Shown here: in pieces, positions 1-64,000 of the stretch
Position numbering within the stretch: position 1 is the first letter of the stretch
Layout: the number at the start of each line of letters is the position of its first letter
NCBI GenBank assembly: GCA_028289545.1
Contig: JANQPG010000107.1
Location: forward strand, 1-64,000
Direction: 5' to 3'
Source of the DNA: Woeseiaceae bacterium
GTDB lineage: Bacteria; Pseudomonadota; Gammaproteobacteria; Steroidobacterales; Woeseiaceae
Length of the DNA stretch: 64,000 nt
Program-made: the position numbers and the translations under genes
The notes under the pieces: model-generated
The model's input: only the letters and a program-made list of their open reading frames with translations
Database searches by the model: none
Told to the model about the DNA's origin: nothing

Positions 1-382
1 GATCAGCGGCACTCCGGCGGTGGGCGATCAGTTCACGATAGAGGCCAACTACGGCGCCACCGGCGACAACAGCAACGGACTGGCCCTGGCCGACATACAG
101 GCCGTGGGCATACTCGACGGGGGTACGGTCAGCATCAACGACAACTACGGACGTCTCGTCTCGGACATCGGTAACGCAACCCGTCAGGCGCAGGCAAACG
201 CGGAAGCCCAGGGTGTGCTCGTGAGCAACGCACAGGATGAAGTTCTGTCGGTGTCTGCCGTTAACCTCGACGAGGAAGCCGCGAACCTCGTGCGCTTCCA
301 GCAGGCCTACCAGGCGGTTGCACAGGTCGTCAGCGTGGCGAGCACGCTGTTCGACACCCTGCTTGCGGCGACGAGGCGATGA
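1..382 (+). CDS. flgK: Flagellar hook-associated protein FlgK (HAP1), C-terminal part only
   Basis: The reading frame is open from the first bases of the window (codons in phase with position 2) and ends at the TGA at 380-382, so the 5' part lies upstream. The visible 127 residues carry the typical FlgK/FlgE C-terminal region: a run ending in NLVRFQQAYQAVAQVVSVAS, the amphipathic helix that forms the D0 core of axial proteins. FlgK is the first junction protein between hook and filament. It sits 26 bases upstream of flgL, the other junction protein, as in most flagellar loci. Nothing can be said about its promoter or N-terminus. Confidence 0.93.
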   Translation, partial: ISGTPAVGDQFTIEANYGATGDNSNGLALADIQAVGILDGGTVSINDNYGRLVSDIGNATRQAQANAEAQGVLVSNAQDEVLSVSAVNLDEEAANLVRFQQAYQAVAQVVSVASTLFDTLLAATRR

Positions 383-408
383 ATAGGGTCGATAAATAGG
401 CGACGGGC

Positions 409-1602
409 ATGCGAGTATCCACACAGGGCAGTTTTCTCAACGGGCTGACCGCCATGCAGCGGCTGCAGGCGGCGCTCGACCGGACTCAGCAGCAGATTTC
501 CACCGGGCGCCGCCTGCTCACGCCGTCGGACGACCCGATTGCGGCGTCCCGTTCCGTCGAGCTGCGTGAATCCATCGGCCGTCTGTCGCAGTTCGATCGC
601 AACGCCGGTATTGCAACCAACCGCCTTGCGCAGGAGGAGTCGGCGCTCACCTCCGTCAACGACGTGCTGCAGCGCGTTCGCGAACTGGCTTTGCAGGCCA
701 ACAACGCCTCGCAGAGCAACGAATCCCGCGGACAGATCGAAGTCGAGCTGCGGGAGTTGCTCGACAACCTCGTGCAGCTCGCCAACCAGAAGGACGGCGG
801 CGGCCGTTTCATGTTTTCCGGCAACCTGGAAGAGACGGTGCCCGTCACCCGGTCGGCCGGCGGTTACGAATACAACGGCGACCAAGGCCGGCGGTTGATC
901 CAGATTGGCGAAAACCGGCAGGTTGCCGACGGCGATCCGGGGTCGGACGTGTTCTTCCGAATCAGGAGCGGCAACGGCGTCTTTTCGCTGGCGGCCGCCG
1001 ATACCAACCTGGGCTCGGGGGTCCTGACGACCGGCAGTGTCGTCGACCCCACGGCCTGGGTGGCGGATCAATACACGGTGACGTTTACGGCGCCCGGCAC
1101 CTATGAAGTGCGTGATTCGGGCGCCGCGCTGGTCGCCACGGGTGCCTGGCAGCCCGGCGACAACATCGTCTTCAACGGTATCGAGTTCGGTATCCAGGGC
1201 GAACCGGCAGCCGGAGACGAATTTGTCGTGGCGCCGTCGGTTTACCAGGACGTCTTTTCCACGGTCGAGCAGCTCGCAGAGGCTGTCGGTACCAGCGTCA
1301 GCGACGACGCCGCACAGACACGAATGATCAACGGCATCAACGCCGGGTTGCTCAACATCGACCAGGCGATCGGCAATATCGTGGACGTTCGCACGCAAGT
1401 GGGTTCGCGTCTTGCAGTCATCGAAAAACAGATCGACACGAACGGTGCTTTTTCGTTGACCTTGCAGGAGACGCTAGCCGGCATCGAAGACCTCGACTAC
1501 GCCGAGGCGCTGTCGCGCCTCAGCCTCGAAGCCACGACCCTGGAAGCGGCGCAGCAGTCGTTTGTAAGAACCCAGCAGCTCTCGCTATTCAATCTGCTAT
1601 GA
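409..1602 (+). CDS. flgL: Flagellar hook-filament junction protein FlgL (HAP3)
   Basis: A 397-residue axial protein. The N-terminus (MRVSTQGSFLNGLTAMQRLQ, followed by QQQISTGRRLLTPSDDPIAA) is the FlgL version of the flagellin D0/D1 helix, and the C-terminus (LEATTLEAAQQSFVRTQQLS) is the matching helix; such paired coiled-coil ends are diagnostic. The variable middle, about residues 170-290, is the exposed domain. FlgL is exported through the flagellar type III apparatus and joins FlgK to the filament. The length is near that of Pseudomonas-type FlgL. The gene follows flgK closely and is probably its operon partner. A T-rich stretch follows the stop, but without a clear stem. Confidence 0.96.
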   Translation: MRVSTQGSFLNGLTAMQRLQAALDRTQQQISTGRRLLTPSDDPIAASRSVELRESIGRLSQFDRNAGIATNRLAQEESALTSVNDVLQRVRELALQANNASQSNESRGQIEVELRELLDNLVQLANQKDGGGRFMFSGNLEETVPVTRSAGGYEYNGDQGRRLIQIGENRQVADGDPGSDVFFRIRSGNGVFSLAAADTNLGSGVLTTGSVVDPTAWVADQYTVTFTAPGTYEVRDSGAALVATGAWQPGDNIVFNGIEFGIQGEPAAGDEFVVAPSVYQDVFSTVEQLAEAVGTSVSDDAAQTRMINGINAGLLNIDQAIGNIVDVRTQVGSRLAVIEKQIDTNGAFSLTLQETLAGIEDLDYAEALSRLSLEATTLEAAQQSFVRTQQLSLFNLL

Positions 1603-1643
1603 AATTTCGCTCCAACTCGCGGCGCGCTTTTTTGCTTTTTGAT

Positions 1644-1659
1644 TGTGCAACACGTCACA
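1644..1659. promoter_or_regulatory. CRP/Vfr-like imperfect palindrome upstream of fliC
   Basis: The sequence TGTGC-N6-TCACA differs at one of ten core positions from the CRP consensus TGTGA-N6-TCACA. It lies about 95 bases upstream of the sigma-28 -35 element of fliC. A perfect version of the same motif is found before the fleQ-like gene (6094-6109), which makes this one more credible, but a single imperfect site can occur by chance. Confidence 0.35.
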
Positions 1660-1751
1660 AAACGGAATATTTGCGCTAAAGATTCCCCTGCGCCGGTCGG
1701 GCCCTGTCGCCGCCGATTCGTCGTCAATTTCAAATTTCATCGAGAAACCGC

Positions 1752-1778
1752 TCAAGGTTCTCCGCCGTCCACCGATAA
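1752..1778 (+). promoter_or_regulatory. Sigma-28 (FliA) promoter of fliC
   Basis: TCAAGGTT, 11 bases, then ACCGATAA. Compared with the FliA consensus TAAAGTTT-N11-GCCGATAA, 6 of 8 positions match in the -35 part and 7 of 8 in the -10 part, with exact spacing. It ends 96 bases before the flagellin start codon. Flagellin transcription by FliA after hook completion is the standard arrangement. Confidence 0.85.
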
Positions 1779-1874
1779 CCCTCGTGACGGAGGTCCTGAA
1801 TGGATATCGCGGCCCTGTTATTCCGCGGCACAAGCAGCCCCGGGTATTACATTTTGTAGACAGGAGTTTTTGAA

Positions 1875-3314
1875 ATGACACAGACGATCAATACAAACGT
1901 TGCATCGCTTAATGCGCAACGTAATTTGAGTCGTTCGCAGGGTTTGCTTAACCAGTCGCTGGAAAGACTGTCCACAGGCCTGCGGATCAACAGCGCAAAG
2001 GACGACGCCGCAGGTCTCGCGATCTCCGAACGCTTCACGACCCAGATTCGGGGTCTCAACCAGGCCATCCGTAACGCCTCCGACGGTATTTCGCTGTCGC
2101 AGACGGCCGAAAGTGCTCTCGGTGAGCTGACGAACAACCTGCAGCGTATCCGTGAGCTGGCTGTCCAGTCGGCGAACGCCACCAACTCGAGCTCGGACCG
2201 CGCCGCACTGAACTCTGAAGTGCAGCAGCGGATCGCCGAAGTCGAGCGTATTGCGAGCCAGACGTCCTTCAACGGCCGTAAGGTTCTCGACGGCACGTTC
2301 GGCAGCGCGCAGTTCCAGGTAGGCGCCAACGTCGGTGAGACGATCAGCGTCGCCCTGACCACGGGCATGCGCTCCAGCCAGATCGGCCAGATCGCTAGCG
2401 CCGCCGGCACGGCGGTTACGGCCAACGCCCTGACTGACAACGGTCTGACGATTGCAGTCGGCACCGGCACGGCGGTTAGCGTCGGTGCGTCGGTCGCCGG
2501 TTCGCTGAACGGCCAGGAAGCTGACAGTGCCTATGCGAAGGTTCGTGCGATCAACAATGCCGGCGTTGCCGGTCTGACGGCGACCGCCTCCAACAGCAGC
2601 ACGGGCACGTTCGCGACGATCGATGGATCCGGTGCTACGGCGGCCACGACTTACGGCCTCACGATCAACGGCGTTGCGATCTATAGTGGCGCGGACAACG
2701 TTGCGATCGGCGCTTCGCTGACCGCATCGGACGTGGCTGCACAGGTCAACCTGTTCTCTTCGCAGACGGGTGTATCGGCGACTGTTAGCGGCACCGATCT
2801 GACGTTCACGTCGATCGACGGCCGTAACACCAACATCGTTGAGGCAGTCACTCTGGGCGCCGGCGCTGCCGGTACCGGTATTGCCGCCGCCCAGGAAGGT
2901 GTCGTTCGCGGTTCTATCACGCTGTCTGCCTCGGACAACATCACGATGACCGGTCAGTTCGCCGACATTGGCCAGGCAGCGACGATCGCCAAGGACGCGG
3001 GTACGCTCGCCGGCGTTGACGTTCTGAGCGTCACGAATGCGGAAACCACGATCAACCGTATCGATTCGGCTCTGACTGTGGTTAGCGACCTGCGTTCGAG
3101 CTTCGGTGCTATCCAGAACCGTTTCGAGTCCACGATCGCGAACCTGCAGGCTGTCTCCGAGAACCTGTCGGCATCGCGCAGCCGGATTCAGGATGCGGAC
3201 TTCGCTGCCGAAACGGCGGCACTGACCAAGGCGCAGATCCTGCAGCAGGCCGGTGTATCGGTACTGTCGCAGGCGAACGCCCAGCCTCAGCTCGCTTTGA
3301 GCTTGCTCCAGTAA
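1875..3314 (+). CDS. fliC: Flagellin FliC, filament subunit
   Basis: A 479-residue flagellin. The N-terminal D0/D1 region (TNVASLNAQRNLSRSQ, LERLSTGLRINSAKDDAAG) and the C-terminal D1/D0 region (AETAALTKAQILQQAGVSVL, then a terminal SLLQ-type helix) are intact. The middle, about residues 175-380, is Thr/Ala/Gly rich and contains a flagellin_IN-like segment near residues 255-330; this is the surface-exposed part. No cysteine is present, as usual for flagellins. Only one flagellin gene is in the window. It is transcribed from the sigma-28 site at 1752-1778 and folded and escorted by FliS, encoded at 5240-5650. A GAGTTTTTG-type leader precedes the ATG; the Shine-Dalgarno AGGAG lies at 1862-1866. 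Confidence 0.98.
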   Translation: MTQTINTNVASLNAQRNLSRSQGLLNQSLERLSTGLRINSAKDDAAGLAISERFTTQIRGLNQAIRNASDGISLSQTAESALGELTNNLQRIRELAVQSANATNSSSDRAALNSEVQQRIAEVERIASQTSFNGRKVLDGTFGSAQFQVGANVGETISVALTTGMRSSQIGQIASAAGTAVTANALTDNGLTIAVGTGTAVSVGASVAGSLNGQEADSAYAKVRAINNAGVAGLTATASNSSTGTFATIDGSGATAATTYGLTINGVAIYSGADNVAIGASLTASDVAAQVNLFSSQTGVSATVSGTDLTFTSIDGRNTNIVEAVTLGAGAAGTGIAAAQEGVVRGSITLSASDNITMTGQFADIGQAATIAKDAGTLAGVDVLSVTNAETTINRIDSALTVVSDLRSSFGAIQNRFESTIANLQAVSENLSASRSRIQDADFAAETAALTKAQILQQAGVSVLSQANAQPQLALSLLQ

Positions 3315-3360
3315 GCCTTGAGGCCGATGCGATAGACCGCATCAGGTAGGTAGTAACGCG

Positions 3361-3384
3361 GCAGGCGGCAAGGATGCTGCCTGC
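3361..3384 (+). other. Intercistronic hairpin between fliC and flaG
   Basis: GCAGGCGGC and GCTGCCTGC pair (8 Watson-Crick pairs and one G-U) around a 6-base loop. There is no uridine run after it, so it is better read as an mRNA-stabilising or attenuating hairpin behind the highly expressed flagellin message than as a full terminator. Confidence 0.45.
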
Positions 3385-3411
3385 TGCGGCTTTACAAAGA
3401 GGAGAGCGTCA

Positions 3412-3765
3412 ATGTCCAGCAAAGACGTCACAGCGGTCTCCAGCGCTACAGGCAAGTTTCAAGCGCTTCCGTCCGTCAGCTCGGCAGCAAACGCAGCCGA
3501 GGAGACTCGCTCTGAAGGCGGCAAGGATGTGCCGCGTGCGGCAACGCCCGACCTCGAAAAACTGACGGCGAAACTGAATCTCGCAAGCGAAACCATAGGT
3601 CGCGATTTGAGGTTCAAGATCGATCTGGCGAGCGGCAGTTCGGTCATACAGGTACTTGATCGCGATACCGGTGAGATTATTCGCCAGATTCCGCCGGACG
3701 AGGCAGAGGTGACGCTGACGCAGAACGGTTTTGTCGAGCTGAAACTCTTCGACGGAAGCGCCTGA
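3412..3765 (+). CDS. flaG: Flagellar protein FlaG
   Basis: A 117-residue FlaG-family protein. The C-terminal half carries the family signature: LRFKIDLASGSSVIQVLDRD followed by TGEIIRQIPPDEA, a small beta-rich domain. The N-terminal 45 residues are Ser/Ala rich and unstructured. FlaG proteins influence filament length in polar flagellates; their biochemical role is not settled. The gene lies between flagellin and fliD as in Pseudomonas and Vibrio. It has its own strong ribosome-binding site (AGAGGAGAG) 9 bases before the ATG. Confidence 0.92.
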   Translation: MSSKDVTAVSSATGKFQALPSVSSAANAAEETRSEGGKDVPRAATPDLEKLTAKLNLASETIGRDLRFKIDLASGSSVIQVLDRDTGEIIRQIPPDEAEVTLTQNGFVELKLFDGSA

Positions 3766-3772
3766 GCAAACA

Positions 3773-3789
3773 CTGGCACGCTTCTTGAA
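3773..3789 (+). promoter_or_regulatory. Sigma-54 promoter of fliD-fliS-fliT
   Basis: CTGGCACG-N4-TTGAA, matching the -24/-12 consensus TGGCACG-N4-TTGCW with one change in the -12 box. It starts 8 bases after the flaG stop codon and lies 50 bases before fliD, so fliD-fliS-fliT can be transcribed separately from flaG. Confidence 0.82.
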
Positions 3790-3838
3790 ACATTTTTTGG
3801 CGTAAGCCGCACGGCGTAGCGAAAGAGCAGCAAACGAC

Positions 3839-5230
3839 ATGGCCAGCATCATTTCATCAGGCATTGGGTCCGGCCTGGATATCGCGGGAATCGTGCAGCA
3901 ACTGGTTGCTGCGGAGGGAACGCCGGTGGAAAGCAGACTCGGACAGAAGGAAGCCAGGGCGCAAGCCAAGCTCTCCGCTTTCGGCAGTCTGAAATCTGCG
4001 CTTGCCGACGTTCGCGATCAGCTTGCGACGATGAGATCGCAGGATCAGTTCCTGAAGCGCAAGGCCGTGTCGAGCAACGAGGATATTTTCTCGGCGACAA
4101 CGACCTCCTCGGCACTTCCGTCCAACTACCAGATCGACGTTGTGCAGCTCGCACAAACGCAGCGGCTGACGTCGGGAGCGTTCGCCGGGTCCGATGCCGC
4201 GGCAGGAACAGGTACGCTGACCGTAACTCTCGGTACCGATTCGATGCTGCTCAACATCGATGCCGAGAACAACACCCTGGCCGATATTCGCAACGCCATC
4301 AACTCGGCCGAGAACAACCCGGGCGTGTCGGCGACGATCGTTAACGCCGAGGCCGGAAGCTATCTGATTCTGACAGGAAACCAGACGGGCGCGAGCAACA
4401 CCATTACGATTACGCAGTCCGGCGGCGACGGCGGACTTGCGGCTCTCGAGTACGATCCTGGCAACGGCCTGTCGGCGTTGACCGAGTCGCAGGCGGCACA
4501 GGATGCCTTGATTCGAATCGACGGTTTCGACGTGACAAGCAGCACGAACACGTTCGCGGGCGCCGTCGAAGGCGTCAGCATACTCGTCAAGGACGTCACT
4601 ACGGCGGGCGGCCAGACGTTGCGCGTCGAGAACGACAACGAGGCCGTCAGCAAGATCGTCGACGATTTTGTGACGGACTACAACGCGCTCGTCGACACGC
4701 TGAATTCGCTGACCCAGTTCGACGCCGATACCGACTCGGCCGCCCCTCTACTGGGCGATTCGACAATACGCAGCATCCGGGATCAGATTCGTCGCGAGAT
4801 GAGCACGGCCCTCAGCGATGCGGGTCTGCCTTTCTCCACGCTGTCTGACGTGGGTATCGAAGTGCAGCTCGACGGCAAGCTCGAGGTCGATCAGACTCGC
4901 CTGTCCACGGCGCTGACGGACGACTTCGTCCGGTTTGGGCAGCTGTTCTCGAACGATGACGGTTTTGCTACCCGCCTGTACGACCTGACGGACAGTTTCC
5001 TCGACACCGACGGCATTATTGAAACCCGCACGCAGGGATTGACGAACCAGATCGACGGTATCGGCGAAGAGCGGGAAGCACTGAACGAACGCCTGGCGTC
5101 GCTGGAGACCCGTCTGCTGCGCCAGTTCAACGCACTGGATTCGCTGCTTGCGCAGCTTTCCTCGACCAGCAATTTCCTCACTCAGCAGCTCAGCAGTTTG
5201 CCGGGCGTTGATCGACCGAACACGAACTAG
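3839..5230 (+). CDS. fliD: Flagellar filament cap protein FliD (HAP2)
   Basis: A 463-residue cap protein. It opens with the FliD N-terminal domain (SGIGSGLDIAGIVQQLVAAE, residues about 6-25), contains the central beta-rich domains including a flagellin_IN-like segment near residue 215, and ends with the C-terminal coiled coil (residues about 385-450: ERLASLETRLLRQFNALDSL). FliD pentamers sit at the filament tip and fold incoming flagellin. The length is typical for the Pseudomonas type. It is the first gene of a sigma-54 operon with fliS 9 bases downstream. Confidence 0.97.
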   Translation: MASIISSGIGSGLDIAGIVQQLVAAEGTPVESRLGQKEARAQAKLSAFGSLKSALADVRDQLATMRSQDQFLKRKAVSSNEDIFSATTTSSALPSNYQIDVVQLAQTQRLTSGAFAGSDAAAGTGTLTVTLGTDSMLLNIDAENNTLADIRNAINSAENNPGVSATIVNAEAGSYLILTGNQTGASNTITITQSGGDGGLAALEYDPGNGLSALTESQAAQDALIRIDGFDVTSSTNTFAGAVEGVSILVKDVTTAGGQTLRVENDNEAVSKIVDDFVTDYNALVDTLNSLTQFDADTDSAAPLLGDSTIRSIRDQIRREMSTALSDAGLPFSTLSDVGIEVQLDGKLEVDQTRLSTALTDDFVRFGQLFSNDDGFATRLYDLTDSFLDTDGIIETRTQGLTNQIDGIGEEREALNERLASLETRLLRQFNALDSLLAQLSSTSNFLTQQLSSLPGVDRPNTN

Positions 5231-5239
5231 GAGTCCACG

Positions 5240-5650
5240 ATGATGGGACCGTCGGGCGCAGCCCGGTATTCTGAACTCGATAGGCAAAGCCGCGTGGAGT
5301 CGGCATCGCCGCACCGCCTGATCCAGCTCCTGATGGAACGGTCGCTCACGAAGATCGGGCTCGCAAAGACGCATCTCGAGAAACGCAACCTGGCCGAGAA
5401 AGGCAGCAGCATCGGCGACGCGATCGAGATCATCAACGGCCTGCAGGCAAGTCTGAATCACAAGGCTGACGAACGCCTGTCCGGCAACTTCGATGCGCTC
5501 TACGGGTACATGATGCGCCGCCTGCTGGAGGCGAACCTTTACAACGATACGGCTGCCCTCGACGAGGTGGCCGGTCTGATGCGCGAAATCAAAGAAGCCT
5601 GGGACGCAATTGCGGATGAGGCAGGGGCCATGGAGGTCCCGGACGTCTGA
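5240..5650 (+). CDS. fliS: Flagellin export chaperone FliS
   Basis: A 136-residue helical protein with FliS features: YSELDRQSRVESASPHRLIQ at the N-terminus (helix 1 and the conserved SPHRLIQ(L)L motif), and the NLYND motif near residue 105. FliS binds the C-terminal helix of flagellin in the cytoplasm and prevents early polymerisation. Two in-frame ATGs (5240 and 5243) follow the AGGAG at 5230-5234; the second is slightly better spaced, and the choice changes only one residue. It follows fliD directly. Confidence 0.96.
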   Translation: MMGPSGAARYSELDRQSRVESASPHRLIQLLMERSLTKIGLAKTHLEKRNLAEKGSSIGDAIEIINGLQASLNHKADERLSGNFDALYGYMMRRLLEANLYNDTAALDEVAGLMREIKEAWDAIADEAGAMEVPDV

Positions 5651-5683
5651 ACGAACGACGTCACAATACAGGGAGGAAACACC

Positions 5684-6022
5684 ATGCATGCGAGTCAACC
5701 TCTAATACAACAGAGCCCACGTGACACAGCGATGGACATGGCTGACGAGATGCTCAAGCTCGCGGAACGCGGCGATTGGGAGCAGCTCGAGCACGTCACG
5801 GTGATGCTCCGCAGCGCCATCGTCAAGGTACCCGAGGATCAGCGTGTTCAGACCGTCGTCGCCGTGCAGGCGATCACGAGACAGGTCCGCGAACTCGCCG
5901 AGCAATCGCGCGGCGACGTGATGTCGCGGCTCAAGGCCATACGCCGTGGCCAGAACGCTGCCCGGGCCTACGGCGTCACCGGCCACCACCAGACGATCAG
6001 CGATCAGCGCGCCGGAGCCTGA
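5684..6022 (+). CDS. fliT: Probable FliT-like flagellar chaperone
   Basis: A 112-residue, predicted all-helical protein directly after fliS, with a good ribosome-binding site (GGGAGG) before the ATG. The segment MADEMLKLAERGDWEQLEHV resembles the first helix of FliT-type proteins, which bind FliD and other late export substrates. The assignment rests mostly on position, size and helical, charged character; sequence conservation in this family is low. If it is not FliT, it is an unnamed flagellar accessory protein of the same operon. Confidence 0.6.
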   Translation: MHASQPLIQQSPRDTAMDMADEMLKLAERGDWEQLEHVTVMLRSAIVKVPEDQRVQTVVAVQAITRQVRELAEQSRGDVMSRLKAIRRGQNAARAYGVTGHHQTISDQRAGA

Positions 6023-6090
6023 GCGCCGCCGCGGACGCCGAACGGGTTGTACCCGCCGGCCGAGCGGGCGATTACGTTAAGTGTGCTGGT

Positions 6091-6112
6091 ATTTGTGAGG
6101 CTGGTCACAAAT
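6091..6112. promoter_or_regulatory. Perfect CRP/Vfr-type palindrome in the fleQ-like promoter
   Basis: ATTTGTGA-N6-TCACAAAT is an 8+8 perfect inverted repeat containing the full CRP core TGTGA-N6-TCACA. Its centre (between 6101 and 6102) is about 41.5 bases upstream of the start point expected from the -10 element at 6131-6136, which is the geometry of class II CRP activation. In Pseudomonas aeruginosa the CRP homologue Vfr is known to act on fleQ as a repressor, so the direction of control here is open. Confidence 0.75.
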
Positions 6113-6130
6113 CCGGCGCTGCCGGACGGC

Positions 6131-6136
6131 TATGAT
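6131..6136 (+). promoter_or_regulatory. Sigma-70 -10 element of the fleQ-like gene
   Basis: TATGAT, 5 of 6 positions of TATAAT. No convincing -35 hexamer is found 16-18 bases upstream; the CRP-type palindrome occupies that place. This fits a promoter that depends on an activator. The leader to the preferred ATG at 6172 would be about 28 bases. Confidence 0.5.
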
Positions 6137-6171
6137 CCTCCCATGCTCGACAGATACGACAGGGGATGAGC

Positions 6172-7494
6172 ATGGCGGCTCCACACAGCAACACCGTCTG
6201 GATAAAAGACAGCAACGCCGAACGCGCGCGTGAGCTGTGCCAGCGACTCGAGTTTCTCGACTACCGTCCCGTGCTGGCGGACTTCGACGGCGCGGAGCCT
6301 TCCGGCGCTGTCGCAGCCGTCGTCTGCGGGGGTTCGGCGATTGCCGAAACGGGCGCGTTGCGTACTGAGCGCCCCGATCTGCCCATACTGTGCCTCGACG
6401 CCGGGGAAACCGGACCGGACATACCGGGCGGCCCGACCTGGCCGCTCGAACTGCCACTGAAACGCTCGCAGCTCAAGCGCCTGCTGAGCCGGGCGGAGCG
6501 TTATCGGCACGCCGAGCGCCGGCATCGCCTCACCGGCAGCTCACATCCCGTCAGAGCAGTGCGCCAACTCATCGAACAGGTTGCCGACTTCGACACCAAC
6601 GTCCTGATTACCGGCGAATCCGGCACGGGCAAGGAACTTGTGGCGCGGACCATCCACGATTTGAGCGACAGGGCGGACAAGCCGTTTGTGCCGATCAACT
6701 GCGGGGCAATACCGCCGGAGCTCCTGGAAAGCGAATTGTTTGGCCACGAGAAAGGCGCGTTTACGGGTGCCATTGCGGCGCGCACGGGCCGCTTCGAGCT
6801 GGCTGAAGGGGGCACGCTGTTTCTCGACGAGATCGGCGACATGAGCCTCGACATGCAGGTAAAACTGCTAAGGGTGCTGCAGGAGCGCTGTTTTGAGCGG
6901 GTCGGCAGCAACCGCTCGAAGCCCTGCGATGTCCGTATTGTGGCCGCGACGCACTGCGATCTGCCGAAGGCTGTTGCCGACGGCGAGTTTCGTGAAGACC
7001 TGTACTTCAGGCTGAACGTGTTTCCGATCGAGATGCCGCCGCTCTACAAGCGGCGTTCGGATTTGCCGCAGCTGCTCGACGAACTGTTTACACAGTATTC
7101 CGGCGATGGCGCCGGCAGCTTTCGCGTTGCTCCCGAGGCGCTCGATCTGCTGGCAGCGTACCGCTGGCCCGGGAACATCCGAGAACTCGGCAATCTCGTG
7201 GAGCGCCTCGCGATACTGAAGCCCGAAGGCGAGATCGGGCCGGAAGATCTTCCAGGCCGGATTGTCAACGGACCGCGGGCGCCGGCCGAGGAGACCGCAC
7301 GCGAACCGAATGTTGTTGCCGAGGCCATGCAGATGACCCACAGCAACCTCAAAGAACACCTGGGTTCGGTCGAACAGGCACTGATCAATCAGGCGATGGA
7401 TGCGGCCGACGGCGTCGTCGCCCAGGCGGCTCGGCTACTCAACGTGCGGCGGACCACGCTGGTCGAAAAAATCGGCAAGTACCGGATCAGTTAG
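6172..7494 (+). CDS. fleQ: FleQ/FlrA-type sigma-54-dependent flagellar master activator
   Basis: A 440-residue enhancer-binding protein. An N-terminal receiver-like FleQ domain (about residues 1-115) is followed by the AAA+ domain with Walker A GESGTGKE (148-155), the sigma-54-contacting loop GAFTGA (195-200) and a C-terminal Fis-type helix-turn-helix ([17 protein letters not shown]). It should activate the early flagellar sigma-54 promoters. Its position after fliDST and before the FleR-like gene matches fleQ of Pseudomonas. The ATG at 6172 has AGGGG six bases upstream; the ATG at 6166 is too close to it. In a by-eye alignment the c-di-GMP-contacting ExxxR motif of FleQ reads ELFTQ, so the Arg is lost. 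A second FleQ-like gene exists at 31989-33406. Confidence 0.88.
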
Positions 7495-7523
7495 CTCTGG
7501 CCGCAACACTTTCCCCCTGACTC

Positions 7524-7549
7524 GCGCAGCTTCGGCTGCGCTTTTTTTT
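7524..7549 (+). terminator. Rho-independent terminator after the fleQ-like gene
   Basis: GCGCAGC-TTCG-GCTGCGC: a perfect 7-bp stem with a stable TTCG tetraloop followed by eight T residues (7542-7549). It ends the fleQ-like transcript and isolates it from the sigma-54 operon that starts downstream. Confidence 0.93.
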
Positions 7550-7684
7550 GCGCGGACGCGAACCTCGCGCAGCAACGCCGGAAAACCGTTGAGCGCGTCG
7601 CCCGGGCGGGGTGGTGTCGGATTTTTGACGGTGCCGTCGCCGCCGTTTCTCACGCAAGTCTTTGATTTTTCGGGTGTCAGTTTT

Positions 7685-7702
7685 TTGGCACGGCTCTTGC
7701 TT
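7685..7702 (+). promoter_or_regulatory. Sigma-54 promoter of the FleR-like/fliE-fliJ operon
   Basis: TTGGCACG-N4-TTGCTT, a full match to the -24/-12 consensus. It lies 52 bases upstream of the preferred GTG start at 7754. The 135 bases between the terminator and this promoter may hold the FleQ enhancer sites. Confidence 0.92.
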
Positions 7703-7753
7703 TGCATTGGACAGGAAGCTTGTCCGACGGTTTTCTTAAGGAGGAATGCAACA

Positions 7754-8806
7754 GTGAGTTCCGAGTGTCCGGCCAGCGAGATCAACAACGGGTCCGAGGT
7801 CCCGAACGGGCGCGCTGCCCCGGTGGCGAGCGACCCCAAGACCCGGAGGCTCCTCGACATAGCCAAACGGGTGGCTGCGACTAACGTCACCGTTTGCCTG
7901 AGTGGCGAAAGCGGCTCCGGCAAAGAGGTGTTTGCGCGCTTCATACACGACGAGTCGGCGCGCGCCCTGCGGCCGTTTGTTGCGATTAACTGCGCGGCGA
8001 TTCCCGAAAACATGCTCGAAGCGCTGTTGTTCGGGCACGAAAAGGGAGCGTTTACGGGCGCCAACGGCGCGCACCCCGGCAAGTTCGAACAGGCGAACGG
8101 CGGCACTCTGCTGCTCGATGAAATCTCGGAAATGGACATGGGACTGCAGGCGAAACTGCTTCGCGTGCTGCAGGAAAAGGAAGTCGAGCGTATTGGCGGG
8201 GTCAAGCCGATAGCGCTCGACGTTCGCGTGCTGGCGACAACCAACCGCGATCTCAAGCGACAGGTTGCCGAAGGGCGTTTTCGCGAAGACCTCTACTACC
8301 GGCTCAACGTTTTTCCGCTTTTCATACCCCCGTTGCGGGAGCGGCCCGGCGACATTCTGCCGCTGGCCGAGATGGCGCTCGGCAAACACCGCATCGAGCC
8401 GGCCGGTGTCGTCGAGTTTGCCGATGACGCGCGGCTGATGCTCGAGGCCTACGAATGGCCGGGCAACGTGAGGGAACTCGAGAACCTCGTGCAGCGGAGC
8501 CTGATCCTGTTAGGCGGCAACACGATTACGGCGGACGACCTCGTATTTGAGGACCACGTGTTCGACGACGCGGCTGACGAGGCCAAGGCGCCGACCGGTC
8601 TCGAAGCCGGGCTCAAAAATCGGGAGTACCAGATGATCATCGACGCGCTGAAGAGCATGAATCTCAAGCGCAGTGCGGCTGCGGAGTCGCTGGGCATCAG
8701 CCCGCGGACGCTGCGCTACAAGCTCGCGCGCATGCGTGAGTCCGGCATCGCCATCCCAGGGGAACAGGACACGGCCGGAGAGGCTGTAGGGGTGGCGCGC
8801 GCATGA
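7754..8806 (+). CDS. FleR/FlrC-position sigma-54 activator lacking a receiver domain
   Basis: A 350-residue enhancer-binding protein that starts almost directly with the AAA+ domain: Walker A GESGSGKE (51-58), GAFTGA (98-103), then a C-terminal Fis-type helix-turn-helix ([19 protein letters not shown]). The GTG at 7754 is chosen because AAGGAGG lies 9 bases upstream and the sigma-54 promoter lies before it; the frame is open further upstream but over the promoter. FleR and FlrC carry a phosphorylatable receiver of about 120 residues; none is present here, and no FleS/FlrB kinase gene lies next to it. It probably activates the mid-class sigma-54 promoters without phosphorylation. It overlaps fliE by ATGA. 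Confidence 0.87.
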
Positions 8807-9117
8807 ACGAAATCGGACCCGAGCAACTCCTGAGCCAGATACGCTCGCTCAACCGCAGCCTCAACAGCACGCCGGTACAGGGAGCCCCGGCGCCGACCAG
8901 TTTCGGCGACATGCTCAAGAACACGCTCGACGGCGTCAACGAAGCGCAGGGTGTATCGCGCGACATGAAGCAGGCGTTTACCGCCGGAACCAGTGAAGCC
9001 AGTCTCGCCGAGGTCATGATCGCCTCGGAGAAGGCCAGCATCTCCTTTCGCGCCGTAACCGAAGTGCGCAACAAACTCGTCCAGGCTTATCAGGACATTA
9101 TGAACATGCCTGTGTAA
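8803..9117 (+). CDS. fliE: Flagellar hook-basal body protein FliE
   Basis: A 104-residue protein with the FliE C-terminal signature ([20 protein letters not shown], followed by [18 protein letters not shown]). FliE links the MS ring to the proximal rod and is exported early by the flagellar type III system. The start codon overlaps the stop of the preceding activator gene (ATGA), which suggests translational coupling. fliF follows 26 bases later. Confidence 0.96.
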
Positions 9118-9143
9118 GGCAGGGTGCTCACGAAGAGTAGACA

Positions 9144-10781
9144 ATGGAAAATCAGAACGTAATCGATTCGACGGCCGTACAGGTCAACCAGATGAGCTTG
9201 CCCGGGGTCATGCGAATACCGGCTGTCAGGCAGATTCTGCTGCTGTTCGGCGTTGCCGGCGCGGTTGCAGCCGGTTTCGCCGTGGCGCTGTGGTCGCAAT
9301 CCCCCGTGTACACGACACTCTACTCCGACATGTCGAGCGCGGAGGCTGCAGAGGTTGCGGAAGCGCTGCGCAGCGCCGGCGTACCGCACAAGATCGACAC
9401 CAAAACCGGCAACGTGCTCGTGCCAGAGACCGATCTGCACAGCGCGCGCATGCAGGTCGCGGGGCAGGGGCTCGGCCAGGGCGGAGCGTCCGGGATACTG
9501 GCGATAGAAAGCGATTTTGGTACCAGCCAGTTTATGGAAACGGCGCGTTACCAGCATGCCCTGGAGTCCGAGCTGGCGCGCACGATTGCGAGCCTCGGCG
9601 CCGTACGCGAGGCGCGCGTGCACCTGGCGCTACCGAAGCGCTCGGCTTTTCTTAGGGACCAGAAGAGCGCCAGCGCGTCGGTGTTGCTGCACCTGTTTCG
9701 TGGCCGTTCACTGGAGCCCGGCCAGGCGTCGGCCGTTGTCAATCTGGTTGCCGCAAGCGTGCCGGACCTTGCGCCCAAGAACGTGACTGTTGTCGATCAG
9801 TACGGCAGTCAACTCAGCGCCGCCGACCGCAACGATCTCGATAGTCAGGCGATGACCCAGTTCAATCACGCCCGCCGCATCGAAGACAAGCTCAAGGCAC
9901 GCATCGAGGATATGCTCACGCCGCTCGTGGGCGCGGGGCGGGTGCGAGCCCAGGTTGCGGCCGACATGGATTTTACGGTGGAAGAGGCTGCGACCGAGTC
10001 GTTTACGTCCGGGCAGGCCAACATCATTAGCGAGCGCGTCAACGAGCAGAATCGCCTGCGCACCGACGACACGCCGCAGGGCATCCCCGGGGCGTTGAGC
10101 AACCAGCCGCCGCAGGCGACCGGGGCGGCGCCGGCCGCCAATGCAGCCGGCGACGAGCAGACCGTCAACCTGAGCCAGGATCGCGCGACCAACTATCAGC
10201 CCAACCGGGAGTTGCGCTATCAGCGGCTGCAGCCCGGAGTTATCCGGCGACTGTCGGTGGCGGTGCTGGTCGATGCGTCCGATCCCGCTGAATCCGCCGA
10301 CGCTGATGCGGCTGCGGCATTGAGCGACGCAGATCTCGAGCGCTACACGGCGCTGGTCAGGGAGGCGGTCGGCTTCGACGAAGAGCGCGGCGATACCGTT
10401 GTGGTCATGAGCGAAACCTTTCGCAGTCCGGCCGCCATCGAAACGCCCGAAGCCCCGCCTATCTGGGAGCAGCCGTTCATTCGTGAAGTGATCAAACAGG
10501 TTCTTGGCGCGCTTGTCGTTTTGGCGATCGCCTTCGGCGTCGTGCGGCCGATGCTGAAAGGCGTCATGAGCAACGAAGGTGGCGGAGCCGGTGGCGGCTA
10601 CGCCGGTGCGGCTTCCGTAACGCTGACACCGGCCGCGACGGGTCAGATAGCGTCCGCCGGGGCTGCGGCGATTGCCGGCCCCAGCTATGACGAAAAAGTG
10701 GCGGCCGCGAAGAACATTACCGGCCACGACCCGGCGAGAGTAGCGCAGGTCGTCAAGAAGTGGGTGGGCACCGGCGAATGA
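9144..10781 (+). CDS. fliF: Flagellar MS-ring protein FliF
   Basis: A 545-residue inner-membrane ring protein. The first membrane segment is near residues 32-52, the second near 450-468 (KQVLGALVVLAIAFGVVRPM). Between them lie the ring-building motifs (YTTLYSDMSSAEAAEVAEAL, and FMETARYQHALESELARTIA) and a Gly/Ala/Pro-rich loop near residues 300-345. The C-terminal tail (YDEKVAAAKNITGHDPARVA) is the FliG-binding segment. Length is typical. It stands between fliE and fliG as in all polar loci. Confidence 0.98.
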   Translation: MENQNVIDSTAVQVNQMSLPGVMRIPAVRQILLLFGVAGAVAAGFAVALWSQSPVYTTLYSDMSSAEAAEVAEALRSAGVPHKIDTKTGNVLVPETDLHSARMQVAGQGLGQGGASGILAIESDFGTSQFMETARYQHALESELARTIASLGAVREARVHLALPKRSAFLRDQKSASASVLLHLFRGRSLEPGQASAVVNLVAASVPDLAPKNVTVVDQYGSQLSAADRNDLDSQAMTQFNHARRIEDKLKARIEDMLTPLVGAGRVRAQVAADMDFTVEEAATESFTSGQANIISERVNEQNRLRTDDTPQGIPGALSNQPPQATGAAPAANAAGDEQTVNLSQDRATNYQPNRELRYQRLQPGVIRRLSVAVLVDASDPAESADADAAAALSDADLERYTALVREAVGFDEERGDTVVVMSETFRSPAAIETPEAPPIWEQPFIREVIKQVLGALVVLAIAFGVVRPMLKGVMSNEGGGAGGGYAGAASVTLTPAATGQIASAGAAAIAGPSYDEKVAAAKNITGHDPARVAQVVKKWVGTGE

Positions 10782-10827
10782 CGCCGCCCGCCCGTAGCTA
10801 CGATCATCCCGAAGGTAGGCATTGGCA

Positions 10828-11835
10828 ATGAGTGAAAACGCTGCCGAAATGGACGGAACCCAGCGCGCTGCGCTGCTGTTGATGACCCTGGGCGAAAACG
10901 AGGCCGCTGAAGTGCTCAAGTTCATGGGGGCGAAGGAGGTGCAGCGGCTCGGCATCGCCATGGCATCGCTGAACAACGTATCCCGCCAGCAAGCTGACAA
11001 CGTGCTCGACGTGTTCATCAACGACGTCGAAGACCAGACAGCGCTGGGCATGAACACCGAGAACTACGTGAGGAACATCCTCGGCAATGCCTTCGGGGCG
11101 GCAAAGGCGAATGCGTTCATAGACCGTATCATGACCGGAGAGGACGCCAAGGGTCTCGATGCGCTCAAGTGGATGAGCTCCGAAGAGGTTGCGGACATCA
11201 TCCGCGACGAACATCCGCAAATCATCGCCATCGTCCTGGCTTATCTCGATCCCTTGCAGGCAGCTGAAGTCGTCGAATTCCTTCCCGACAAGCTGCGTTC
11301 CGAAATTCTCATGCGAGTCGCGGCGCTGAATGACATTCAGCAAAGCGCACTGGCGGAAATCGAAGACCTGATTGCAAGCAAATCGGCGAACACTTCCAGA
11401 GGCTCCACGCGCAAGGTCGGCGGCGATAAGGTGGTTGCCGACATCATCAATGCGTTGAAGGCGGACTCAGGCGAGGCTCTTCTCGAGCAGATCAAAGAGA
11501 AGGACGAAGCCATGTCGGAACGTATTCAGGAAATGATGTTCATGTTCGACGCTCTGCTCAACGTCGACGATCGTGGAATTCAGGCGCTGTTGCGCGAGGT
11601 CAACAACGACCTGCTGACAGTTGCTCTCAAGGGTTGCGATCCGGCCATCAGCGACAAGATTCTCGGCAACATGTCGAAACGCGCCGCCACGCTGCTGCGC
11701 GAGGACATGGAGGTCAAGGGGCCAATGAAGCTCAGCGAGGTCGAGGCGGCACAGAAGGAAATCCTCGACGTTGCGCGTCGCCTTGCTGACTCCGGCGATA
11801 TCGACCTGGGACAGGGCAGCGAAGAGTATGTCTGA
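10828..11835 (+). CDS. fliG: Flagellar motor switch protein FliG
   Basis: A 335-residue switch protein. It has the N-terminal FliF-binding domain (QRAALLLMTLGENEAAEVLK), the middle EHPQ-containing domain (RDEHPQIIAIVLAYLDPLQA) and the C-terminal torque-generating helix region near residues 285-330 with conserved charged residues (SKRAATLLREDMEVKGPMKL). The ATG at 10828 is preferred over the TTG at 10822 because it gives the usual N-terminus and has GAAGGTAGG upstream. The 3' end overlaps fliH by 8 bases. Confidence 0.98.
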   Translation: MSENAAEMDGTQRAALLLMTLGENEAAEVLKFMGAKEVQRLGIAMASLNNVSRQQADNVLDVFINDVEDQTALGMNTENYVRNILGNAFGAAKANAFIDRIMTGEDAKGLDALKWMSSEEVADIIRDEHPQIIAIVLAYLDPLQAAEVVEFLPDKLRSEILMRVAALNDIQQSALAEIEDLIASKSANTSRGSTRKVGGDKVVADIINALKADSGEALLEQIKEKDEAMSERIQEMMFMFDALLNVDDRGIQALLREVNNDLLTVALKGCDPAISDKILGNMSKRAATLLREDMEVKGPMKLSEVEAAQKEILDVARRLADSGDIDLGQGSEEYV

Positions 11836-12412
11836 AGATAGCGCCGCAGAACGCTGGCAAGTGCCCAACATCGACGGCTCCGACGGCGAGAGCTACATGA
11901 CGGCGGGCCGTCTCGAGGCATTGCAGCGAGAGGCCTGGGACGAAGCGTTTCAGAAAGGCTACGGCGAGGGCGTCTCGGCCGGCAAAGAGGAGGCGGAACG
12001 CCGCGTCGAGCGCCTGGACCAGTTGCTGCGCGCGCTGGCGCGGCCGTTCGACGATCTCGACGACGCTGTCGAAAAGCAGCTCGTGGAACTCTCGATGACC
12101 GTCGTCCGGCAGCTATTTCGTCGCGAGATTCGGCTGGACCCGACGCACGTCATCGGTGTCGTGCGGCAGGCGGTTCAGTGCCTGCCGATGGCCAGCCGGA
12201 ACGTACACGTACACCTGCACCCGGAAGATGCCGCACTGATCCGCGATTCGCTGAGCCCGGCTGAGGGAGAACCGGCGTGGTCGGTTGTCGAGGATCCGTT
12301 GATGTCTCGTGGCGGCTGCCGCATCAGCACGGAGAATGCCAACGTCGATGCGTCCACCGAAACCCGGCTCAACGAATTGATCAACAGCATATCGGGCGAC
12401 GAGCGTCAGTAG
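11828..12412 (+). CDS. fliH: Flagellar export regulator FliH
   Basis: A 194-residue protein with the FliH layout: an N-terminal part that binds the export gate/FliN, a glycine- and charge-rich helix (EAFQKGYGEGVSAGKEEAER, with the GxxxG-like repeat typical of FliH) and a C-terminal domain that binds FliI. It regulates the FliI ATPase at the base of the export apparatus. The ATG at 11828 overlaps the end of fliG; the frame is open further upstream inside fliG but without a reason to start there. The stop codon overlaps the fliI start by one base. Confidence 0.93.
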   Translation: MSEDSAAERWQVPNIDGSDGESYMTAGRLEALQREAWDEAFQKGYGEGVSAGKEEAERRVERLDQLLRALARPFDDLDDAVEKQLVELSMTVVRQLFRREIRLDPTHVIGVVRQAVQCLPMASRNVHVHLHPEDAALIRDSLSPAEGEPAWSVVEDPLMSRGGCRISTENANVDASTETRLNELINSISGDERQ

Positions 12413-13827
12413 TGGCGGACGAAAAGACAATACTGCCCGGGCCGAACCCCGACCGTAACCTGGAGCGATCCCTGAAGCTCGGTGCTTACATGGACCGCGC
12501 CATGGACGGCGCTCCACCGCTCCGCGTCGAGGGTGTGTTGCGGCGGACGATCGGTCTCGCCCTCGAAGCCGAGGGCTGCCGCGCGGAACTCGGCGGTCGT
12601 TGCGACGTGGTGGCCGGCGACGGCCGCACCGTCGAGACCGAAGTGGTCGGCTTTTCCGGAGAGCGGCTTTACTTGATGCCCGTGGGCGATATGCGCGGCG
12701 TCGTTCCGAACGCGCGCGTCATTCCGGTTCCCGGCGGTCCGGAAGTTCGCGTCGGAGAGGAGCTGCTCGGCCGCGTTCTGGACGGTCGCGGGAGGCCCCT
12801 GGACGACGCCGGACCGCTGACGGGCGGTGTTGAGGTTCCGCTGTTCGGCGAGCCGATCAATCCGCTCAAACGGCAGCCGATTCGCGAGCAGTTGGACGTG
12901 GGTGTGCGCTCGATCAACTCGCTGCTGTCGATAGGCCGCGGTCAACGTATGGGATTGTTTGCCGGCAGCGGTGTTGGCAAATCCATGCTGCTCGGCATGA
13001 TGACCCGCAACACGGAGGCCGACGTCGTTGTTGTTGGCCTCGTGGGCGAGCGCGGCCGAGAGGTGCAGGAGTTCATCGAGCATTCGCTGGGCGACGAGGG
13101 TATGCGCCGAGCCGTTGTCGTCGCAACGCCGGCCGACGATACGCCGCTCAAGCGTTTGCACGGTGCGTGGCTGTGTGCGGCCATCGCCGAGTACTTCCGC
13201 GACCGGGGCCAGCACGTATTGCTGCTCATGGATTCGCTCACGCGTTTTGCCCAGGCGCAGCGAGAGATTGCGCTGGCGATCGGCGAGCCGCCCGCGACCA
13301 AAGGCTATCCGCCGTCCGTGTTTGCGAAGCTGCCGCAGCTGGTCGAGCGTGCGGGCAACGGCTGTAACCAGAACGGTTCGATCACTGCGATCTACACGGT
13401 GCTGGCTGAAGGAGACGATCAGAACGATCCCATCGTCGATGCTTCGCGCGCGATACTCGACGGACACATCGTGCTGTCACGCAGCATGGCGGATGCCGGC
13501 ATTTATCCCGCCGTGGACGTCGAGTCCTCGGTCAGCCGCGCGATGAACCAGGTCGTCCCCGACAGCCAGCAACAGCTTGCTTCCCGGTTCCGACAGGTCT
13601 ACGCAACTTATCAGGAGAACCGGGACCTGCTGGCGGTGGGCGCCTACCAGCCCGGAAATAACGCGCAACTCGACGAGGCGGTTGCGTTGTGGCCGTCGAT
13701 AGTGGAGTTTCTCCGTCAGCATCACGGCCAGGCTGTCGATTGTGAAAGTGCCCTGGCGAGTCTCGCGCGCCTGTTCGACGCATCGGCGAGAACAACGTCG
13801 GAGGAGGCGGGTCATGACCCGGCGTGA
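12412..13827 (+). CDS. fliI: Flagellum-specific ATPase FliI
   Basis: A 471-residue F1-beta-like ATPase. Walker A is GSGVGKS (residues about 186-192) within GLFAGSGVGKSMLLGMM; Walker B lies in HVLLLMDSLTRFAQAQREIA; the family signature PPATKGYPPSVFAKLPQLVE follows. FliI energises export of flagellar proteins with FliH and FliJ. The GTG at 12412 overlaps the last base of the fliH stop codon and gives the normal FliI length; upstream in-frame starts would lie inside fliH. The end overlaps fliJ by 14 bases. Confidence 0.96.
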   Translation: MADEKTILPGPNPDRNLERSLKLGAYMDRAMDGAPPLRVEGVLRRTIGLALEAEGCRAELGGRCDVVAGDGRTVETEVVGFSGERLYLMPVGDMRGVVPNARVIPVPGGPEVRVGEELLGRVLDGRGRPLDDAGPLTGGVEVPLFGEPINPLKRQPIREQLDVGVRSINSLLSIGRGQRMGLFAGSGVGKSMLLGMMTRNTEADVVVVGLVGERGREVQEFIEHSLGDEGMRRAVVVATPADDTPLKRLHGAWLCAAIAEYFRDRGQHVLLLMDSLTRFAQAQREIALAIGEPPATKGYPPSVFAKLPQLVERAGNGCNQNGSITAIYTVLAEGDDQNDPIVDASRAILDGHIVLSRSMADAGIYPAVDVESSVSRAMNQVVPDSQQQLASRFRQVYATYQENRDLLAVGAYQPGNNAQLDEAVALWPSIVEFLRQHHGQAVDCESALASLARLFDASARTTSEEAGHDPA

Positions 13828-14284
13828 TCGCGGTACGCGCTCGCAAAGGATTCAGCGGCTCGTCGACATTGCGGCGGCGGAAGAGCGCCGCCTGGCGCAG
13901 CGCTTCGGCAAGGTCAACTCGGAACTCCGGTCGCAGCAGTCGCAGCTTGGTGAGCTGCACGCATACCGGCGGACGTATTCGGCGGCTGCACCGGGAACGG
14001 CGGCTTCGCACTCCGCTCACTGGAAGGACTATCAGAACTTCAGGGCGCGGCTCGATCAGGCCTTGTCCGCGCAGCAGCAGCTCGTGTCGGATGCTGAGCA
14101 GGCCGCAGCAACGGCGCAGCAGATCTGGATGCGACAGCGGCGCCGTCTCGAGTCGTTGAAGAAGGTCAGGGAGCGCTACGTGAGTGACGAGCGCGTGCGA
14201 AAGGATCGTCTCGAGCAGAAGCAGCAGGACGACTCGGGCATGCCCCACTCTGTCTTTCCGATTCGGTACGACGGCTCGAAATAA
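13814..14284 (+). CDS. fliJ: Flagellar export chaperone FliJ
   Basis: A 156-residue, highly charged two-helix coiled-coil protein, the shape of FliJ, the stalk of the FliI hexamer. Recognition rests on position after fliI, size, and pattern (RIQRLVDIAAAEERRLAQRF, and QQLVSDAEQAAATAQQIWMR). The ATG at 13814 has GGAGGAGG just upstream. It is the last gene of the sigma-54 operon starting at 7685. Confidence 0.9.
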   Translation: MTRRDRGTRSQRIQRLVDIAAAEERRLAQRFGKVNSELRSQQSQLGELHAYRRTYSAAAPGTAASHSAHWKDYQNFRARLDQALSAQQQLVSDAEQAAATAQQIWMRQRRRLESLKKVRERYVSDERVRKDRLEQKQQDDSGMPHSVFPIRYDGSK

Positions 14285-14342
14285 CTCAAAAGAGCCCCGC
14301 TATTGCGGTTTACCCTGCGGGCGCGCCGTCGCGCAGAACAAG

Positions 14343-14360
14343 CTGGCACGCAACTTGCTG
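14343..14360 (+). promoter_or_regulatory. Sigma-54 promoter of fliK
   Basis: CTGGCACG-N4-TTGCTG, a full match to the -24/-12 core. It lies 118 bases upstream of the fliK ATG. The long leader (about 105 bases) is otherwise featureless to the eye. Confidence 0.88.
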
Positions 14361-14477
14361 TATTTATCCTGTAACTACTCCGTAGTTGAAGGAAACGTTG
14401 GGGACGGATAGGCAACAGTCGACGTCGCCGTTATCCCCGAACGCATTCCTCACCACCGCGACAAAAAGGAATTCTGG

Positions 14478-15806
14478 ATGTTTACACCGCTAAATCTCGG
14501 TTTCGACGGCTCTTTGCAGTCAGATCAGCGTTTTTTCCCAGCCTCCGGCGCAGCGCCGAGCGGCAGCCGAGACACCGCGAGCTTCGCGATCTCGCTGGAC
14601 ACGAGTTTGAGGGCGCAGGCGGCCGGCGGCGAAATCTTGCCGCCCGACGGCGGGGCGTTGCCGCCCGTGCTGGATCTCAGCATGCAGGTTGCCGCCATTG
14701 AGGAGCACGTGTCGGCTATCTCGCTCGAAGGCGGCTTCGAAACGGCTCAGCAGCCGATATCGCCTGCCGTTGCTACGCCCGGTCAGGGTGAGGAAACCGG
14801 GTCCGAGACCCTAGCGGCAGCGCTCGAATTCATGCTGGTCGGGGCGCGTCAGCCGCAAGCCAACGCGGCGGACGATGCCGGGTCTGGCAACGCACCGACT
14901 CAGTTGGACGGTACGACGCTGCGTGAATCGGCAACCACGGGCCTGGTCAATACGACGAAACCCGAACAGCCGGTCTCGCCGCAGCCCGCGACGGTGACAC
15001 CCCAACTTCCGCCGCGTCCCGTGGACGCGGGCGAGCGCCGGACCGAATCTTCCCGCACACCTGGCCATCTGTCTGTCGTGTCGACGCCGGCTGACGCGCT
15101 GGAAGGCATTGCGCCGACCGACAACGACGCTGCGCCTGACCCGCGCGTGGCGGAACTCCGACTGTCTCAACTGGCGCCGGGTGCGCCAGACCCGGCGATC
15201 AGGCCGGCTGCTGGCACGGGGCCCGCTGTCGATCTCCCGGTTGAGCTGCCCGTTTACCGCCCGGCGGCAGCCGCCCTGCCTGAGGCTGCGGTAGCCACGG
15301 AGACCACAGCCACGGCCAGCGTGAGTTCAGCGGAAAGTGCGCAGAAGGCGTCGCCACGTGCACCTGCGTTGGCGCCCATCGCTACACCCGTGGGGCAATC
15401 GGATTGGGGTGAGTCGCTGTCCGAGCGTGTGCTCGTCATGACGTCAGGCAAGCTTGGCAACGCCGAGATTCGATTGACGCCGGCCGAACTCGGACCCGTC
15501 CGCGTTCAGGTGTCGGTGGACGACGGTACGGCGACCGTTTCCTTCCAGGCAAGCCATGCCACAACCCGTGAGGCCATCGAACAGGCTTTGCCGCGGTTGC
15601 GTGACATGCTGACCGAAAACGGTCTGAGCCTCGGGCAGGCGAGCGTGGGTGATCAGGGCGTTCATAACGGCAGTCGCGAAGCCGCGGACGATCCGACCGG
15701 GGCCGAAGGCGCCGTTGTGGAAGCCGGCGATGAAGCTGTCCTCGATCCGCCCGCCGAAGTTGAGGCCAGAAGGGTCAGCTCGGCTCTGGTCGACACCTTC
15801 GCCTGA
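14478..15806 (+). CDS. fliK: Flagellar hook-length control protein FliK
   Basis: A 442-residue protein. About 300 residues of low-complexity Ala/Pro/Thr/Glu-rich sequence, the molecular ruler part, precede the conserved C-terminal Flg_hook domain (about residues 305-395): WGESLSERVLVMTSGKLGNA, then EIRLTPAELGPVRVQVSVDD. FliK measures hook length and switches FlhB specificity from hook to filament proteins. It has its own sigma-54 promoter. The Shine-Dalgarno is weak (AAAAGGAA). Confidence 0.93.
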   Translation: MFTPLNLGFDGSLQSDQRFFPASGAAPSGSRDTASFAISLDTSLRAQAAGGEILPPDGGALPPVLDLSMQVAAIEEHVSAISLEGGFETAQQPISPAVATPGQGEETGSETLAAALEFMLVGARQPQANAADDAGSGNAPTQLDGTTLRESATTGLVNTTKPEQPVSPQPATVTPQLPPRPVDAGERRTESSRTPGHLSVVSTPADALEGIAPTDNDAAPDPRVAELRLSQLAPGAPDPAIRPAAGTGPAVDLPVELPVYRPAAAALPEAAVATETTATASVSSAESAQKASPRAPALAPIATPVGQSDWGESLSERVLVMTSGKLGNAEIRLTPAELGPVRVQVSVDDGTATVSFQASHATTREAIEQALPRLRDMLTENGLSLGQASVGDQGVHNGSREAADDPTGAEGAVVEAGDEAVLDPPAEVEARRVSSALVDTFA

Positions 15807-15820
15807 ATCAGGTCACGGCA

Positions 15821-15887
15821 GCGTCAAATTTCCGGCGCTGCCGAGCTTGTCTCGAGATGCTCCGTCGCGACGACGGAATTTTGACGC
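15821..15887. repeat. Long inverted repeat between fliK and fliL
   Basis: GCGTCAAATTTCCG (15821-15834) and CGGAATTTTGACGC (15874-15887) are reverse complements with one mismatch in 14, separated by 39 bases. There is no T-run. It could terminate the fliK message, or the two GTCAAA-type arms could be paired activator-binding sites about 75-140 bases upstream of the sigma-54 promoter at 15960. Confidence 0.5.
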
Positions 15888-15959
15888 GCATCTTTGCCCT
15901 GTTGTCGCCAATCAAATATAAACCATTGTTTTTACTAGAATAAATTGCCGAGCAAGTTG

Positions 15960-15976
15960 TTGGCACGTGGTTTGCA
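15960..15976 (+). promoter_or_regulatory. Sigma-54 promoter of the fliL-fliR-flhBA operon
   Basis: TTGGCACG-N4-TTGCA, a full match to the -24/-12 consensus, 32 bases upstream of the fliL ATG. An AT-rich stretch (15910-15945), suitable for bending, lies just upstream. Confidence 0.93.
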
Positions 15977-16007
15977 TTCCCTCTAGCAGTACTTACGGGA
16001 GCATTCC

Positions 16008-16541
16008 ATGGCGGAAGAAGAGACGGAAACCGAAGAGCAAGTAGAAGAGCAGCCGAAGGGCGGCGGACTCGTCAAGAAGCTGATCTTTGCAGGGCTTGGC
16101 CTCGTGCTGGTCGCGGTGGGCATTTTTATCGGGCCGATGTTGCTCGGCGGCGGCGACGGCGAGGAGGAGATGGCCGAGGGCGAAGACCAGGAAGAAGTCG
16201 CCGAAGTGCCCAGCGGGCCCCCGATCTATCAGAGTCTGCATCCGCCACTGGTCGTGAACCTCCGGAGCGAAGCGGGCGACTCGCATTTCATGCAGATCAC
16301 GATGGAGGTGATGTCGCGCAACCAGGGCGTCATCAACTCGATTCGCGAGCACACCCCTGTGATCCGCAACAGCCTCATCCTGCTGTACGGCAACGTGATG
16401 TACGAGTCGGTTCAGACCCGGGAAGGCAAAGAGGAGATGCTGGCTGACGGTCTCGACGAAATCCGTCGCGTCATGCAGCAGACCACGGGCGAGAGCGAGG
16501 ACATCGAAGCGCTGTATTTCACGGCGCTGGTCATCCAGTGA
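16008..16541 (+). CDS. fliL: Flagellar basal-body-associated protein FliL
   Basis: A 177-residue single-pass membrane protein. A very acidic N-terminal tail (residues 1-20) is followed by one membrane segment (about 27-47: LIFAGLGLVLVAVGIFIGPM), an acidic linker and the periplasmic FliL domain ending in DIEALYFTALVIQ. FliL surrounds the stator and supports torque. The context, first gene of the fliLMNOPQR operon, is standard. Confidence 0.96.
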   Translation: MAEEETETEEQVEEQPKGGGLVKKLIFAGLGLVLVAVGIFIGPMLLGGGDGEEEMAEGEDQEEVAEVPSGPPIYQSLHPPLVVNLRSEAGDSHFMQITMEVMSRNQGVINSIREHTPVIRNSLILLYGNVMYESVQTREGKEEMLADGLDEIRRVMQQTTGESEDIEALYFTALVIQ

Positions 16542-16548
16542 TGCTGAC

Positions 16549-17526
16549 ATGACCGATCCCATTATTTCAGACGAGGAAAAAGACGCGCTGCTGGACGGCG
16601 TCGAATCCGGAGACGTTGCCGTGCAAATGGACGGCGAATCCGGCAACGCGGTAGTGAAGGAGTTCGAACTGCCGCCGCGTTCGCGAATCGTGTCCAACAG
16701 CTACCCGCGCTTTACGGTGCTGAACCAGCAGTTCGCCGCTCGGGCTGGTCGCGAGTTCGAGAACCTGCTGGGCAGCGAGGTGGCCATGCACAGCACGGGC
16801 ATCGATGTGCAGGCTTTCACCGAAACCGGCGATCACTCGCAAAGCGCCATCCTGGAGTTCACGGCCGCACCGCTGAACGGGCCAGGCATCCTCATGCTGG
16901 GCGCGCCGTTGTTAGGACAACTGGTCGAGGCTTTTTTTGGCGGCAGCGTCGACAATCCGCCGCACGTGGGCGAAGACGGGTTTTCCACCGGGGAGCTCAA
17001 GGTTGCCGAACTCTTCAGCCGCGAGCTGTTGGCCGCGCTCGCCGATGCCTGGCAGTCGTTCGAGCAGCTCACGCCCGAGCTCCGGGGAGTTCGGCAGGAG
17101 GCCGATGTCGTGGAAATCATCGATCCCGGCGAAGAGCTGCTTGTCTGCAACTTCGACATCGAGTTTCTCGGCGAACCGCAGTACTTCCGCATCGCCTGGC
17201 CCAAAACCACGCTGGCGCCCCTGTTGCCGGCGCTGGAGGGGCAGAAACGCGATCGCAACCCGGCGGAAGACGCGCGCTGGAATCAAAGTCTGCGGGCAAC
17301 CGTAACGGATTCCGTCGTGCAGGTGTCGTCCGAGATCGCGAGCGCACGGCTCACTCTCCGCGAGATCGTCGACCTTAAACCCGGCGACGTCATAGCAATC
17401 GACGACCCGCGCAGCGGGCGCATCCTGGCCGCGGACCGCGCCATCATCAAAGGCCGCTTCGGCGTGCACGACGGCTGCTACGCAATGGAAGCGCAAACCT
17501 GGATTACCGAGTCCGAAGCGTCTTGA
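16549..17526 (+). CDS. fliM: Flagellar motor switch protein FliM
   Basis: A 325-residue switch protein. The N-terminal CheY-binding peptide reads ISDEEKDALLDG, a variant of the usual LSQEEIDALL. The middle CheC-like domain and the C-terminal SpoA-type domain (RLTLREIVDLKPGDVIAIDD) are present. FliM receives CheY-P and changes rotation direction. The conserved peptide implies that a CheY exists elsewhere in the genome, because none is encoded in this window. It starts 7 bases after fliL. Confidence 0.96.
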   Translation: MTDPIISDEEKDALLDGVESGDVAVQMDGESGNAVVKEFELPPRSRIVSNSYPRFTVLNQQFAARAGREFENLLGSEVAMHSTGIDVQAFTETGDHSQSAILEFTAAPLNGPGILMLGAPLLGQLVEAFFGGSVDNPPHVGEDGFSTGELKVAELFSRELLAALADAWQSFEQLTPELRGVRQEADVVEIIDPGEELLVCNFDIEFLGEPQYFRIAWPKTTLAPLLPALEGQKRDRNPAEDARWNQSLRATVTDSVVQVSSEIASARLTLREIVDLKPGDVIAIDDPRSGRILAADRAIIKGRFGVHDGCYAMEAQTWITESEAS

Positions 17527-17562
17527 CGCGGCGGGCGACAGCCAAACTCGAGGACTTAAGGA

Positions 17563-17928
17563 ATGGCAGAAGAAACACCGGATAACGGGGCGGAAGAAAA
17601 CGCTCAGAGCGGCGAAGACAACTTTACGCCGGATACGCTCGACAAGCCGGCCGCGACGACGGGCGCCGACGTCAATCTCGACCTCGTGCTGGACGTTCCG
17701 GTCAGCGTGTCGTTGTGCGTGGGCTCGACCGAGATCGCCATACGCGACCTCGTTCGCCTGGTCGAGGGCTCGGTAGTGGCGCTCGATCGCGAGGCCGATA
17801 CGCCGATGGACGTGCTGGTCAACGGCACGTTGATTGCGCACGGCGAGATTGTCGTGGTCGACGATCGTTACGGCGTGCGCCTGACGGATGTCGTAAGCCC
17901 CGTTGAACGCATCGAAACACTGAACTAG
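17563..17928 (+). CDS. fliN: Flagellar motor switch protein FliN
   Basis: A 121-residue protein. The first 45 residues are acidic and variable; the rest is the SpoA domain ([20 protein letters not shown], and [20 protein letters not shown]) that builds the lower part of the C ring with FliM and docks FliH. Length is normal for the family. Confidence 0.97.
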
Positions 17929-17942
17929 CGGGAGCGATTCGA

Positions 17943-18365
17943 ATGCCGTGCTCAAGGCTGTTGGCCGCAACCCTCGGAATCACGATCCCGGTGTCGGCGT
18001 TTGCCGCGGCGCCAGGGTCGGATCTTCCGACGCCGGGAAGTGGCGAGATTGTGGGATTCATCGGCAGCCTGCTGGTTGTCATCGGTTCGATTCTCGCGTT
18101 CGGCTGGCTCTACTCTCGGTTTCGCCCCGGGATGAACCAGAGCTCCGAGCTCATACGCCTCGTGGCCATGCGGCCCATCGGACCCAAGGAAAAGCTGCTC
18201 GTTGTGGAGGTGGCTGGCGAGCAGCTGCTTGTTGGCGTGTCGGCCAACGGCATGCGGACGCTGCATACGCTGGCCGAGCCGGTGCAAAAGGACGCTGGAG
18301 AAACGCCGGCGGATTCTCGATTTGCTGCGCGCCTCAAGGGTTTGCTGGGAGAAGCGTCAAAATGA
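17943..18365 (+). CDS. fliO: Flagellar export protein FliO
   Basis: A 140-residue protein with one N-terminal signal-like segment and one membrane segment near residues 38-60 ([20 protein letters not shown]), then a small cytoplasmic domain ([20 protein letters not shown]). This is the FliO pattern; FliO assists assembly of the FliP ring. It overlaps fliP by ATGA. Confidence 0.92.
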
Positions 18366-19105
18366 TTCGCGCCGCGCTCAAACACGGTTTGTTGCTGACC
18401 TTGCTGACGTTCGCAGGCAGCGCCGGCGCACAGGAGCAGGCGCTGTCGCTGGCCGCCACGGCTCTGGAAGGACAATCGTATTCGCTGAGTCTGCAGATTC
18501 TCATCCTGATGACGCTGCTGACGCTCCTGCCGGCGTTGCTGCTGTCGATGAGCGCTTTTGTGCGAATCATCATCGTGTTGTCGATCCTGCGCCAGGCGCT
18601 GGGCACGGCACAGACGCCACCCAACCAGGTGCTGCTCGGCATCGCGCTGTTTCTGACCTTTTTTGTAATGGCGCCCGTCGCTGACGAAATCCGCAGTACC
18701 GCCGCACAGCCGTACATCGACGGACAAATGTCCGCCGAGGCGGCGCTCGAAGCGGGCATCAAACCGCTGCGCACGTTCATGCTGAATCAGACGCGCGAGA
18801 GCGACATACAGCTGTTTGCGGGGATTGCCGGGCGCGACGATTTTGCATCGCCTGACGAGGTGCCGCTTTCGATCATCATCCCGAGCTTCATGGTCAGCGA
18901 ACTGAAGACGGCGTTTCAGATCGGGTTTCTGATCTTTATCCCGTTCCTGGTCATCGACCTGGTCGTGTCAAGCGTCCTCATGTCGATGGGCATGATGATG
19001 TTGTCGCCAATGCTGATTTCGCTGCCGTTCAAGATCATGTTGTTTGTCATGGTCGACGGTTGGGCGTTGATACTCGGCACGCTGGCGTCGAGCTTTTTCT
19101 CATAA
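18362..19105 (+). CDS. fliP: Flagellar export gate protein FliP
   Basis: A 247-residue membrane protein with a cleavable N-terminal signal (ending near AGAQ, residue 24) and four membrane segments, and the family signatures [20 protein letters not shown] and [20 protein letters not shown]. FliP forms the core of the FliPQR export gate. The ATG at 18362 overlaps the fliO stop; the frame stays open upstream inside fliO but the signal peptide fixes this start. Confidence 0.97.
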
Positions 19106-19120
19106 GGACGAGTGCAAATC

Positions 19121-19390
19121 ATGACACCCGAAACCGTAACGACCATTGGGCAGCAGGCGCTTTGGGTCACGATGCTGATCTCAGCGCCGATGCTGGTATC
19201 CGCGCTTGCCGTCGGTCTGCTCGTCGGCATGTTTCAGGCGGCGACCCAGATCAACGAAATGACGATGAGTTTTATTCCCAAGCTGCTGGTACTGGTCATC
19301 GCTGTCGTCGCGGCGGGACCGTGGATGCTGAGCGTCATCATCAACTACACGCGAGAGCTGATGTTCTCGATCCCGTCGTTGATTGGCTGA
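19121..19390 (+). CDS. fliQ: Flagellar export gate protein FliQ
   Basis: An 89-residue protein with two membrane segments and typical FliQ sequence (MTPETVTTIGQQALWVTMLI, TQINEMTMSFIPKLLVLVIA). The ATG at 19121 gives the standard N-terminus; an in-frame GTG at 19112 would only add three residues. It lies 15 bases after fliP. Confidence 0.97.
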   Translation: MTPETVTTIGQQALWVTMLISAPMLVSALAVGLLVGMFQAATQINEMTMSFIPKLLVLVIAVVAAGPWMLSVIINYTRELMFSIPSLIG

Positions 19391-19424
19391 GATGCGCAGG
19401 AGAGAGACATGTTGAGGACATACC

Positions 19425-20213
19425 GTGAACATCGAGATTGCACTGGAGCCGCTGATCAGCTCGCTCGCGACCTATATCTGGCCGTTCGTGAGGATCGGCG
19501 CGTTTGTGATGGTGATGCCGGTGGTGGGTTCGAGTTTCGTGCCGACACGCGTTCGGCTGCTGGTGGCCCTTGCCCTCACGGTGGTGATAGCGCCGGTCAT
19601 TCCGCATTCGGCAACAACCGACGTGTTGAGTGCGGCGGGTCTGGCAACGGTGGCTCAGGAGATCGCGATCGGCGCCACGATGGGATTCTTAGTGCAGCTT
19701 GTCTTCGACGCGATAGCGCTGGGCGGACAGGTGATCGGCATGAGCATGGGGCTCGGCTTCGCCGTGTTTCTGGACCGGGCGCGCGGCGTCAACATACCGG
19801 TGCTCGGGCAGCTCTTCATGTTGCTGGGGATGCTGGTTTTCCTGTCGCTCGACGGGCATCTCGCGCTGATCAAGTTGCTCGCCCGGAGTTTCTGGGCAAT
19901 GCCGATATCGGAGGCGGGGATGACCGGCGAGCTGCTGGGGCAGGTTTTGAGCTTCACGGGGCAGCTGTTCGTGTTTGCGATGAAAATCGCGTTGCCCGCC
20001 GTCACGGCCATTCTGATCGTCAACCTGGCGTTCGGTGTCATGAGCCGCGCAGCACCGACTCTGAACCTCTTCGCAATCGGCTTTCCAGTCACGATGTTGT
20101 TGGGCTTCGCGGTCATTTTCTTGAGCATGGACGTGCTGATGCTGAACGTCAGGCAGTTCATTGGCGAAGCCATACAGGCTGTTTCGGTCTGGCTTGATCT
20201 GGGCAGGGTCTGA
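19425..20213 (+). CDS. fliR: Flagellar export gate protein FliR
   Basis: A 262-residue integral membrane protein with about six hydrophobic segments and FliR features (YIWPFVRIGAFVMVMPVVGS at the N-terminus, DRARGVNIPVLGQLF in the middle, and a C-terminal RAAPTLNLFAIGFPVTMLLG block). It completes the FliPQR gate. The start is a GTG at 19425 with TTGAGGA upstream. flhB follows 12 bases later. Confidence 0.96.
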   Translation: MNIEIALEPLISSLATYIWPFVRIGAFVMVMPVVGSSFVPTRVRLLVALALTVVIAPVIPHSATTDVLSAAGLATVAQEIAIGATMGFLVQLVFDAIALGGQVIGMSMGLGFAVFLDRARGVNIPVLGQLFMLLGMLVFLSLDGHLALIKLLARSFWAMPISEAGMTGELLGQVLSFTGQLFVFAMKIALPAVTAILIVNLAFGVMSRAAPTLNLFAIGFPVTMLLGFAVIFLSMDVLMLNVRQFIGEAIQAVSVWLDLGRV

Positions 20214-20225
20214 GGGTTTCAGCAC

Positions 20226-21347
20226 ATGGCGGACGAGCCGCAACAGGAGCGTACAGAGCAGCCGACACAAAAGCGGCGTGACGACGCGCGCAAGAAAGGC
20301 GACGTTCCGCGTTCACGCGAGCTGACGATGACGGGTGTGATGCTGTCCGGAGCGGCCGCCTTGTTGCTGCTGTCGGGCCCAATGGGCGGGAGCATAACCG
20401 AAGCGTTCTCTGCGGCTTTGTCGCTGGAGCGCGACCTGTTGTTCGACCCCGGCTACCTGCCCGTGGCGCTCTCAAACCTGGTTTTCCAGATGATGAGTGG
20501 ACTCATCCCGCTGGCCTTCGTCCTGCTGGCTGCCGTGTTCATCTCAGCCGCGTCGATCGGCGGCTGGTCGATGAGCTTCGAGGCCGTCAAGCCGAAGTTC
20601 GAGCGAATCAGCCCGGTCAAGGGTGTCAAGCGCATCTTCAGCGCAAACAGTCTCAACGAACTGATCAAGGCGCTGGCGAAGTTCCTGCTCGTCGGCGCGT
20701 TTGCCGTTGCCTGGCTGTGGTGGTGTGTGGAAGAGCTGCTGGGACTCGGCCGTGAGGCGGTCGGCTCGGCAATACCGCACGCCCTTGAGCTCTGTGCCAT
20801 CTCGCTGTTGATCGTAAGCTCAGGACTCATTCTGATTGCGGCGGCCGACGTTCCGTTCCAGCTCTGGCAGTACCAGAAAAAACTCAGGATGACCAAACAG
20901 CAAGTCAAGGAAGAGCTGAAGGAAACGGAAGGGCGTCCCGAAGTGAAATCCCGCATCCGGCAGCTGCAGCTGCAGGTCGCGACGCGACGGATGATGGAGG
21001 AGCTGCCGACGGCCGACGTCGTCATTACGAACCCGACACACTTCGCCGTGGCGCTCAAGTACGACGACACGTCGATGTCGGCGCCGCGCGTCATCGCGAA
21101 GGGCAAAGACCTCATTGCGGCTCGAATTCGTGAAGTGGCGACGGAGCATCGGGTGCCGCTGTTCAGCGCGCCGCCGCTTGCGCGCGTGCTCTACCGGACG
21201 ACCGACATTGGTCAGGAGATACCGGCTCGCCTGTATACGGCCGTTGCCCAGGTTCTGGCCTACCTGCTGCAGCTCGACTCCGCGCGCGCGCCCGGACAGA
21301 GGCCGCCCGAACCGCCCGTGCCGGAAATTGACGAGGATACCTTTTGA
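20226..21347 (+). CDS. flhB: Flagellar export switch protein FlhB
   Basis: A 373-residue protein. The N-terminal part carries the QERTEQPTQKRRDDARKKGD motif and four membrane segments; the cytoplasmic C-terminal part has the autocleavage site NPTH with the scissile Asn at residue 269. Cleavage, together with FliK, switches export from hook to filament subunits. Length is typical. Confidence 0.98.
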   Translation: MADEPQQERTEQPTQKRRDDARKKGDVPRSRELTMTGVMLSGAAALLLLSGPMGGSITEAFSAALSLERDLLFDPGYLPVALSNLVFQMMSGLIPLAFVLLAAVFISAASIGGWSMSFEAVKPKFERISPVKGVKRIFSANSLNELIKALAKFLLVGAFAVAWLWWCVEELLGLGREAVGSAIPHALELCAISLLIVSSGLILIAAADVPFQLWQYQKKLRMTKQQVKEELKETEGRPEVKSRIRQLQLQVATRRMMEELPTADVVITNPTHFAVALKYDDTSMSAPRVIAKGKDLIAARIREVATEHRVPLFSAPPLARVLYRTTDIGQEIPARLYTAVAQVLAYLLQLDSARAPGQRPPEPPVPEIDEDTF

Positions 21348-21402
21348 TGACGGCAATCCACTTCGAGACGGGTTCCGTCGTGAACCGAGGCGTTAGCTGA
21401 CC

Positions 21403-23472
21403 ATGGCGGGATCCAACTCCTACGTTCACGACATCGTCCGCGGGCTTGGCATGCCGCTGCTGCTCGTTGCCGTGCTCGCAATGATGATGGTGCCGCTGCC
21501 GCCGCTGGCGCTCGACGTCCTGTTTACGTTTAACATTGCGCTTTCCGTGGCGATACTGCTGACGACCGTATACGTCAACCGGCCGCTCGATTTTGCGGTG
21601 TTCCCCACGATTCTCCTGGTCGTGACGTTGCTGCGTCTTGCGCTCAACATCGCGTCTACCCGGGTTGTCCTGCTCAACGGCCACACCGGCACGTCGGCCG
21701 CGGGCAAAGTGATCGAAGCCTTCGGTGAGTTCGTCGTCGGCGGCAACTACGCCGTGGGTCTCGTGATCTTCGCCATTCTGGTCATCATCAACTTTGTGGT
21801 CGTGACCAAGGGTGCCGGGCGTGTGTCCGAAGTGTCTGCACGGTTTACTCTCGACGCTATGCCGGGCAAGCAGATGGCAATCGACGCCGACCTGAATGCC
21901 GGCATCATCGATCAGGAGCAGGCCAAGCTCCGCCGCCGGGAAATCGGCGAAGAGGCCGATTTCTACGGCTCGATGGACGGTTCCAGCAAGTTTGTGCGCG
22001 GCGACGCCATTGCGGGCATCCTGATTCTATTCATCAATATCATCGGCGGGCTGATCATCGGCACGAGCCAGCACGACCTCAGCCTGTCATCCGCCGTGCA
22101 CAACTATACGCTGTTGACCATTGGTGACGGACTGGTAGCCCAGGTACCTTCGCTGCTGTTGTCGACCGCGGTGGCAATCATCGTCACGCGCGTCTCGCGT
22201 TCGGAAGACATGCGCGCGCAGGTGTTCACGCAGCTGTTCAGCGATCACCGGACCTTGCTGGTGACGGCGCTCGTGATCGGGGCGCTGGGCCTGATCCCCG
22301 GCATGCCGAACTTTGCGTTTCTGACGCTCGCCGCCCTCTGTGGGTTTTTCGCCTGGCGGCTGGCGCAACGCGGCAAGCCGGCGCCGGAACCGGCCGAGAC
22401 CCAACCCAAGGATCTGGATGCGTCGCTGCCCGACCTGAGCTGGCAGGACGTGGATCCCGTGGATCTCATTGGGCTCGACGTCGGCTATCGGCTGATACCG
22501 CTGGTCGACCGGCAGCGCAATGGCGCGCTGGTCGGACGTATCAAGGGTGTGCGTAAGAAACTCACCGAGGAACTCGGCTTTCTCGTCTCGCCCGTGCACA
22601 TCCAGGACAACCTGGACCTTTCTCCCAACAGTTATCGCATTTCCCTGGCCGGCGTCTCGATTGGCGAAGGGGAGGTGCAGGTCGACAAAGACCTGGCGAT
22701 CAATCCCGGACAGGTGTTCGGCAAGATTGACGGTCTGGAAACCCGCGATCCCGCTTTTGGGCTCGAGGCGTACTGGATCGATTCGACGCAGCGCGAGGAA
22801 GCGCAGATGCTGGGCTACACGGTGGTCGACCCGGCCACGGTCGTTGCGACGCATCTGTCGCAGCTCCTGACGAGCAACGCCCACGAACTGCTCGGCCACG
22901 AGGAAACCCAGCAGCTTCTCGATCGGCTGGCGGCCGGTTCACCCAAGCTCGTCGAAGAACTGACGCCAAAGCTGCTGCCCGTCAGCGTCATTACCCGCGT
23001 CCTGCAGAACCTCCTCGAGGAGGGCATCCCCGTGCGCAATATTCGCAAGATCGCCGAAACTCTGGCGGAACACGGCACCAGGAGTCAGGAACCCGACACC
23101 TTGAGTGCCGCCGTGCGCGTCGCGCTGGGCCGCTCGATTGTCCAGAACGTAGCAGGGACGCGGCCTGAGCTGCCGGTTATGACCCTCGAGCCAGAGTTGG
23201 AACGAATCTTGAATGAGAGTGCTCAGGAGAGCGGCAACGTCGGATTGGAGCCCAACATGATGGAAAGACTGCACGAGAGCCTGAAGGAAAGAGCGCAGGC
23301 TCAGGAGATCGCTGGAGAGCCCGCCGTGCTGTTGGTGGCCCCAGCCGTGCGGCCGTGGATGTCGCGCATGATGAAGGGCATACGCAATTTGCACGTCCTG
23401 GCCTACAACGAGGTGCCGGACGATAAACGCATACAGATGGTGGCTGCGGTAGGAGCCGCAGGTGCCGCCTGA
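21403..23472 (+). CDS. flhA: Flagellar export protein FlhA
   Basis: A 689-residue protein: eight predicted membrane segments in the first 320 residues, with the FHIPEP-type cytoplasmic loop (GRVSEVSARFTLDAMPGKQM, AKLRRREIGEEADFYGSMDG), then a large cytoplasmic domain that docks chaperone-substrate complexes. The start ATG at 21403 lies 55 bases after flhB. This is the end of the run of export-gate genes. Confidence 0.98.
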   Translation: MAGSNSYVHDIVRGLGMPLLLVAVLAMMMVPLPPLALDVLFTFNIALSVAILLTTVYVNRPLDFAVFPTILLVVTLLRLALNIASTRVVLLNGHTGTSAAGKVIEAFGEFVVGGNYAVGLVIFAILVIINFVVVTKGAGRVSEVSARFTLDAMPGKQMAIDADLNAGIIDQEQAKLRRREIGEEADFYGSMDGSSKFVRGDAIAGILILFINIIGGLIIGTSQHDLSLSSAVHNYTLLTIGDGLVAQVPSLLLSTAVAIIVTRVSRSEDMRAQVFTQLFSDHRTLLVTALVIGALGLIPGMPNFAFLTLAALCGFFAWRLAQRGKPAPEPAETQPKDLDASLPDLSWQDVDPVDLIGLDVGYRLIPLVDRQRNGALVGRIKGVRKKLTEELGFLVSPVHIQDNLDLSPNSYRISLAGVSIGEGEVQVDKDLAINPGQVFGKIDGLETRDPAFGLEAYWIDSTQREEAQMLGYTVVDPATVVATHLSQLLTSNAHELLGHEETQQLLDRLAAGSPKLVEELTPKLLPVSVITRVLQNLLEEGIPVRNIRKIAETLAEHGTRSQEPDTLSAAVRVALGRSIVQNVAGTRPELPVMTLEPELERILNESAQESGNVGLEPNMMERLHESLKERAQAQEIAGEPAVLLVAPAVRPWMSRMMKGIRNLHVLAYNEVPDDKRIQMVAAVGAAGAA

Positions 23473-23545
23473 AGAAGGGCGAAGAGGTTGGAGCAGCGGC
23501 CGGGGCCGCGGAAGAACCGAGAGCGAAAAGAGTTGAGGAACGAGA

Positions 23546-24967
23546 GTGAAAATCAAACGTTACCTGGATAAGGACATGCGCAACGTGCTACGGCGCGTCC
23601 GTGAGGACCAGGGGCCCGACGCGGTTATTCTCTCCAATCGTCGTATTGACGAAGGAATCGAGGTCATTGCCGCCGTGGACTACGACGAGGCGCTGGTCCG
23701 TCACGCGATTGGAGCCCCGGCGAAAGAAGAAGCCGTGATCAGTAGCGATGTGCTTGCCGGACTTGCTGAAGACGATGCGCCGGAGGCGCCCGCAGCCGAA
23801 GTTCTGAGCGCCAATCTCGTGCAGGGTCCGGCAGAGCCGGGGCCCGAAGCGGCATCGCCCGCCGCGGCGGATCCGGCGCCTGAGTCGGACAAGCAGTCGA
23901 ACAAGCCGACAAACGATCGACGGGAAGATCGGCAGGGCAACCGGACCAACGATCTGCCCAACGACCGGCCGACCCATTCGCCGGCGTTCGACGCGGGGAT
24001 CGAGAGCCGCGGCTCCGAAGATCAACAGATGCTGCTCGACGGCGTCCGCGAGGAGATGGCCGTGATGCGCGGCATGATTGCCTCGCAGCTTTCCGGCATG
24101 TCCTGGCAGGCGACAACCGAACGGGATCCGATGCGCGCGCAGATCCTGCGCAACTTCGCACGCCTCGGGCTGTCGCCGGACACCGCGCAGATGCTGCTCA
24201 ACCGCCTGGGTCCCATAGACGACTTGAAGCGTCTCTGGCAGGAACCGCTGATGGAGCTGGCGCGCTCGATCCCGGTTGCCCACAACACGCTGCTGGAAGA
24301 GGGTGGCGTTTACGCGCTGCTCGGACCCACCGGCGTTGGCAAAACGACAACCATCGCGAAGCTGGCTGCCCGGTTCGCCATGCGCCACGGCGCGGATCAG
24401 ATTGCGCTGGTCTCGGCCGATGCGTACCGCATTGGCGCACGCGAGCACCTCACTGCATTCGCCAACATTATTGGCGCGAAGGTGTATTCGGCGAGCAACA
24501 GCGCCGAGCTTCGCGACACGCTGACGAGACTCGGCAACTACCGGCTTGTGCTGATCGACACCGAGGGGCGCAGCCAGCGGGATCGTGATCTCGCTAACCG
24601 GCTCGCGGCCTGGGGTGACCACGCGAATCGCGTGCGCTACTACCTCACCTTGAGCGCCGCCACGCAGGAAGCCGCACTGGAGGAAATTGTCAGGAGTTTT
24701 CAGCAGGTGCCGCTGGAGGGCGCCGTCGTGACGAAGATCGACGAGGCCGCGCAGCTCGGTTGCGTGCTGAGCACATTGATTCGACACGATCTGCCCGCGG
24801 CCTGGTTGTCTGACGGGCAGCGGATTCCCGAGGACATGCATTCCGCAACCCGAAAAAGAATGTGGCTGGTCAATCAGGCCGTCGATTGCCTGGAGGCCGC
24901 CGGGCCGGAAATTGGCGACGCCGCCCTGGCGGAATTCAACAGCAAGATGAGCGTCGCCAATGGATAG
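23546..24967 (+). CDS. flhF: Flagellar SRP-type GTPase FlhF
   Basis: A 473-residue SRP-like GTPase. A basic N-terminal domain (MKIKRYLDKDMRNVLRRVRE) and a long Pro/Asp/Asn-rich linker (about residues 70-160) precede the NG domain with P-loop GPTGVGKT (near residues 261-268) and further G-motifs (DAYRIGAREHL, LIDTEGRSQRD). FlhF marks the cell pole for flagellum assembly and so points to polar flagellation. The start is GTG at 23546 with TTGAGGAACGAGA upstream. It overlaps flhG by 8 bases. Confidence 0.97.
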   Translation: MKIKRYLDKDMRNVLRRVREDQGPDAVILSNRRIDEGIEVIAAVDYDEALVRHAIGAPAKEEAVISSDVLAGLAEDDAPEAPAAEVLSANLVQGPAEPGPEAASPAAADPAPESDKQSNKPTNDRREDRQGNRTNDLPNDRPTHSPAFDAGIESRGSEDQQMLLDGVREEMAVMRGMIASQLSGMSWQATTERDPMRAQILRNFARLGLSPDTAQMLLNRLGPIDDLKRLWQEPLMELARSIPVAHNTLLEEGGVYALLGPTGVGKTTTIAKLAARFAMRHGADQIALVSADAYRIGAREHLTAFANIIGAKVYSASNSAELRDTLTRLGNYRLVLIDTEGRSQRDRDLANRLAAWGDHANRVRYYLTLSAATQEAALEEIVRSFQQVPLEGAVVTKIDEAAQLGCVLSTLIRHDLPAAWLSDGQRIPEDMHSATRKRMWLVNQAVDCLEAAGPEIGDAALAEFNSKMSVANG

Positions 24968-25829
24968 GCCTACACAAGCCGAAGGACTCAGGAAGATGAC
25001 CGCAGTACCCAAAGTCATTGCCGTGTGCAGCGGCAAGGGAGGTGTTGGCAAGACCAACGTGGCGACCAACCTTGCGGTTGCGCTGGCCCGGCAGGGTCTC
25101 GAAACCCTGTTGCTGGACGCGGACCTGAGCCTCGCCAATGTCGACGTGCTGCTGGGCCTGCAGCCGCGCTACAACCTGTCGCATCTGGTGGCCGGCGAAG
25201 CCGATATCGACGCCTGTCTGCTCGAAGGCCCGGGAGGGCTCAAGATTGTTCCGGCCAGCTCCGGGAACTTCGACATGACGGCGCTCACGTCGACCGAACG
25301 TGCAGCCATTGTCCAGTCGTTCAGTGCGTTGCCGAGATTGCCCGAACTACTGCTGGTGGATACGGCATCGGGCATCTCGCCGGGCGTTGCTCAGTTTGTC
25401 TCCGCCGCCCAGCGCGCGCTCGTTGTCGTCTGCGACGAGCCGGCATCGATTACCGACTCCTACGCGCTGCTCAAGGTCTTCAGTCAGCACTACGGAGTGC
25501 GCCGCTTCGATATTGTGACTAATCGAACCCGGACGCGTCGCGGCGGCGCGCGCCTGTTCGAAAAACTCAATCGGGTTGCCGCTCGCTATCTCGATGTCGT
25601 GCTGAGCCACGCCGGCGATGTGGCTGAAGATGCCTACCTGGTGAAGGCGGTGCAGCAGCAGCGCGCCGTTGTCGACGTTTTCCCCGGCTGCCCGGCCAGT
25701 CAGGCCTTCCTTGCGCTCGCGGAGCGAGTGCGTTCATGGCCCGCGCCAGCGGCGGCCAGTGGCGGCATCGAGTTTTTTCTCGAGCGGCTGGTGGCAAACA
25801 GAGTGCTGACGACGGAGCGTGTGGCATGA
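24960..25829 (+). CDS. flhG: MinD-like flagellar number regulator FlhG/FleN
   Basis: A 289-residue ParA/MinD-family ATPase with the deviant Walker A KGGVGKT (in AVCSGKGGVGKTNVATNLAV, near residues 27-33) and Walker B-region LLLDADLSLANVDVLLG. FlhG limits flagellar number and, in Pseudomonas, restrains FleQ together with c-di-GMP. It overlaps flhF and its stop overlaps the fliA start (ATGA), so the three are translationally coupled. Confidence 0.96.
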   Translation: MDRPTQAEGLRKMTAVPKVIAVCSGKGGVGKTNVATNLAVALARQGLETLLLDADLSLANVDVLLGLQPRYNLSHLVAGEADIDACLLEGPGGLKIVPASSGNFDMTALTSTERAAIVQSFSALPRLPELLLVDTASGISPGVAQFVSAAQRALVVVCDEPASITDSYALLKVFSQHYGVRRFDIVTNRTRTRRGGARLFEKLNRVAARYLDVVLSHAGDVAEDAYLVKAVQQQRAVVDVFPGCPASQAFLALAERVRSWPAPAAASGGIEFFLERLVANRVLTTERVA

Positions 25830-26563
25830 ATTCTTACTCGACCGCAGCACGAACCCATCACGCGTCACACGATGAGTTAATCATCGAAAACGTGGCCCTC
25901 GTTAAACGGATTGCGCAACACCTTGCGGCGCGTCTGCCTTCGTCGGTCGACATCGACGATCTGATGCAGGCAGGCATGGTCGGGCTGCTCGAGGCCGCAG
26001 GCAACTTCGATGCCGGCCGCGGTGCAAGCTTCGAAACCTACGCCGGTATTCGTATTCGCGGCGCCATGCTCGATGATATTCGCAAGCACGACTGGACGCC
26101 GCGGTCCGTGCACCACAAGTATCGCCAGGTCGCCGAAGCAATCAATGCAATAGAGCACGAGACCGCGCAGCCCGCGCAGCCTGCCGAGGTAGCAAACCGG
26201 CTGGGTATTTCGCTCGACGAATACCACCGCATTCTCGCCGACAGCGCGAGCAGTCGTCTGTTCAGCCTGGAAGAGACGATCGAGGAGCCGGGCGGCCGCC
26301 CGGCGCCGAGTTCCGCCATGAGAACGCCGGAGCAGGAACTCGACCGAACGCAGTTCAAAGGCCGGCTTGCGTCGGCCATAGACGCGTTGCCCGAGCGCGA
26401 ACGCCTGGTGTTGTCCCTGTACTACGAGCAGGAGCTCAACCTGAAAGAGATTGGCGCCGTACTCGACGTTACGGAGTCGCGCGTGTGCCAGATTCACGGT
26501 CAGGCAGTCACTCGTCTGCGGGCGGCCATGCAGCGCACCGATGGGGCAGAAGATCATGGCTGA
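25826..26563 (+). CDS. fliA: Flagellar sigma factor FliA (sigma-28)
   Basis: A 245-residue sigma-70-family protein with regions 2 (ENVALVKRIAQHLAARLPSS, IRIRGAMLDDIRKHDWTPRS), 3 (PAQPAEVANRLGISLDEYHR) and 4 (LKEIGAVLDVTESRVCQIHG). It directs RNA polymerase to late flagellar promoters. In this window such sites precede fliC, pomAB, the diguanylate cyclase gene and the major pilin gene. The ATG at 25826 overlaps the flhG stop and gives the usual length. Confidence 0.98.
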   Translation: MNSYSTAARTHHASHDELIIENVALVKRIAQHLAARLPSSVDIDDLMQAGMVGLLEAAGNFDAGRGASFETYAGIRIRGAMLDDIRKHDWTPRSVHHKYRQVAEAINAIEHETAQPAQPAEVANRLGISLDEYHRILADSASSRLFSLEETIEEPGGRPAPSSAMRTPEQELDRTQFKGRLASAIDALPERERLVLSLYYEQELNLKEIGAVLDVTESRVCQIHGQAVTRLRAAMQRTDGAEDHG

Positions 26564-26753
26564 CTTCATCTCCAGGATCGGCGGGGTTGGGCCCGGTTAC
26601 CCGATACGGCCGCCGAAACGCCCTCAAACGGATGACGACCCCCGTGAGCAGCGGCGCCGCGCGCCAAAAAAAGCACCTGACGACGGCGACGAGGCAACCG
26701 GCGAATCGGTTGACGACGGTTCCACGAGCAAACACATAGACGAGCGAGTGTAA
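26556..26753 (+). CDS. Small hypothetical protein after fliA
   Basis: A 65-residue, Pro/Arg/Asp-rich, probably disordered protein (MADFISRIGGVGPGYPIRPP at the start). The ATG lies 8 bases inside the fliA end and the stop overlaps the next start by one base, so it is embedded in a tightly coupled gene string and likely translated. No family was recognised. It may be a small flagellar or chemotaxis accessory protein, but this is inference from position. Confidence 0.6.
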   Translation: MADFISRIGGVGPGYPIRPPKRPQTDDDPREQRRRAPKKAPDDGDEATGESVDDGSTSKHIDERV

Positions 26754-27205
26754 TGACTATCGAGATTTCCACCGTGAGCTTACTGCTACTACTGGCGAAC
26801 GCTACACTGCTGGCGGTTTCCACCCTGGTGTTGCTGCGCTTCCAGCGCGAAGCGCGTATTCAGCGTGAGTTCTGGAAAAGCCCAACGGGCGCGGCGCTCG
26901 CTGAAGAACCCACGGCGAACATGCGAGGTGGTGGAACGGCCGGCGAACGCCGCAACTACGCCCAGTCCGTCATGCGCCTAGAACGGCAGATGCTGCTGTT
27001 ACGCAAAGATTTTCATCGTAGTTTGGCCAGCGCTCCGGATCCGGGAAGCGAGTCCAGGGCGGCGGCTGTATTGCCGTTCGAGAACGCTGCACGAATGGCG
27101 AAACACGGCGCCAGCGCCGACGAACTCTCGGCGCGCTGCGGCCTCAGCACGGAGGAGGCCCGCCTGATGATGAAGCTCCACCGCAGTTCACCCACACGTC
27201 ACTAA
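26753..27205 (+). CDS. DUF2802-type membrane-anchored protein
   Basis: A 150-residue protein with one N-terminal membrane segment (about residues 8-28), a short helical linker and a C-terminal helix-turn-helix-like DUF2802 domain (AARMAKHGASADELSARCGL, then STEEARLMMKLHR). In pseudomonads and relatives such a gene closes the fliA-cheYZAB-cheW string. Here it stands almost directly after fliA, without the chemotaxis genes. Its function is unknown. Confidence 0.8.
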   Translation: MTIEISTVSLLLLLANATLLAVSTLVLLRFQREARIQREFWKSPTGAALAEEPTANMRGGGTAGERRNYAQSVMRLERQMLLLRKDFHRSLASAPDPGSESRAAAVLPFENAARMAKHGASADELSARCGLSTEEARLMMKLHRSSPTRH

Positions 27206-27216
27206 GGCGAATCAGC

Positions 27217-28059
27217 ATGAGCAACAACGAACAATTTCGATTTGTCAGTCTTCTTGCATTGGAGCTGGAGAACGGCGACATTGCATTGCCGTCCCTGCCG
27301 GACGTCGTGCTCAAAATACGCAAGCTGCTCGAGGACGATTCCTGCAGTTTCGAACAGGTCAGCCAGGCGATCAGCGTCGATCCCGTGCTGGTGTCACGGC
27401 TCGTCGTGTTTGCAAATTCCGCCTACTACAATCGCGCCAACATAAAAACGGAAACGCTGGAGGCGGCCATCAGCAGGCTTGGCCTCGAGGTTGTCCGGAA
27501 TACCGCCATGTCGCTTACGATGAAGCAGCTCTACGCATCGGAAAAACACAGCCACGCGGAGAAATACTTGCGGGCCGTATGGGCCAAAGGCATGAAGCTG
27601 TCCTGCATGGCGTTTGCCGTTGCCCGTCGCTGCAGCAATCTGAACCACGAAACCGCGTTTCTCTGCGGCCTCATGAACGAGGTCGGCAAGCTCTACATCA
27701 TCACCAAGGCGGAGGAATTCCCCGAATTCATGGGTGATAAACAGGGGTTTGAATCGGTACTCGAGGAGTGGAACGCGCAGGTCTCCAAAAGCATCATCGA
27801 GTCCTGGGGATTCAGCGAGGAGATGGCTAAGTCGGCCGACCCGGAACACTACCTCGATCCGGATCCTGCGACGGAGCCGCAATTCATCGATATCGTTACG
27901 GTTGCCCGTTATCTGCTCGACGCCCAGGAAGAGGGGCTCGACGCGCTGTTCGAAGAAGACCCGTCGTTTGCGCGTCTTCGCGTTGGCGCGGGCGATGTGC
28001 CGGACGTCATGGGTGAGTACCGCGACAAACTGACCAACATGCAGCAATCGCTTTCCTGA
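27217..28059 (+). CDS. HDOD-domain signalling protein (first copy)
   Basis: A 280-residue protein made of one HDOD domain (about residues 18-215: GDIALPSLPDVVLKIRKLLE, VDPVLVSRLVVFANSAYYNR, HETAFLCGLMNEVGKLYIIT). HDOD proteins are related to HD phosphohydrolases but usually lack full catalytic residues and act in signalling, often linked to motility or c-di-GMP. It begins 12 bases after the DUF2802 gene and probably ends the flhF-flhG-fliA string. A paralogue of the same length is encoded at 45351-46199. Confidence 0.88.
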   Translation: MSNNEQFRFVSLLALELENGDIALPSLPDVVLKIRKLLEDDSCSFEQVSQAISVDPVLVSRLVVFANSAYYNRANIKTETLEAAISRLGLEVVRNTAMSLTMKQLYASEKHSHAEKYLRAVWAKGMKLSCMAFAVARRCSNLNHETAFLCGLMNEVGKLYIITKAEEFPEFMGDKQGFESVLEEWNAQVSKSIIESWGFSEEMAKSADPEHYLDPDPATEPQFIDIVTVARYLLDAQEEGLDALFEEDPSFARLRVGAGDVPDVMGEYRDKLTNMQQSLS

Positions 28060-28093
28060 GGCTCTCGCGCGCGATCTGCGCTCAAGCCGCCTT

Positions 28094-28714
28094 CTAGTCC
28101 CCCGGCTGCTGCTCCTGCTCGATCTGCAGGCGGCGCATACGCAGCGTTTCGCTCTCCCGGTTGAACATGTGCTGGATTAGCGTTTCGCGCATGGCGGGCT
28201 GCATGGCATGGAACTCCACCGCAACGCCGTTTGGCAGTGGTGATTCGCTGCCGGAGGGTGATTCCGCTTCGCGAACCACCGTGCAGAACGTCTCTATGAA
28301 GCGGTTGTCGGTTTCGAAGAGCATCCGCAGGTGCAGTTTGCTGCCCACGGCAATCGGTTTTTCGACGCCGAACGACATGCCGTCGGCGCCAATTTCGCAG
28401 CTTTGCGGCGGGTCCTGTGTGAGAGCCGTCCGCGTCCGCCTCAGCGAAGGCAACTGTTCGATCGCAAGGTTGATCTTGTCGTTCAGGATAACCAGACAAC
28501 GACCGACCTTTTCATGTTCCGCGCCGAGCATGTACATCGCTTCGGAGAGCCGCGCCTCGAGATCGGCCAGCCGAGACGGGGCACCGTCGTCGATACCCAT
28601 CCGCAGTTTACGTCGCTCGAGCCCCTCGGCGAACTCCTCTTCCGTCAGCGTTTCGTGCTTCAGGAATATGGTCTCGATGATGCGAAACGAGCGCCTGTTT
28701 TCCTTGTCACTCAT
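28094..28714 (-). CDS. PilZ-domain protein of the stator operon
   Basis: A 206-residue protein. The N-terminus carries the PilZ RxxxR motif (R7-R11, RRSFR); a helical insert of about 100 residues follows, then the PilZ barrel (CEIGADGMSFG, and NGVAVEFHAM). The usual second c-di-GMP motif [D/N]xSxxG reads EIGADG, with Asp changed to Glu and Ser to Gly, so binding strength is uncertain. The start ATG overlaps the pomB stop (ATGA on the minus strand), so it is coupled to stator synthesis. A YcgR-like brake or stator regulator is the likely role, by inference. Confidence 0.82.
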   Translation of the reverse strand: MSDKENRRSFRIIETIFLKHETLTEEEFAEGLERRKLRMGIDDGAPSRLADLEARLSEAMYMLGAEHEKVGRCLVILNDKINLAIEQLPSLRRTRTALTQDPPQSCEIGADGMSFGVEKPIAVGSKLHLRMLFETDNRFIETFCTVVREAESPSGSESPLPNGVAVEFHAMQPAMRETLIQHMFNRESETLRMRRLQIEQEQQPGD

Positions 28715-29586
28715 GGTGTGTTTCCTTCCAGCTGATCGAGTGCTCGCACGAGGTTGTTCTGATCGTCGATGCTCATTCGCCGGATTCTGTCGATCTCGTT
28801 GCCGCGCACGATCGTAATGTCGACCCGACGGTTTTTTGCGCGGCCTTCGGCAGTATCGTTGTCGGCGCGCGGCTGCGTGTCGGCGTGGCCCGTTACGGTG
28901 ACCTTTTCCGCGTCGATCGCCGAGAACTTCAGCAATTCGTGCGCAACCGATACGGCGCGCGACGTGGACAGGTCCCAGTTCGAGCGAAACCGGCTGTTGG
29001 ATATCGGTATGTTGTCCGTGTGTCCGGAGATTGTCACGTCGCCGCTGGCGTTGTCGATCAGGCCGCTGATCTTGGTCAGCACCGGCATAAATTCGGCGCG
29101 GACGTCTGCATAGCCCGAATCGAACGATGCCTTTTCCATGATGTGAACGATCACCCGCATGCCCTCGGTCTGAATCGATACGCTGCCCGCCTCGATTTCT
29201 TCTCGCAGGGCGATCCGCAGGCGGCGCGCGTGATCCCGTGTTTCCTCGATCTCCTTGATTTCACGATCCAGCGCGTCCAGCGTGTTGCGGTTGGAGTCGA
29301 TCGTGAACTGCCGCACCGTATTGATCGGGGTGGGCTCCGGTTTACCGGGGCTGAACTCCTGCGCAATGATGCTGGTTCCTTTCGGAATGGTCTTGACCTC
29401 AACCTCTGACTGCACGCCAAAAGCTTCTTTCATCGAGCCGGACAGCTGCTTGAACTTGGCGACGTCCATTTCGGAGAACGCAAGCAACAACACGAAGAAG
29501 CACATCAAGAGCGTCATGAGATCGGCGAAGGTCATTACCCAGGCGGGCACGCCCTTCTTTTCCTGTTTTTCCGGTGCGGCTTCCAC
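28711..29586 (-). CDS. pomB: Flagellar stator protein PomB (MotB family, sodium type)
   Basis: A 291-residue protein with a short cytoplasmic tail, one membrane segment (about residues 16-38) with the ion-binding Asp22 in TFADLMTLLMCFFVLLLAFS, a plug/linker region and a C-terminal OmpA-like peptidoglycan-binding domain (about 150-275: SGHTDNIPISNSRFRSNWDL). The stretches FSEMDVAKFKQ and PKGTSIIAQEF closely follow Vibrio PomB, the sodium-driven stator. It lies 15 bases after pomA on the minus strand. Confidence 0.94.
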   Translation of the reverse strand: MEAAPEKQEKKGVPAWVMTFADLMTLLMCFFVLLLAFSEMDVAKFKQLSGSMKEAFGVQSEVEVKTIPKGTSIIAQEFSPGKPEPTPINTVRQFTIDSNRNTLDALDREIKEIEETRDHARRLRIALREEIEAGSVSIQTEGMRVIVHIMEKASFDSGYADVRAEFMPVLTKISGLIDNASGDVTISGHTDNIPISNSRFRSNWDLSTSRAVSVAHELLKFSAIDAEKVTVTGHADTQPRADNDTAEGRAKNRRVDITIVRGNEIDRIRRMSIDDQNNLVRALDQLEGNTP

Positions 29587-29601
29587 TGGTCAACGGCGAA
29601 G

Positions 29602-30369
29602 CTAAGCCTCTTCGCTGTCCTCCTCTTTGCGTTTGGAACGGGGCAGGTAGGCCTCCAGCATGTTTTCGATGACTCGTGGGTTCTGGCCGCTCTGGATGCT
29701 GAGTAGCGCGTCGATGATCAACGATTTGCGGGTGTTCTCTTCGCGGCTGCGCAGGGCCAGTTTGTCGGCAATCGGCAGGGCGAACATGTTCGCGAGGATT
29801 GCGCCATAGAGAGTCGTCAGCAGGGCGACGGCCATTGCCGGGCCAATCTGTTTGGGGTCGTCCATGTTGGACAGCATCTGCACCAGACCAATGAGCGTTC
29901 CGATCATGCCCATTGCCGGCCCGACGTCGCCGATCGCCTTGAAGATATCCTGGCCGTCGCCGTGTCGCTTGAGCGTTTGATTGAGATCCTTGATCAGCAT
30001 TGCCCGCACGGTTTCGGCCGGGTGGCCGTCGATGAGCAGCCCAAGCCCTTCCTTCATGAAATCGTCGGCGATTTCCTTGTCTTCGAGGGCGAGGAGGCCA
30101 CCCTGACGAGCGGTTTTTGCGAGGTCAACGGCTTCTTCAATCAGCGCTTCGGGTTGCGTCGGCTTGTAGAGGAACGCTTTGACGGCGATCGCCGCGGCGC
30201 CCAGGAACTGACCGAGACTGAACTTCATCATCGTGACGAGCACGGTGCCGCCCAGTACCACGAGCAAGGACGGTACGTTGACGAACGTGCCGGCGGACCC
30301 TCCCAGCACGATAGCCGCCATGACAATACCGAACGCACCTATCAGTCCGATAAGGGTAGCCAGATCCAA
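29602..30369 (-). CDS. pomA: Flagellar stator protein PomA (MotA family, sodium type)
   Basis: A 255-residue membrane protein with four hydrophobic segments. It starts MDLATLIGLIGAF, as Vibrio PomA, if the TTG at 30369 is used; this TTG has GGAGGAG about 7 bases upstream, while the longer reading from 30411 overlaps the sigma-28 promoter. The blocks GDVGPAMGMIGTLIGLVQML and NMDDPKQIGPAMAVALLTTL are characteristic. PomA and PomB form the sodium-driven torque unit. Confidence 0.94.
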   Translation of the reverse strand: MDLATLIGLIGAFGIVMAAIVLGGSAGTFVNVPSLLVVLGGTVLVTMMKFSLGQFLGAAAIAVKAFLYKPTQPEALIEEAVDLAKTARQGGLLALEDKEIADDFMKEGLGLLIDGHPAETVRAMLIKDLNQTLKRHGDGQDIFKAIGDVGPAMGMIGTLIGLVQMLSNMDDPKQIGPAMAVALLTTLYGAILANMFALPIADKLALRSREENTRKSLIIDALLSIQSGQNPRVIENMLEAYLPRSKRKEEDSEEA

Positions 30370-30417
30370 AGTGCGCTCCTCCGTAGTGCTCTGAGGCGGT
30401 CCTCGCCTCACTTATAG

Positions 30418-30444
30418 ATATCGGCAGTTGAAGGTCTGTCTTTA
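30418..30444 (-). promoter_or_regulatory. Sigma-28 (FliA) promoter of pomA-pomB-PilZ
   Basis: Read on the minus strand: TAAAGACA-N11-GCCGATAT. The -35 keeps the TAAAG core and the -10 matches 7 of 8 positions of GCCGATAA, with exact spacing. It is 48 bases upstream of the pomA TTG. Confidence 0.75.
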
Positions 30445-30553
30445 ACGTTGGAACAAGCCGGCAGTTTCGAATGGCTGTTTGCGCCGAGAGCGTGCGTCCG
30501 GCTGCCACCCGAGAAAGGTGCGCGAGTCGGACGGCCCTGTCGAAACCACGCGG

Positions 30554-31693
30554 TTAGTCTTCTTTGAGATCCTCGAAAGAGAGAAACGCGGCCTGATTGC
30601 GGCCGTTTTTCTTCGCCTGATACAGCGCTGTGTCCGCGCGGTGCATCAGCGATTTGACGGTGTCGTTCGAGTGAATCTCGGTGTAGCCGACCGAGCAGGA
30701 AACCCGCGTGTCCTCGGACGCGTAGGGAATGCATATTTCGGTGACGGATTTGAGGAAGCGCTCGAGCAGGCCGACGCAGTTGGCCGCCGTCGTATCGTTC
30801 AGGATCACGGCGAACTCGTCGCCGCCGAAACGGGCCACGAGGTCGCTCTTGCGTATGAACGATCTCGCCAGGGCTTCGCCAATGCCGCGCAATACCTCGT
30901 CGCCCGCCGCGTGTCCGAAGGTATCGTTGATGTCCTTGAACTTGTCGATGTCGATCATCATGACCGTCACGGGCTGGTTCAGGATGAAGTGCATGTTGAG
31001 GCTCTGACTGATTGCCGAGTCGAATGCCCCGCGGTTGTACGCGTCGGTCAGTGCGTCGCGCTTCATTTCCTCGCGAGCAGCGACCAGGTCCTGGCGCAGG
31101 CTCGACATGCGATTGTTCAGCTCGTCGAGTTCGCGCTCGTACGCCTTGCGCTGCTCGTCGAACGTGTCGGTGACGGTTCGTATGGTTTGCGTCAGCGCCT
31201 TGCGGATCTCGGGCAGCACGCCGGTGCCGACCGCATCTTCGATGGTGTTCAGGCTCCGCTTGACCGATATCTCTGTATCGTGATCGCGTTCGCCGATATT
31301 CCTGAGGCCCGAAACGAGATCCTCGACTACGCCGCGATAGTCGTGCAGCCGTTCCGTGACAAACTCATTTTCTGCTTTCCGGCGATCGGCGAAGAAACGA
31401 CGAACACGCGCCCATTCGCGGCTGCCGTCCGCTGACGCAGGGATATCGAACGACGGTACGCCGGCACCGTTCTCGACATGCGCGGCGAACTCGGAGCACA
31501 TCTCCGGAAAGACGCCGGGGTCGATATCGTTTTCGAGCGGGAAGGACTCCTTGCCCATGACCTGCAGGACGTTGCTCAGCGTATCGAGTGCCCCGTCCGC
31601 AATGGCGGTCGCTGAGTTTGATTCTGATTTAGTGGCTTTCGGGTTCTTACCTTGGTTGGTGCCGTTACCCATGATTTTTGCAACAAGTGACAT
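30554..31693 (-). CDS. Diguanylate cyclase (GGDEF domain)
   Basis: A 379-residue protein. The N-terminal 200 residues are helical and probably sensory, without membrane segments; a coiled coil (near 180-215) leads into the GGDEF domain (about 216-375) with an intact active site GGDEF at 290-294 and an intact inhibitory I-site RxxD (RKSD, 281-284) five residues before it. It should make c-di-GMP from GTP and be product-inhibited. The sigma-28 promoter at 31760-31786 puts it in the late flagellar class. It lies between the stator operon and a divergently transcribed FleQ-like gene. Confidence 0.94.
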   Translation of the reverse strand: MSLVAKIMGNGTNQGKNPKATKSESNSATAIADGALDTLSNVLQVMGKESFPLENDIDPGVFPEMCSEFAAHVENGAGVPSFDIPASADGSREWARVRRFFADRRKAENEFVTERLHDYRGVVEDLVSGLRNIGERDHDTEISVKRSLNTIEDAVGTGVLPEIRKALTQTIRTVTDTFDEQRKAYERELDELNNRMSSLRQDLVAAREEMKRDALTDAYNRGAFDSAISQSLNMHFILNQPVTVMMIDIDKFKDINDTFGHAAGDEVLRGIGEALARSFIRKSDLVARFGGDEFAVILNDTTAANCVGLLERFLKSVTEICIPYASEDTRVSCSVGYTEIHSNDTVKSLMHRADTALYQAKKNGRNQAAFLSFEDLKED

Positions 31694-31759
31694 GTAACTC
31701 TTTCCGCATGGATCTACTCACGGTGCCCTCTGCCGAAGCGAGGACTGTTCTCGCGTGGG

Positions 31760-31786
31760 TTATCGGCGACAAACGTTGGAACTTTA
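31760..31786 (-). promoter_or_regulatory. Near-perfect sigma-28 promoter of the diguanylate cyclase gene
   Basis: Minus strand: TAAAGTTC-N11-GCCGATAA, 15 of 16 consensus positions with exact spacing, 66 bases upstream of the start codon. It is the best FliA site in the window. Confidence 0.9.
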
Positions 31787-31889
31787 GGCGGTCCGGGCCG
31801 CCTGGATACCCGGTGTGGTCGCAGTATGCGTCGAATTTCGACCAAAAATAACCGATGAAGACCATATATAGAGGCGCGATTTTGCCGGT

Positions 31890-31918
31890 TTGGTGGCATG
31901 GAGGGCAAAAACTATATT
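31890..31918 (+). promoter_or_regulatory. Possible sigma-70 promoter of the split FleQ-like gene
   Basis: TTGGTG-N17-TATATT, with a good -10 (5 of 6) and a weak -35 (3 of 6), 70 bases upstream of the ATG at 31989. A second AT-rich hexamer run (31863-31870) is an alternative. The rest of the 295-base divergent region holds the opposite sigma-28 promoter and a GGCGG-N6-CCGCC dyad (31787-31802). Confidence 0.4.
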
Positions 31919-31988
31919 GCAATCAAGGAAGAAGGAGTTCTGCGGCCGAGCGATTTCGAGGCCGCGGAGCGGTTTCTTGGGAGCGAAA

Positions 31989-32255
31989 ATGATCCTTGTC
32001 GTCGAGCGTGAGATGGCTGCCGCGAGCCGCCTCAAGGCCATGATCGAGTTTTTTGATTCTCCGCGGGTCGTGATGGCCCGGCCAGACAACTGGCGTCGCG
32101 AAATTGATCGCGACGCCGCGTCAGGCCGGCGGCTCGACGCTGTGTTTATCGGCACGGACCTCGAAGACAGCGAGATCGAAGAACTGATGGAGGCAGTTGG
32201 GCAAATAGATCCCAACGTGTCCATCGTAGTGATGGATGAAGGTGGGTTGAGTTGA
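31989..32255 (+). CDS. N-terminal receiver-like half of a split FleQ-like regulator
   Basis: An 88-residue polypeptide ([20 protein letters not shown] at the start) that corresponds to the first four beta-alpha units of the FleQ N-terminal domain. It ends with TGA at 32253-32255, and the matching last strand and helix of that domain are found at the start of the next frame ([20 protein letters not shown]). The two frames overlap by TTGA. No phosphoacceptor site typical of true receivers is evident, as in FleQ. Either two separately translated halves assemble, or the window carries a frameshift or sequencing error. Confidence 0.7.
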
Positions 32256-33406
32256 GCGTAAGCGGACTGAGAGATCGTTTCCCGTGGGCGCGGGTGCACC
32301 GTTTGGCCTCGCCGGTCAGCTTCGACATGCTGAGCGCCGTGCTCGAAGAAATTGCCGCTGCGCGAACGACGACCCGCAGGGACTCGAGGTTGACGGAGTC
32401 GAGCCGGCTGATCGGGGCGAGTGCCGATATTCGCTTGATCTGCGGACTGATCGATAAGGTCGCACCGTCTCCGGCGACGGTGCTGGTGACCGGGGAATCC
32501 GGTACCGGCAAAGAAGTCATAGCCCGTCGCATCCACGAGCTCTCCGGCCGAAAGGGACCGTTCGTAGCTGTGAACTGCGGCGCCATACCGGACAATCTTC
32601 TAGAGAGTGAACTGTTCGGTCACGAAAAGGGCGCGTTTACGGGCGCCGACAAAGCCAGGCCCGGCCGCTTTGAGCAGGCCAGCGGCGGGACGTTTTTTCT
32701 CGACGAAATCGGCGATATGCCCTCGGTCATGCAGGTCAAACTGCTCCGAGTGCTCGAGGAGAGGGTCGTCGAACGGGTTGGCGGTAACCGCAGCATCCCC
32801 GTCGATATACGGCTCGTGGCGGCAACACATCGTGATTTGCCGGCCCGCATCGAATCCGGTGAGTTTCGCGAGGATCTTTACTACCGCCTGAGCGTTTTTC
32901 CGATCGATGTCCCGCCGCTACGGGAGCGGCCGGATGACGTGTTGCCGCTGATCAACGAGTTCAGCCGCCGGTTGCGAGAGGCTGGGCTAGGCAGTCTGCA
33001 TTTCACGGCGCAGGCGATCGAGTCCCTGGAAAACTACAGCTGGCCCGGCAACGTCCGCGAACTCGTCAATCTCATTGAAAGATTGGCGGTGACGAACCCC
33101 AACGGCGTGGTCGACCGAAGCGACCTGCCGGGATCCATTGCCGAGGCTGTCGGCGCGGATGACGACAGCAGCGTGCAGGTGGTCGACGCGGCGCTCGGCA
33201 TGCGTGCCGGAGACATGGCGGTAAACCTGCCGGCTGATGGCATAGACCTCAAGGGTTACCTCGCGAATATCGAGAAACGTCTGATCGACAAGGCATTGCG
33301 AGAGTCGGATGGCGTCGTGCAACACGCCGCCAAAAAACTGGGCATGGGGCGGACGACCCTGGTCGAGAAAATCCGCCGTATGCAGGAAGCCAGCGAAACG
33401 CACTAG
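32252..33406 (+). CDS. FleQ-like sigma-54 activator, AAA+ and DNA-binding half of the split gene
   Basis: A 384-residue protein beginning with TTG at 32252, with AAGGTGG (32239-32245) six bases upstream. The first 45 residues complete the receiver-like domain; the AAA+ domain has Walker A GESGTGKE (81-88) and GAFTGA (127-132), and the C-terminal segment ([20 protein letters not shown], then [16 protein letters not shown]) is closely FleQ-like. The FleQ c-di-GMP motif ExxxR is kept as EFSRR, and the Arg after Walker A (VIARRIH) is kept. It is probably a c-di-GMP-linked regulator of pilus or surface genes, since the mshL operon follows. Confidence 0.85.
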
Positions 33407-33520
33407 CCGCCTCGGGCGCGCTCTCGAGAGCCTCTCGAATTTCCATTTCCTGATCGCATGCGCTGCCGATCCGCGTCGGTACCTTCGCCGATCGTGTCGC
33501 GGTCGGCGCCGGCTACAAGC

Positions 33521-33547
33521 TAAAGAAATCTGCGCCCAGGGCGACAA
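33521..33547 (+). promoter_or_regulatory. Weak sigma-28-like site upstream of mshL
   Basis: TAAAGAAA-N11-GGCGACAA: the TAAAG core and 6 of 8 positions of the -10 match, with exact 11-base spacing, 65 bases before the mshL ATG. It is clearly weaker than the other FliA sites but stands where a promoter of the pilus operon is needed. Confidence 0.4.
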
Positions 33548-33612
33548 CCGGGGTATCGGCGGACGGTTTTGACCCGCCCGTTTCCACGAATTTTCGCTCA
33601 CAGGGTTTATCC

Positions 33613-35325
33613 ATGCTCGAACGTCCCGCCTCTTTGCTGTCCCCGGGTTCTGACGGTTACGCGAAGCCGCTGTTTTTGCGGCAACCGCCGCGTCGGCACG
33701 CGGCGCGGGTCACGGCCATGGCTGCGGCTGCGCTGTTGCTATCGGGTTGCGCCGGGCCGCTGACCGTCGGCCTCTCGAGCGGGCACGTCGTCGACGAGCC
33801 GGAGGCGCTTTCTCCGTCGCCAGAGCCGGTGCCTCCCGCGCCGGAGGTACCCGAGCCCAGTGCGCCGGAGCCCGTGCCGACCTACACGGTTGTGGTCAAG
33901 CAAGTACCGGTTGTCGATCTCCTGTTTTCCCTGGCGAGAGATGCGGGGTTGGACCTGGACTTCGAGGCGGACACGGGCGCTGTCGTAACGATCAACGCGG
34001 TCGAGCGGCCGTTGCCGGAAATCCTGACGCGGGTGACCGCACAGGCCGGACTGCGGTATCGCCTGCGGGGCAACAGTCTGCTCGTCCAGGAAGACGAGCC
34101 GTACTGGAAGAACTACAGCGTCGACTACGTCAACATCAGCCGCAACAGCGAAGGCGAGGTGGGTGTCGCGACGCAGATCGCCACGACCGGAGGGACGGTT
34201 GGCGAAGAACTCAGCGGCCAGCAAGGCGACCAGAACGGCAACCTTTCAAAGACCACGGTTCGCAACAGGTCCGAAAACGATTTCTGGGCCGCGCTGGAAC
34301 AAGGCCTGCTTGCGGCCGTTGCTGATATGAGCGGCGACTCCGAAGAAGCTGCTCCCGTGGCGCAGGATCCCGTCATCATCAACGCCATGGCCGGAATTGT
34401 CACTGTATACGGCAATCAGAGCGAGCACCTGCAGGTCAGCCGCTATCTCGACAGGCTGATGGCGAACTCGCGGCGCCAGGTGCTGATCGAAATGACGATC
34501 GTCGAAGTCGAACTCAGCGACAACTACCAGGCGGGCGTCGACTGGTCGAGGCTCGTCGCGGAGGGCAGTGACGGCCTCAGCATACGTTCGCAGCTCCTGG
34601 GACCGGATCTTCGCACGCCGCCGGCCTTTGCGATCGACTATACGGACACCGACTCTTCGGGCGACGTGCTGCAGACATCGGTTCGCCTGCTGCAACAGTT
34701 CGGTGACACGCGTGTGCTTTCAAGTCCGAAGATCATGGCGCTCAACAATCAGACCGCCATCCTCAAGGTCGTCAACGAAACGGTTTATTTCAACATCGAA
34801 CTCGATATCCGGGATGCCACTGCCGATATCCCCGAGCGACGCACGTTCACGACCGAGATCAACACGGTGCCGGTTGGGCTCGTCATGAGCGTAACGCCGC
34901 AGATCAGCAACAACGGTTACGTCAGCCTCAATATCCGCCCGACCATCAGCCGGATTACGGGTTTTGCCGTAGACCCCGCGCCGCGGCTTGCCGGCGTCGA
35001 ATTCGACAATTTGATTCCCCAGATACAGGTCCGTGAGATCGAGTCGCTGCTGCAGGTGCTGGACGGCAGGACCATTGTCCTGGGCGGCCTGATGCAGAAC
35101 GAACAGGAAAGCAAAAAGGACGGTGTGCCGGGCCTCTCGCGGCTTCCGGGCGTGGGCAGATTGTTCAGCTATAACCGCGACGACCTCGTGAAGACCGAAC
35201 TCGTGATCTTCTTGAAGCCCACGATCGTCGAGGGCGCCACGTCGCCCGCCGGCGCGCCGCGTCTGTCCGACTTCTATGACATCTCCGACGTCAGCGGGAC
35301 CGTCAGCAACGTAGAATATCGCTAG
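33613..35325 (+). CDS. mshL: MSHA-type pilus secretin MshL (outer-membrane lipoprotein)
   Basis: A 570-residue secretin. A lipoprotein signal ends in LLLSGC (Cys46 as the lipidated residue) and a Pro/Glu-rich stretch follows. An STN/N0-type domain (TYTVVVKQVPVVDLLFSLAR, about 90-165) precedes the secretin domain (about 255-545) with the hallmark VLSSPKIMALNNQTAILKVV and VPGLSRLPGVGRLFSYNRDD. It forms the outer-membrane channel for the pilus. Size and domain order fit MshL and GspD-like secretins of MSHA systems, shorter than PilQ. It opens a tightly packed operon. Confidence 0.9.
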   Translation: MLERPASLLSPGSDGYAKPLFLRQPPRRHAARVTAMAAAALLLSGCAGPLTVGLSSGHVVDEPEALSPSPEPVPPAPEVPEPSAPEPVPTYTVVVKQVPVVDLLFSLARDAGLDLDFEADTGAVVTINAVERPLPEILTRVTAQAGLRYRLRGNSLLVQEDEPYWKNYSVDYVNISRNSEGEVGVATQIATTGGTVGEELSGQQGDQNGNLSKTTVRNRSENDFWAALEQGLLAAVADMSGDSEEAAPVAQDPVIINAMAGIVTVYGNQSEHLQVSRYLDRLMANSRRQVLIEMTIVEVELSDNYQAGVDWSRLVAEGSDGLSIRSQLLGPDLRTPPAFAIDYTDTDSSGDVLQTSVRLLQQFGDTRVLSSPKIMALNNQTAILKVVNETVYFNIELDIRDATADIPERRTFTTEINTVPVGLVMSVTPQISNNGYVSLNIRPTISRITGFAVDPAPRLAGVEFDNLIPQIQVREIESLLQVLDGRTIVLGGLMQNEQESKKDGVPGLSRLPGVGRLFSYNRDDLVKTELVIFLKPTIVEGATSPAGAPRLSDFYDISDVSGTVSNVEYR

Positions 35326-35333
35326 GAGTCGCT

Positions 35334-36644
35334 GTGAAGAGTCCGCTGGTCGACGCACTCAGACAACTCGAAGACGGCGACGACAAGAGCCGCCCGCCTG
35401 GACCCGACAGAACCGGGGAAGAGGGAACACAGAGGCTCGAACTCGAGGACGACGCCACAAGGGACGCGTCGACAGCCGTCGATAACGCCGGCGAGGCAGC
35501 GACGGTATCGGACGAGAGTAGTAGCGCGCCGACGGACGGGACGGTGGAGCTGGCTCTGCAGCCGGACATCAGCGCAACCACCGTCAAGGTCGATGACTCA
35601 AGTCCGCTGGGCGGCACCTTCGTCTCCACGGGAGCCGCCAACGAGGGAGCTGGCGCGGTTGCCAACCGACGGTTTGCGTCGTCTCTACTGGGTGAACTGA
35701 CGTCGGAGCGTAAGGGCTTCAGTGCCGACACGCCCTATCTGCAGCGGGTGGCTCGCTACACGCCTCTGCTGTGTCTGCTGGTTGGATTTTGCGCGACTGC
35801 GATTTATCTCACGTATGCGCACGTGCTGAGCGCCAAAACGACCTTTGGTGTACTGCCGGATTCGTCAGATATGCGGACCAGCCCGGAGGCGGACAGCTTC
35901 GGCCGCGCTTTCGAGCTGCCGGTTGGTCCGGCCAGTGCCGCAGAAGCGCGCAGTGCACGCTCGGTGTCCGGTGTCGCACCGGCGGGCATTAAGCCGGAGG
36001 CTGCGGAAGCCGCCGACCGTTCTGCTGCGGGAAACGCGGCAGCACGCACCGTCGCCGTACAGGCAGACCCGGCGTTTGCGATTGCTAAAAGCGCTTACGC
36101 CGCGTGGCTCGACGGCAACGTCGTCAGGGCCGAAACCTTGTATCGAGAAGCTCTTCGCGTATCGCCGCACCAGCCCGATGCGCTGCTGGGTCTGGCCGCC
36201 GTGCTGTCCAGGCAGGGGCGTGCCGAAGAGGCGAACGACCTGTACCGAATGCTCCTCTCCGTGAATCCCGGTCATCCGGCGGCGGCGGATGCGCTGATGT
36301 CGACAGTGGCGGCCGGCGCATTGGGCGCGGAAGAGCTGGTTGCTCTGAGCGATCAGTATCCCGGTTCCCCTGAGCTCAGCTTTGCGATCGGGCGACGTCT
36401 GGCGGCCATGGGGCATTGGCCAGAGGCCCGCCTCCTGTTCGAGTCGGCGCTCGACCAGGCGCCGCTGCGTGCCGAGTATGCTTTTAATGCGGCCGTTGCT
36501 CACGACCGCGTCGGCCGATACCGCCAGGCCGTCGGGCTCTATACCCGGGCACTCGAACTCGACACGCGGGGCTCCGCTCCGTACAGAGCGGAAGCATTAC
36601 GGCGGCTGACCGAGCTTTCGACAATCGCGGTGCAAACGCCATGA
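35334..36644 (+). CDS. MshN-like membrane-anchored TPR protein of the pilus operon
   Basis: A 436-residue protein starting with GTG at 35334 (AGGAG nine bases upstream). The cytoplasmic N-terminus begins KSPLVDALRQLED, like GspB/MshN-type proteins, followed by a disordered acidic stretch, one membrane segment (about 143-163) and periplasmic TPR repeats (about 245-430: ALLGLAAVLSRQGRAEEAND). The place between mshL and mshE fits MshN. The MshM ATPase gene that normally lies between them is missing. It overlaps mshE by 4 bases. Confidence 0.75.
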   Translation: MKSPLVDALRQLEDGDDKSRPPGPDRTGEEGTQRLELEDDATRDASTAVDNAGEAATVSDESSSAPTDGTVELALQPDISATTVKVDDSSPLGGTFVSTGAANEGAGAVANRRFASSLLGELTSERKGFSADTPYLQRVARYTPLLCLLVGFCATAIYLTYAHVLSAKTTFGVLPDSSDMRTSPEADSFGRAFELPVGPASAAEARSARSVSGVAPAGIKPEAAEAADRSAAGNAAARTVAVQADPAFAIAKSAYAAWLDGNVVRAETLYREALRVSPHQPDALLGLAAVLSRQGRAEEANDLYRMLLSVNPGHPAAADALMSTVAAGALGAEELVALSDQYPGSPELSFAIGRRLAAMGHWPEARLLFESALDQAPLRAEYAFNAAVAHDRVGRYRQAVGLYTRALELDTRGSAPYRAEALRRLTELSTIAVQTP

Positions 36645-38368
36645 CGACCGTAACGCTACGTACGCTGACAAGCAGCGAGCAGAGCCTGCCGCTAGGCGAA
36701 CGCCTCATACGGGCAGGACTCATTACCGACGACCAGCTCCAGGTTGCGTTGACCGAACAAGCCAGGAGCGATGAGCCGCTGGGCAGGATCCTCGTCAAAC
36801 TCGGTTTGATCTCGGAGGGCATGTTACGCGACACCCTCGGCGAATCGCTGGGGCACGATGCGATCGATTTGTCGTCCGTGATACCGGATCCCGATGCGCT
36901 GCAAATGGTGCCGAAGAACATTGCGCGCCGTTACAGCATGCTGCCGATCAATTTCGACAAGAACCAAAAAATACTGACCCTGGCGATGGCCGACACCTAC
37001 AACGTCGTCGCAATGGACCAGGTAGCGGCGTTACTCGGTAGCGGCGTCGGCATCGAGACGCTCGTAGCGGGTGAGGCGGAGATCGAATCGGCTATCGAAC
37101 AGTTCTACGAGTTCGAGCTGTCGATACAGGGAATCCTCCACGAAATTGATACCGGCGAGGTGGATCAGCTTAACCTGGCCGTCGAGCACGAGGAATACAA
37201 CCATCCGCTCGTGCGACTGGTCGACGCGATCCTCGCGGACGCCGTAAAACGCGACGCGTCGGATATCCACCTTGAGCCCGAAGCCGGTTTCCTGCGCGTT
37301 CGCTATCGCGTGGACGGCGTGCTTCGGCAGGTCATGGCGCTGCATCGAAGCTACTGGCCCGGAATGGTCGTGCGACTCAAGGTCATGGCGCGCATGAATA
37401 TTGCGGAGACCCGCGCGCCGCAGGACGGCAGGATCTCGTTGACGCTTGCGGGACGATCGATCGATTTCCGCGTGGCCTGCCAGCAGACGACACACGGAGA
37501 GAACTTCGTCCTTCGCGTGCTCGATCGCAAGAAAGGGATTGTGCCGCTCGAGAAACTGAATCTCGTCAAGGAAACCCTGAGTACGCTGCAGGTCATGATG
37601 GCGCGGCCCGAAGGCCTCATTCTGGTGACGGGCCCGACCGGCAGCGGCAAGACGACAACGCTGTATTCGATGCTGAATTACCGCAACGACGAGTCCGTCA
37701 ACATCATGACGCTCGAGGATCCGGTCGAATACCCGATGAGCATGATTCGTCAGACGTCGCTCAATGAGGCGGCGAAGCTGGATTTTGCCAACGGTATCCG
37801 ATCCATGATGCGTCAGGATCCGGACATCATCCTCGTTGGAGAGATTCGCGACGAAGACACGGCCGAGATGGCGCTTCGCGCCGCAATGACGGGCCATCAG
37901 GTGTTCTCGACCTTGCACACAAACTCCGCGCTGGGCGCAATCCCGCGTCTCATCGACATTGGCGTCAAGCCGCACATCATGGCCGGCAACATCATTGGCA
38001 TCGTCGCGCAGCGCCTCGTGCGCAAGCTGTGCAGGCACTGCAAGCAGGCATACGCACCCGACGAAACCGAGCGGCGGCTGCTTGGCATCGACAGCGCCAA
38101 ACCCGTACTGCTGTACCGCGATCAGGGTTGCGAAGCCTGCAACTTCTTCGGCTACAAGGGCCGCGTAGCGGTTGTTGAAGTGTTGAAGATGAATCGCGAA
38201 CTCGACGAGCTCATCGCGCGCGGCGCCACGCGCCGGCAGCTCAACGAAGCCGCCAGCGAGACGGGCTATCGGGATCTTGCGGAAGACGCTATCCGGCATG
38301 TTCTGTCCGGCACCACCAGTCTTTCCGAAATCTCGCGGGTCGTCGATCTGACCGCGAGGGTGGGGTAG
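36641..38368 (+). CDS. mshE: Pilus extension ATPase MshE (PilB/GspE family)
   Basis: A 575-residue AAA-type motor. Two MshEN repeats lie at the N-terminus (LGERLIRAGLITDDQLQVAL near residue 18, and LGRILVKLGLISEGMLRDTL near 45); the GspE core has Walker A GPTGSGKT (331-338), an Asp box (LEDPVEYPMS), Walker B and the zinc-binding CxxC pairs (CRHC, CEAC). It powers pilus assembly. In MshE the repeats bind c-di-GMP with an Arg at the head of RLG; here both read PLG, so binding is uncertain. It is coupled to the preceding gene by a 4-base overlap. Confidence 0.95.
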   Translation: MTTVTLRTLTSSEQSLPLGERLIRAGLITDDQLQVALTEQARSDEPLGRILVKLGLISEGMLRDTLGESLGHDAIDLSSVIPDPDALQMVPKNIARRYSMLPINFDKNQKILTLAMADTYNVVAMDQVAALLGSGVGIETLVAGEAEIESAIEQFYEFELSIQGILHEIDTGEVDQLNLAVEHEEYNHPLVRLVDAILADAVKRDASDIHLEPEAGFLRVRYRVDGVLRQVMALHRSYWPGMVVRLKVMARMNIAETRAPQDGRISLTLAGRSIDFRVACQQTTHGENFVLRVLDRKKGIVPLEKLNLVKETLSTLQVMMARPEGLILVTGPTGSGKTTTLYSMLNYRNDESVNIMTLEDPVEYPMSMIRQTSLNEAAKLDFANGIRSMMRQDPDIILVGEIRDEDTAEMALRAAMTGHQVFSTLHTNSALGAIPRLIDIGVKPHIMAGNIIGIVAQRLVRKLCRHCKQAYAPDETERRLLGIDSAKPVLLYRDQGCEACNFFGYKGRVAVVEVLKMNRELDELIARGATRRQLNEAASETGYRDLAEDAIRHVLSGTTSLSEISRVVDLTARVG

Positions 38369-38372
38369 CAGC

Positions 38373-39575
38373 ATGCCGAGTTTCAGCTACCGGGCAGTCG
38401 ACGCCGCCGGCAACATTGTTCGTGGCGACCTCGAAGCCGCGAGCGAACGGGCGCTCGAGACGCAGCTTCGTCAATCGGGTGCGGAGCTGTTGCGCGCGGT
38501 GGAATGCCGCGGCAAACGCTTCAGGCGCCACGGCAGGCTGCGCCGCAAGGACCTGATCGGCTTCTGCTTTCACATGGAGCAAATGACCCGGGCCGGCTTG
38601 CCGATACTCGATGCGCTTTCCGATCTCCGCGACAGTACGGAACACCCGATGTTCAAGGAAGTCCTCGCGAGTCTGATCGGCTCCGTCGAAACCGGGCGTA
38701 CGCTGTCGCAGGCTATGGCGGAGTTTCCGGCGATCTTCGACGACGTATTCGTTAGCCTCGTGGCCGTTGGCGAGGAGTCTGGTGAATTGTCGGAAGTCTT
38801 GCTCAGGCTGACCGAATCACTCAAGTGGCAGGACGAGCTCGTCTCCAAGGCCAAGACGCTGGTCATCTATCCCGCGTTTGTCGGTACGGTGGTGCTTGGC
38901 GTCATGTTGTTCATGATGCTCTACGTCGTCCCGCAAATGGTCGACTTCATGCGTGAGATGGGAGAGAGCCTTCCGTTGCACACGCGAGCACTGATTGCGT
39001 TTTCGGATTTTCTGACGGCGCACTGGTGGTGGGTGCTGCCTGCTTTGCCTATGCCTTTCGTGTTGCTGAAGCTCGGCGCAGAGAGAAGCCCGGGCATACG
39101 CTACCGAGTGGACGACTGGAAACTTCGCGTGTGGCTTCTGGGGCCGATACTCAAGAAGCTCACGCTCAGCCGGTTCGCGAGCTACTTTGCCCTTTGCTAC
39201 GGCGCCGGCCTCAACGTGATCGCCTCGCTCAAGATCAGCGAAGACGTCGCCGGCAACGCGGTCATCCGCAAGGGTATCGCGGATATCGGGAAGGCGATTG
39301 CGGACGGCCATTCGCTCAGCGACTGTATAGAGCGCACCCAACTGTTTCCGCCCCTCGTTATCAGGATGGTGCGTATGGGGGAATCCACGGGTCGCCTCGA
39401 CGATTCGCTGCTAAAGGTGAGCTATTTCTACGATCGCGAAGTGAACGAGGCGATCGAACGACTCAAGGCAATGATCGAACCGGCGATGACCGTTGTGCTC
39501 GGCGCCATCATGGGCTGGATCATGCTGTCCGTGCTGGGTCCGATCTACGACACGATCAGCAACATGGGGATTTGA
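38373..39575 (+). CDS. mshG: Pilus inner-membrane platform protein MshG (PilC/GspF family)
   Basis: A 400-residue GspF-family protein with two T2SSF domains (about residues 60-185 and 265-390) and three membrane segments (near 165-190, 205-230 and 370-390). The N-terminus PSFSYRAVDAAGNIVRGDLE is typical. It anchors the extension ATPase and the growing pilus in the inner membrane. The gene starts 4 bases after mshE. Confidence 0.95.
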   Translation: MPSFSYRAVDAAGNIVRGDLEAASERALETQLRQSGAELLRAVECRGKRFRRHGRLRRKDLIGFCFHMEQMTRAGLPILDALSDLRDSTEHPMFKEVLASLIGSVETGRTLSQAMAEFPAIFDDVFVSLVAVGEESGELSEVLLRLTESLKWQDELVSKAKTLVIYPAFVGTVVLGVMLFMMLYVVPQMVDFMREMGESLPLHTRALIAFSDFLTAHWWWVLPALPMPFVLLKLGAERSPGIRYRVDDWKLRVWLLGPILKKLTLSRFASYFALCYGAGLNVIASLKISEDVAGNAVIRKGIADIGKAIADGHSLSDCIERTQLFPPLVIRMVRMGESTGRLDDSLLKVSYFYDREVNEAIERLKAMIEPAMTVVLGAIMGWIMLSVLGPIYDTISNMGI

Positions 39576-39577
39576 AG

Positions 39578-41164
39578 ATGGTCGGGCGGCGGATCTTTTA
39601 CGTGACTCAGGAATCCCTCACGGTGTTCGGTTCCGCCGGTTCCGGATCGGAGCATCATTTCACGGATGACAACAAGGGTATCGAGGCTTTCGACGCCTAT
39701 CTCGCCGAACGCCCGGAAGAACCCAGCGTGCTGCTGCTCGACGTGATCGAGGAGGTATTCGTCGCGGATACGATACCCAAGCTGACCGGGGGTGACAGGC
39801 GGACGTTGCTGGCACGTCGTGCCGAGCGTAAGTTTCCGAGAACACCGTTTCGAGTGTCGGTGTTTGCCGGGAAAAAAGTCGCGATCAGCGGAGGGGACAC
39901 GGCCGTGCATAGTGCAGTGTCCAATCACGAACTGCTGGAGTGCTGGTTGCAGCTCATCGCCCGTCACAAAGTGCCGCTCAAGGGCATTTATTCGGTGCCG
40001 CTGCTGACTGCCGACCTGCTGCCGCGTCTTCGCAGGCTCAAAGGGCCCGTGCTGTTTCTGACGCATCATCAGGGCGATAAGCTGCGGCAGGTTTTCCTGC
40101 GAGACGGTTGTGTGTTGAGCGCGCGCCTGTCCCAGTGTCCGCCTGTCGAATCCCCCGACAATCCGGAGATCGTCAACCAGGAGATCGACCGCAGCCGACG
40201 TTACCTCGAGCGATCAAGGCTACTTGGCGGTATGGAAGAGCTGCACGTGTGCATTGTCGCTTCGGAAGCGCAGGCGCAGGCCATCGTGGAGGCGCGGCAG
40301 GACGACGCGCCGCTCAGTTTGCACGTGGTGAGCCATCGCGCGGCCGCCGCCCGGTTGGGTTTACCTGAACAGCCCCACGCGGAGCATCTCGAGGCGTTGT
40401 ATCTGGCGCAGCTCCGGCGCCGGTTGCCACGACACAGTTATGCGGCATCCGGCGAGGATCGTCACTGGCGTTTACACCGCTTGCGGCAGTCGATCATTGG
40501 CGGGGCCATGGCGGCGAGTCTGGTCTGCTCGGTGCTGGCCGGCGGCTATGCCGGCAGTGCGTTACGGCTTGCGGACGACTCCGCTGACATCGAGCAACAG
40601 GTAGCACAGCTCACATCGACCCTCCGCCAGGATAATGCGCTGTACTCGCCAATACACGCCGGCTCACACGAAATGAAGCTGGCGGTCGATACCGGCGACT
40701 ATATTCTGGCCAACCGCGTACCGGTCCCCTGGGTAATGATCGAATTGAGTCGGGTTCTGGAAAGCCATCCGGACGTGCGTGTCGCCACGATGAGCTGGAC
40801 CTCCGCCGAACCCGCGAGGGCGGAGCCGGCACGTCGTCAAACGCCGGTTCAATCCGTTCCGGTAGCGCCGGTATCCCGCGTCGAAGCGCGGCTGGGTGCT
40901 GTGTTGGAGGGACACGATGCCGACCTTCTCGAGGGTTTCCGGCGCATAGAGATGCTGGCGGAGGCATTCAGGCGGGACAGCCGTTTTAGCGAGGTTGCGG
41001 TGATCCAGTACCCCATTGACGCGAGCCCCACCGCCGCGGTTTCCGGGGAAATTGGCGCAACGGCCGGCGATGACGGCCTGCGCTTCGAGCTCAGGCTCTC
41101 GTTTGTGCCGCCCACGGCGGCTGGCGCATCGGTCACGACGGAGGTTGGCGATGACACCGCATGA
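39578..41164 (+). CDS. Pilus alignment protein, MshI/PilM-PilN-like
   Basis: A 528-residue protein with a cytoplasmic N-terminal part of about 310 residues, one membrane segment (about 312-335: IIGGAMAASLVCSVLAGGYA) and a periplasmic coiled-coil plus ferredoxin-like part, a PilN-type topology. The N-terminal part lacks the usual actin-like DxGxxxxK start of PilM and was not recognised with certainty. Position between mshG and a PilO-like gene supports an alignment-complex role. The ATG at 39578 follows the mshG stop by 2 bases; the frame is open upstream inside mshG. Confidence 0.65.
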   Translation: MVGRRIFYVTQESLTVFGSAGSGSEHHFTDDNKGIEAFDAYLAERPEEPSVLLLDVIEEVFVADTIPKLTGGDRRTLLARRAERKFPRTPFRVSVFAGKKVAISGGDTAVHSAVSNHELLECWLQLIARHKVPLKGIYSVPLLTADLLPRLRRLKGPVLFLTHHQGDKLRQVFLRDGCVLSARLSQCPPVESPDNPEIVNQEIDRSRRYLERSRLLGGMEELHVCIVASEAQAQAIVEARQDDAPLSLHVVSHRAAAARLGLPEQPHAEHLEALYLAQLRRRLPRHSYAASGEDRHWRLHRLRQSIIGGAMAASLVCSVLAGGYAGSALRLADDSADIEQQVAQLTSTLRQDNALYSPIHAGSHEMKLAVDTGDYILANRVPVPWVMIELSRVLESHPDVRVATMSWTSAEPARAEPARRQTPVQSVPVAPVSRVEARLGAVLEGHDADLLEGFRRIEMLAEAFRRDSRFSEVAVIQYPIDASPTAAVSGEIGATAGDDGLRFELRLSFVPPTAAGASVTTEVGDDTA

Positions 41165-41783
41165 TCGCGACTGGCGTTTCGCATTTCGCCGCACCGGCAT
41201 TCCGCTCGTGACGATGCTGCTGTCCGTTGCGGCATTGTCTGCAGCGTTCTTCTTCCACGCGGAGCAGCGGCTGGTCTACGAGGCGTTGACCACGGACCAG
41301 TCGACGGTGCAGGAAGACTACGACGAACTCGTGCTGCGGCGCCGTTACGTCGATCGTTATCACGAGCGCTACCGGCAGTTCCACGCGCTGGGTTTTGTCG
41401 GCCAGGAAAGCCGGCTTGAATGGATCCACGCGCTGCGCGTTGCCACGGAGGACCTGACCTTGCCGCGTCTTGCCTATGCGATAGCCCCGCAGCTCGACGT
41501 GATTGCACCGGTGCAGGCGGTACTGGCGGGAGACGATATTGCGATCAACGTCAGCCAGCTGCAGCTGGAGATGGGGCTGGTGCACGAACTGGATCTGCTG
41601 CGGTTTGTCGACGGCCTGCAGCGCTCCGCGCCGGGCTTGATGCGAGTGCAGGGTTGCCGGCTGGACTGGCAGCAGCAGCCGGACGTATCGCTGAAAGTCG
41701 AGGCGAACCTGCAGGCGAGCTGCAGTGTCGAGATTTTCAGCGTCATCACGTCGGACGTGGAACAACAGGTGGCACAGCGATGA
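41151..41783 (+). CDS. PilO/MshJ-like pilus alignment protein
   Basis: A 210-residue protein with one N-terminal membrane segment (about 18-38: PLVTMLLSVAALSAAFFF), a coiled coil (about 45-85) and a small C-terminal domain, the topology of PilO/GspM/MshJ. It overlaps the preceding gene by 14 bases and the next by 4. Function is inferred from topology and neighbours. Confidence 0.65.
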   Translation: MTPHDRDWRFAFRRTGIPLVTMLLSVAALSAAFFFHAEQRLVYEALTTDQSTVQEDYDELVLRRRYVDRYHERYRQFHALGFVGQESRLEWIHALRVATEDLTLPRLAYAIAPQLDVIAPVQAVLAGDDIAINVSQLQLEMGLVHELDLLRFVDGLQRSAPGLMRVQGCRLDWQQQPDVSLKVEANLQASCSVEIFSVITSDVEQQVAQR

Positions 41784-42259
41784 GGTTTCTGAATTTGCTG
41801 CTGCTCTTGTCCGCAACGGCGGTGCTGGCCGACGGCGCCGTCGACAAGCCCGGCAGCGACGACGCGCAGCTGAGCCAAGAGACGACCCATAACTCGGCTC
41901 ACGAATCGGTTCACGAGTCGATTTATGAAACGATCGACGAGGCGCACATTGGACGTGTGTTCCTGACCCGCGAGGAACGCCGCTGGTTGGACGAAGCGCG
42001 AGCGCGGCCGGCCGGCAGCAGCGGCGAGCGCCAGGCCGTCGCCGTCGAATCGCCGAGGCAGGATGCGGGTGCCGCCGGTTTCATTCGCGTACCGGGTAAA
42101 GCGCCGCAGGTATTCCGCCGCGGCCGTTTTGTGCCGACCGATTCGTCTTCGACCGTCGGAGAACCGCTCGTGGACCGCCGGTCCGGCATTGTCATCCAGC
42201 GTCACGAAGCCTCGGAGGCTGCCGAGCGCAATAAAACGACAGAGGCGCGCGGGCCGTGA
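41780..42259 (+). CDS. MshK/PilP-like periplasmic pilus protein
   Basis: A 159-residue protein with a signal peptide (MRFLNLLLLLSATAVLADGA). The region GRVFLTREERRWLDEARARP recalls the start of MshK-type proteins, and a compact C-terminal stretch (FIRVPGKAPQVFRRGRFVPT) resembles a small beta domain. His/Glu-rich repeats (ESVHESIYETIDEAH) are unusual. Position after the PilO-like gene supports the assignment. Confidence 0.6.
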   Translation: MRFLNLLLLLSATAVLADGAVDKPGSDDAQLSQETTHNSAHESVHESIYETIDEAHIGRVFLTREERRWLDEARARPAGSSGERQAVAVESPRQDAGAAGFIRVPGKAPQVFRRGRFVPTDSSSTVGEPLVDRRSGIVIQRHEASEAAERNKTTEARGP

Positions 42260-43671
42260 TCGCTTCATGCCGGACCACCCAGAAAGGCGCTGCGCTGCTG
42301 CTCGTCATGCTCGTCATCCTTGCGGCGAGTAGCGCGATTCTGGTGAGTCGATTCGGCACAGCCCAGTTCGAGGCGCGTCGTGCCGTGGCAACAGCTGACG
42401 CGCTCTCCGAGGCCCGCGCCGCGCTTCTGGCTTACGCGGCTGCCGAGCCCGAACTCGTCGCGGGAGCGCCGGCGCGCCTGCCTTGCCCGGACCTGGACGG
42501 TACCGGTGGTTTTGCGCCCGGCGAGGCCCACACGAGCGCGTGCGGCGCCGTCGGCGAGAGCATGTTGGGGCGGCTGCCCTGGCGAACACTTGGGGTTGCG
42601 GCGCTCAAGGACGCATCGGCCGCTTGCCTGTGGTACGCCGTTTCGGGCGACTTCAAGTCAGCGGGCACGTCCAGCGCCGAGCTGCTGAACCCCGATACGA
42701 CGGGTGACTTTCGCGTATTCGACGCCGCTGACGGCAACCTGTTGGCCGGGGCGACAGCCGCCAGCCGGCCCGTGGCCCTGTTGTTTGCGGCGGGTCCGCC
42801 GCTTCCCGGGCAGCGGCGTTTGTCCGCAGGAGACGGCGGCTGCGGCACGACCGACGATGCCGCGCAATTTCTGGATGCTGTCGCCGCACTTGGCATCGAC
42901 AACGCAGCAGTGAGCGGCGTCCCCGATACGCTGCAGGATTTTGTGTCCGGGCGGGGCGCCGATTCCGGTATTAGCGACCGCCTGCTCATGATTCGGCGCT
43001 CCGAGCTTGCCGACATTGTCAACCGGCGCGACGACTACCGGAGCAGGCGTGAGGCGCTGGGCCTCGCCGTGACCGCCTGCCTTGCCGAATGGGGGAGACA
43101 CAACGGCGGTGGCGCAAACGATCGTCGCTTGCCCTGGCCGGCGCCGCTGACGCTGACTGACTATCGTGTGGACAGCGGCTACGACGACACGGGCAGCATC
43201 GACCTCGGGGGGCGGCTGCCCGACCGTGTCGACGACAGCGCGGCGGCAAGCGGCAACGCGCTGAACGACGTGTTGAGCGCCTGCGACAGCGTCGCCGTGC
43301 CGGCCTGGACGCCGGCCATGCAAACGCAATGGCAGCAGTGGAAAGACCATTTCTTCTACGTCGTTGCGGAATCGCATGCGCCCGGCGCCGCCGTTCCTTC
43401 CACATGCGGCAACTGCCTGACGATAAACGGAGCGGCCCAGTACGCCGCCGTCGTGCTGTTTGCCGGGCCCGCGCTCGCCGCTCAGACACGGACGGCGCCG
43501 CCGCTTGACGTCGACAGCAAACGGGATGTCGGTAACTACCTCGAGGGGCGCAACGCTCTGGCGTTTCCCTACGTGAGCGGCACACGAGACCTCGAAAGCA
43601 GTGCATCGACGTCGGCGTTCAACGATCTCCTGTTTTGTGTCGACACCAATCTCAACGTAGCACGTTGTTAG
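42256..43671 (+). CDS. Large PilX/GspK-like minor pilin
   Basis: A 471-residue protein with a short basic leader and a hydrophobic helix (CRTTQKGAALLLVMLVILAA) like PilX and GspK minor pilins, which lack the usual Glu5. The large C-terminal domain (over 430 residues) holds about ten cysteines that could form disulfides. It is much larger than most minor pilins and may cap the pilus tip. The start is GTG at 42256, overlapping the previous stop by 4 bases. Confidence 0.7.
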   Translation: MIASCRTTQKGAALLLVMLVILAASSAILVSRFGTAQFEARRAVATADALSEARAALLAYAAAEPELVAGAPARLPCPDLDGTGGFAPGEAHTSACGAVGESMLGRLPWRTLGVAALKDASAACLWYAVSGDFKSAGTSSAELLNPDTTGDFRVFDAADGNLLAGATAASRPVALLFAAGPPLPGQRRLSAGDGGCGTTDDAAQFLDAVAALGIDNAAVSGVPDTLQDFVSGRGADSGISDRLLMIRRSELADIVNRRDDYRSRREALGLAVTACLAEWGRHNGGGANDRRLPWPAPLTLTDYRVDSGYDDTGSIDLGGRLPDRVDDSAAASGNALNDVLSACDSVAVPAWTPAMQTQWQQWKDHFFYVVAESHAPGAAVPSTCGNCLTINGAAQYAAVVLFAGPALAAQTRTAPPLDVDSKRDVGNYLEGRNALAFPYVSGTRDLESSASTSAFNDLLFCVDTNLNVARC

Positions 43672-43684
43672 CAGGCTCGAAGGA

Positions 43685-44476
43685 ATGACGGACATGCGCA
43701 ACAGAACGGCAGTGGGACGGCAATCGGGATTTTCGCTTGTCGAGCTTGCGGTCGTCATACTCATCATGGGGCTGTTGTTGGGAGGTATTGCCTCACCCCT
43801 GTCCAAACAACGAGACAATGCCCGTTTTGGTTCTGCGGAGACCCAGCTCGAAGACGTTCGCGACGCGCTCGAGGCGTACTGGCTCGTCAACGGTGAACTG
43901 CCTTGTCCGGCGACGCCTGGGAGTAACGGCACCGCGTCGGTCAACGGCGGCGGGTGTACCCGCCAGCACGGGTTTGTGCCCGCGACGACGCTCGGGCTGC
44001 GCGGCAGCCGCAACGACGACAACCTTCTCCTGGATCCCTGGGGTTCGGTGCTGCGTTACAGCGTCTCGGCCAGTGACGCCAACACCAACGGGGTCTGGGA
44101 TTTTCTGAGCGACACGGAGGTCGCAACGATTACGCTGGCGGGGATGACTCCTGAGTTGACCGTCTGCAGCACCGCCGCCGGTGCCAGTGCTTCAGCCTGC
44201 GGCAGCAGCGGCGATACGGTGGCGAGCGCCGTGCCGTTCGTCGTCTATTCGCTGGGCAAGGATTGGGCCTCCTTTTCGTCTGCTGACCAGTTGGAAAACA
44301 CGGGTGCGACGGTCGCCGGCGGCCCAAGCGGTATTCGCTATGCCGTGTCGTCCAACGACGTATTTGTCATGCGCGGAAGGAGCGAAATGGTGGGTGCCGA
44401 ATACGACGACCTCGTGACCTGGTTACCGGCACTGGTGCTCTACAAGGCGTCGATAGATGGCGGCCATATCCCTTAA
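43685..44476 (+). CDS. Type IV prepilin-like protein with N-terminal methylation motif
   Basis: A 263-residue prepilin: the leader ends in Gly before FSLVELAVVILIMGLLLGGI, with Glu at position 5 of the mature protein, the classical prepilin peptidase site. The C-terminal domain is Gly/Ser/Ala rich with several cysteines (GELPCPATPG, GGGCTRQHG). It is likely a minor pilin. Two ATGs (43685 and 43694) are possible. Confidence 0.8.
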   Translation: MTDMRNRTAVGRQSGFSLVELAVVILIMGLLLGGIASPLSKQRDNARFGSAETQLEDVRDALEAYWLVNGELPCPATPGSNGTASVNGGGCTRQHGFVPATTLGLRGSRNDDNLLLDPWGSVLRYSVSASDANTNGVWDFLSDTEVATITLAGMTPELTVCSTAAGASASACGSSGDTVASAVPFVVYSLGKDWASFSSADQLENTGATVAGGPSGIRYAVSSNDVFVMRGRSEMVGAEYDDLVTWLPALVLYKASIDGGHIP

Positions 44477-44514
44477 GTTCATGTTTCACATGCGGTTTAT
44501 TTCTCGAGCTGGTC

Positions 44515-44541
44515 TAAAGTATTCGGCAGAGGCGCCGATAG
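44515..44541 (+). promoter_or_regulatory. Sigma-28 (FliA) promoter in front of the major pilin candidate
   Basis: TAAAGTAT-N11-GCCGATAG: 7 of 8 positions match in both boxes and spacing is exact. It ends 77 bases before the pilin start codon, in the only sizeable gap of the pilus locus. This is as good as the fliC site. Confidence 0.85.
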
Positions 44542-44618
44542 CCTGAGTAACGCGGGTCGGTTACGTCTCGCCAATGGCAACAGCGGCTTTCGCCAGCTGC
44601 GAATTGAGAGGAATTCCT

Positions 44619-45239
44619 GTGAACATTGAACGCTTAAGTCAACGCCGGCAGCGCGGTTTTACTTTGGTCGAGATTGCGATTGTGCTGGTTATTGTGGGTC
44701 TCCTGATCGGCGGAGTCCTGAAAGGCCGCGAAATGATCACGAACGCCAAGATCAAGCGTATAGAGAATGACTTTGCGGGTGTGTCGGCGGCACTGTATGC
44801 CTATCAGGACCGTTACGGCGTCCTGCCGGGCGACGACCCTGCTGCGTCAACGCGCTTCCCGGGGACGTGGCGGAGTTCCGACAATGGCAACGGCAACGGC
44901 AACATCAACGGTGGCTGGAGCAGCCGCAACAACAACGCCGAGTCCCGGAAAATCTGGAAACACCTGCGCGGAGCCGGTCTGATTTCCGGACCCGTCGACA
45001 ACACGGCAGCGTCGTACCAGCAGCCGACCAACGCATTTGGCGGTCTGACCGGTATCGATCTCGATCTCTACAACATGGGCGGACACAACATCGTATTCGG
45101 TGAGATCCCGGGCGATATTGCCGTCATCCTCGAGTCGCGCGGCGACGACAGTGTGCCGAACAGCGGCAGCATCCAGGCGAGCGCTTCGGCGACGTCCTAC
45201 GATGTCGACGCCCGCTACGACCTTGCCTTCCGGCAATGA
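44619..45239 (+). CDS. Major type IV pilin candidate
   Basis: A 206-residue prepilin. The basic leader RLSQRRQRG is cut before FTLVEIAIVLVIVGLLIGGV, with Glu5 present. The globular part has a Gly/Asn-rich repeat (about residues 85-110) and no cysteines. The start is GTG at 44619, chosen for GAGAGGAA just upstream; the in-frame ATG at 44574 would lengthen the leader to 28 residues. It has its own sigma-28 promoter and is followed by a terminator, so it forms a single-gene unit, as expected for a major subunit. Confidence 0.82.
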   Translation: MNIERLSQRRQRGFTLVEIAIVLVIVGLLIGGVLKGREMITNAKIKRIENDFAGVSAALYAYQDRYGVLPGDDPAASTRFPGTWRSSDNGNGNGNINGGWSSRNNNAESRKIWKHLRGAGLISGPVDNTAASYQQPTNAFGGLTGIDLDLYNMGGHNIVFGEIPGDIAVILESRGDDSVPNSGSIQASASATSYDVDARYDLAFRQ

Positions 45240-45300
45240 ACTTTAGCGGTGGCTCGATCGGTCACCGCTAGTCTTCGCTCTCTCCATGAGCATTGTGCGA

Positions 45301-45331
45301 GCCCTGCCTTCCCGGCAGGGCTTCGTCTTTT
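45301..45331. terminator. Terminator between the pilin and the convergent HDOD gene
   Basis: GCCCTGCC-N5-GGCAGGGC (8 bp) followed by TTCGTCTTTT. A second hairpin with arms TAGCGGTG and CACCGCTA lies just upstream (45244-45271). Both can serve the convergent genes on either side. Confidence 0.78.
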
Positions 45332-45350
45332 CGGGCACTAGAACCTGGTT

Positions 45351-46199
45351 CTAGCCTCCGGTTGCCGTTGCGCGCATCGATCCGGCGTGCAGCGACCAGG
45401 CCTCGCGTACGCGTTCGAGTGTCTCGCCGGTGACCCTGAGTTTTGCGGGGGCGGGCTCGCCGTTCTCGGCCAGCTGCGAGGCCGTCGTGTCCTCGTTCAT
45501 AACGAGTTTCGCCGTGTAGACCACGTCGACGAGCGTAGCCGGTGCAGCCGGGTCATGGCTCAGCTTCTCCTCGAGGTCGAAGGACTCGATGATTTCGTCG
45601 GCAAATCCCCAGGCGCGGACGATGGAGCTGCCTACGCTGGGATTCCACTGTTCAACAATATCGGCAAACGCATCGGCGTCTCCGAGTAGCGCGGGAAAGT
45701 CCCGCGCCTTGCTCAACAGGTAGAGCTCGCCGATGCCGTTGAACAGCCCGCACAGAAACGCATTGTCCGCGTTGATGCTGCCGCCGTTCTTGGCGACGAC
45801 AAAACACATCGAGCCCAGACTCAGGCTGTTTTCCCAGATCGTCTTGATGCCGTCTTTCAGATCGCCGTGTTGCCCGGCGTTGAAGATCTGCTCGACGGCC
45901 AGCGTAATGGCCGTATTGCGCACGACCTCGAAACCGAGCCGACTGATCGCGAGGTCGAGATCCAGTATTTCGATACCGGCGCGGTTATGAAACGCCGAGT
46001 TTGCCGCCATGAGCAGTTTCGCAACCAACACGGCGTCCGTGCGCACGACGCCCGCGAGGCGTTCCGAGGTGCATTCCGGGTCTTCCAGGGCAGTGCGAAT
46101 GTTGACGACGACGTCCGGGAACGAAGGCAACGCAATATTTTTCGAGTTGAGGTCCTGAGCAAGCTGCTCCAGGAATCGTGTTTGTTCTTCGGCGGACAT
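45351..46199 (-). CDS. HDOD-domain signalling protein (second copy)
   Basis: A 282-residue HDOD protein, a clear paralogue of the one at 27217-28059: matching blocks are NIALPSFPDVVVNIRTALED, VLVAKLLMAANSAFHNRAGI and ADNAFLCGLFNGIGELYLLS. Metal-binding HD residues seem incomplete, so a signalling rather than catalytic role is likely. It closes the pilus locus on the opposite strand. No clear promoter was found in the 194-base gap upstream (46200-46393), which holds nothing else I can name. Confidence 0.86.
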   Translation of the reverse strand: MSAEEQTRFLEQLAQDLNSKNIALPSFPDVVVNIRTALEDPECTSERLAGVVRTDAVLVAKLLMAANSAFHNRAGIEILDLDLAISRLGFEVVRNTAITLAVEQIFNAGQHGDLKDGIKTIWENSLSLGSMCFVVAKNGGSINADNAFLCGLFNGIGELYLLSKARDFPALLGDADAFADIVEQWNPSVGSSIVRAWGFADEIIESFDLEEKLSHDPAAPATLVDVVYTAKLVMNEDTTASQLAENGEPAPAKLRVTGETLERVREAWSLHAGSMRATATGG

Positions 46200-46393
46200 G
46201 CCAGTACCTCCTGTCCATGGCGCGTCTTCCGGACGTGCGGTTGTCGTAACCGCGAGATCATACGAGCAAACCAGACTGATTCAAAGTCGCAAGTGTGGAG
46301 GGGGGGAGCCATCCGGAACAGACGGCGCCCTATTGTCGCGCAAGTTGTCGCGCAAGTCGTAGTGACAGTCTTATGCGATCGTCGAGGTACGGC

Positions 46394-46903
46394 TCAAGCC
46401 GATTCCTGAGTGGCTCCGGCCGCGACAAATTCGTCCGGCGCACGGGCCAGCACGGGACCGTAGCGATTCAGTACCTCGAGCGAGTGCAAGACGGTGTCGC
46501 GCTGCTCTCCGCCAAGTTTTTTGAGCATGGCTTCCAGCGGCGTAGCGGAGAACATTGTGCTGTCGCCGACGTCGAGATCGCCGGCTTCCAGTAACGCTTC
46601 GGTGTCGGGCCGGGTCAGGACGATAACAATGGCCGGCGATCGTTTCTCGCAGAGCGCAATCGTTTTGAGCATCCTCCGCGACAGAAGGGTATCGGTCGTA
46701 TAATCGATGAATACGAGTTCCGGGCGGTGCGCCGACAGTTCGAGTCGGCGGAGCGACGCGACGGTCTGGTGGTTCGGTCTTTTGAGCCGCAGCTCAGCCT
46801 CGACGCCGGCTTGCCGGAGGCCGGCAGCCAGATAAGCCACGCGGTAACAGACGTCAGACACAAGGGTAATCAGCATGCGCTGAGTCGGCGGTTCACTTGC
46901 CAT
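46394..46903 (-). CDS. Receiver-like (CheY-fold) protein without output domain
   Basis: A 169-residue protein. MLITLVSDVCYRVAYLAAGL, ELVFIDYTTDTLLSRRM and AIVIVLTRPDTEALL look like strands 1, 3 and 4 of a receiver domain, with Asp in VFID at the phosphoacceptor place, but the acidic pair after strand 1 is absent or changed. The ATG at 46903 has CGGAGA upstream; a longer reading exists but without a ribosome-binding site. It lies upstream of and divergent from the sigma-54 activator at 47288 and may work with it. Confidence 0.55.
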   Translation of the reverse strand: MASEPPTQRMLITLVSDVCYRVAYLAAGLRQAGVEAELRLKRPNHQTVASLRRLELSAHRPELVFIDYTTDTLLSRRMLKTIALCEKRSPAIVIVLTRPDTEALLEAGDLDVGDSTMFSATPLEAMLKKLGGEQRDTVLHSLEVLNRYGPVLARAPDEFVAAGATQESA

Positions 46904-47108
46904 CACGTTCTCCGTGCTTCGAGCGCGGTTGCTGACTAAAAACGCGACTTTTTCGCTGCGCAGTCCGTCGTTTTTGCGCCCTTCATACCAATAAATGCAG
47001 TTCCCGTGCCACATTTGTTCGGTGTGAGCTAACTTGAAGGATTCTACATTAAGTTCAATAGCTTATGTTTCGTTGCCCCTGTAACTGCATGTGTCTAATG
47101 ATGACCAC

Positions 47109-47148
47109 AGTCGCGAAATACCGACAAAGTCGCGAAATATCGTGACTT
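47109..47148. repeat. Operator-like repeats in the 384-base divergent gap 46904-47287
   Basis: AGTCGCGAAATA occurs twice (47109-47120 and 47128-47139), 19 bases apart. The second copy is also the left part of a dyad AAGTCGCGA-N4-TCGTGACTT (47127-47148; one mismatch). The pattern looks like a regulator binding region 140-180 bases before the sigma-54 activator gene. Nothing else was recognised in this gap. Confidence 0.5.
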
Positions 47149-47287
47149 CCGAGACCGCGAGGTGATAAAAACTCAGAAGCCGCTGATCGACAAAGAAAAA
47201 GCCACCACGTTTTGATTCTCACCCTGCACCAAGGTAGAGCAGACACCCGTATCGCGGGCACGGCTCACCTCTACGCCGGCGACCGCA

Positions 47288-49672
47288 ATGCCTGAATCCT
47301 CGGCGTTCGTAGATGTTGCGGATCTCGCCATTCATGTCGTGGATCTCGTCATTATCGGCGGTACGATCGCCATGCTGCTCTACTGCGTGATCCGCGGTTT
47401 TCTCAAATCCTCACGCTTCCCGAATACTGGACGTAACCTGCTGTTGCTCGGCCTGGCGCTGACCGTCACCACTCAGCTGGCCGAAGTGCTCCTGGCCTTC
47501 CTGGCCTCGACCGCAGTCGCCAAACCTCACTTTGTCGCGGCTACGCTGCCGGTGTGGCTGTCGTGGTTCTTATCGCGCCTGGGCCTGGCCCTTATGAGCG
47601 TGGGCGCGTTCATAGCGATTCTGCAGCGGCGCAAGCTGGCGGAATACATAGAAGAGTCGGACCTGATCGCGCAGGCTGCGCAGGATCGATTGATACAAAG
47701 CGAGGCAAGGTTCCGCCGCCTCGTCGATTCCACCAGCGATGCCGTGTTTTGCTACACCTACGAGCCCCCGGTACCGATCAGCATGCCGGTCGACGAGCAG
47801 CTGCGCGCGATGTACGACGGCGTGCTGACCGAGTGCAACCGCATGTTTGCCGAAGACCTGGGCTTTGCGAGTCCTTCCGAAGTGCTGGGTACCAGTTTCG
47901 GCGAGCACAATTCATCGCAGGACATCGAGAGCTTTGCCCGATTTATTGAAGCGTTCATCAAGAACGACTATTCGCTGACGGACTACGATCTCGTGTTCCA
48001 CACGAAAGGCGGCGAAGAGCGCGCGCTCCGGGTGACCTTGTCGGGCATTGTGAGCAACGGCCGCCTGTTTCGAGTCTGGGGCGCCGAGACGAACATCCTT
48101 GCATGGCGACGCACTCAATCGGCGCTCCTGAGGAGAAGGGCGTGCCAGGAACTGCTCGCGCGCGTGTCCTCGAAACTCGTCACGACGCCAATGGAAGAGG
48201 CGGACGATCTCGTCAGGGCATCGCTAAAGGACGTCTGCGACTTTATTGGCGCCGACCGCGCCGTTCTTGCCTGGATCGACTGGGATACCGGCGTGGCGAG
48301 AATCGACTACGCGTTTACCACCACCGACATCGAACTTCAGGACGAACTGTCGATGCGTGAGTACCCGTTCATTGCGAAACACCTCCTCGACAACCGGATC
48401 ATCGTGATCAAGGACGTCGACGATCCACCGACGGGTGCCAGGAAAGATTACGCCGGACTCAAGGAGCTGGGCGTCCGTTCGTTCGTGTCGGTTCCGCTGA
48501 TCGTCGCCAACGAGGTTGTCGGCGCCGTGACTTTCGGCGACGGCAACACGAGATCCTTCTGGCAGGACGACGAAGTCATTGCCGATCTGCGTTTCTTCGC
48601 TGAACTGTTTGCCAACTACGTGCTGCGGATCCGCTCGCGCCAGGAGCTCGATGAAGCGATGAACGGCCTGCGGCGGGCGACCGAACGTCTCGAGGCGGAG
48701 AACGTCTACCTGCGCAAGGAAGTGGACCTGAGCCACGGCTTCGACGAAATCATCGGCAACAGCGAGGCGATCCGGCGTTGTCTGCACCTGGTCGAGAAGG
48801 TCGCCGCGACCGAAACACCCGTGCTTGTGCTCGGAGAAACCGGCACCGGTAAAGAGCTTATCGCAAGGGCCCTGCACGAGCGCAGCGCGCGCAGCGACCG
48901 GCCGCTGGTGAAAGTGAACTGCGCGGCCTTGCCCGCCAATCTGATCGAGTCCGAGCTATTTGGTTACGAGAAGGGCGCGTTTACCGGCGCGGAATCCTCG
49001 AAACGGGGCCGCTTCGATCTGGCGGACGGCAGCACGCTGTTTCTCGACGAGATTGGTGAGATACCGGTCGAACTGCAGCCGAAACTGCTGCGTGTGCTGC
49101 AGGAAGGCGAGTTCGAGCGCCTCGGCGGTACACGAACGATCAAAGTCGACGTCAGGCTTGTCGCGGCGACCAATCGCGATCTCGGGCAGCGCGTCGCAGA
49201 GGGCGAGTTCCGATCCGATCTCTACTATCGCATCAATACGTTCCCGATCGAGCTGCCGCCGCTCAGGGAGCGGGGCGATGACGTTCAGCTGCTTGCCGAG
49301 CACTTCGTACGCATTCACTCGCAGCGACTCAATCGCGATGTTTCGGCGATTTCGGCGCGCATGATGCGGGAACTCCGGGGCTACCACTGGCCGGGCAACA
49401 TTCGCGAACTGGAGGGTGTCGTTCAGCGTGCGCTGATCGCAAGCGCCGGTTCGGTACTGGACCTTGCAGATCCGATCTCACCCGAAGCGGTTTCGCTGTC
49501 GAGTACGAGTCCGGACCTCAAATCCGTCGAGCGCGATCACATCGTCAAGGTTCTGAACGACGCCGGTTGGAAGATTGCGGGCGTATCGGGTGCAGCGGCG
49601 AAACTCGGCGTGCCGCCGAGCACGTTACGCTCGAAAATGAAGAAACTGGCCATCTCCCGGCCTCCTTCCTGA
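47288..49672 (+). CDS. Membrane-bound PAS-GAF sigma-54-dependent activator
   Basis: A 794-residue protein. Three hydrophobic segments (about residues 15-37, 50-72 and 80-110) anchor it in the inner membrane; a PAS-like domain (about 135-265), a GAF domain (about 290-440) and a coiled coil follow. The AAA+ domain has Walker A GETGTGKE (516-523) and GAFTGA (563-568), and the C-terminus a Fis-type helix-turn-helix ([19 protein letters not shown]). It should sense a small molecule or redox signal and activate sigma-54 promoters. No such promoter was seen near it, so its targets are unknown. Membrane-bound enhancer-binding proteins are uncommon. Confidence 0.88.
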
Positions 49673-49813
49673 GCGTTCGAAGGCAGTTCGGCGTCGGATT
49701 TTCCTTATGCCGTTCCCGATCTGACATAAGGTTCGTCGCGCTCCGGCGACAGATTTTTTGACCCGGCCTGGAAAATCAATGAGCTCTGCTTGTGATAGTA
49801 GTCACGTACGGAG

Positions 49814-49829
49814 TGTGAAGCCCCTCACA
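49814..49829. promoter_or_regulatory. Perfect CRP-type core palindrome upstream of the surface-protein cassette
   Basis: TGTGA-N6-TCACA, all ten core positions, 137 bases before the first start codon of the cassette. The 293-base gap 49673-49965 has no other clear signal; no strong -10 was found at the exact class I or class II distance. Confidence 0.6.
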
Positions 49830-49965
49830 GATCGTTTTCCAAGTGCCTGTTTCCTAGTGCAAATTACTTCGAAATAGTCGACAGTTGGAGTCGAGCCCGA
49901 AATGAGTTCGGGCGTGCACCGGCCCCGGTGCAACATCGCTTGAGGAATGAACCTTGGGGAAGGCA

Positions 49966-50961
49966 ATGATGCTTTCAGCGGCCGCAACGATGCGGCTGCT
50001 CGCAACGAGCTGCTTGCTGTTGCTGGCTGCGACGGGCGCGTACGCGCTCGGCGTGCCGGCCGGAACCGTGGTCGACAACACGGCAACCGTTACTTACAGC
50101 GTCGCCGGCGTCCCCGACAGTATCGATACAAACGCCGCAACGCTGACCGTGGCCGAGCGCATCGAAGTGATCGTCACCCGGCAGAGCCCGCAGCTCAGCG
50201 TGCGGCCCGGCGATACCGGTCGCGCAGTTCTGTTTCGCATCACCAGCACGGGCAACGGCAGCGAAGCCTTCGACCTCACGGTCGACAACAACGTCGCGGG
50301 CAGCGATTTCAGCCCGATTCCGTCCGTGCCCGCGGTGTACTTCGACACGGACGGCAGCGGTGATCTGAGCCCGGGCGACGTGCCGTACCAGCCCGGCGTC
50401 AACGATCCTGTATTGGCCGCCGACGGCAGTATCGATGTATTTGTCGTCAACGATATCCCCACAGGCGTTGCAGACGGGGAAGTGGGGCTCACGGCGCTGA
50501 CGGCGACCTCACAGACCGGTAGCGGGACACCGGGCAGCGGTTTCCCGGGACAGGGTGACGGTGGCTCGGAGGCGGTGCTCGGCGTTTCCGGCGGCGTATC
50601 CTCCGCCACCGGCGAATACCTTGTCGACGATCTGACGATCGGCTTCACCAAAGCGCAGCAGGTCAGCGACCCGCTGGGCGGCAGCGAACCCGTTGCCGGC
50701 GCGGTCGTGACGTACACGATTACCGTAGCCGTGCAGTCCCCCGGAACGGCAACGGCTGCCGTCGTTCGCGACCCGATTCCCCAGTACACCACCTACGTCC
50801 CCGGTTCCCTGCGGCTGAACGGCAACACGCTGAGCGATGCCGTCGACGCGGACACCGGGGAGTTCGACGCTACCGCGCCCGCCACCGTAGTCGTGCGGCT
50901 CGGTGACCTGACCCAGGCGGACGGTCCACAAAGCGTTCAATTCAGCGTCACGATCGACTAG
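49966..50961 (+). CDS. Exported DUF11-type surface protein 1
   Basis: A 331-residue protein with a signal peptide (cleavage likely after AYA, near residue 27). The mature N-terminus has the module AGTVVDNTATVTYSV, which recurs in two other proteins of the cassette. A calcium-motif-like DTDGSGDLSPGD (about 120-131) follows, and a C-terminal DUF11-like domain (about 235-331: VYTITVAVQSPGTATAAVVR) ends it. The ATG at 49966 has GGGGAAGG upstream. No membrane anchor is seen. Its role is unknown; a secreted or surface-assembled subunit is likely. Confidence 0.75.
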   Translation: MMLSAAATMRLLATSCLLLLAATGAYALGVPAGTVVDNTATVTYSVAGVPDSIDTNAATLTVAERIEVIVTRQSPQLSVRPGDTGRAVLFRITSTGNGSEAFDLTVDNNVAGSDFSPIPSVPAVYFDTDGSGDLSPGDVPYQPGVNDPVLAADGSIDVFVVNDIPTGVADGEVGLTALTATSQTGSGTPGSGFPGQGDGGSEAVLGVSGGVSSATGEYLVDDLTIGFTKAQQVSDPLGGSEPVAGAVVTYTITVAVQSPGTATAAVVRDPIPQYTTYVPGSLRLNGNTLSDAVDADTGEFDATAPATVVVRLGDLTQADGPQSVQFSVTID

Positions 50962-50994
50962 CCCGATCGTGCACACATCCATGGAGTGATTGGT

Positions 50995-51552
50995 ATGAGC
51001 GAAGAAAACTTAAGACGACGTCTCGGCGAGATGCTTTCGGATCCGGCGATTTCCGGTCGCGCCGGTGCTGCGGCCGCGAGCCTGGCCATCGTCCTGCTTG
51101 CTGTCAGCGGGAGTGCGCTGGCGCAGGAGGCGCAGCAGAACCATCTCGACGTTCGCACCGTTGTTCAGAAAGAAACCACGATCGAGAACGAGGACGCGGA
51201 AGCCGAAACGACGCTCGTGGCGGCGGAGCGTGTGCTGCCGGGCGAGAAGGTCGTCTACACGATTACCTTTACCAACGTGGGCGCCGAAGCGGCTGAGAAC
51301 GTCATGATCACCAACCCGATCGACGCCTCGTTGACCTACCTCAACGGTTCGGCGTTCGGGGTGGGCATGCGTATCGAGTTTTCCGCGGACGGCGGGCGCA
51401 GTTTCGCGGGGCAGGGTGAGCTGCGTGTTGCAACGGAGGCCGGCGAGCGCGCCGCCGAGGCAGCGGACTACACACATTTGCGATGGACGCTGATCGAAGC
51501 GTTGCCCCCGGGTGAAACCGGCGTGGCGAGGTTCGCGGCGACCGTCGACTGA
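50995..51552 (+). CDS. Exported DUF11-type surface protein 2
   Basis: A 185-residue protein with an unusually long signal region (basic n-part of about 24 residues, hydrophobic core to ALAQ near residue 43). One DUF11-like domain follows (about 70-185: EKVVYTITFTNVGAEAAENV, TNPIDASLTYLNGSAFG). It lacks the shared N-terminal module of proteins 1 and 3. GGAG lies 8 bases before the ATG. It is 33 bases after protein 1 and so probably in one operon. Confidence 0.72.
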   Translation: MSEENLRRRLGEMLSDPAISGRAGAAAASLAIVLLAVSGSALAQEAQQNHLDVRTVVQKETTIENEDAEAETTLVAAERVLPGEKVVYTITFTNVGAEAAENVMITNPIDASLTYLNGSAFGVGMRIEFSADGGRSFAGQGELRVATEAGERAAEAADYTHLRWTLIEALPPGETGVARFAATVD

Positions 51553-51636
51553 TTTTTTCGTGCCGTCGCTCGCAGGTGTGACGGCATGGCTTGGGTATCA
51601 CCTGCGATCACAGTTTTTGGCTAAAGGAGTACCGCA

Positions 51637-52710
51637 ATGAAAACTGTAACTGGACGGCTGAGACTTCTCGCGAAGCTTGGCCTCGTAGCTGGCATGCTGT
51701 TCTCGGGACAGCAGGCGCTGGCGCAAACGGCGGCTGGAACGCCCGTGAACAACACGGCAAGCGTTTCGTTTTCGGTCGGCGGCATTGCGCAGACGCCTGT
51801 CGACTCGAACGAGGCCAGCTTTCTGGTCGACCGCCGCGTCGACTTTGTGCTCAACCAGGTGGGCACGGCGCTGACGCCCGTGACACCGGGTCTCGACGAC
51901 GTGTTCATCGAGTTCGTGCTGCAAAACGACTCGAACTCGGCGCTCGATTTTGATCTCGCGCAAGCGGCTCTCGCCAACGGCGACCCCGTTCGGGCGGCGA
52001 CCGCCACGGGTGCCGTAATGAACAACGTCACGATCGAAGTGGCGGAGTTCCCGGCCAGTGGCGGCGATCCCGACCCGGTGCTTGGTGCGGGCCGCACCGC
52101 CGTGACGGCGCTTGCCCCGGGCGATACGATTCGAATCCGGGTCTATGCCGACACGCCGCTTGCCCTCGTCAACAACGACATTGCAGGTATTCAGCTCAAC
52201 GCAACCGCCGCTCTCGGCGGCGCTCCGCTGACGGAAACCGCCGGTGCGGATCGTCTCGACGAGATCGACAACGTATTCGTCAACGGTCCCGACGCAGGCG
52301 GTAACGCGACCGAGTCGCAGACCGACGGTTTCTCGGTAACGGCGGCCGACATCAGCGCGGCGAAGCTGAGCGTAACGGTCGAAGACCCGATCAACGGCGC
52401 GACGGATCCCAAACCGATACCGGGTGCGTTTGTCGAGTATTCGATTACCGTGACGAACAACGGTGCGGAACCCGCAACCGGAGTCAGCATTGCCGACACG
52501 CTCGATCTGACGCTTGTTGCACTACGTGACGGCGCTTACAACGGCGGCGCATCCAACGTCGATCTCGGTGGCGGCACCTTCTGTAACGCCGACGCCGACG
52601 CGACCGACGGCTGCACCTACGATGCGGGCACCGGTGCCATTGCGATTGCGACGCCCGACATCGCAGCCGGTGGCAACGTCACTGTGACCTTCCAGGTTGT
52701 CGTCCAGTAA
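51637..52710 (+). CDS. Exported DUF11-type surface protein 3
   Basis: A 357-residue protein with a signal peptide (cleavage likely at ALAQ, residue 29). The mature protein begins with the shared module AGTPVNNTASVSFSV, continues with a beta-rich domain and ends with a DUF11 domain (about 255-357: PGAFVEYSITVTNNGAEPAT). One Cys pair lies near the end (FCNADADATDGC). TAAAGGAG precedes the ATG. It may be a paralogue of protein 1, sharing layout though not close sequence. Confidence 0.75.
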   Translation: MKTVTGRLRLLAKLGLVAGMLFSGQQALAQTAAGTPVNNTASVSFSVGGIAQTPVDSNEASFLVDRRVDFVLNQVGTALTPVTPGLDDVFIEFVLQNDSNSALDFDLAQAALANGDPVRAATATGAVMNNVTIEVAEFPASGGDPDPVLGAGRTAVTALAPGDTIRIRVYADTPLALVNNDIAGIQLNATAALGGAPLTETAGADRLDEIDNVFVNGPDAGGNATESQTDGFSVTAADISAAKLSVTVEDPINGATDPKPIPGAFVEYSITVTNNGAEPATGVSIADTLDLTLVALRDGAYNGGASNVDLGGGTFCNADADATDGCTYDAGTGAIAIATPDIAAGGNVTVTFQVVVQ

Positions 52711-52768
52711 CGGACTGCAGGCGATCTGAGTCAAGGACACAGTGCTGCAACGCTTCTTTAGCCGCTTC

Positions 52769-52805
52769 GAGCCCCGGGCCATTCTTATGAATGGTTCCGG
52801 GGCTC
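52769..52805 (+). other. Strong hairpin 1 before the giant surface-protein gene
   Basis: GAGCCCCGG-G-CCATTC, loop TTAT, GAATGG-TT-CCGGGGCTC: about 15 paired bases with one small asymmetric bulge. No T-run follows. Together with hairpin 2 it fills the gap between the third small gene and the giant gene. Confidence 0.7.
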
Positions 52806-52811
52806 GCGCGT

Positions 52812-52836
52812 GCCCGGAGACTTTGCGTCTCCGGGC
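52812..52836 (+). other. Strong hairpin 2 before the giant surface-protein gene
   Basis: GCCCGGAGAC-TTTGC-GTCTCCGGGC: a perfect 10-bp stem with a 5-base loop, ending 19 bases before the chosen ATG. It could attenuate transcription, protect the upstream message from decay or limit translation of the giant gene. Confidence 0.75.
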
Positions 52837-52855
52837 GCGTGCGGCGTGCGCGACC

Positions 52856-55800
52856 ATGCGCGAGGAAGTAACCCGCGGGCTTGCGGCTGCTCTACTGCTG
52901 ATGGTGGTTTTGTCCACGACCGCGCACGCACAAGCGTCCAATCCGGGCGCCGTCGTCAGCAACCAGGCAGTCCTCGCCTACGAAAGTCCCGTTGGTGTCC
53001 CGCAGACGGAGGTGAGCAACACGGTCGAACTGACCGTGGCGGTGACGCGCTCACTGGCGAGTGTCGAGCTCACGCGCGTGCTCGCAACGGGCGGTGTCTA
53101 TCAGGAGAACGTCGGACCGTCAGCGTGTTTTGACGGCGGCAGTTTCGTGGATCTGCCCAACCCGACGTTGCTGGGCGGCACGCTCATCGACCCGACCGTT
53201 GCTCAGCAAGTGACGCCCGCGTCGAGCTACAACCAGGGCGAGACCGTGTTTGTCCGTCTGGACGATGCCGATCAGAACGCGGACTTTCAGGCGATCGACT
53301 ATGCCGTTGTCACTATCGAGAACCCGGCGACCGGCGATTCGGAACAGCTCAGGCTCAGCGAAACCGGGCTGAACACCGGGATCTTTGCAGGCTACATAGC
53401 GAGCGCCGGCGCCGCGGCGGCGCCGGGCGACTGCGTCCTGCAGGTCGCGGCGAAGTCGACGGTGGTTGTTCGCTACGAAGACCCCGAGGACAACGCCGAC
53501 AGCGCTACCGCGAGCAGCGTTTTCGACCCGACGCAGCGCGTCTTCGAGACTCGCACCGGTACGCTCGTTAGCGGCGCGACGATCGAACTCGTCGACGCGG
53601 CGACCGGCTTGCCCGCAAACGTGCTCGGCAATGACGGCACGAGCCAGTTCCCTTCAGTGATTACGAGCGGCGGCAGCGTCACCGACAGCGGCGGCACGCT
53701 GTATGTTTTTGCGCCGGGCGAATTCCGCTTCCCCGTTGTGCCGGACGGCAACTATCGACTACTGGTCACGCCGCCGGCCGCCTATGCAGCACCTTCCACG
53801 GTAGCCGAAGCGGAACTACAGAACCTGCCGGGCGCGCCGTTCGCTATCGGCGAAGGCTCTTTTGCTCTCGAATTTACGAAGTCGGACGGCTTGTCCGTCG
53901 CCTTCGACATTCCGGTCGATCCGCAGTCCACGGCGCTGTTCATGCAAAAGCGGACTTTGACCACAACCGCCGCGCCAGGCGATTTTGTCCGCTACGAACT
54001 GATTCTGGAGAACGCGTCCGCAACCGCCGGCGCCAACGATGTGCGCGTGTTCGACCAGCTCCCCCCGGGCGTGCGTTTTGTGCCCGGCAGCGTCGTGATC
54101 AACGACGTAACCGCGGCAGACCCTCAACAGAGCGCGGATCAAAGGACGCTCGAGTTTGCCGTGCCGGCGCTTGGTGTTGCCGAGCGTGTCAGCATTTTCT
54201 ATGTCGTCGAGGTGATCGGCGGCAAACCCGGCAGCGAACTCGTCAACCGCGCCTCCGCGCTGGCGGCGGCCGGACTGATATCGAACGAGGCCAGCGCAAC
54301 GATCCAGCTCACGGAGGACCTGTTCCGCTCGACGTCGACGATCGTGGGCCGCGTGCTCGAAGCGGACTGCAGTCAGGACACCTTCAGCGAGGAGCAAGGT
54401 GTGGCCGGTGTGCGGATCTACCTCGAGGACGGCCGCTATGCCGTCTCTGACGAGGGTGGTCGTTTTCATTTTGAGGGCCTGAAGCCGGGCACACACGTGG
54501 CGCAGCTGGATACGGTTTCCCTGCCGGGCTGGTTCGACGTCGTGGGCTGCAGCGACGACCCCGATTTTGCGGGCCGCGCCGATTCGCAGTTCGTGAAGCT
54601 CGGTCGCGGCACGCTGCAGCGCGCCAACTTCTTCCTGCGCCGCAAACCGGCGCCCGAAGGCAGACTCGAACTCGAGCTGGCCAACTCGGGAACGGGCAAC
54701 GCCGATGAGGTGGCCTATACGCTAACTTTGAACGGCATCGGCAACGTTGCAATTCGCAACATCGACGTGCTGGTCATGCTGCCGGAAGGTGTCAGCTATC
54801 AGCGCGGCAGCATGCGAATCGACGGCGCCGACCTTGGCGATCCGCGCGTATCGGGACAGGCGCTGTCCTTTGCCCTGCCTGACAAACACGGCAACTGGAC
54901 CGGGCAACTCGAATTCACGGGCAACATTGGTGCTGACGTGGCCGGCGAACTCACCAGCAAGGCGGTAGCCACATTCGACACACCGCTCGAAGCGCGGCAA
55001 AAAACGCCCGTTGGCGAAACGTTGATGATTCGTGAGCCCGGTCGCGTCGAAAACGCGGGCTACGTGCTTGACCTCAAGTTCGGCGTCCTCTCCGATCGTC
55101 TGTCGGCCACCGACGTCGCGACCCTGGACGAATTGATCCGCAGCTGGCGCGGCGTTCGCAATATTCACGTCTCTGCCGTTGGTCACAGCGACAGCCAGCG
55201 GATCTCGGCCGAGAGTCAAAGCCTGTTCGCCGACAACTACGCGCTGTCGCGGGCAAGAGCTGCCGCCGCTGCCGCGTATCTCGCGGACGCGCTCGACATT
55301 CCCGTGAGCAACATCGACGTGTCGGGGCGCGGGCCCGATGAGCCGGTTGCCGACAACGGCACGGCCGCGGGTCGCCAGACGAACCGCCGCGTCGAACTGA
55401 TCATGAGCGGCATTCGTCCGACCGTACCTTCTTTCCTCGAAGTCACGAAGGCTTCCAGCGGCTCGCAAACCATCGCGACCCGCGGCGCGGTTCCCGGCAC
55501 GGAAGCCGAGCAGCCCGAGCAGGCGGCGGGCGCCGTTGCCGAGGTGCAGGAGGAGCCGGCGTTTGGCAGCCTGACGCCCGGTGTTGCGCTGCTCTTGCCG
55601 ACCGAGGGCTTCGAGCCGGCCGTGCCGTCGCTGCCCGTCTCCGTCAAGCACTCGCCGCAGCAGAGTGTGGAGGTCTGGCTAAACGGCTTGCCGATCAACC
55701 CGTTGACGTTCGACTCCACCGAGAGCTCGAGCGACGGCCGCGTTGCGGTATCGCGCTGGCGGGGTATCAATCTCGAAGACGGTGACAACGAACTCAAGGT

Positions 55801-58657
55801 TGTCGTCATGAACGCTGATGGCCGGTCCGCCGAAACGCTCACCCGGCGCGTTTACTACGGCGGCGCCCCCGTGCGCGGTGAATTCGTCGAATCGGCGTCC
55901 ATGTTGATCGCCGACGGCAGGACCCGCCCGATCGTCGCAGTGCGCCTGTACGATCGCTCGGGCCGCCCGTCACGCCCCGGTGTTGTCGGAGACTTTGCCG
56001 TCGAGGCTCCGTTCCGCTCGCTCTGGGAAGTTGAGAACGACCGTCAGAACCAGCTCGTGCAGGTAGGGGATCGGCGTCCCACCTACAAAGTCGGTAGTGA
56101 CGGTATTGCGTTGATCGAGCTCGAGCCGACGACTCGCACGGGCGAGGTGACCATCAACCTGCAGTTCGAGAACTACCGCGACCAGTCCGTGCGCGCCTGG
56201 CTCAAGCCTGCGACGCGCGACTGGATACTCGTCGGTTTTGCGGAGGGCACGGCCGGCTACAACACCCTTGACGACAATCTCGAGGCGGCGGGAGACGCAG
56301 GCTTCGAAGACGGTTACTACGACGAAGGCCGCGCGGCGTTTTTTGCCAAGGGGCGCATTCGCGGCGAATACCTTTTGACGCTGTCTTACGACTCCGATCG
56401 TGAACGCAGCGAAACGCGAAACCGATTCGAGACGGAGGTCGATCCGACCGCCTACTATCCGCTGTACGCGGACACGACCGAACAGCGCTTCGAGGCGGCC
56501 AGCCAGCGCAAACTGTACGTGAAGCTCGAACGCAATCAGTTTTATGCGCTGTTTGGCGACTATGCCGCCGGCCTGACGGTGACGGATCTCGCCCGATTCG
56601 ACCGGCGTTTCAACGGACTCAAGAGTGAATACCGCAGCGAAAACGTAAGCTACAACGTGTTCGCGGCGGAAACCAATCAGGCCTTTAACCGCGATGAGCT
56701 GCGCGGCGACGGCACCTCCGGTTTGTACCGGCTGAGCCGCGCGCCGCTGATTGCGAACAGCGAAAGCGTGCGCATCGAGACGCGCGATCGTTTCGACAGC
56801 GGTGTCGTGCTTGAGAGCCGCAACCTGACGCGCTTCCTGGACTACAACCTGGATACGCTGAACGGCACGCTGTTCTTCAAGGAACCCGTTCCCAGCCGGG
56901 ACCTCGAATTCAACCCCGTCTATATCGTCGTCGAATACGAGACGGCAGGGAGCGCAAGCGAAGACGTCATTGCGGGTGGCCGCGCCGCGGTACACCTGGC
57001 GGATGACGCGGTGGAGATCGGCGTGACCTTCGTGGACGATCAGACCGAGGGCGCCGAGGCCGACCTGGGCGGTGTGGATCTTCGCTGGCAGGTGAACTCG
57101 CAGACCGAAGTCCGCGCCGAGTACGCCCGCACGACGAACACGGACATAAGCGGTAACGAAGTAGACGGCAGCGCGCACAGCGTCAGCATCGAACACAACG
57201 GCGAAACCGTCGATCTGCGCGCTTTTGTCCGGGAAGTCGAAAACGAATTTGGCCTGGGCTACCAGGCGGCGGCAGATTCCGGTTTTCGCCGCCTCGGCGT
57301 TGACCTGAGGGCCAGACTGAGCGAGCGTTTCTCCTTCGAGGGTGAAGCCGGATGGCAGCAGAACCTCGACACGGAAGACATCCGCAACCTGGCCAACGCG
57401 AGGCTGCGCTACGAGCGGCGGGGTTTCAACACCGCCCTTGGTCTGTTCCATGCCGAGGACAAATTTGACGACGGCGATACGCGAACCAGCAATCTGGCTG
57501 AACTCGCCGTGTCGCAGCGTTTGTTCGGCGAGCGCATCACGCTTCGGGCGAGCGCCTCGACCGAACTGGGCGACGAGGCCGAGAGCGCCGATTTCCCCAC
57601 CCGGTTTGTCGTTGGGACCGACTACCGTATCCGACCGGGCGTCGATCTTGTTGCCGAGTACGAAGATGCGAGCGGCCGCGACATCGATTCCAGCACGGGA
57701 AGGCTCGGTGTTCGGGCAACGCCGTTTTCGCGCACTCAGGTGAACAGCTTTCTCAACAACGAAGTCGGGGAGTTCGGTCCCAGACTATTCGCCAACCTGG
57801 GTCTCGTACAGGGTTTCCGCCTCAGCGATCGCTGGACGCTGGACGTCGGAGTCGACCAGACCCGGACGCTCCGGAGCGGCGACGAACGTGTGTTCGACGA
57901 GGATCGTGAACTGGTATCCGGTTCCCTGAGCGAAGATTTCCTGTCGGTGTTTGCCGGTGCCCTGTACAACGCCGACCTCTGGAGCGCGAATACGCGGATC
58001 GAAGTCCGGGATTCCGATTCCGAGGATCGCACCTCGCTGTCATTCGGCTGGTATCGCGAACCCACCCGCGGGATCGGCCTGTCCGCGGGCCTGAGGCTAT
58101 ATCGCAGCGAGCTTGCTATGGGTAACGAGATCACGGCCGCCGATCTCAAGTTCGGCTGGGCCTATCGCCCCGCTGACAGCCGCTGGGCCGTATTGAACCG
58201 AATCGACCTGGTTTACGAAGACAGGATGCAGAACGGCGTTGCCGAGGACAGCTGGCGGGTGATCAACAACCTGGTCGGCAACCGCCGTTTCGGCGCCGCC
58301 AACGAGCTGTCGCTGCAGTATGCGTTCAAATACGTGCGCAGCAACTTTTCCGGCAGCGAGCTGACGGGTTACAGCGACCTTCTGGGCATCGACTATCGAC
58401 GCGGCCTCCGCGGTCGCTTCGATCTCGGGGCTAACGCCAGCGTGTACAACTCCTACCAGTCGAATGTCTCCGACTACAGCTTTGGGCTCGATGCGGGCTA
58501 CAACGTGGCAACCAACGTCTGGATTACGTTGGGCTACAACTTTGCCGGCTTTTACGACCAGGATTTCGCGGACGCCCGCTACACGGCGGCCGGGCCCTAT
58601 CTCCGCTTCTCGCTGAAGGCGGACCAGCGGACCTTGAAGTCGATCGCGGGCCGCTGA
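52856..58657 (+). CDS. Giant OmpA/DUF11 protein with C-terminal outer-membrane-barrel-like region
   Basis: A 1933-residue protein. A signal peptide (cleavage near AHA, residue 25) is followed by a module (PGAVVSNQAVLAYES) shared with small proteins 1 and 3, a DUF11 domain (about 358-485), an SdrD-B-like domain (about 495-590: GVRIYLEDGRYAVSDEGGRF), a second DUF11-like domain (about 600-720), an OmpA-like peptidoglycan-binding domain (about 740-852: SAVGHSDSQRISAES, GRQTNRRVEL), an Ig-like part and, from about 1120, some 800 residues of alternating strands with aromatic edges that look like a large outer-membrane barrel. It may both anchor to the wall and display or export the small proteins. 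The frame is open from 52742, but that start would be read through two hairpins; the ATG at 52856 gives a proper signal peptide though a weak ribosome-binding site. Confidence 0.8.
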   Translation: MREEVTRGLAAALLLMVVLSTTAHAQASNPGAVVSNQAVLAYESPVGVPQTEVSNTVELTVAVTRSLASVELTRVLATGGVYQENVGPSACFDGGSFVDLPNPTLLGGTLIDPTVAQQVTPASSYNQGETVFVRLDDADQNADFQAIDYAVVTIENPATGDSEQLRLSETGLNTGIFAGYIASAGAAAAPGDCVLQVAAKSTVVVRYEDPEDNADSATASSVFDPTQRVFETRTGTLVSGATIELVDAATGLPANVLGNDGTSQFPSVITSGGSVTDSGGTLYVFAPGEFRFPVVPDGNYRLLVTPPAAYAAPSTVAEAELQNLPGAPFAIGEGSFALEFTKSDGLSVAFDIPVDPQSTALFMQKRTLTTTAAPGDFVRYELILENASATAGANDVRVFDQLPPGVRFVPGSVVINDVTAADPQQSADQRTLEFAVPALGVAERVSIFYVVEVIGGKPGSELVNRASALAAAGLISNEASATIQLTEDLFRSTSTIVGRVLEADCSQDTFSEEQGVAGVRIYLEDGRYAVSDEGGRFHFEGLKPGTHVAQLDTVSLPGWFDVVGCSDDPDFAGRADSQFVKLGRGTLQRANFFLRRKPAPEGRLELELANSGTGNADEVAYTLTLNGIGNVAIRNIDVLVMLPEGVSYQRGSMRIDGADLGDPRVSGQALSFALPDKHGNWTGQLEFTGNIGADVAGELTSKAVATFDTPLEARQKTPVGETLMIREPGRVENAGYVLDLKFGVLSDRLSATDVATLDELIRSWRGVRNIHVSAVGHSDSQRISAESQSLFADNYALSRARAAAAAAYLADALDIPVSNIDVSGRGPDEPVADNGTAAGRQTNRRVELIMSGIRPTVPSFLEVTKASSGSQTIATRGAVPGTEAEQPEQAAGAVAEVQEEPAFGSLTPGVALLLPTEGFEPAVPSLPVSVKHSPQQSVEVWLNGLPINPLTFDSTESSSDGRVAVSRWRGINLEDGDNELKVVVMNADGRSAETLTRRVYYGGAPVRGEFVESASMLIADGRTRPIVAVRLYDRSGRPSRPGVVGDFAVEAPFRSLWEVENDRQNQLVQVGDRRPTYKVGSDGIALIELEPTTRTGEVTINLQFENYRDQSVRAWLKPATRDWILVGFAEGTAGYNTLDDNLEAAGDAGFEDGYYDEGRAAFFAKGRIRGEYLLTLSYDSDRERSETRNRFETEVDPTAYYPLYADTTEQRFEAASQRKLYVKLERNQFYALFGDYAAGLTVTDLARFDRRFNGLKSEYRSENVSYNVFAAETNQAFNRDELRGDGTSGLYRLSRAPLIANSESVRIETRDRFDSGVVLESRNLTRFLDYNLDTLNGTLFFKEPVPSRDLEFNPVYIVVEYETAGSASEDVIAGGRAAVHLADDAVEIGVTFVDDQTEGAEADLGGVDLRWQVNSQTEVRAEYARTTNTDISGNEVDGSAHSVSIEHNGETVDLRAFVREVENEFGLGYQAAADSGFRRLGVDLRARLSERFSFEGEAGWQQNLDTEDIRNLANARLRYERRGFNTALGLFHAEDKFDDGDTRTSNLAELAVSQRLFGERITLRASASTELGDEAESADFPTRFVVGTDYRIRPGVDLVAEYEDASGRDIDSSTGRLGVRATPFSRTQVNSFLNNEVGEFGPRLFANLGLVQGFRLSDRWTLDVGVDQTRTLRSGDERVFDEDRELVSGSLSEDFLSVFAGALYNADLWSANTRIEVRDSDSEDRTSLSFGWYREPTRGIGLSAGLRLYRSELAMGNEITAADLKFGWAYRPADSRWAVLNRIDLVYEDRMQNGVAEDSWRVINNLVGNRRFGAANELSLQYAFKYVRSNFSGSELTGYSDLLGIDYRRGLRGRFDLGANASVYNSYQSNVSDYSFGLDAGYNVATNVWITLGYNFAGFYDQDFADARYTAAGPYLRFSLKADQRTLKSIAGR

Positions 58658-58774
58658 GGCCGAGGCGCGCGCCAATCCGGCGTTCCCACAAGCGACGGCC
58701 GGCGCGAAAGCGCTTGCCCTGCTCACGGCATCGAATAGAATTCCTTTCCTTCTACCGGGTCTGAATCCGCTGTT

Positions 58775-60652
58775 ATGAGTGATTCTGCTTACTCGCTGGG
58801 CGCGTGGACCGTGATCCCCGAGCGCAACGTGCTGAAACGCGACGGCGCGAGCGTGAGTGTCACGCCCAAGAGCATGGCCGTACTGGAACGCCTCGTGGCG
58901 GCGGACGGGCAGGTCGTCTCTCGTGACGAGCTGCATAACGCCGTCTGGGCGGGTGGCGTTGTGACCGACGACGCGCTGACTCAGTGCATCGTCGAGCTGC
59001 GCAAAGCACTGGGCGACTCGGCTCGTGAGCCGCGCTACATCGAGACCATCACCAAGAAGGGGTTTCGCATCGTCGCGCCGACGGATGCGGATACCGGAGC
59101 CGTTGTTCAGCCGCAGCACGGCGGGGCGAGGACGGTTGGCTGGGGTTTACCCGCCGTTGCGGTGCTGCTGCTTGCCGCGCTGATCGTGCTGGGCGGCCGC
59201 GCGCTCTGGCCCGAAGCGGAGGAGCAACCGCTGCCGAGCGAGCCGTCGGTTGCGGTCTTGCCTTTCGACGACCTGAGCCCCGACGGCAACCATCTCTACT
59301 TCGCCGACGGACTCGTCGACGAAATCATCACCCGCCTGGCGCGGGTGGACGGCCTGCTGGTCATCGGCCGGAGTTCCTCGTTCCGGTTTCGCGACAGCGG
59401 TCAGGATCTTCGTGCCGTGGGTGCTTCGCTCGATGTCAATCACATTGTCGAGGGCAGCGTGCGGCTTTCGGATTCCGGTTTCCGGATCAGTGCGCGGCTC
59501 GTCGAGGCCGACAGCGGCTTTCAACTCTGGGCGGACAGCTTCGATCGGCCGCTCGAGGACATCTTCCGCGTGCAGGAGGACATTGCCGACGCCGTGGCCA
59601 AGGCCTTGAGCGTGCGTCTCGGCATCAACGGTTTCAGCAGTGCGTCCGGCGGTACCAGAGTTGTCGAAGCGTACGAGGCGTTGATGCGGGCCAATGCCGC
59701 ATCACACGAACTCGACGCCGAGAACTACAACGAGGTGCTGGCCCTGTACCGCGTACCGACGGAAATCGACCCGGACTATGCCTTCGGCTGGTCCGCGCTG
59801 GCCACCACCTATCGTACCGGACGCTTCTATTTCTCCGACCTGTTCGACTGGCAGGGTCCGGCACTCGCGGCCATGCGGCGGGCGCGCAACCTGGCGCCGT
59901 CTTCGCCGTCCATCGCTGCGGACGCGGCCGCGCTGTTCGCGGACATCGGCAGCTGGACGGACGCGCAGGAGGCCATCAACGCTGCGGATGTTGCCGAGGG
60001 TGTTGTTCCGCTGGAGGTCGAGCTGTCGCGGATCGACCTGCTCGTGAAAACGGGGCGCATCGAACAGGCGCTGTCGACGGTGGACAGCGTTCGTCGCCGC
60101 GAGCCGCTGTGGGGGTTTGTCGCCAAGTTTTACGGGCATCTGTACGCGAGCCAGGGCCGCATCGAGGAAGCGCTCGAGGAATTCGATCGCGGCTACGAAC
60201 TCGACGGCAAGAGAAGCCTCATGAGCAACGACGCCGTAATCGCGGCAATGACGACGGGGGATCGCGAGCTGCTCGAGAAGTGGCTTCTGCGCGCCGTCGA
60301 ATGGGAGCAGACCATCCCCGGCAATCGCAACGTGCTCGCCCGTATGTCCGAGTACCTGGACCAACCGGAGCAGGCACGAGAGTGGCTGTCGAACGCGTTC
60401 GACAATCGCGCCGCGCCGGACTACTGGATAAGAGTCTGGGCTGCGTATCACGGCGACGCGGAACTTGCGCTCGCCGCACTGCGGCGTACGCCCGATGCGT
60501 GGTCTCTGTGGATGCCGGTCATGCAGGACGTGCGTCGCCACCCGGAGTTCGCCAGTTGGCTCACGGACGTGGGGCTCGTCGAATACTGGGATCGATACGG
60601 CTGGGCCGATGCTTGTGAGCGCCGCGGGACCGGCGAGGTTGTCTGCCGCTAG
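58775..60652 (+). CDS. CadC/ToxR-like membrane regulator with TPR periplasmic domain
   Basis: A 625-residue protein. An OmpR-type winged helix lies at the N-terminus (about 8-105: VTPKSMAVLERLVAADGQVV, EPRYIETITKKGFRIVAP), one membrane segment (about 122-143), then a TolB/FlgO-like domain (about 155-275: PSVAVLPFDDLSPDGNHLYF) and TPR-like repeats to the end. It would bind DNA from the membrane in response to an envelope signal. It starts 117 bases after the giant gene on the same strand; whether it controls the cassette is not shown by the sequence. Confidence 0.88.
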   Translation: MSDSAYSLGAWTVIPERNVLKRDGASVSVTPKSMAVLERLVAADGQVVSRDELHNAVWAGGVVTDDALTQCIVELRKALGDSAREPRYIETITKKGFRIVAPTDADTGAVVQPQHGGARTVGWGLPAVAVLLLAALIVLGGRALWPEAEEQPLPSEPSVAVLPFDDLSPDGNHLYFADGLVDEIITRLARVDGLLVIGRSSSFRFRDSGQDLRAVGASLDVNHIVEGSVRLSDSGFRISARLVEADSGFQLWADSFDRPLEDIFRVQEDIADAVAKALSVRLGINGFSSASGGTRVVEAYEALMRANAASHELDAENYNEVLALYRVPTEIDPDYAFGWSALATTYRTGRFYFSDLFDWQGPALAAMRRARNLAPSSPSIAADAAALFADIGSWTDAQEAINAADVAEGVVPLEVELSRIDLLVKTGRIEQALSTVDSVRRREPLWGFVAKFYGHLYASQGRIEEALEEFDRGYELDGKRSLMSNDAVIAAMTTGDRELLEKWLLRAVEWEQTIPGNRNVLARMSEYLDQPEQAREWLSNAFDNRAAPDYWIRVWAAYHGDAELALAALRRTPDAWSLWMPVMQDVRRHPEFASWLTDVGLVEYWDRYGWADACERRGTGEVVCR

Positions 60653-60735
60653 GCGCGGCGGCCTGCAGTCCCTTGTCTTGTTAGGGCGCTTTATGGGCAC
60701 AGCATCGGGCGCGGCAAGCGTGTAGTCTCCAGTTC

Positions 60736-62652
60736 GTGACCGAACTGAGCGATTTTTTCTCGGAGGCGAGCCCGCTTCGCCGCCTGCTGCCCGGATTTAC
60801 ACCCCGCACAGGGCAGGCGTTGATGGCCGATGTGGTGCTCGACGCCATCGAGAACGCCGGGCAACTCGTCGTCGAGGCCGGCACGGGCACGGGCAAAACC
60901 TTCGCCTACCTGCTGCCGGCGCTGCTCGCGGGCCGCAAGACGATTATCTCGACGGGCACCAAGGCGCTGCAGGACCAGCTTTATCATCGCGATCTGCCGC
61001 TGGTTGCCAAAGCCGTCGGCATGCCGGTCACTACTGCCTTGCTGAAAGGCCGCGCCAACTACCTGTGCCTGGAGCGCCTGGAACAGCTAACCGAGCCGGC
61101 TGCTTCGCTGCGCGCGGATCTGAGCGCGGTGACCGAGTGGCGCCATCGTACGGAGCAGGGCGACAAGGCGGAGCTGACCGATGTAGCGGAGGACTCCGCC
61201 ATCTGGCCGCTCGTCACGTCGACGGCCGACAATTGCCTCGGCCAGAAATGCGACTTCTACAACAGCTGCCACGTCGTCAGGGCGCGCCGCAAGGCTCAGG
61301 AGGCCGATCTCGTCGTCGTCAACCATCACCTGCTGCTCGCGGATCTGGCGATGAAAGAAGGCGGCTTCGTCGAATTCCTGCCGGGTGCCGACGCCATCAT
61401 TCTCGACGAGGCGCACCAGGTCCCGGATCTTGCGGTGCAGTTTTTTGGCGTAACCCTCGGTACGCGAGAGCTCACGCGACTGCTCGACGAGACACGCGCA
61501 GGCGTGCTGCCGTATGCGGATCCCGGCCTCCGGCAGCGACTGGACCACACCGAAACGGCGGTGCGTGTATTCAGGGCCGACGCCCCGCGTCAGCTCGGGC
61601 GACACGAGCTGGACGACCTCATGCCCGTGCTGGGTAAGAGCCTGGGCGCGCTTATGGCGGCGATTGCCGATCTGCTCGATGCACTGAGCGCACTTCGCGA
61701 GGTTTCGGACGTCGTGGAGAAGCTGTCCGAACAATGGGTCACGGCCGGCGAACGCCTTTCGGTACTCATTGAGGAATCGGCCTGGGACGGTCTGCGCTGG
61801 CTCGAGGTGTCACGGCAAAGCGTTCGGCTCAACCTGACGCCGCTGGACGTCGCCGACAAGCTCGGGCCGCTCATGTCCGACGGTCGGCAGGCGTGGGTGT
61901 TTACCTCTGCAACACTGGCCGTCGGTGACGATTTTTCGCACTTTGCGGGGCGACTGGGTCTCGACGGCGTGCGTGGATTGAGTTTTCCGAGTCCTTTCGA
62001 CCTGGCCAACAACGGCCTTGTGTATGTTCCCCAGGGTTTGCCCGCGCCGTCGGATCGCTCCCACACCGCCGCGTTCCTCGAGGCGGTCGCGGCTTTGTTC
62101 ACCGCCACCGAGGGCGGCTTCTTCTGCCTGTTTACGAGCCACCGGGCGTTGAATACCGCTCGCGACTGGTTCGAGCGGAATGGCGAGCACGTGCTCGACG
62201 GCCGGCCCTTGCTCGTGCAGGGTTCAGCACCGCGCGACGATCTGATCCGGCGGTTCCGCGAGGCCGGCAACGCCGTGTTGCTCGGTACCGGTAGCTTCTG
62301 GGAGGGGATCGACGTCCGCGGCCCGGCGTTGACGGTGGTGGCAATCGACAAGCTGCCGTTCGCGTCGCCGGGAGACCCGCTGACGATGGCTCGCCTCGAG
62401 TTCATTCGCCGCGAGGGCGGCAACGGATTTATGCAGCACCAGGTGCCGCAGGCGGTATTGGCGTTGAAACAAGGCGCGGGCCGGCTGCTGCGCAGCGAGA
62501 CGGACTTCGGCGCCGTTGTGCTCGGCGATCCGCGTGTGATCGGTAAACGCTACGGACAGCTGTTCCTCGACAGTCTTGCGCCGATGCCGCTCCGCCGCGA
62601 GCGTGACGAGGTGACCGCTTTTTTTGCCGCGCAGAAGAGAGACGCTGCTTGA
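60736..62652 (+). CDS. yoaA: DinG-family iron-sulfur helicase YoaA
   Basis: A 638-residue XPD/DinG-type DNA helicase. Motif I is GTGTGKT (about residues 52-58), motif II is DEAH (LDEAHQVPDL, near 224-227), and four cysteines fit a 4Fe-4S cluster (YLCLERL, then NCLGQKCDFYNSC). Later motifs include VLLGTGSFWEGIDVRGPAL and LKQGAGRLLRSETDFG. YoaA acts in DNA repair with the clamp-loader subunit HolC in E. coli. Length fits YoaA, not the longer DinG, and the neighbour tsaB matches the E. coli arrangement. The start is GTG at 60736. Confidence 0.92.
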   Translation: MTELSDFFSEASPLRRLLPGFTPRTGQALMADVVLDAIENAGQLVVEAGTGTGKTFAYLLPALLAGRKTIISTGTKALQDQLYHRDLPLVAKAVGMPVTTALLKGRANYLCLERLEQLTEPAASLRADLSAVTEWRHRTEQGDKAELTDVAEDSAIWPLVTSTADNCLGQKCDFYNSCHVVRARRKAQEADLVVVNHHLLLADLAMKEGGFVEFLPGADAIILDEAHQVPDLAVQFFGVTLGTRELTRLLDETRAGVLPYADPGLRQRLDHTETAVRVFRADAPRQLGRHELDDLMPVLGKSLGALMAAIADLLDALSALREVSDVVEKLSEQWVTAGERLSVLIEESAWDGLRWLEVSRQSVRLNLTPLDVADKLGPLMSDGRQAWVFTSATLAVGDDFSHFAGRLGLDGVRGLSFPSPFDLANNGLVYVPQGLPAPSDRSHTAAFLEAVAALFTATEGGFFCLFTSHRALNTARDWFERNGEHVLDGRPLLVQGSAPRDDLIRRFREAGNAVLLGTGSFWEGIDVRGPALTVVAIDKLPFASPGDPLTMARLEFIRREGGNGFMQHQVPQAVLALKQGAGRLLRSETDFGAVVLGDPRVIGKRYGQLFLDSLAPMPLRRERDEVTAFFAAQKRDAA

Positions 62653-63344
62653 AACTGCTGGCACTCGATACCTCCTCGCTGGCCTGCACGGTTGCACTCT
62701 CGGTGGACGGTCGGGTATCGGCACGTCACGAGACCGAGGCCCGACAGCATACTGCGCTGCTGGTCCCGATGATTCGCGCGCTCAGCGAGGAGACGGGAGT
62801 GGCGCTCAAGGAGCTCGACGCCGTGGTTCTCGGCAACGGTCCCGGATCGTTTATCGGCATGCGGATTGCCGCGTCGGTGGCTCAGGGTATTGCGTTTGCG
62901 GCAAACAAGCCGCTGGTGCCGGTGTCGTCAATGGCGGCTCTGGCTGCCGCGGTCATCGAAACCACGGATCGCGCCTGCGTTGCCGTTGCCCAGGATGCTC
63001 ACATGGGGCAGGTCTACTTCGGGCTGTACCGAAGGTCCGAGGGCGGAGTCGAGCTCGCCTGTCCCGAACGGATTGCCGACCCCGGCGTTCTCGGCGAACT
63101 CGAGTCCCTGCCGCCGGGCAGTTGCGCCATAGCGGGCGTGGGCTGGGCAATGTACCCGCAGCTGGCGTCGGCCAACCCGGCTGTGGCCTCGGCGGAGGCG
63201 AGGCTCCTGCATCCGGATGCGCGCTACCTGCTCGAGCCAGGCAGGCGCGCCCTGGCCGCCGGGGAGGGAATTGCGCCGGAGACGCTCGAGCCCGCCTACC
63301 TGCGGGACCGGGTGGCCTCGATTCAGGCGCGCAAAACCCCGTAA
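62649..63344 (+). CDS. tsaB: tRNA threonylcarbamoyladenosine biosynthesis protein TsaB
   Basis: A 231-residue ASKHA-fold protein (formerly YeaZ): KLLALDTSSLACTVALSVDG at the N-terminus and the conserved GNGPGSFIGMRIAASVAQGI. TsaB partners TsaD in making t6A37 in tRNAs that read ANN codons; it is essential in most bacteria. The TTG start at 62649 overlaps the yoaA stop by 4 bases (TTGA). Confidence 0.95.
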   Translation: MKLLALDTSSLACTVALSVDGRVSARHETEARQHTALLVPMIRALSEETGVALKELDAVVLGNGPGSFIGMRIAASVAQGIAFAANKPLVPVSSMAALAAAVIETTDRACVAVAQDAHMGQVYFGLYRRSEGGVELACPERIADPGVLGELESLPPGSCAIAGVGWAMYPQLASANPAVASAEARLLHPDARYLLEPGRRALAAGEGIAPETLEPAYLRDRVASIQARKTP

Positions 63345-63349
63345 CCGTG

Positions 63350-63367
63350 CTGTAATATGGCACTGAT
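63350..63367 (+). promoter_or_regulatory. Possible Pho box before phoB
   Basis: CTGTAAT-N4-CACTGAT resembles the PhoB box (two CTGTCAT repeats 11 bases apart): 6 of 7 and 4 of 7 positions match. It is 62 bases before the phoB ATG and would allow autoregulation. Confidence 0.3.
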
Positions 63368-63428
63368 CTAATGCGCCGAATTCGGTCCGGTCGTGGCCGG
63401 CAGTCCCTTGTAAGAGCAGGACACACTC

Positions 63429-64000
63429 ATGGCTTCCAGCAAGATTTTGATCGTTGAAGACGAGGCGCCCATTCGTGAAATGATCGCTTTTCATCTCGTT
63501 CGCGCCGGCTACGAAACGGTGGAGGCCGGCGATTGTCGCAGCGCCCGGCAAATGCTCGCGGACGAACGTCCCGACCTTGCGCTCGTCGACTGGATGCTGC
63601 CCGACATGAGCGGCCTCGAGCTCACGCGGATGTTGAAGCGTGACGAGGACAATGAGGATCTCGCCGTCATCATGCTGACGGCGCGCGCTGACGAGTACGA
63701 CAAGGTGGCGGGCCTCGAGGGGGGTGCGGACGACTACATTACCAAGCCGTTTTCGCCGCGCGAACTCGTTGCCCGCATACAGGCCGTGCTGCGGCGTGCC
63801 AAGAACGTCGAAGGCGAAACGGTTCGGGCAGGTGTGCTCGAGCTGGACGCGGCGGGACACCGGGTCACGGCGGACGACGTGGAGGTCCGTCTCGGCCCGA
63901 CCGAGTATCGGCTGCTGCGCTTTCTCATGACGCACCCCGACCGTGTGTACAGCCGCACCCAGCTGCTGGATCGCGTGTGGGGCGCGAACGTGTACGTTGA
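63429..64000 (+). CDS. phoB: Phosphate regulon response regulator PhoB, partial at the window end
   Basis: The frame starts with ATG at 63429 and runs off the window after 190 codons. The receiver domain (KILIVEDEAPIREMIAFHLV, phosphoacceptor Asp in LALVDWMLPDMSG, Lys in YITKPFSPREL) and most of the winged-helix domain (LGPTEYRLLRFLMTHPDRVY, TQLLDRVWGANVYV) are visible. It closely follows PhoB; other OmpR-family regulators are less likely given NVYV. phoR should follow downstream. Confidence 0.92.
   Translation, partial: MASSKILIVEDEAPIREMIAFHLVRAGYETVEAGDCRSARQMLADERPDLALVDWMLPDMSGLELTRMLKRDEDNEDLAVIMLTARADEYDKVAGLEGGADDYITKPFSPRELVARIQAVLRRAKNVEGETVRAGVLELDAAGHRVTADDVEVRLGPTEYRLLRFLMTHPDRVYSRTQLLDRVWGANVYV

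Follow-up and report, generated by a model that had tools for sequence, protein, structure and literature searches.

A type IV pilin gene that lies downstream of a flagellar gene cluster raises the question of whether the flagellar sigma factor FliA (sigma28) directs its transcription, and thus whether a pilus is produced as part of the flagellar programme. The window analyzed here is the first 64 kb of a 195-kb Woeseiaceae contig (assembly size 5.07 Mb). It contains, in this order, the flagellar genes flgL, fliC to flhG (named by reading), fliA, motAB, a GGDEF gene, and a type IV pilus locus, which consists of genes for an MshL secretin, a TPR protein, MshE, MshG, PilN-like and PilO-like proteins, a conserved protein, PilinB, and PilinA (Table 1). 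The fliA gene is located 18 kb upstream of the pilin gene. Two sigma54-activator genes (32252–33406 and 47288–49672) flank the pilus locus, one of them directly before mshL. A two-tier scheme with a sigma54 promoter for the mshL operon was rejected, as the window holds 14 candidate sites, none of them before mshL, and shuffled sequence contains a mean of 10.

Table 1. Coordinates of the pilus locus, the flagellar regulator, and the putative FliA sites within the window
Feature	Position	Strand	Remarks
Weaker FliA-like site upstream of flagellin gene (1875–3314)	1752–1779	+	TCAAG-N14-ACCGATA
fliA, flagellar sigma28	25820–26563	+	TIGR02479, 262 bits (cut-off 189.6), matched 25892–26533
FliA box upstream of motAB	30419–30444	-	motA 29602–30411, motB 28711–29586
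FliA box upstream of GGDEF diguanylate cyclase gene (30554–31693)	31761–31786	-	
MshL secretin	33613–35325	+	TIGR02519, 256.7 bits (cut-off 250.2)
TPR protein, MshN-like by position	35334–36644	+	
MshE-type ATPase	36641–38368	+	c-di-GMP-binding MshEN domain
MshG/PilC-type platform protein	38373–39575	+	
PilN-like and PilO-like genes, by position only	39575–41783	+	41016–41780 without family match; other gene 39575–41164
Conserved pilin-locus protein	42256–43671	+	No family match
PilinB, second pilin-like gene, MshB-like by position	43685–44476	+	
Putative FliA (sigma28)-type promoter	44515–44541	+	-35 TAAAG(TAT), N11, -10 GCCGATAG
Possible transcription start	44549	+	A in 12/14 loci at same spacing
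Ribosome-binding site GAGAGG	44606–44611	+	GAGG kept in 7 aligned loci
PilinA, type IV pilin, MshA-like by position	44619–45239	+	206 aa, GTG start, prepilin motif G^FTLVE, no cysteine
Terminator-like hairpin and T-rich tail, 3' of pilin gene	45299–45333	+	Hairpin 45299–45323

The sequence-only reading had described an MSHA-like pilin, a label that fits the machinery better than the pilin itself. The secretin exceeds the MshL cut-off, and the ATPase carries the c-di-GMP-binding domain of MshE (NF053729, 65.5 against a cut-off of 38; PF05157, 47.6 against 23.1), with the GspE and PilB equivalog models remaining below cut-off. Tad/Flp-type pilus genes, as found in Bdellovibrio, were also considered and rejected, the machinery here being of the MSHA type. 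PilinA, on the other hand, is over cut-off only for N_methyl and a generic prepilin domain; a profile search against the PDB returned weak matches (E 0.0008 to 0.003), two of which are named type IV pilins, and its position beside PilinB fits MshA. PilinA would be the major pilin because of this position, its own promoter, and its own terminator. The pilus locus is physically linked to the flagellar cluster, next to motAB, a PilZ gene, and fliA, both here and in the four relatives with contigs that extend across the junction. This linkage, together with the generic model matches of the pilin, would also suit a non-adhesive filament that serves swimming cells (for example in secretion or in surface sensing for the flagellar motor), in which case the FliA box would mark a part of the motility organelle. 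We consider such a filament unlikely, as MshL is over the MSHA cut-off and MshE has the c-di-GMP-binding domain, as in the attachment pilus of Vibrio cholerae (PMC4624772).

Upstream of PilinA, TAAAGTAT (44515–44522) is followed after N11 by GCCGATAG (44534–44541). The FliA consensus is TAAAGTTT-N11-GCCGATAA, to which the site conforms at 14 of 16 positions, and the sequence check hence confirmed the match and the exact spacing that had been claimed. The pilin start is the GTG at 44619, which is preceded by GAGAGG and conserved in seven aligned loci, and not the ATG at 44574 of the ORF list; the distance from the site is 78 nt to the former and 34 nt to the latter. PilinB and PilinA are encoded on the same strand with a gap of 142 nt. 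In that gap (44477–44618) no terminator-like site was found, so read-through from the upstream operon is possible and pilin could be made without FliA. FliA would in that case boost the pilin without acting as a gate, a basal supply would come from the pilus operon or another promoter, and pili could be present before and without flagella, all of which is compatible with FliA control. Such a boost is distinctly possible, if somewhat short of an even chance: CRP-like or sigma54-like sites occur at pilin orthologs, one of which (L059) has a CRP-like site (9/10) just upstream of its FliA box, but no sigma70-type site was found upstream of PilinA, and the terminator after the pilin gene suggests a separate unit.

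Within the 5.07-Mb genome, the exact pattern of 12 core bases, TAAAG-N14-GCCGATA, is present 11 times and its reversed form is absent, whereas 38 sites against 34 for the reversed control are obtained when one mismatch is allowed, which is no clear excess. Eight of the 11 exact sites are positioned 8–82 nt upstream of a listed same-strand ORF start, and the other three are inside longer ORFs. The eight ORFs are PilinA, the GGDEF gene, motA, flgM, and the genes for a PAS-HD protein, a DUF1538 protein, a protein of 1743 residues with Ig-like domains, and a GspH/FimT-like protein. The flgM assignment is based on PF04316 (62.7 bits, cut-off 25), and its box is situated 39 nt upstream, inside the end of the preceding ORF. 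The boxes before the Ig-like protein (a possible adhesin) and the DUF1538 protein are found at G000:C2:22796 (-) and C2:17411 (-) (L036).

Two scoring matrices were applied to the window. With a matrix built from 22 sites mapped by ChIP-seq in E. coli (those scoring 10 or more among the rows listed in PMC4183435), the pilin site scored 21.8 and ranked third, behind the sites upstream of the diguanylate cyclase gene and motA, and 20 shuffled windows did not exceed 19.4. With a matrix of 13 motA sites (one per genome, this genome included), the pilin site was marginal at 14.5, compared with 14.6 for an intragenic site and 13.9 for the best of five shuffles. A chance match was rejected on the genome counts, the rank under the E. 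coli matrix, and conservation across 14 loci.

For this footprint, 14 Woeseiaceae-type loci were aligned on the box; L053, L054, and L059 were left out because, judged by length, they represent the same contigs as G006, G010, and G012. The sequence-only reading had pointed to an alignment of relatives as a check, and both boxes proved to be kept in all 14 loci, which are related to one another and do not represent independent events (G006 and G028 are 80% alike within the alignment). The common pattern is C-TAAAG-N14-GYCGATA, in which the C before TAAAG, TAAAG itself, the G, and CGATA are invariant and the second base of the -10 box is C or T in seven loci each. Mean pairwise identity is 1.00 for the -35 box and 0.92 for the -10 box against 0.29 to 0.31 for flanks and spacer, and the two boxes are nearly the sole conserved DNA upstream of the pilin. 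In addition, an A nine bases 3' of the -10 box is kept in 12 of the loci. When eight stretches were scanned (10 fetched, from six pilin-bearing relatives), the box, as GCCGATA or GTCGATA, was located only upstream of motA and PilinA; the GTDB locus L066 has one further box. The GGDEF gene is preceded by a box of at least 11/12 in seven of 11 genomes.

It is very improbable that the box has no promoter function, being a chance or an inherited sequence, or that it drives another RNA. The relatives do share ancestry, and 30 of the 52 FliA sites of E. coli lie inside genes, mostly without detected RNA (PMC4183435, accessible text). However, the boxes hold in 14 loci at a similar distance to the pilin while flanks and spacer fall to an identity of about 0.3, and a like box is present at an unlinked second pilin.

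The distribution of FliA itself was also followed. Among 37 genomes of the genus, 16 have FliA over cut-off; PilinA orthologs are present in seven of the genomes with FliA and in none of the 21 without (Fisher p 0.001), a co-occurrence that partly reflects linkage since the pilin locus adjoins fliA. The genomes of 13 of the 14 box-bearing loci, including six of the seven beyond the genus set, have FliA over cut-off, and the remaining genome (L065) bears the box yet shows no FliA over cut-off. A FliA-type promoter before the pilin, as had been proposed, is well supported by its conservation, the flagellar context, and the boxes at two genes that FliA targets in E. coli, motA and flgM. We consider it very likely that PilinA is transcribed by FliA.

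A comparison with more distant relatives was made on the best 80 of 513 GTDB loci, of which 79 were scored (L106 was too short). The ten loci with the nearest pilins are labelled Woeseiaceae in four cases and only Gammaproteobacteria in six. Among these best 80 of 513, all ten loci with a pilin identity of at least 71% carry the box at 11 or 12/12, and elsewhere only L071 does. In L071, whose pilin has 51% identity and belongs to another lineage, the pilin starts at 6535 and TCAAG-N14-GCCGATA is located 37 nt upstream; FliA control may have arisen separately here or may be ancient. L071 has a sigma54-like site as well. Six relatives with 67–69% pilin identity (L060–L064 and L068) all lack the FliA box and all have a CRP-like TGTGA-N6-TBACA. 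In each of these six, PilinB is upstream of the pilin; more of the pilus locus was seen in four, and the genomes of four have FliA. A sigma54-like TGGCAY-N6-TGY was detected in 14 of the 18 loci of one clade against three of 45 other loci, likewise within the best 80 of 513, 24–76 nt upstream of where the pilin match begins (L070, L072, L073, L075–L077, L080, L084–L087, L089, L092, L093, and also L078). Reversed controls gave 0 in every promoter class. The CRP-like and sigma54-like patterns were written after some of the sequences had been viewed, and their counts are therefore descriptive; the CRP pattern omitted TAACA, which is present in L059. There (the G012 contig, pilin start 1681), TGTGA-N6-TAACA precedes the FliA box by about 19 nt and is perhaps a remnant or the site of a co-regulator. 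Mostly, then, the promoter class before orthologous pilins appears to differ between lineages, being FliA-type, CRP-like, or sigma54-like. In the pilin tree, all but one of the 13 pilins with a box group together, with weak support, and the exception, L057, branches in a polytomy with this group and the CRP-type clade, so that the tree fits one gain or a later loss of the box alike.

It had also been stated that no pilin gene other than PilinA has a promoter and terminator of its own. This may hold within the locus and does not hold for the genome, where an exact box is found at a minor-pilin-like operon and a weaker box at a second pilin. The former is represented by the GspH/FimT-like gene, whose own family matches are below cut-off and whose neighbour's prepilin motif is over cut-off. 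The latter is part of a further, unlinked type IV pilus cluster, which lies on a different contig and comprises ATPase, platform, pilin, minor pilins, PilM-like, and secretin-like genes (partly named by reading). Positions for this cluster and for the GspH/FimT-like box are G000:C2:48280-48305 (-), L037, and G000:C2:32172 (+), L237, as well as L233–L243. Orthologs of the second pilin were found at 52% identity or more in 11 of 60 genomes, one of them (G038) with a stop inside the match. A FliA-like box precedes the gene in all nine genomes with FliA, which represent three families, and in neither of the two without (p 0.018). In the FliA genomes these sites score 10 to 12/12 (reversed 7 to 9) and are placed 64–79 nt upstream of the GFT codon, against 7/12 in the genomes without FliA; the site in the present genome is a weak one (10/12). 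Among the nine, the boxes show identities of 0.84 and 0.90, compared with 0.30 for the flanks. We take these boxes as a probable recurrence of FliA control at another pilin.

Such boxes are nevertheless not a general feature of MSHA loci. A total of 139 out of 369 genomes searched across the class exceeded the MshL cut-off, and one stretch was taken from each of 60, a non-random sample mostly from the top of the list. A pilin motif was present in 40 of these 60 stretches, several of which ended at contig ends. Only three of 122 pilin-type ORFs in the 60 loci score 11/12 (a Woeseiaceae locus that is, judged by length, on the L056 contig; L190; and L204), with the reversed control reaching at most 10, and the L204 site is not kept (8/12) in a genome of the same family. 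A FliA box as a general rule of MSHA loci was rejected on account of this rarity in the 60 loci, in agreement with the remark in the sequence-only reading that FliA control is not an established rule for MSHA systems. In L190 (G265), a canonical MshA-like pilin on the minus strand, near 14.9 kb, is preceded by TAAAGTTT-N11-TTCCGATA; this is a single case, and no pilin was found in the stretches fetched from its relatives L224 and L225.

With FliA as the preferred driver of PilinA, the pilin gene of an MSHA-type pilus would be a late flagellar (sigma28) gene in Woeseiaceae. The FliA holoenzyme would initiate near the candidate start, and a short pilin mRNA would end at the downstream hairpin. 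FlgM presumably holds FliA until the hook is done, after which the bulk of the pilin would be made, together with the stators (motAB) and the diguanylate cyclase, all three of which have FliA boxes in the window. The cyclase could feed c-di-GMP to the MshE-type extension ATPase, and a newly motile cell would thereby also carry pilin ready for landing. A strict gating of pilin production by hook completion, as had been proposed, is at most a plausible prediction, given the possible read-through from the upstream operon. The arrangement suggests that the equipment for surface landing and that for swimming are produced together, in one late step.

A wider scheme for the taxonomic order around Woeseiaceae would be the following: FliA would have become a pilin sigma factor; the pilins of two unlinked pilus systems, and not visibly their motor and secretin genes, would be under FliA; in one of these systems the promoter class would have switched between lineages; the pilin would be a late flagellar protein like flagellin; a FliA-driven cyclase would feed the c-di-GMP-binding extension motor; and one checkpoint would arm both swimming and landing. 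We propose this full scheme tentatively, with a likelihood just under even. In many descriptions c-di-GMP acts as a switch between swimming and attachment, seen as opposed states, whereas here, judged by sequence, the subunit of an attachment filament falls under the last sigma factor of the swimming programme. This offers a testable route to a cell that is prepared for attachment from the moment it can swim. The replacement of one type of site by another (CRP-like, sigma54-like, or FliA-type) upstream of orthologous pilins would, moreover, be a clear case of promoter rewiring.

Several known systems resemble parts of this picture, as far as the accessible parts of the cited papers show. V. 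cholerae shares the MSHA-type machinery with a c-di-GMP-binding MshE (PMC4624772), and its swimming cells use the MSHA pilus in landing (PMC7098655, PMC8282333, PMC4624772). Surface MSHA is lowered there by loss of the stator protein MotX and not of FlaA (PMC7098655). The difference is that the link between swimming and MSHA is discussed via c-di-GMP and MshE, and the accessible text of these three papers mentions no FliA promoter of mshA. In Vibrio fischeri, activation of mshB by FlrA was not significant (PMC3948606). The E. coli FliA regulon determined by ChIP-seq has the same box and spacing, including GTCGATA variants, and flgMN and motAB as targets, but no pilin target among the rows listed (PMC4183435). 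The pilE promoter of Neisseria depends on RpoN in commensals and RpoD in pathogens, so the sigma class of an orthologous pilin varies by lineage there as well, although the flagellar sigma factor is uninvolved (PMC6528607). In Acidithiobacillus caldus, type IV pilus genes are up in a sigma28 mutant, which is an effect of opposite sign (PMC6543871). Woeseiaceae MAGs from sediment have flagella in most cases and type IV pili in all, MSHA being unmentioned in the accessible text (PMC12175321). No study in which FliA controls an MSHA-type or type IVa pilin was found among the entries listed from an open-access library.

The closest precedent is Bdellovibrio, where FliA drives the Tad/Flp (type IVb) pilin operon, as determined by reporter fusions in E. 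coli (PMC5430801); in an earlier study, 92 of 140 promoters of the attack phase had a FliA-like site, with pilins unnamed in the accessible text (PMC3627812). The recruitment of FliA to a pilin is thus already known from one other system, and the likeness consists of a flagellar sigma factor for pilin genes, predicted here from sequence. Bdellovibrio, however, is a predator whose FliA has turned into a global attack-phase regulator and acts on a type IVb operon, whereas in Woeseiaceae the machinery is of the MSHA type and the putative promoter stands at the pilin gene itself. As far as we have seen, the MSHA setting, the conservation of the site, its reappearance at another pilus, and the exchange of promoter class between lineages are new.
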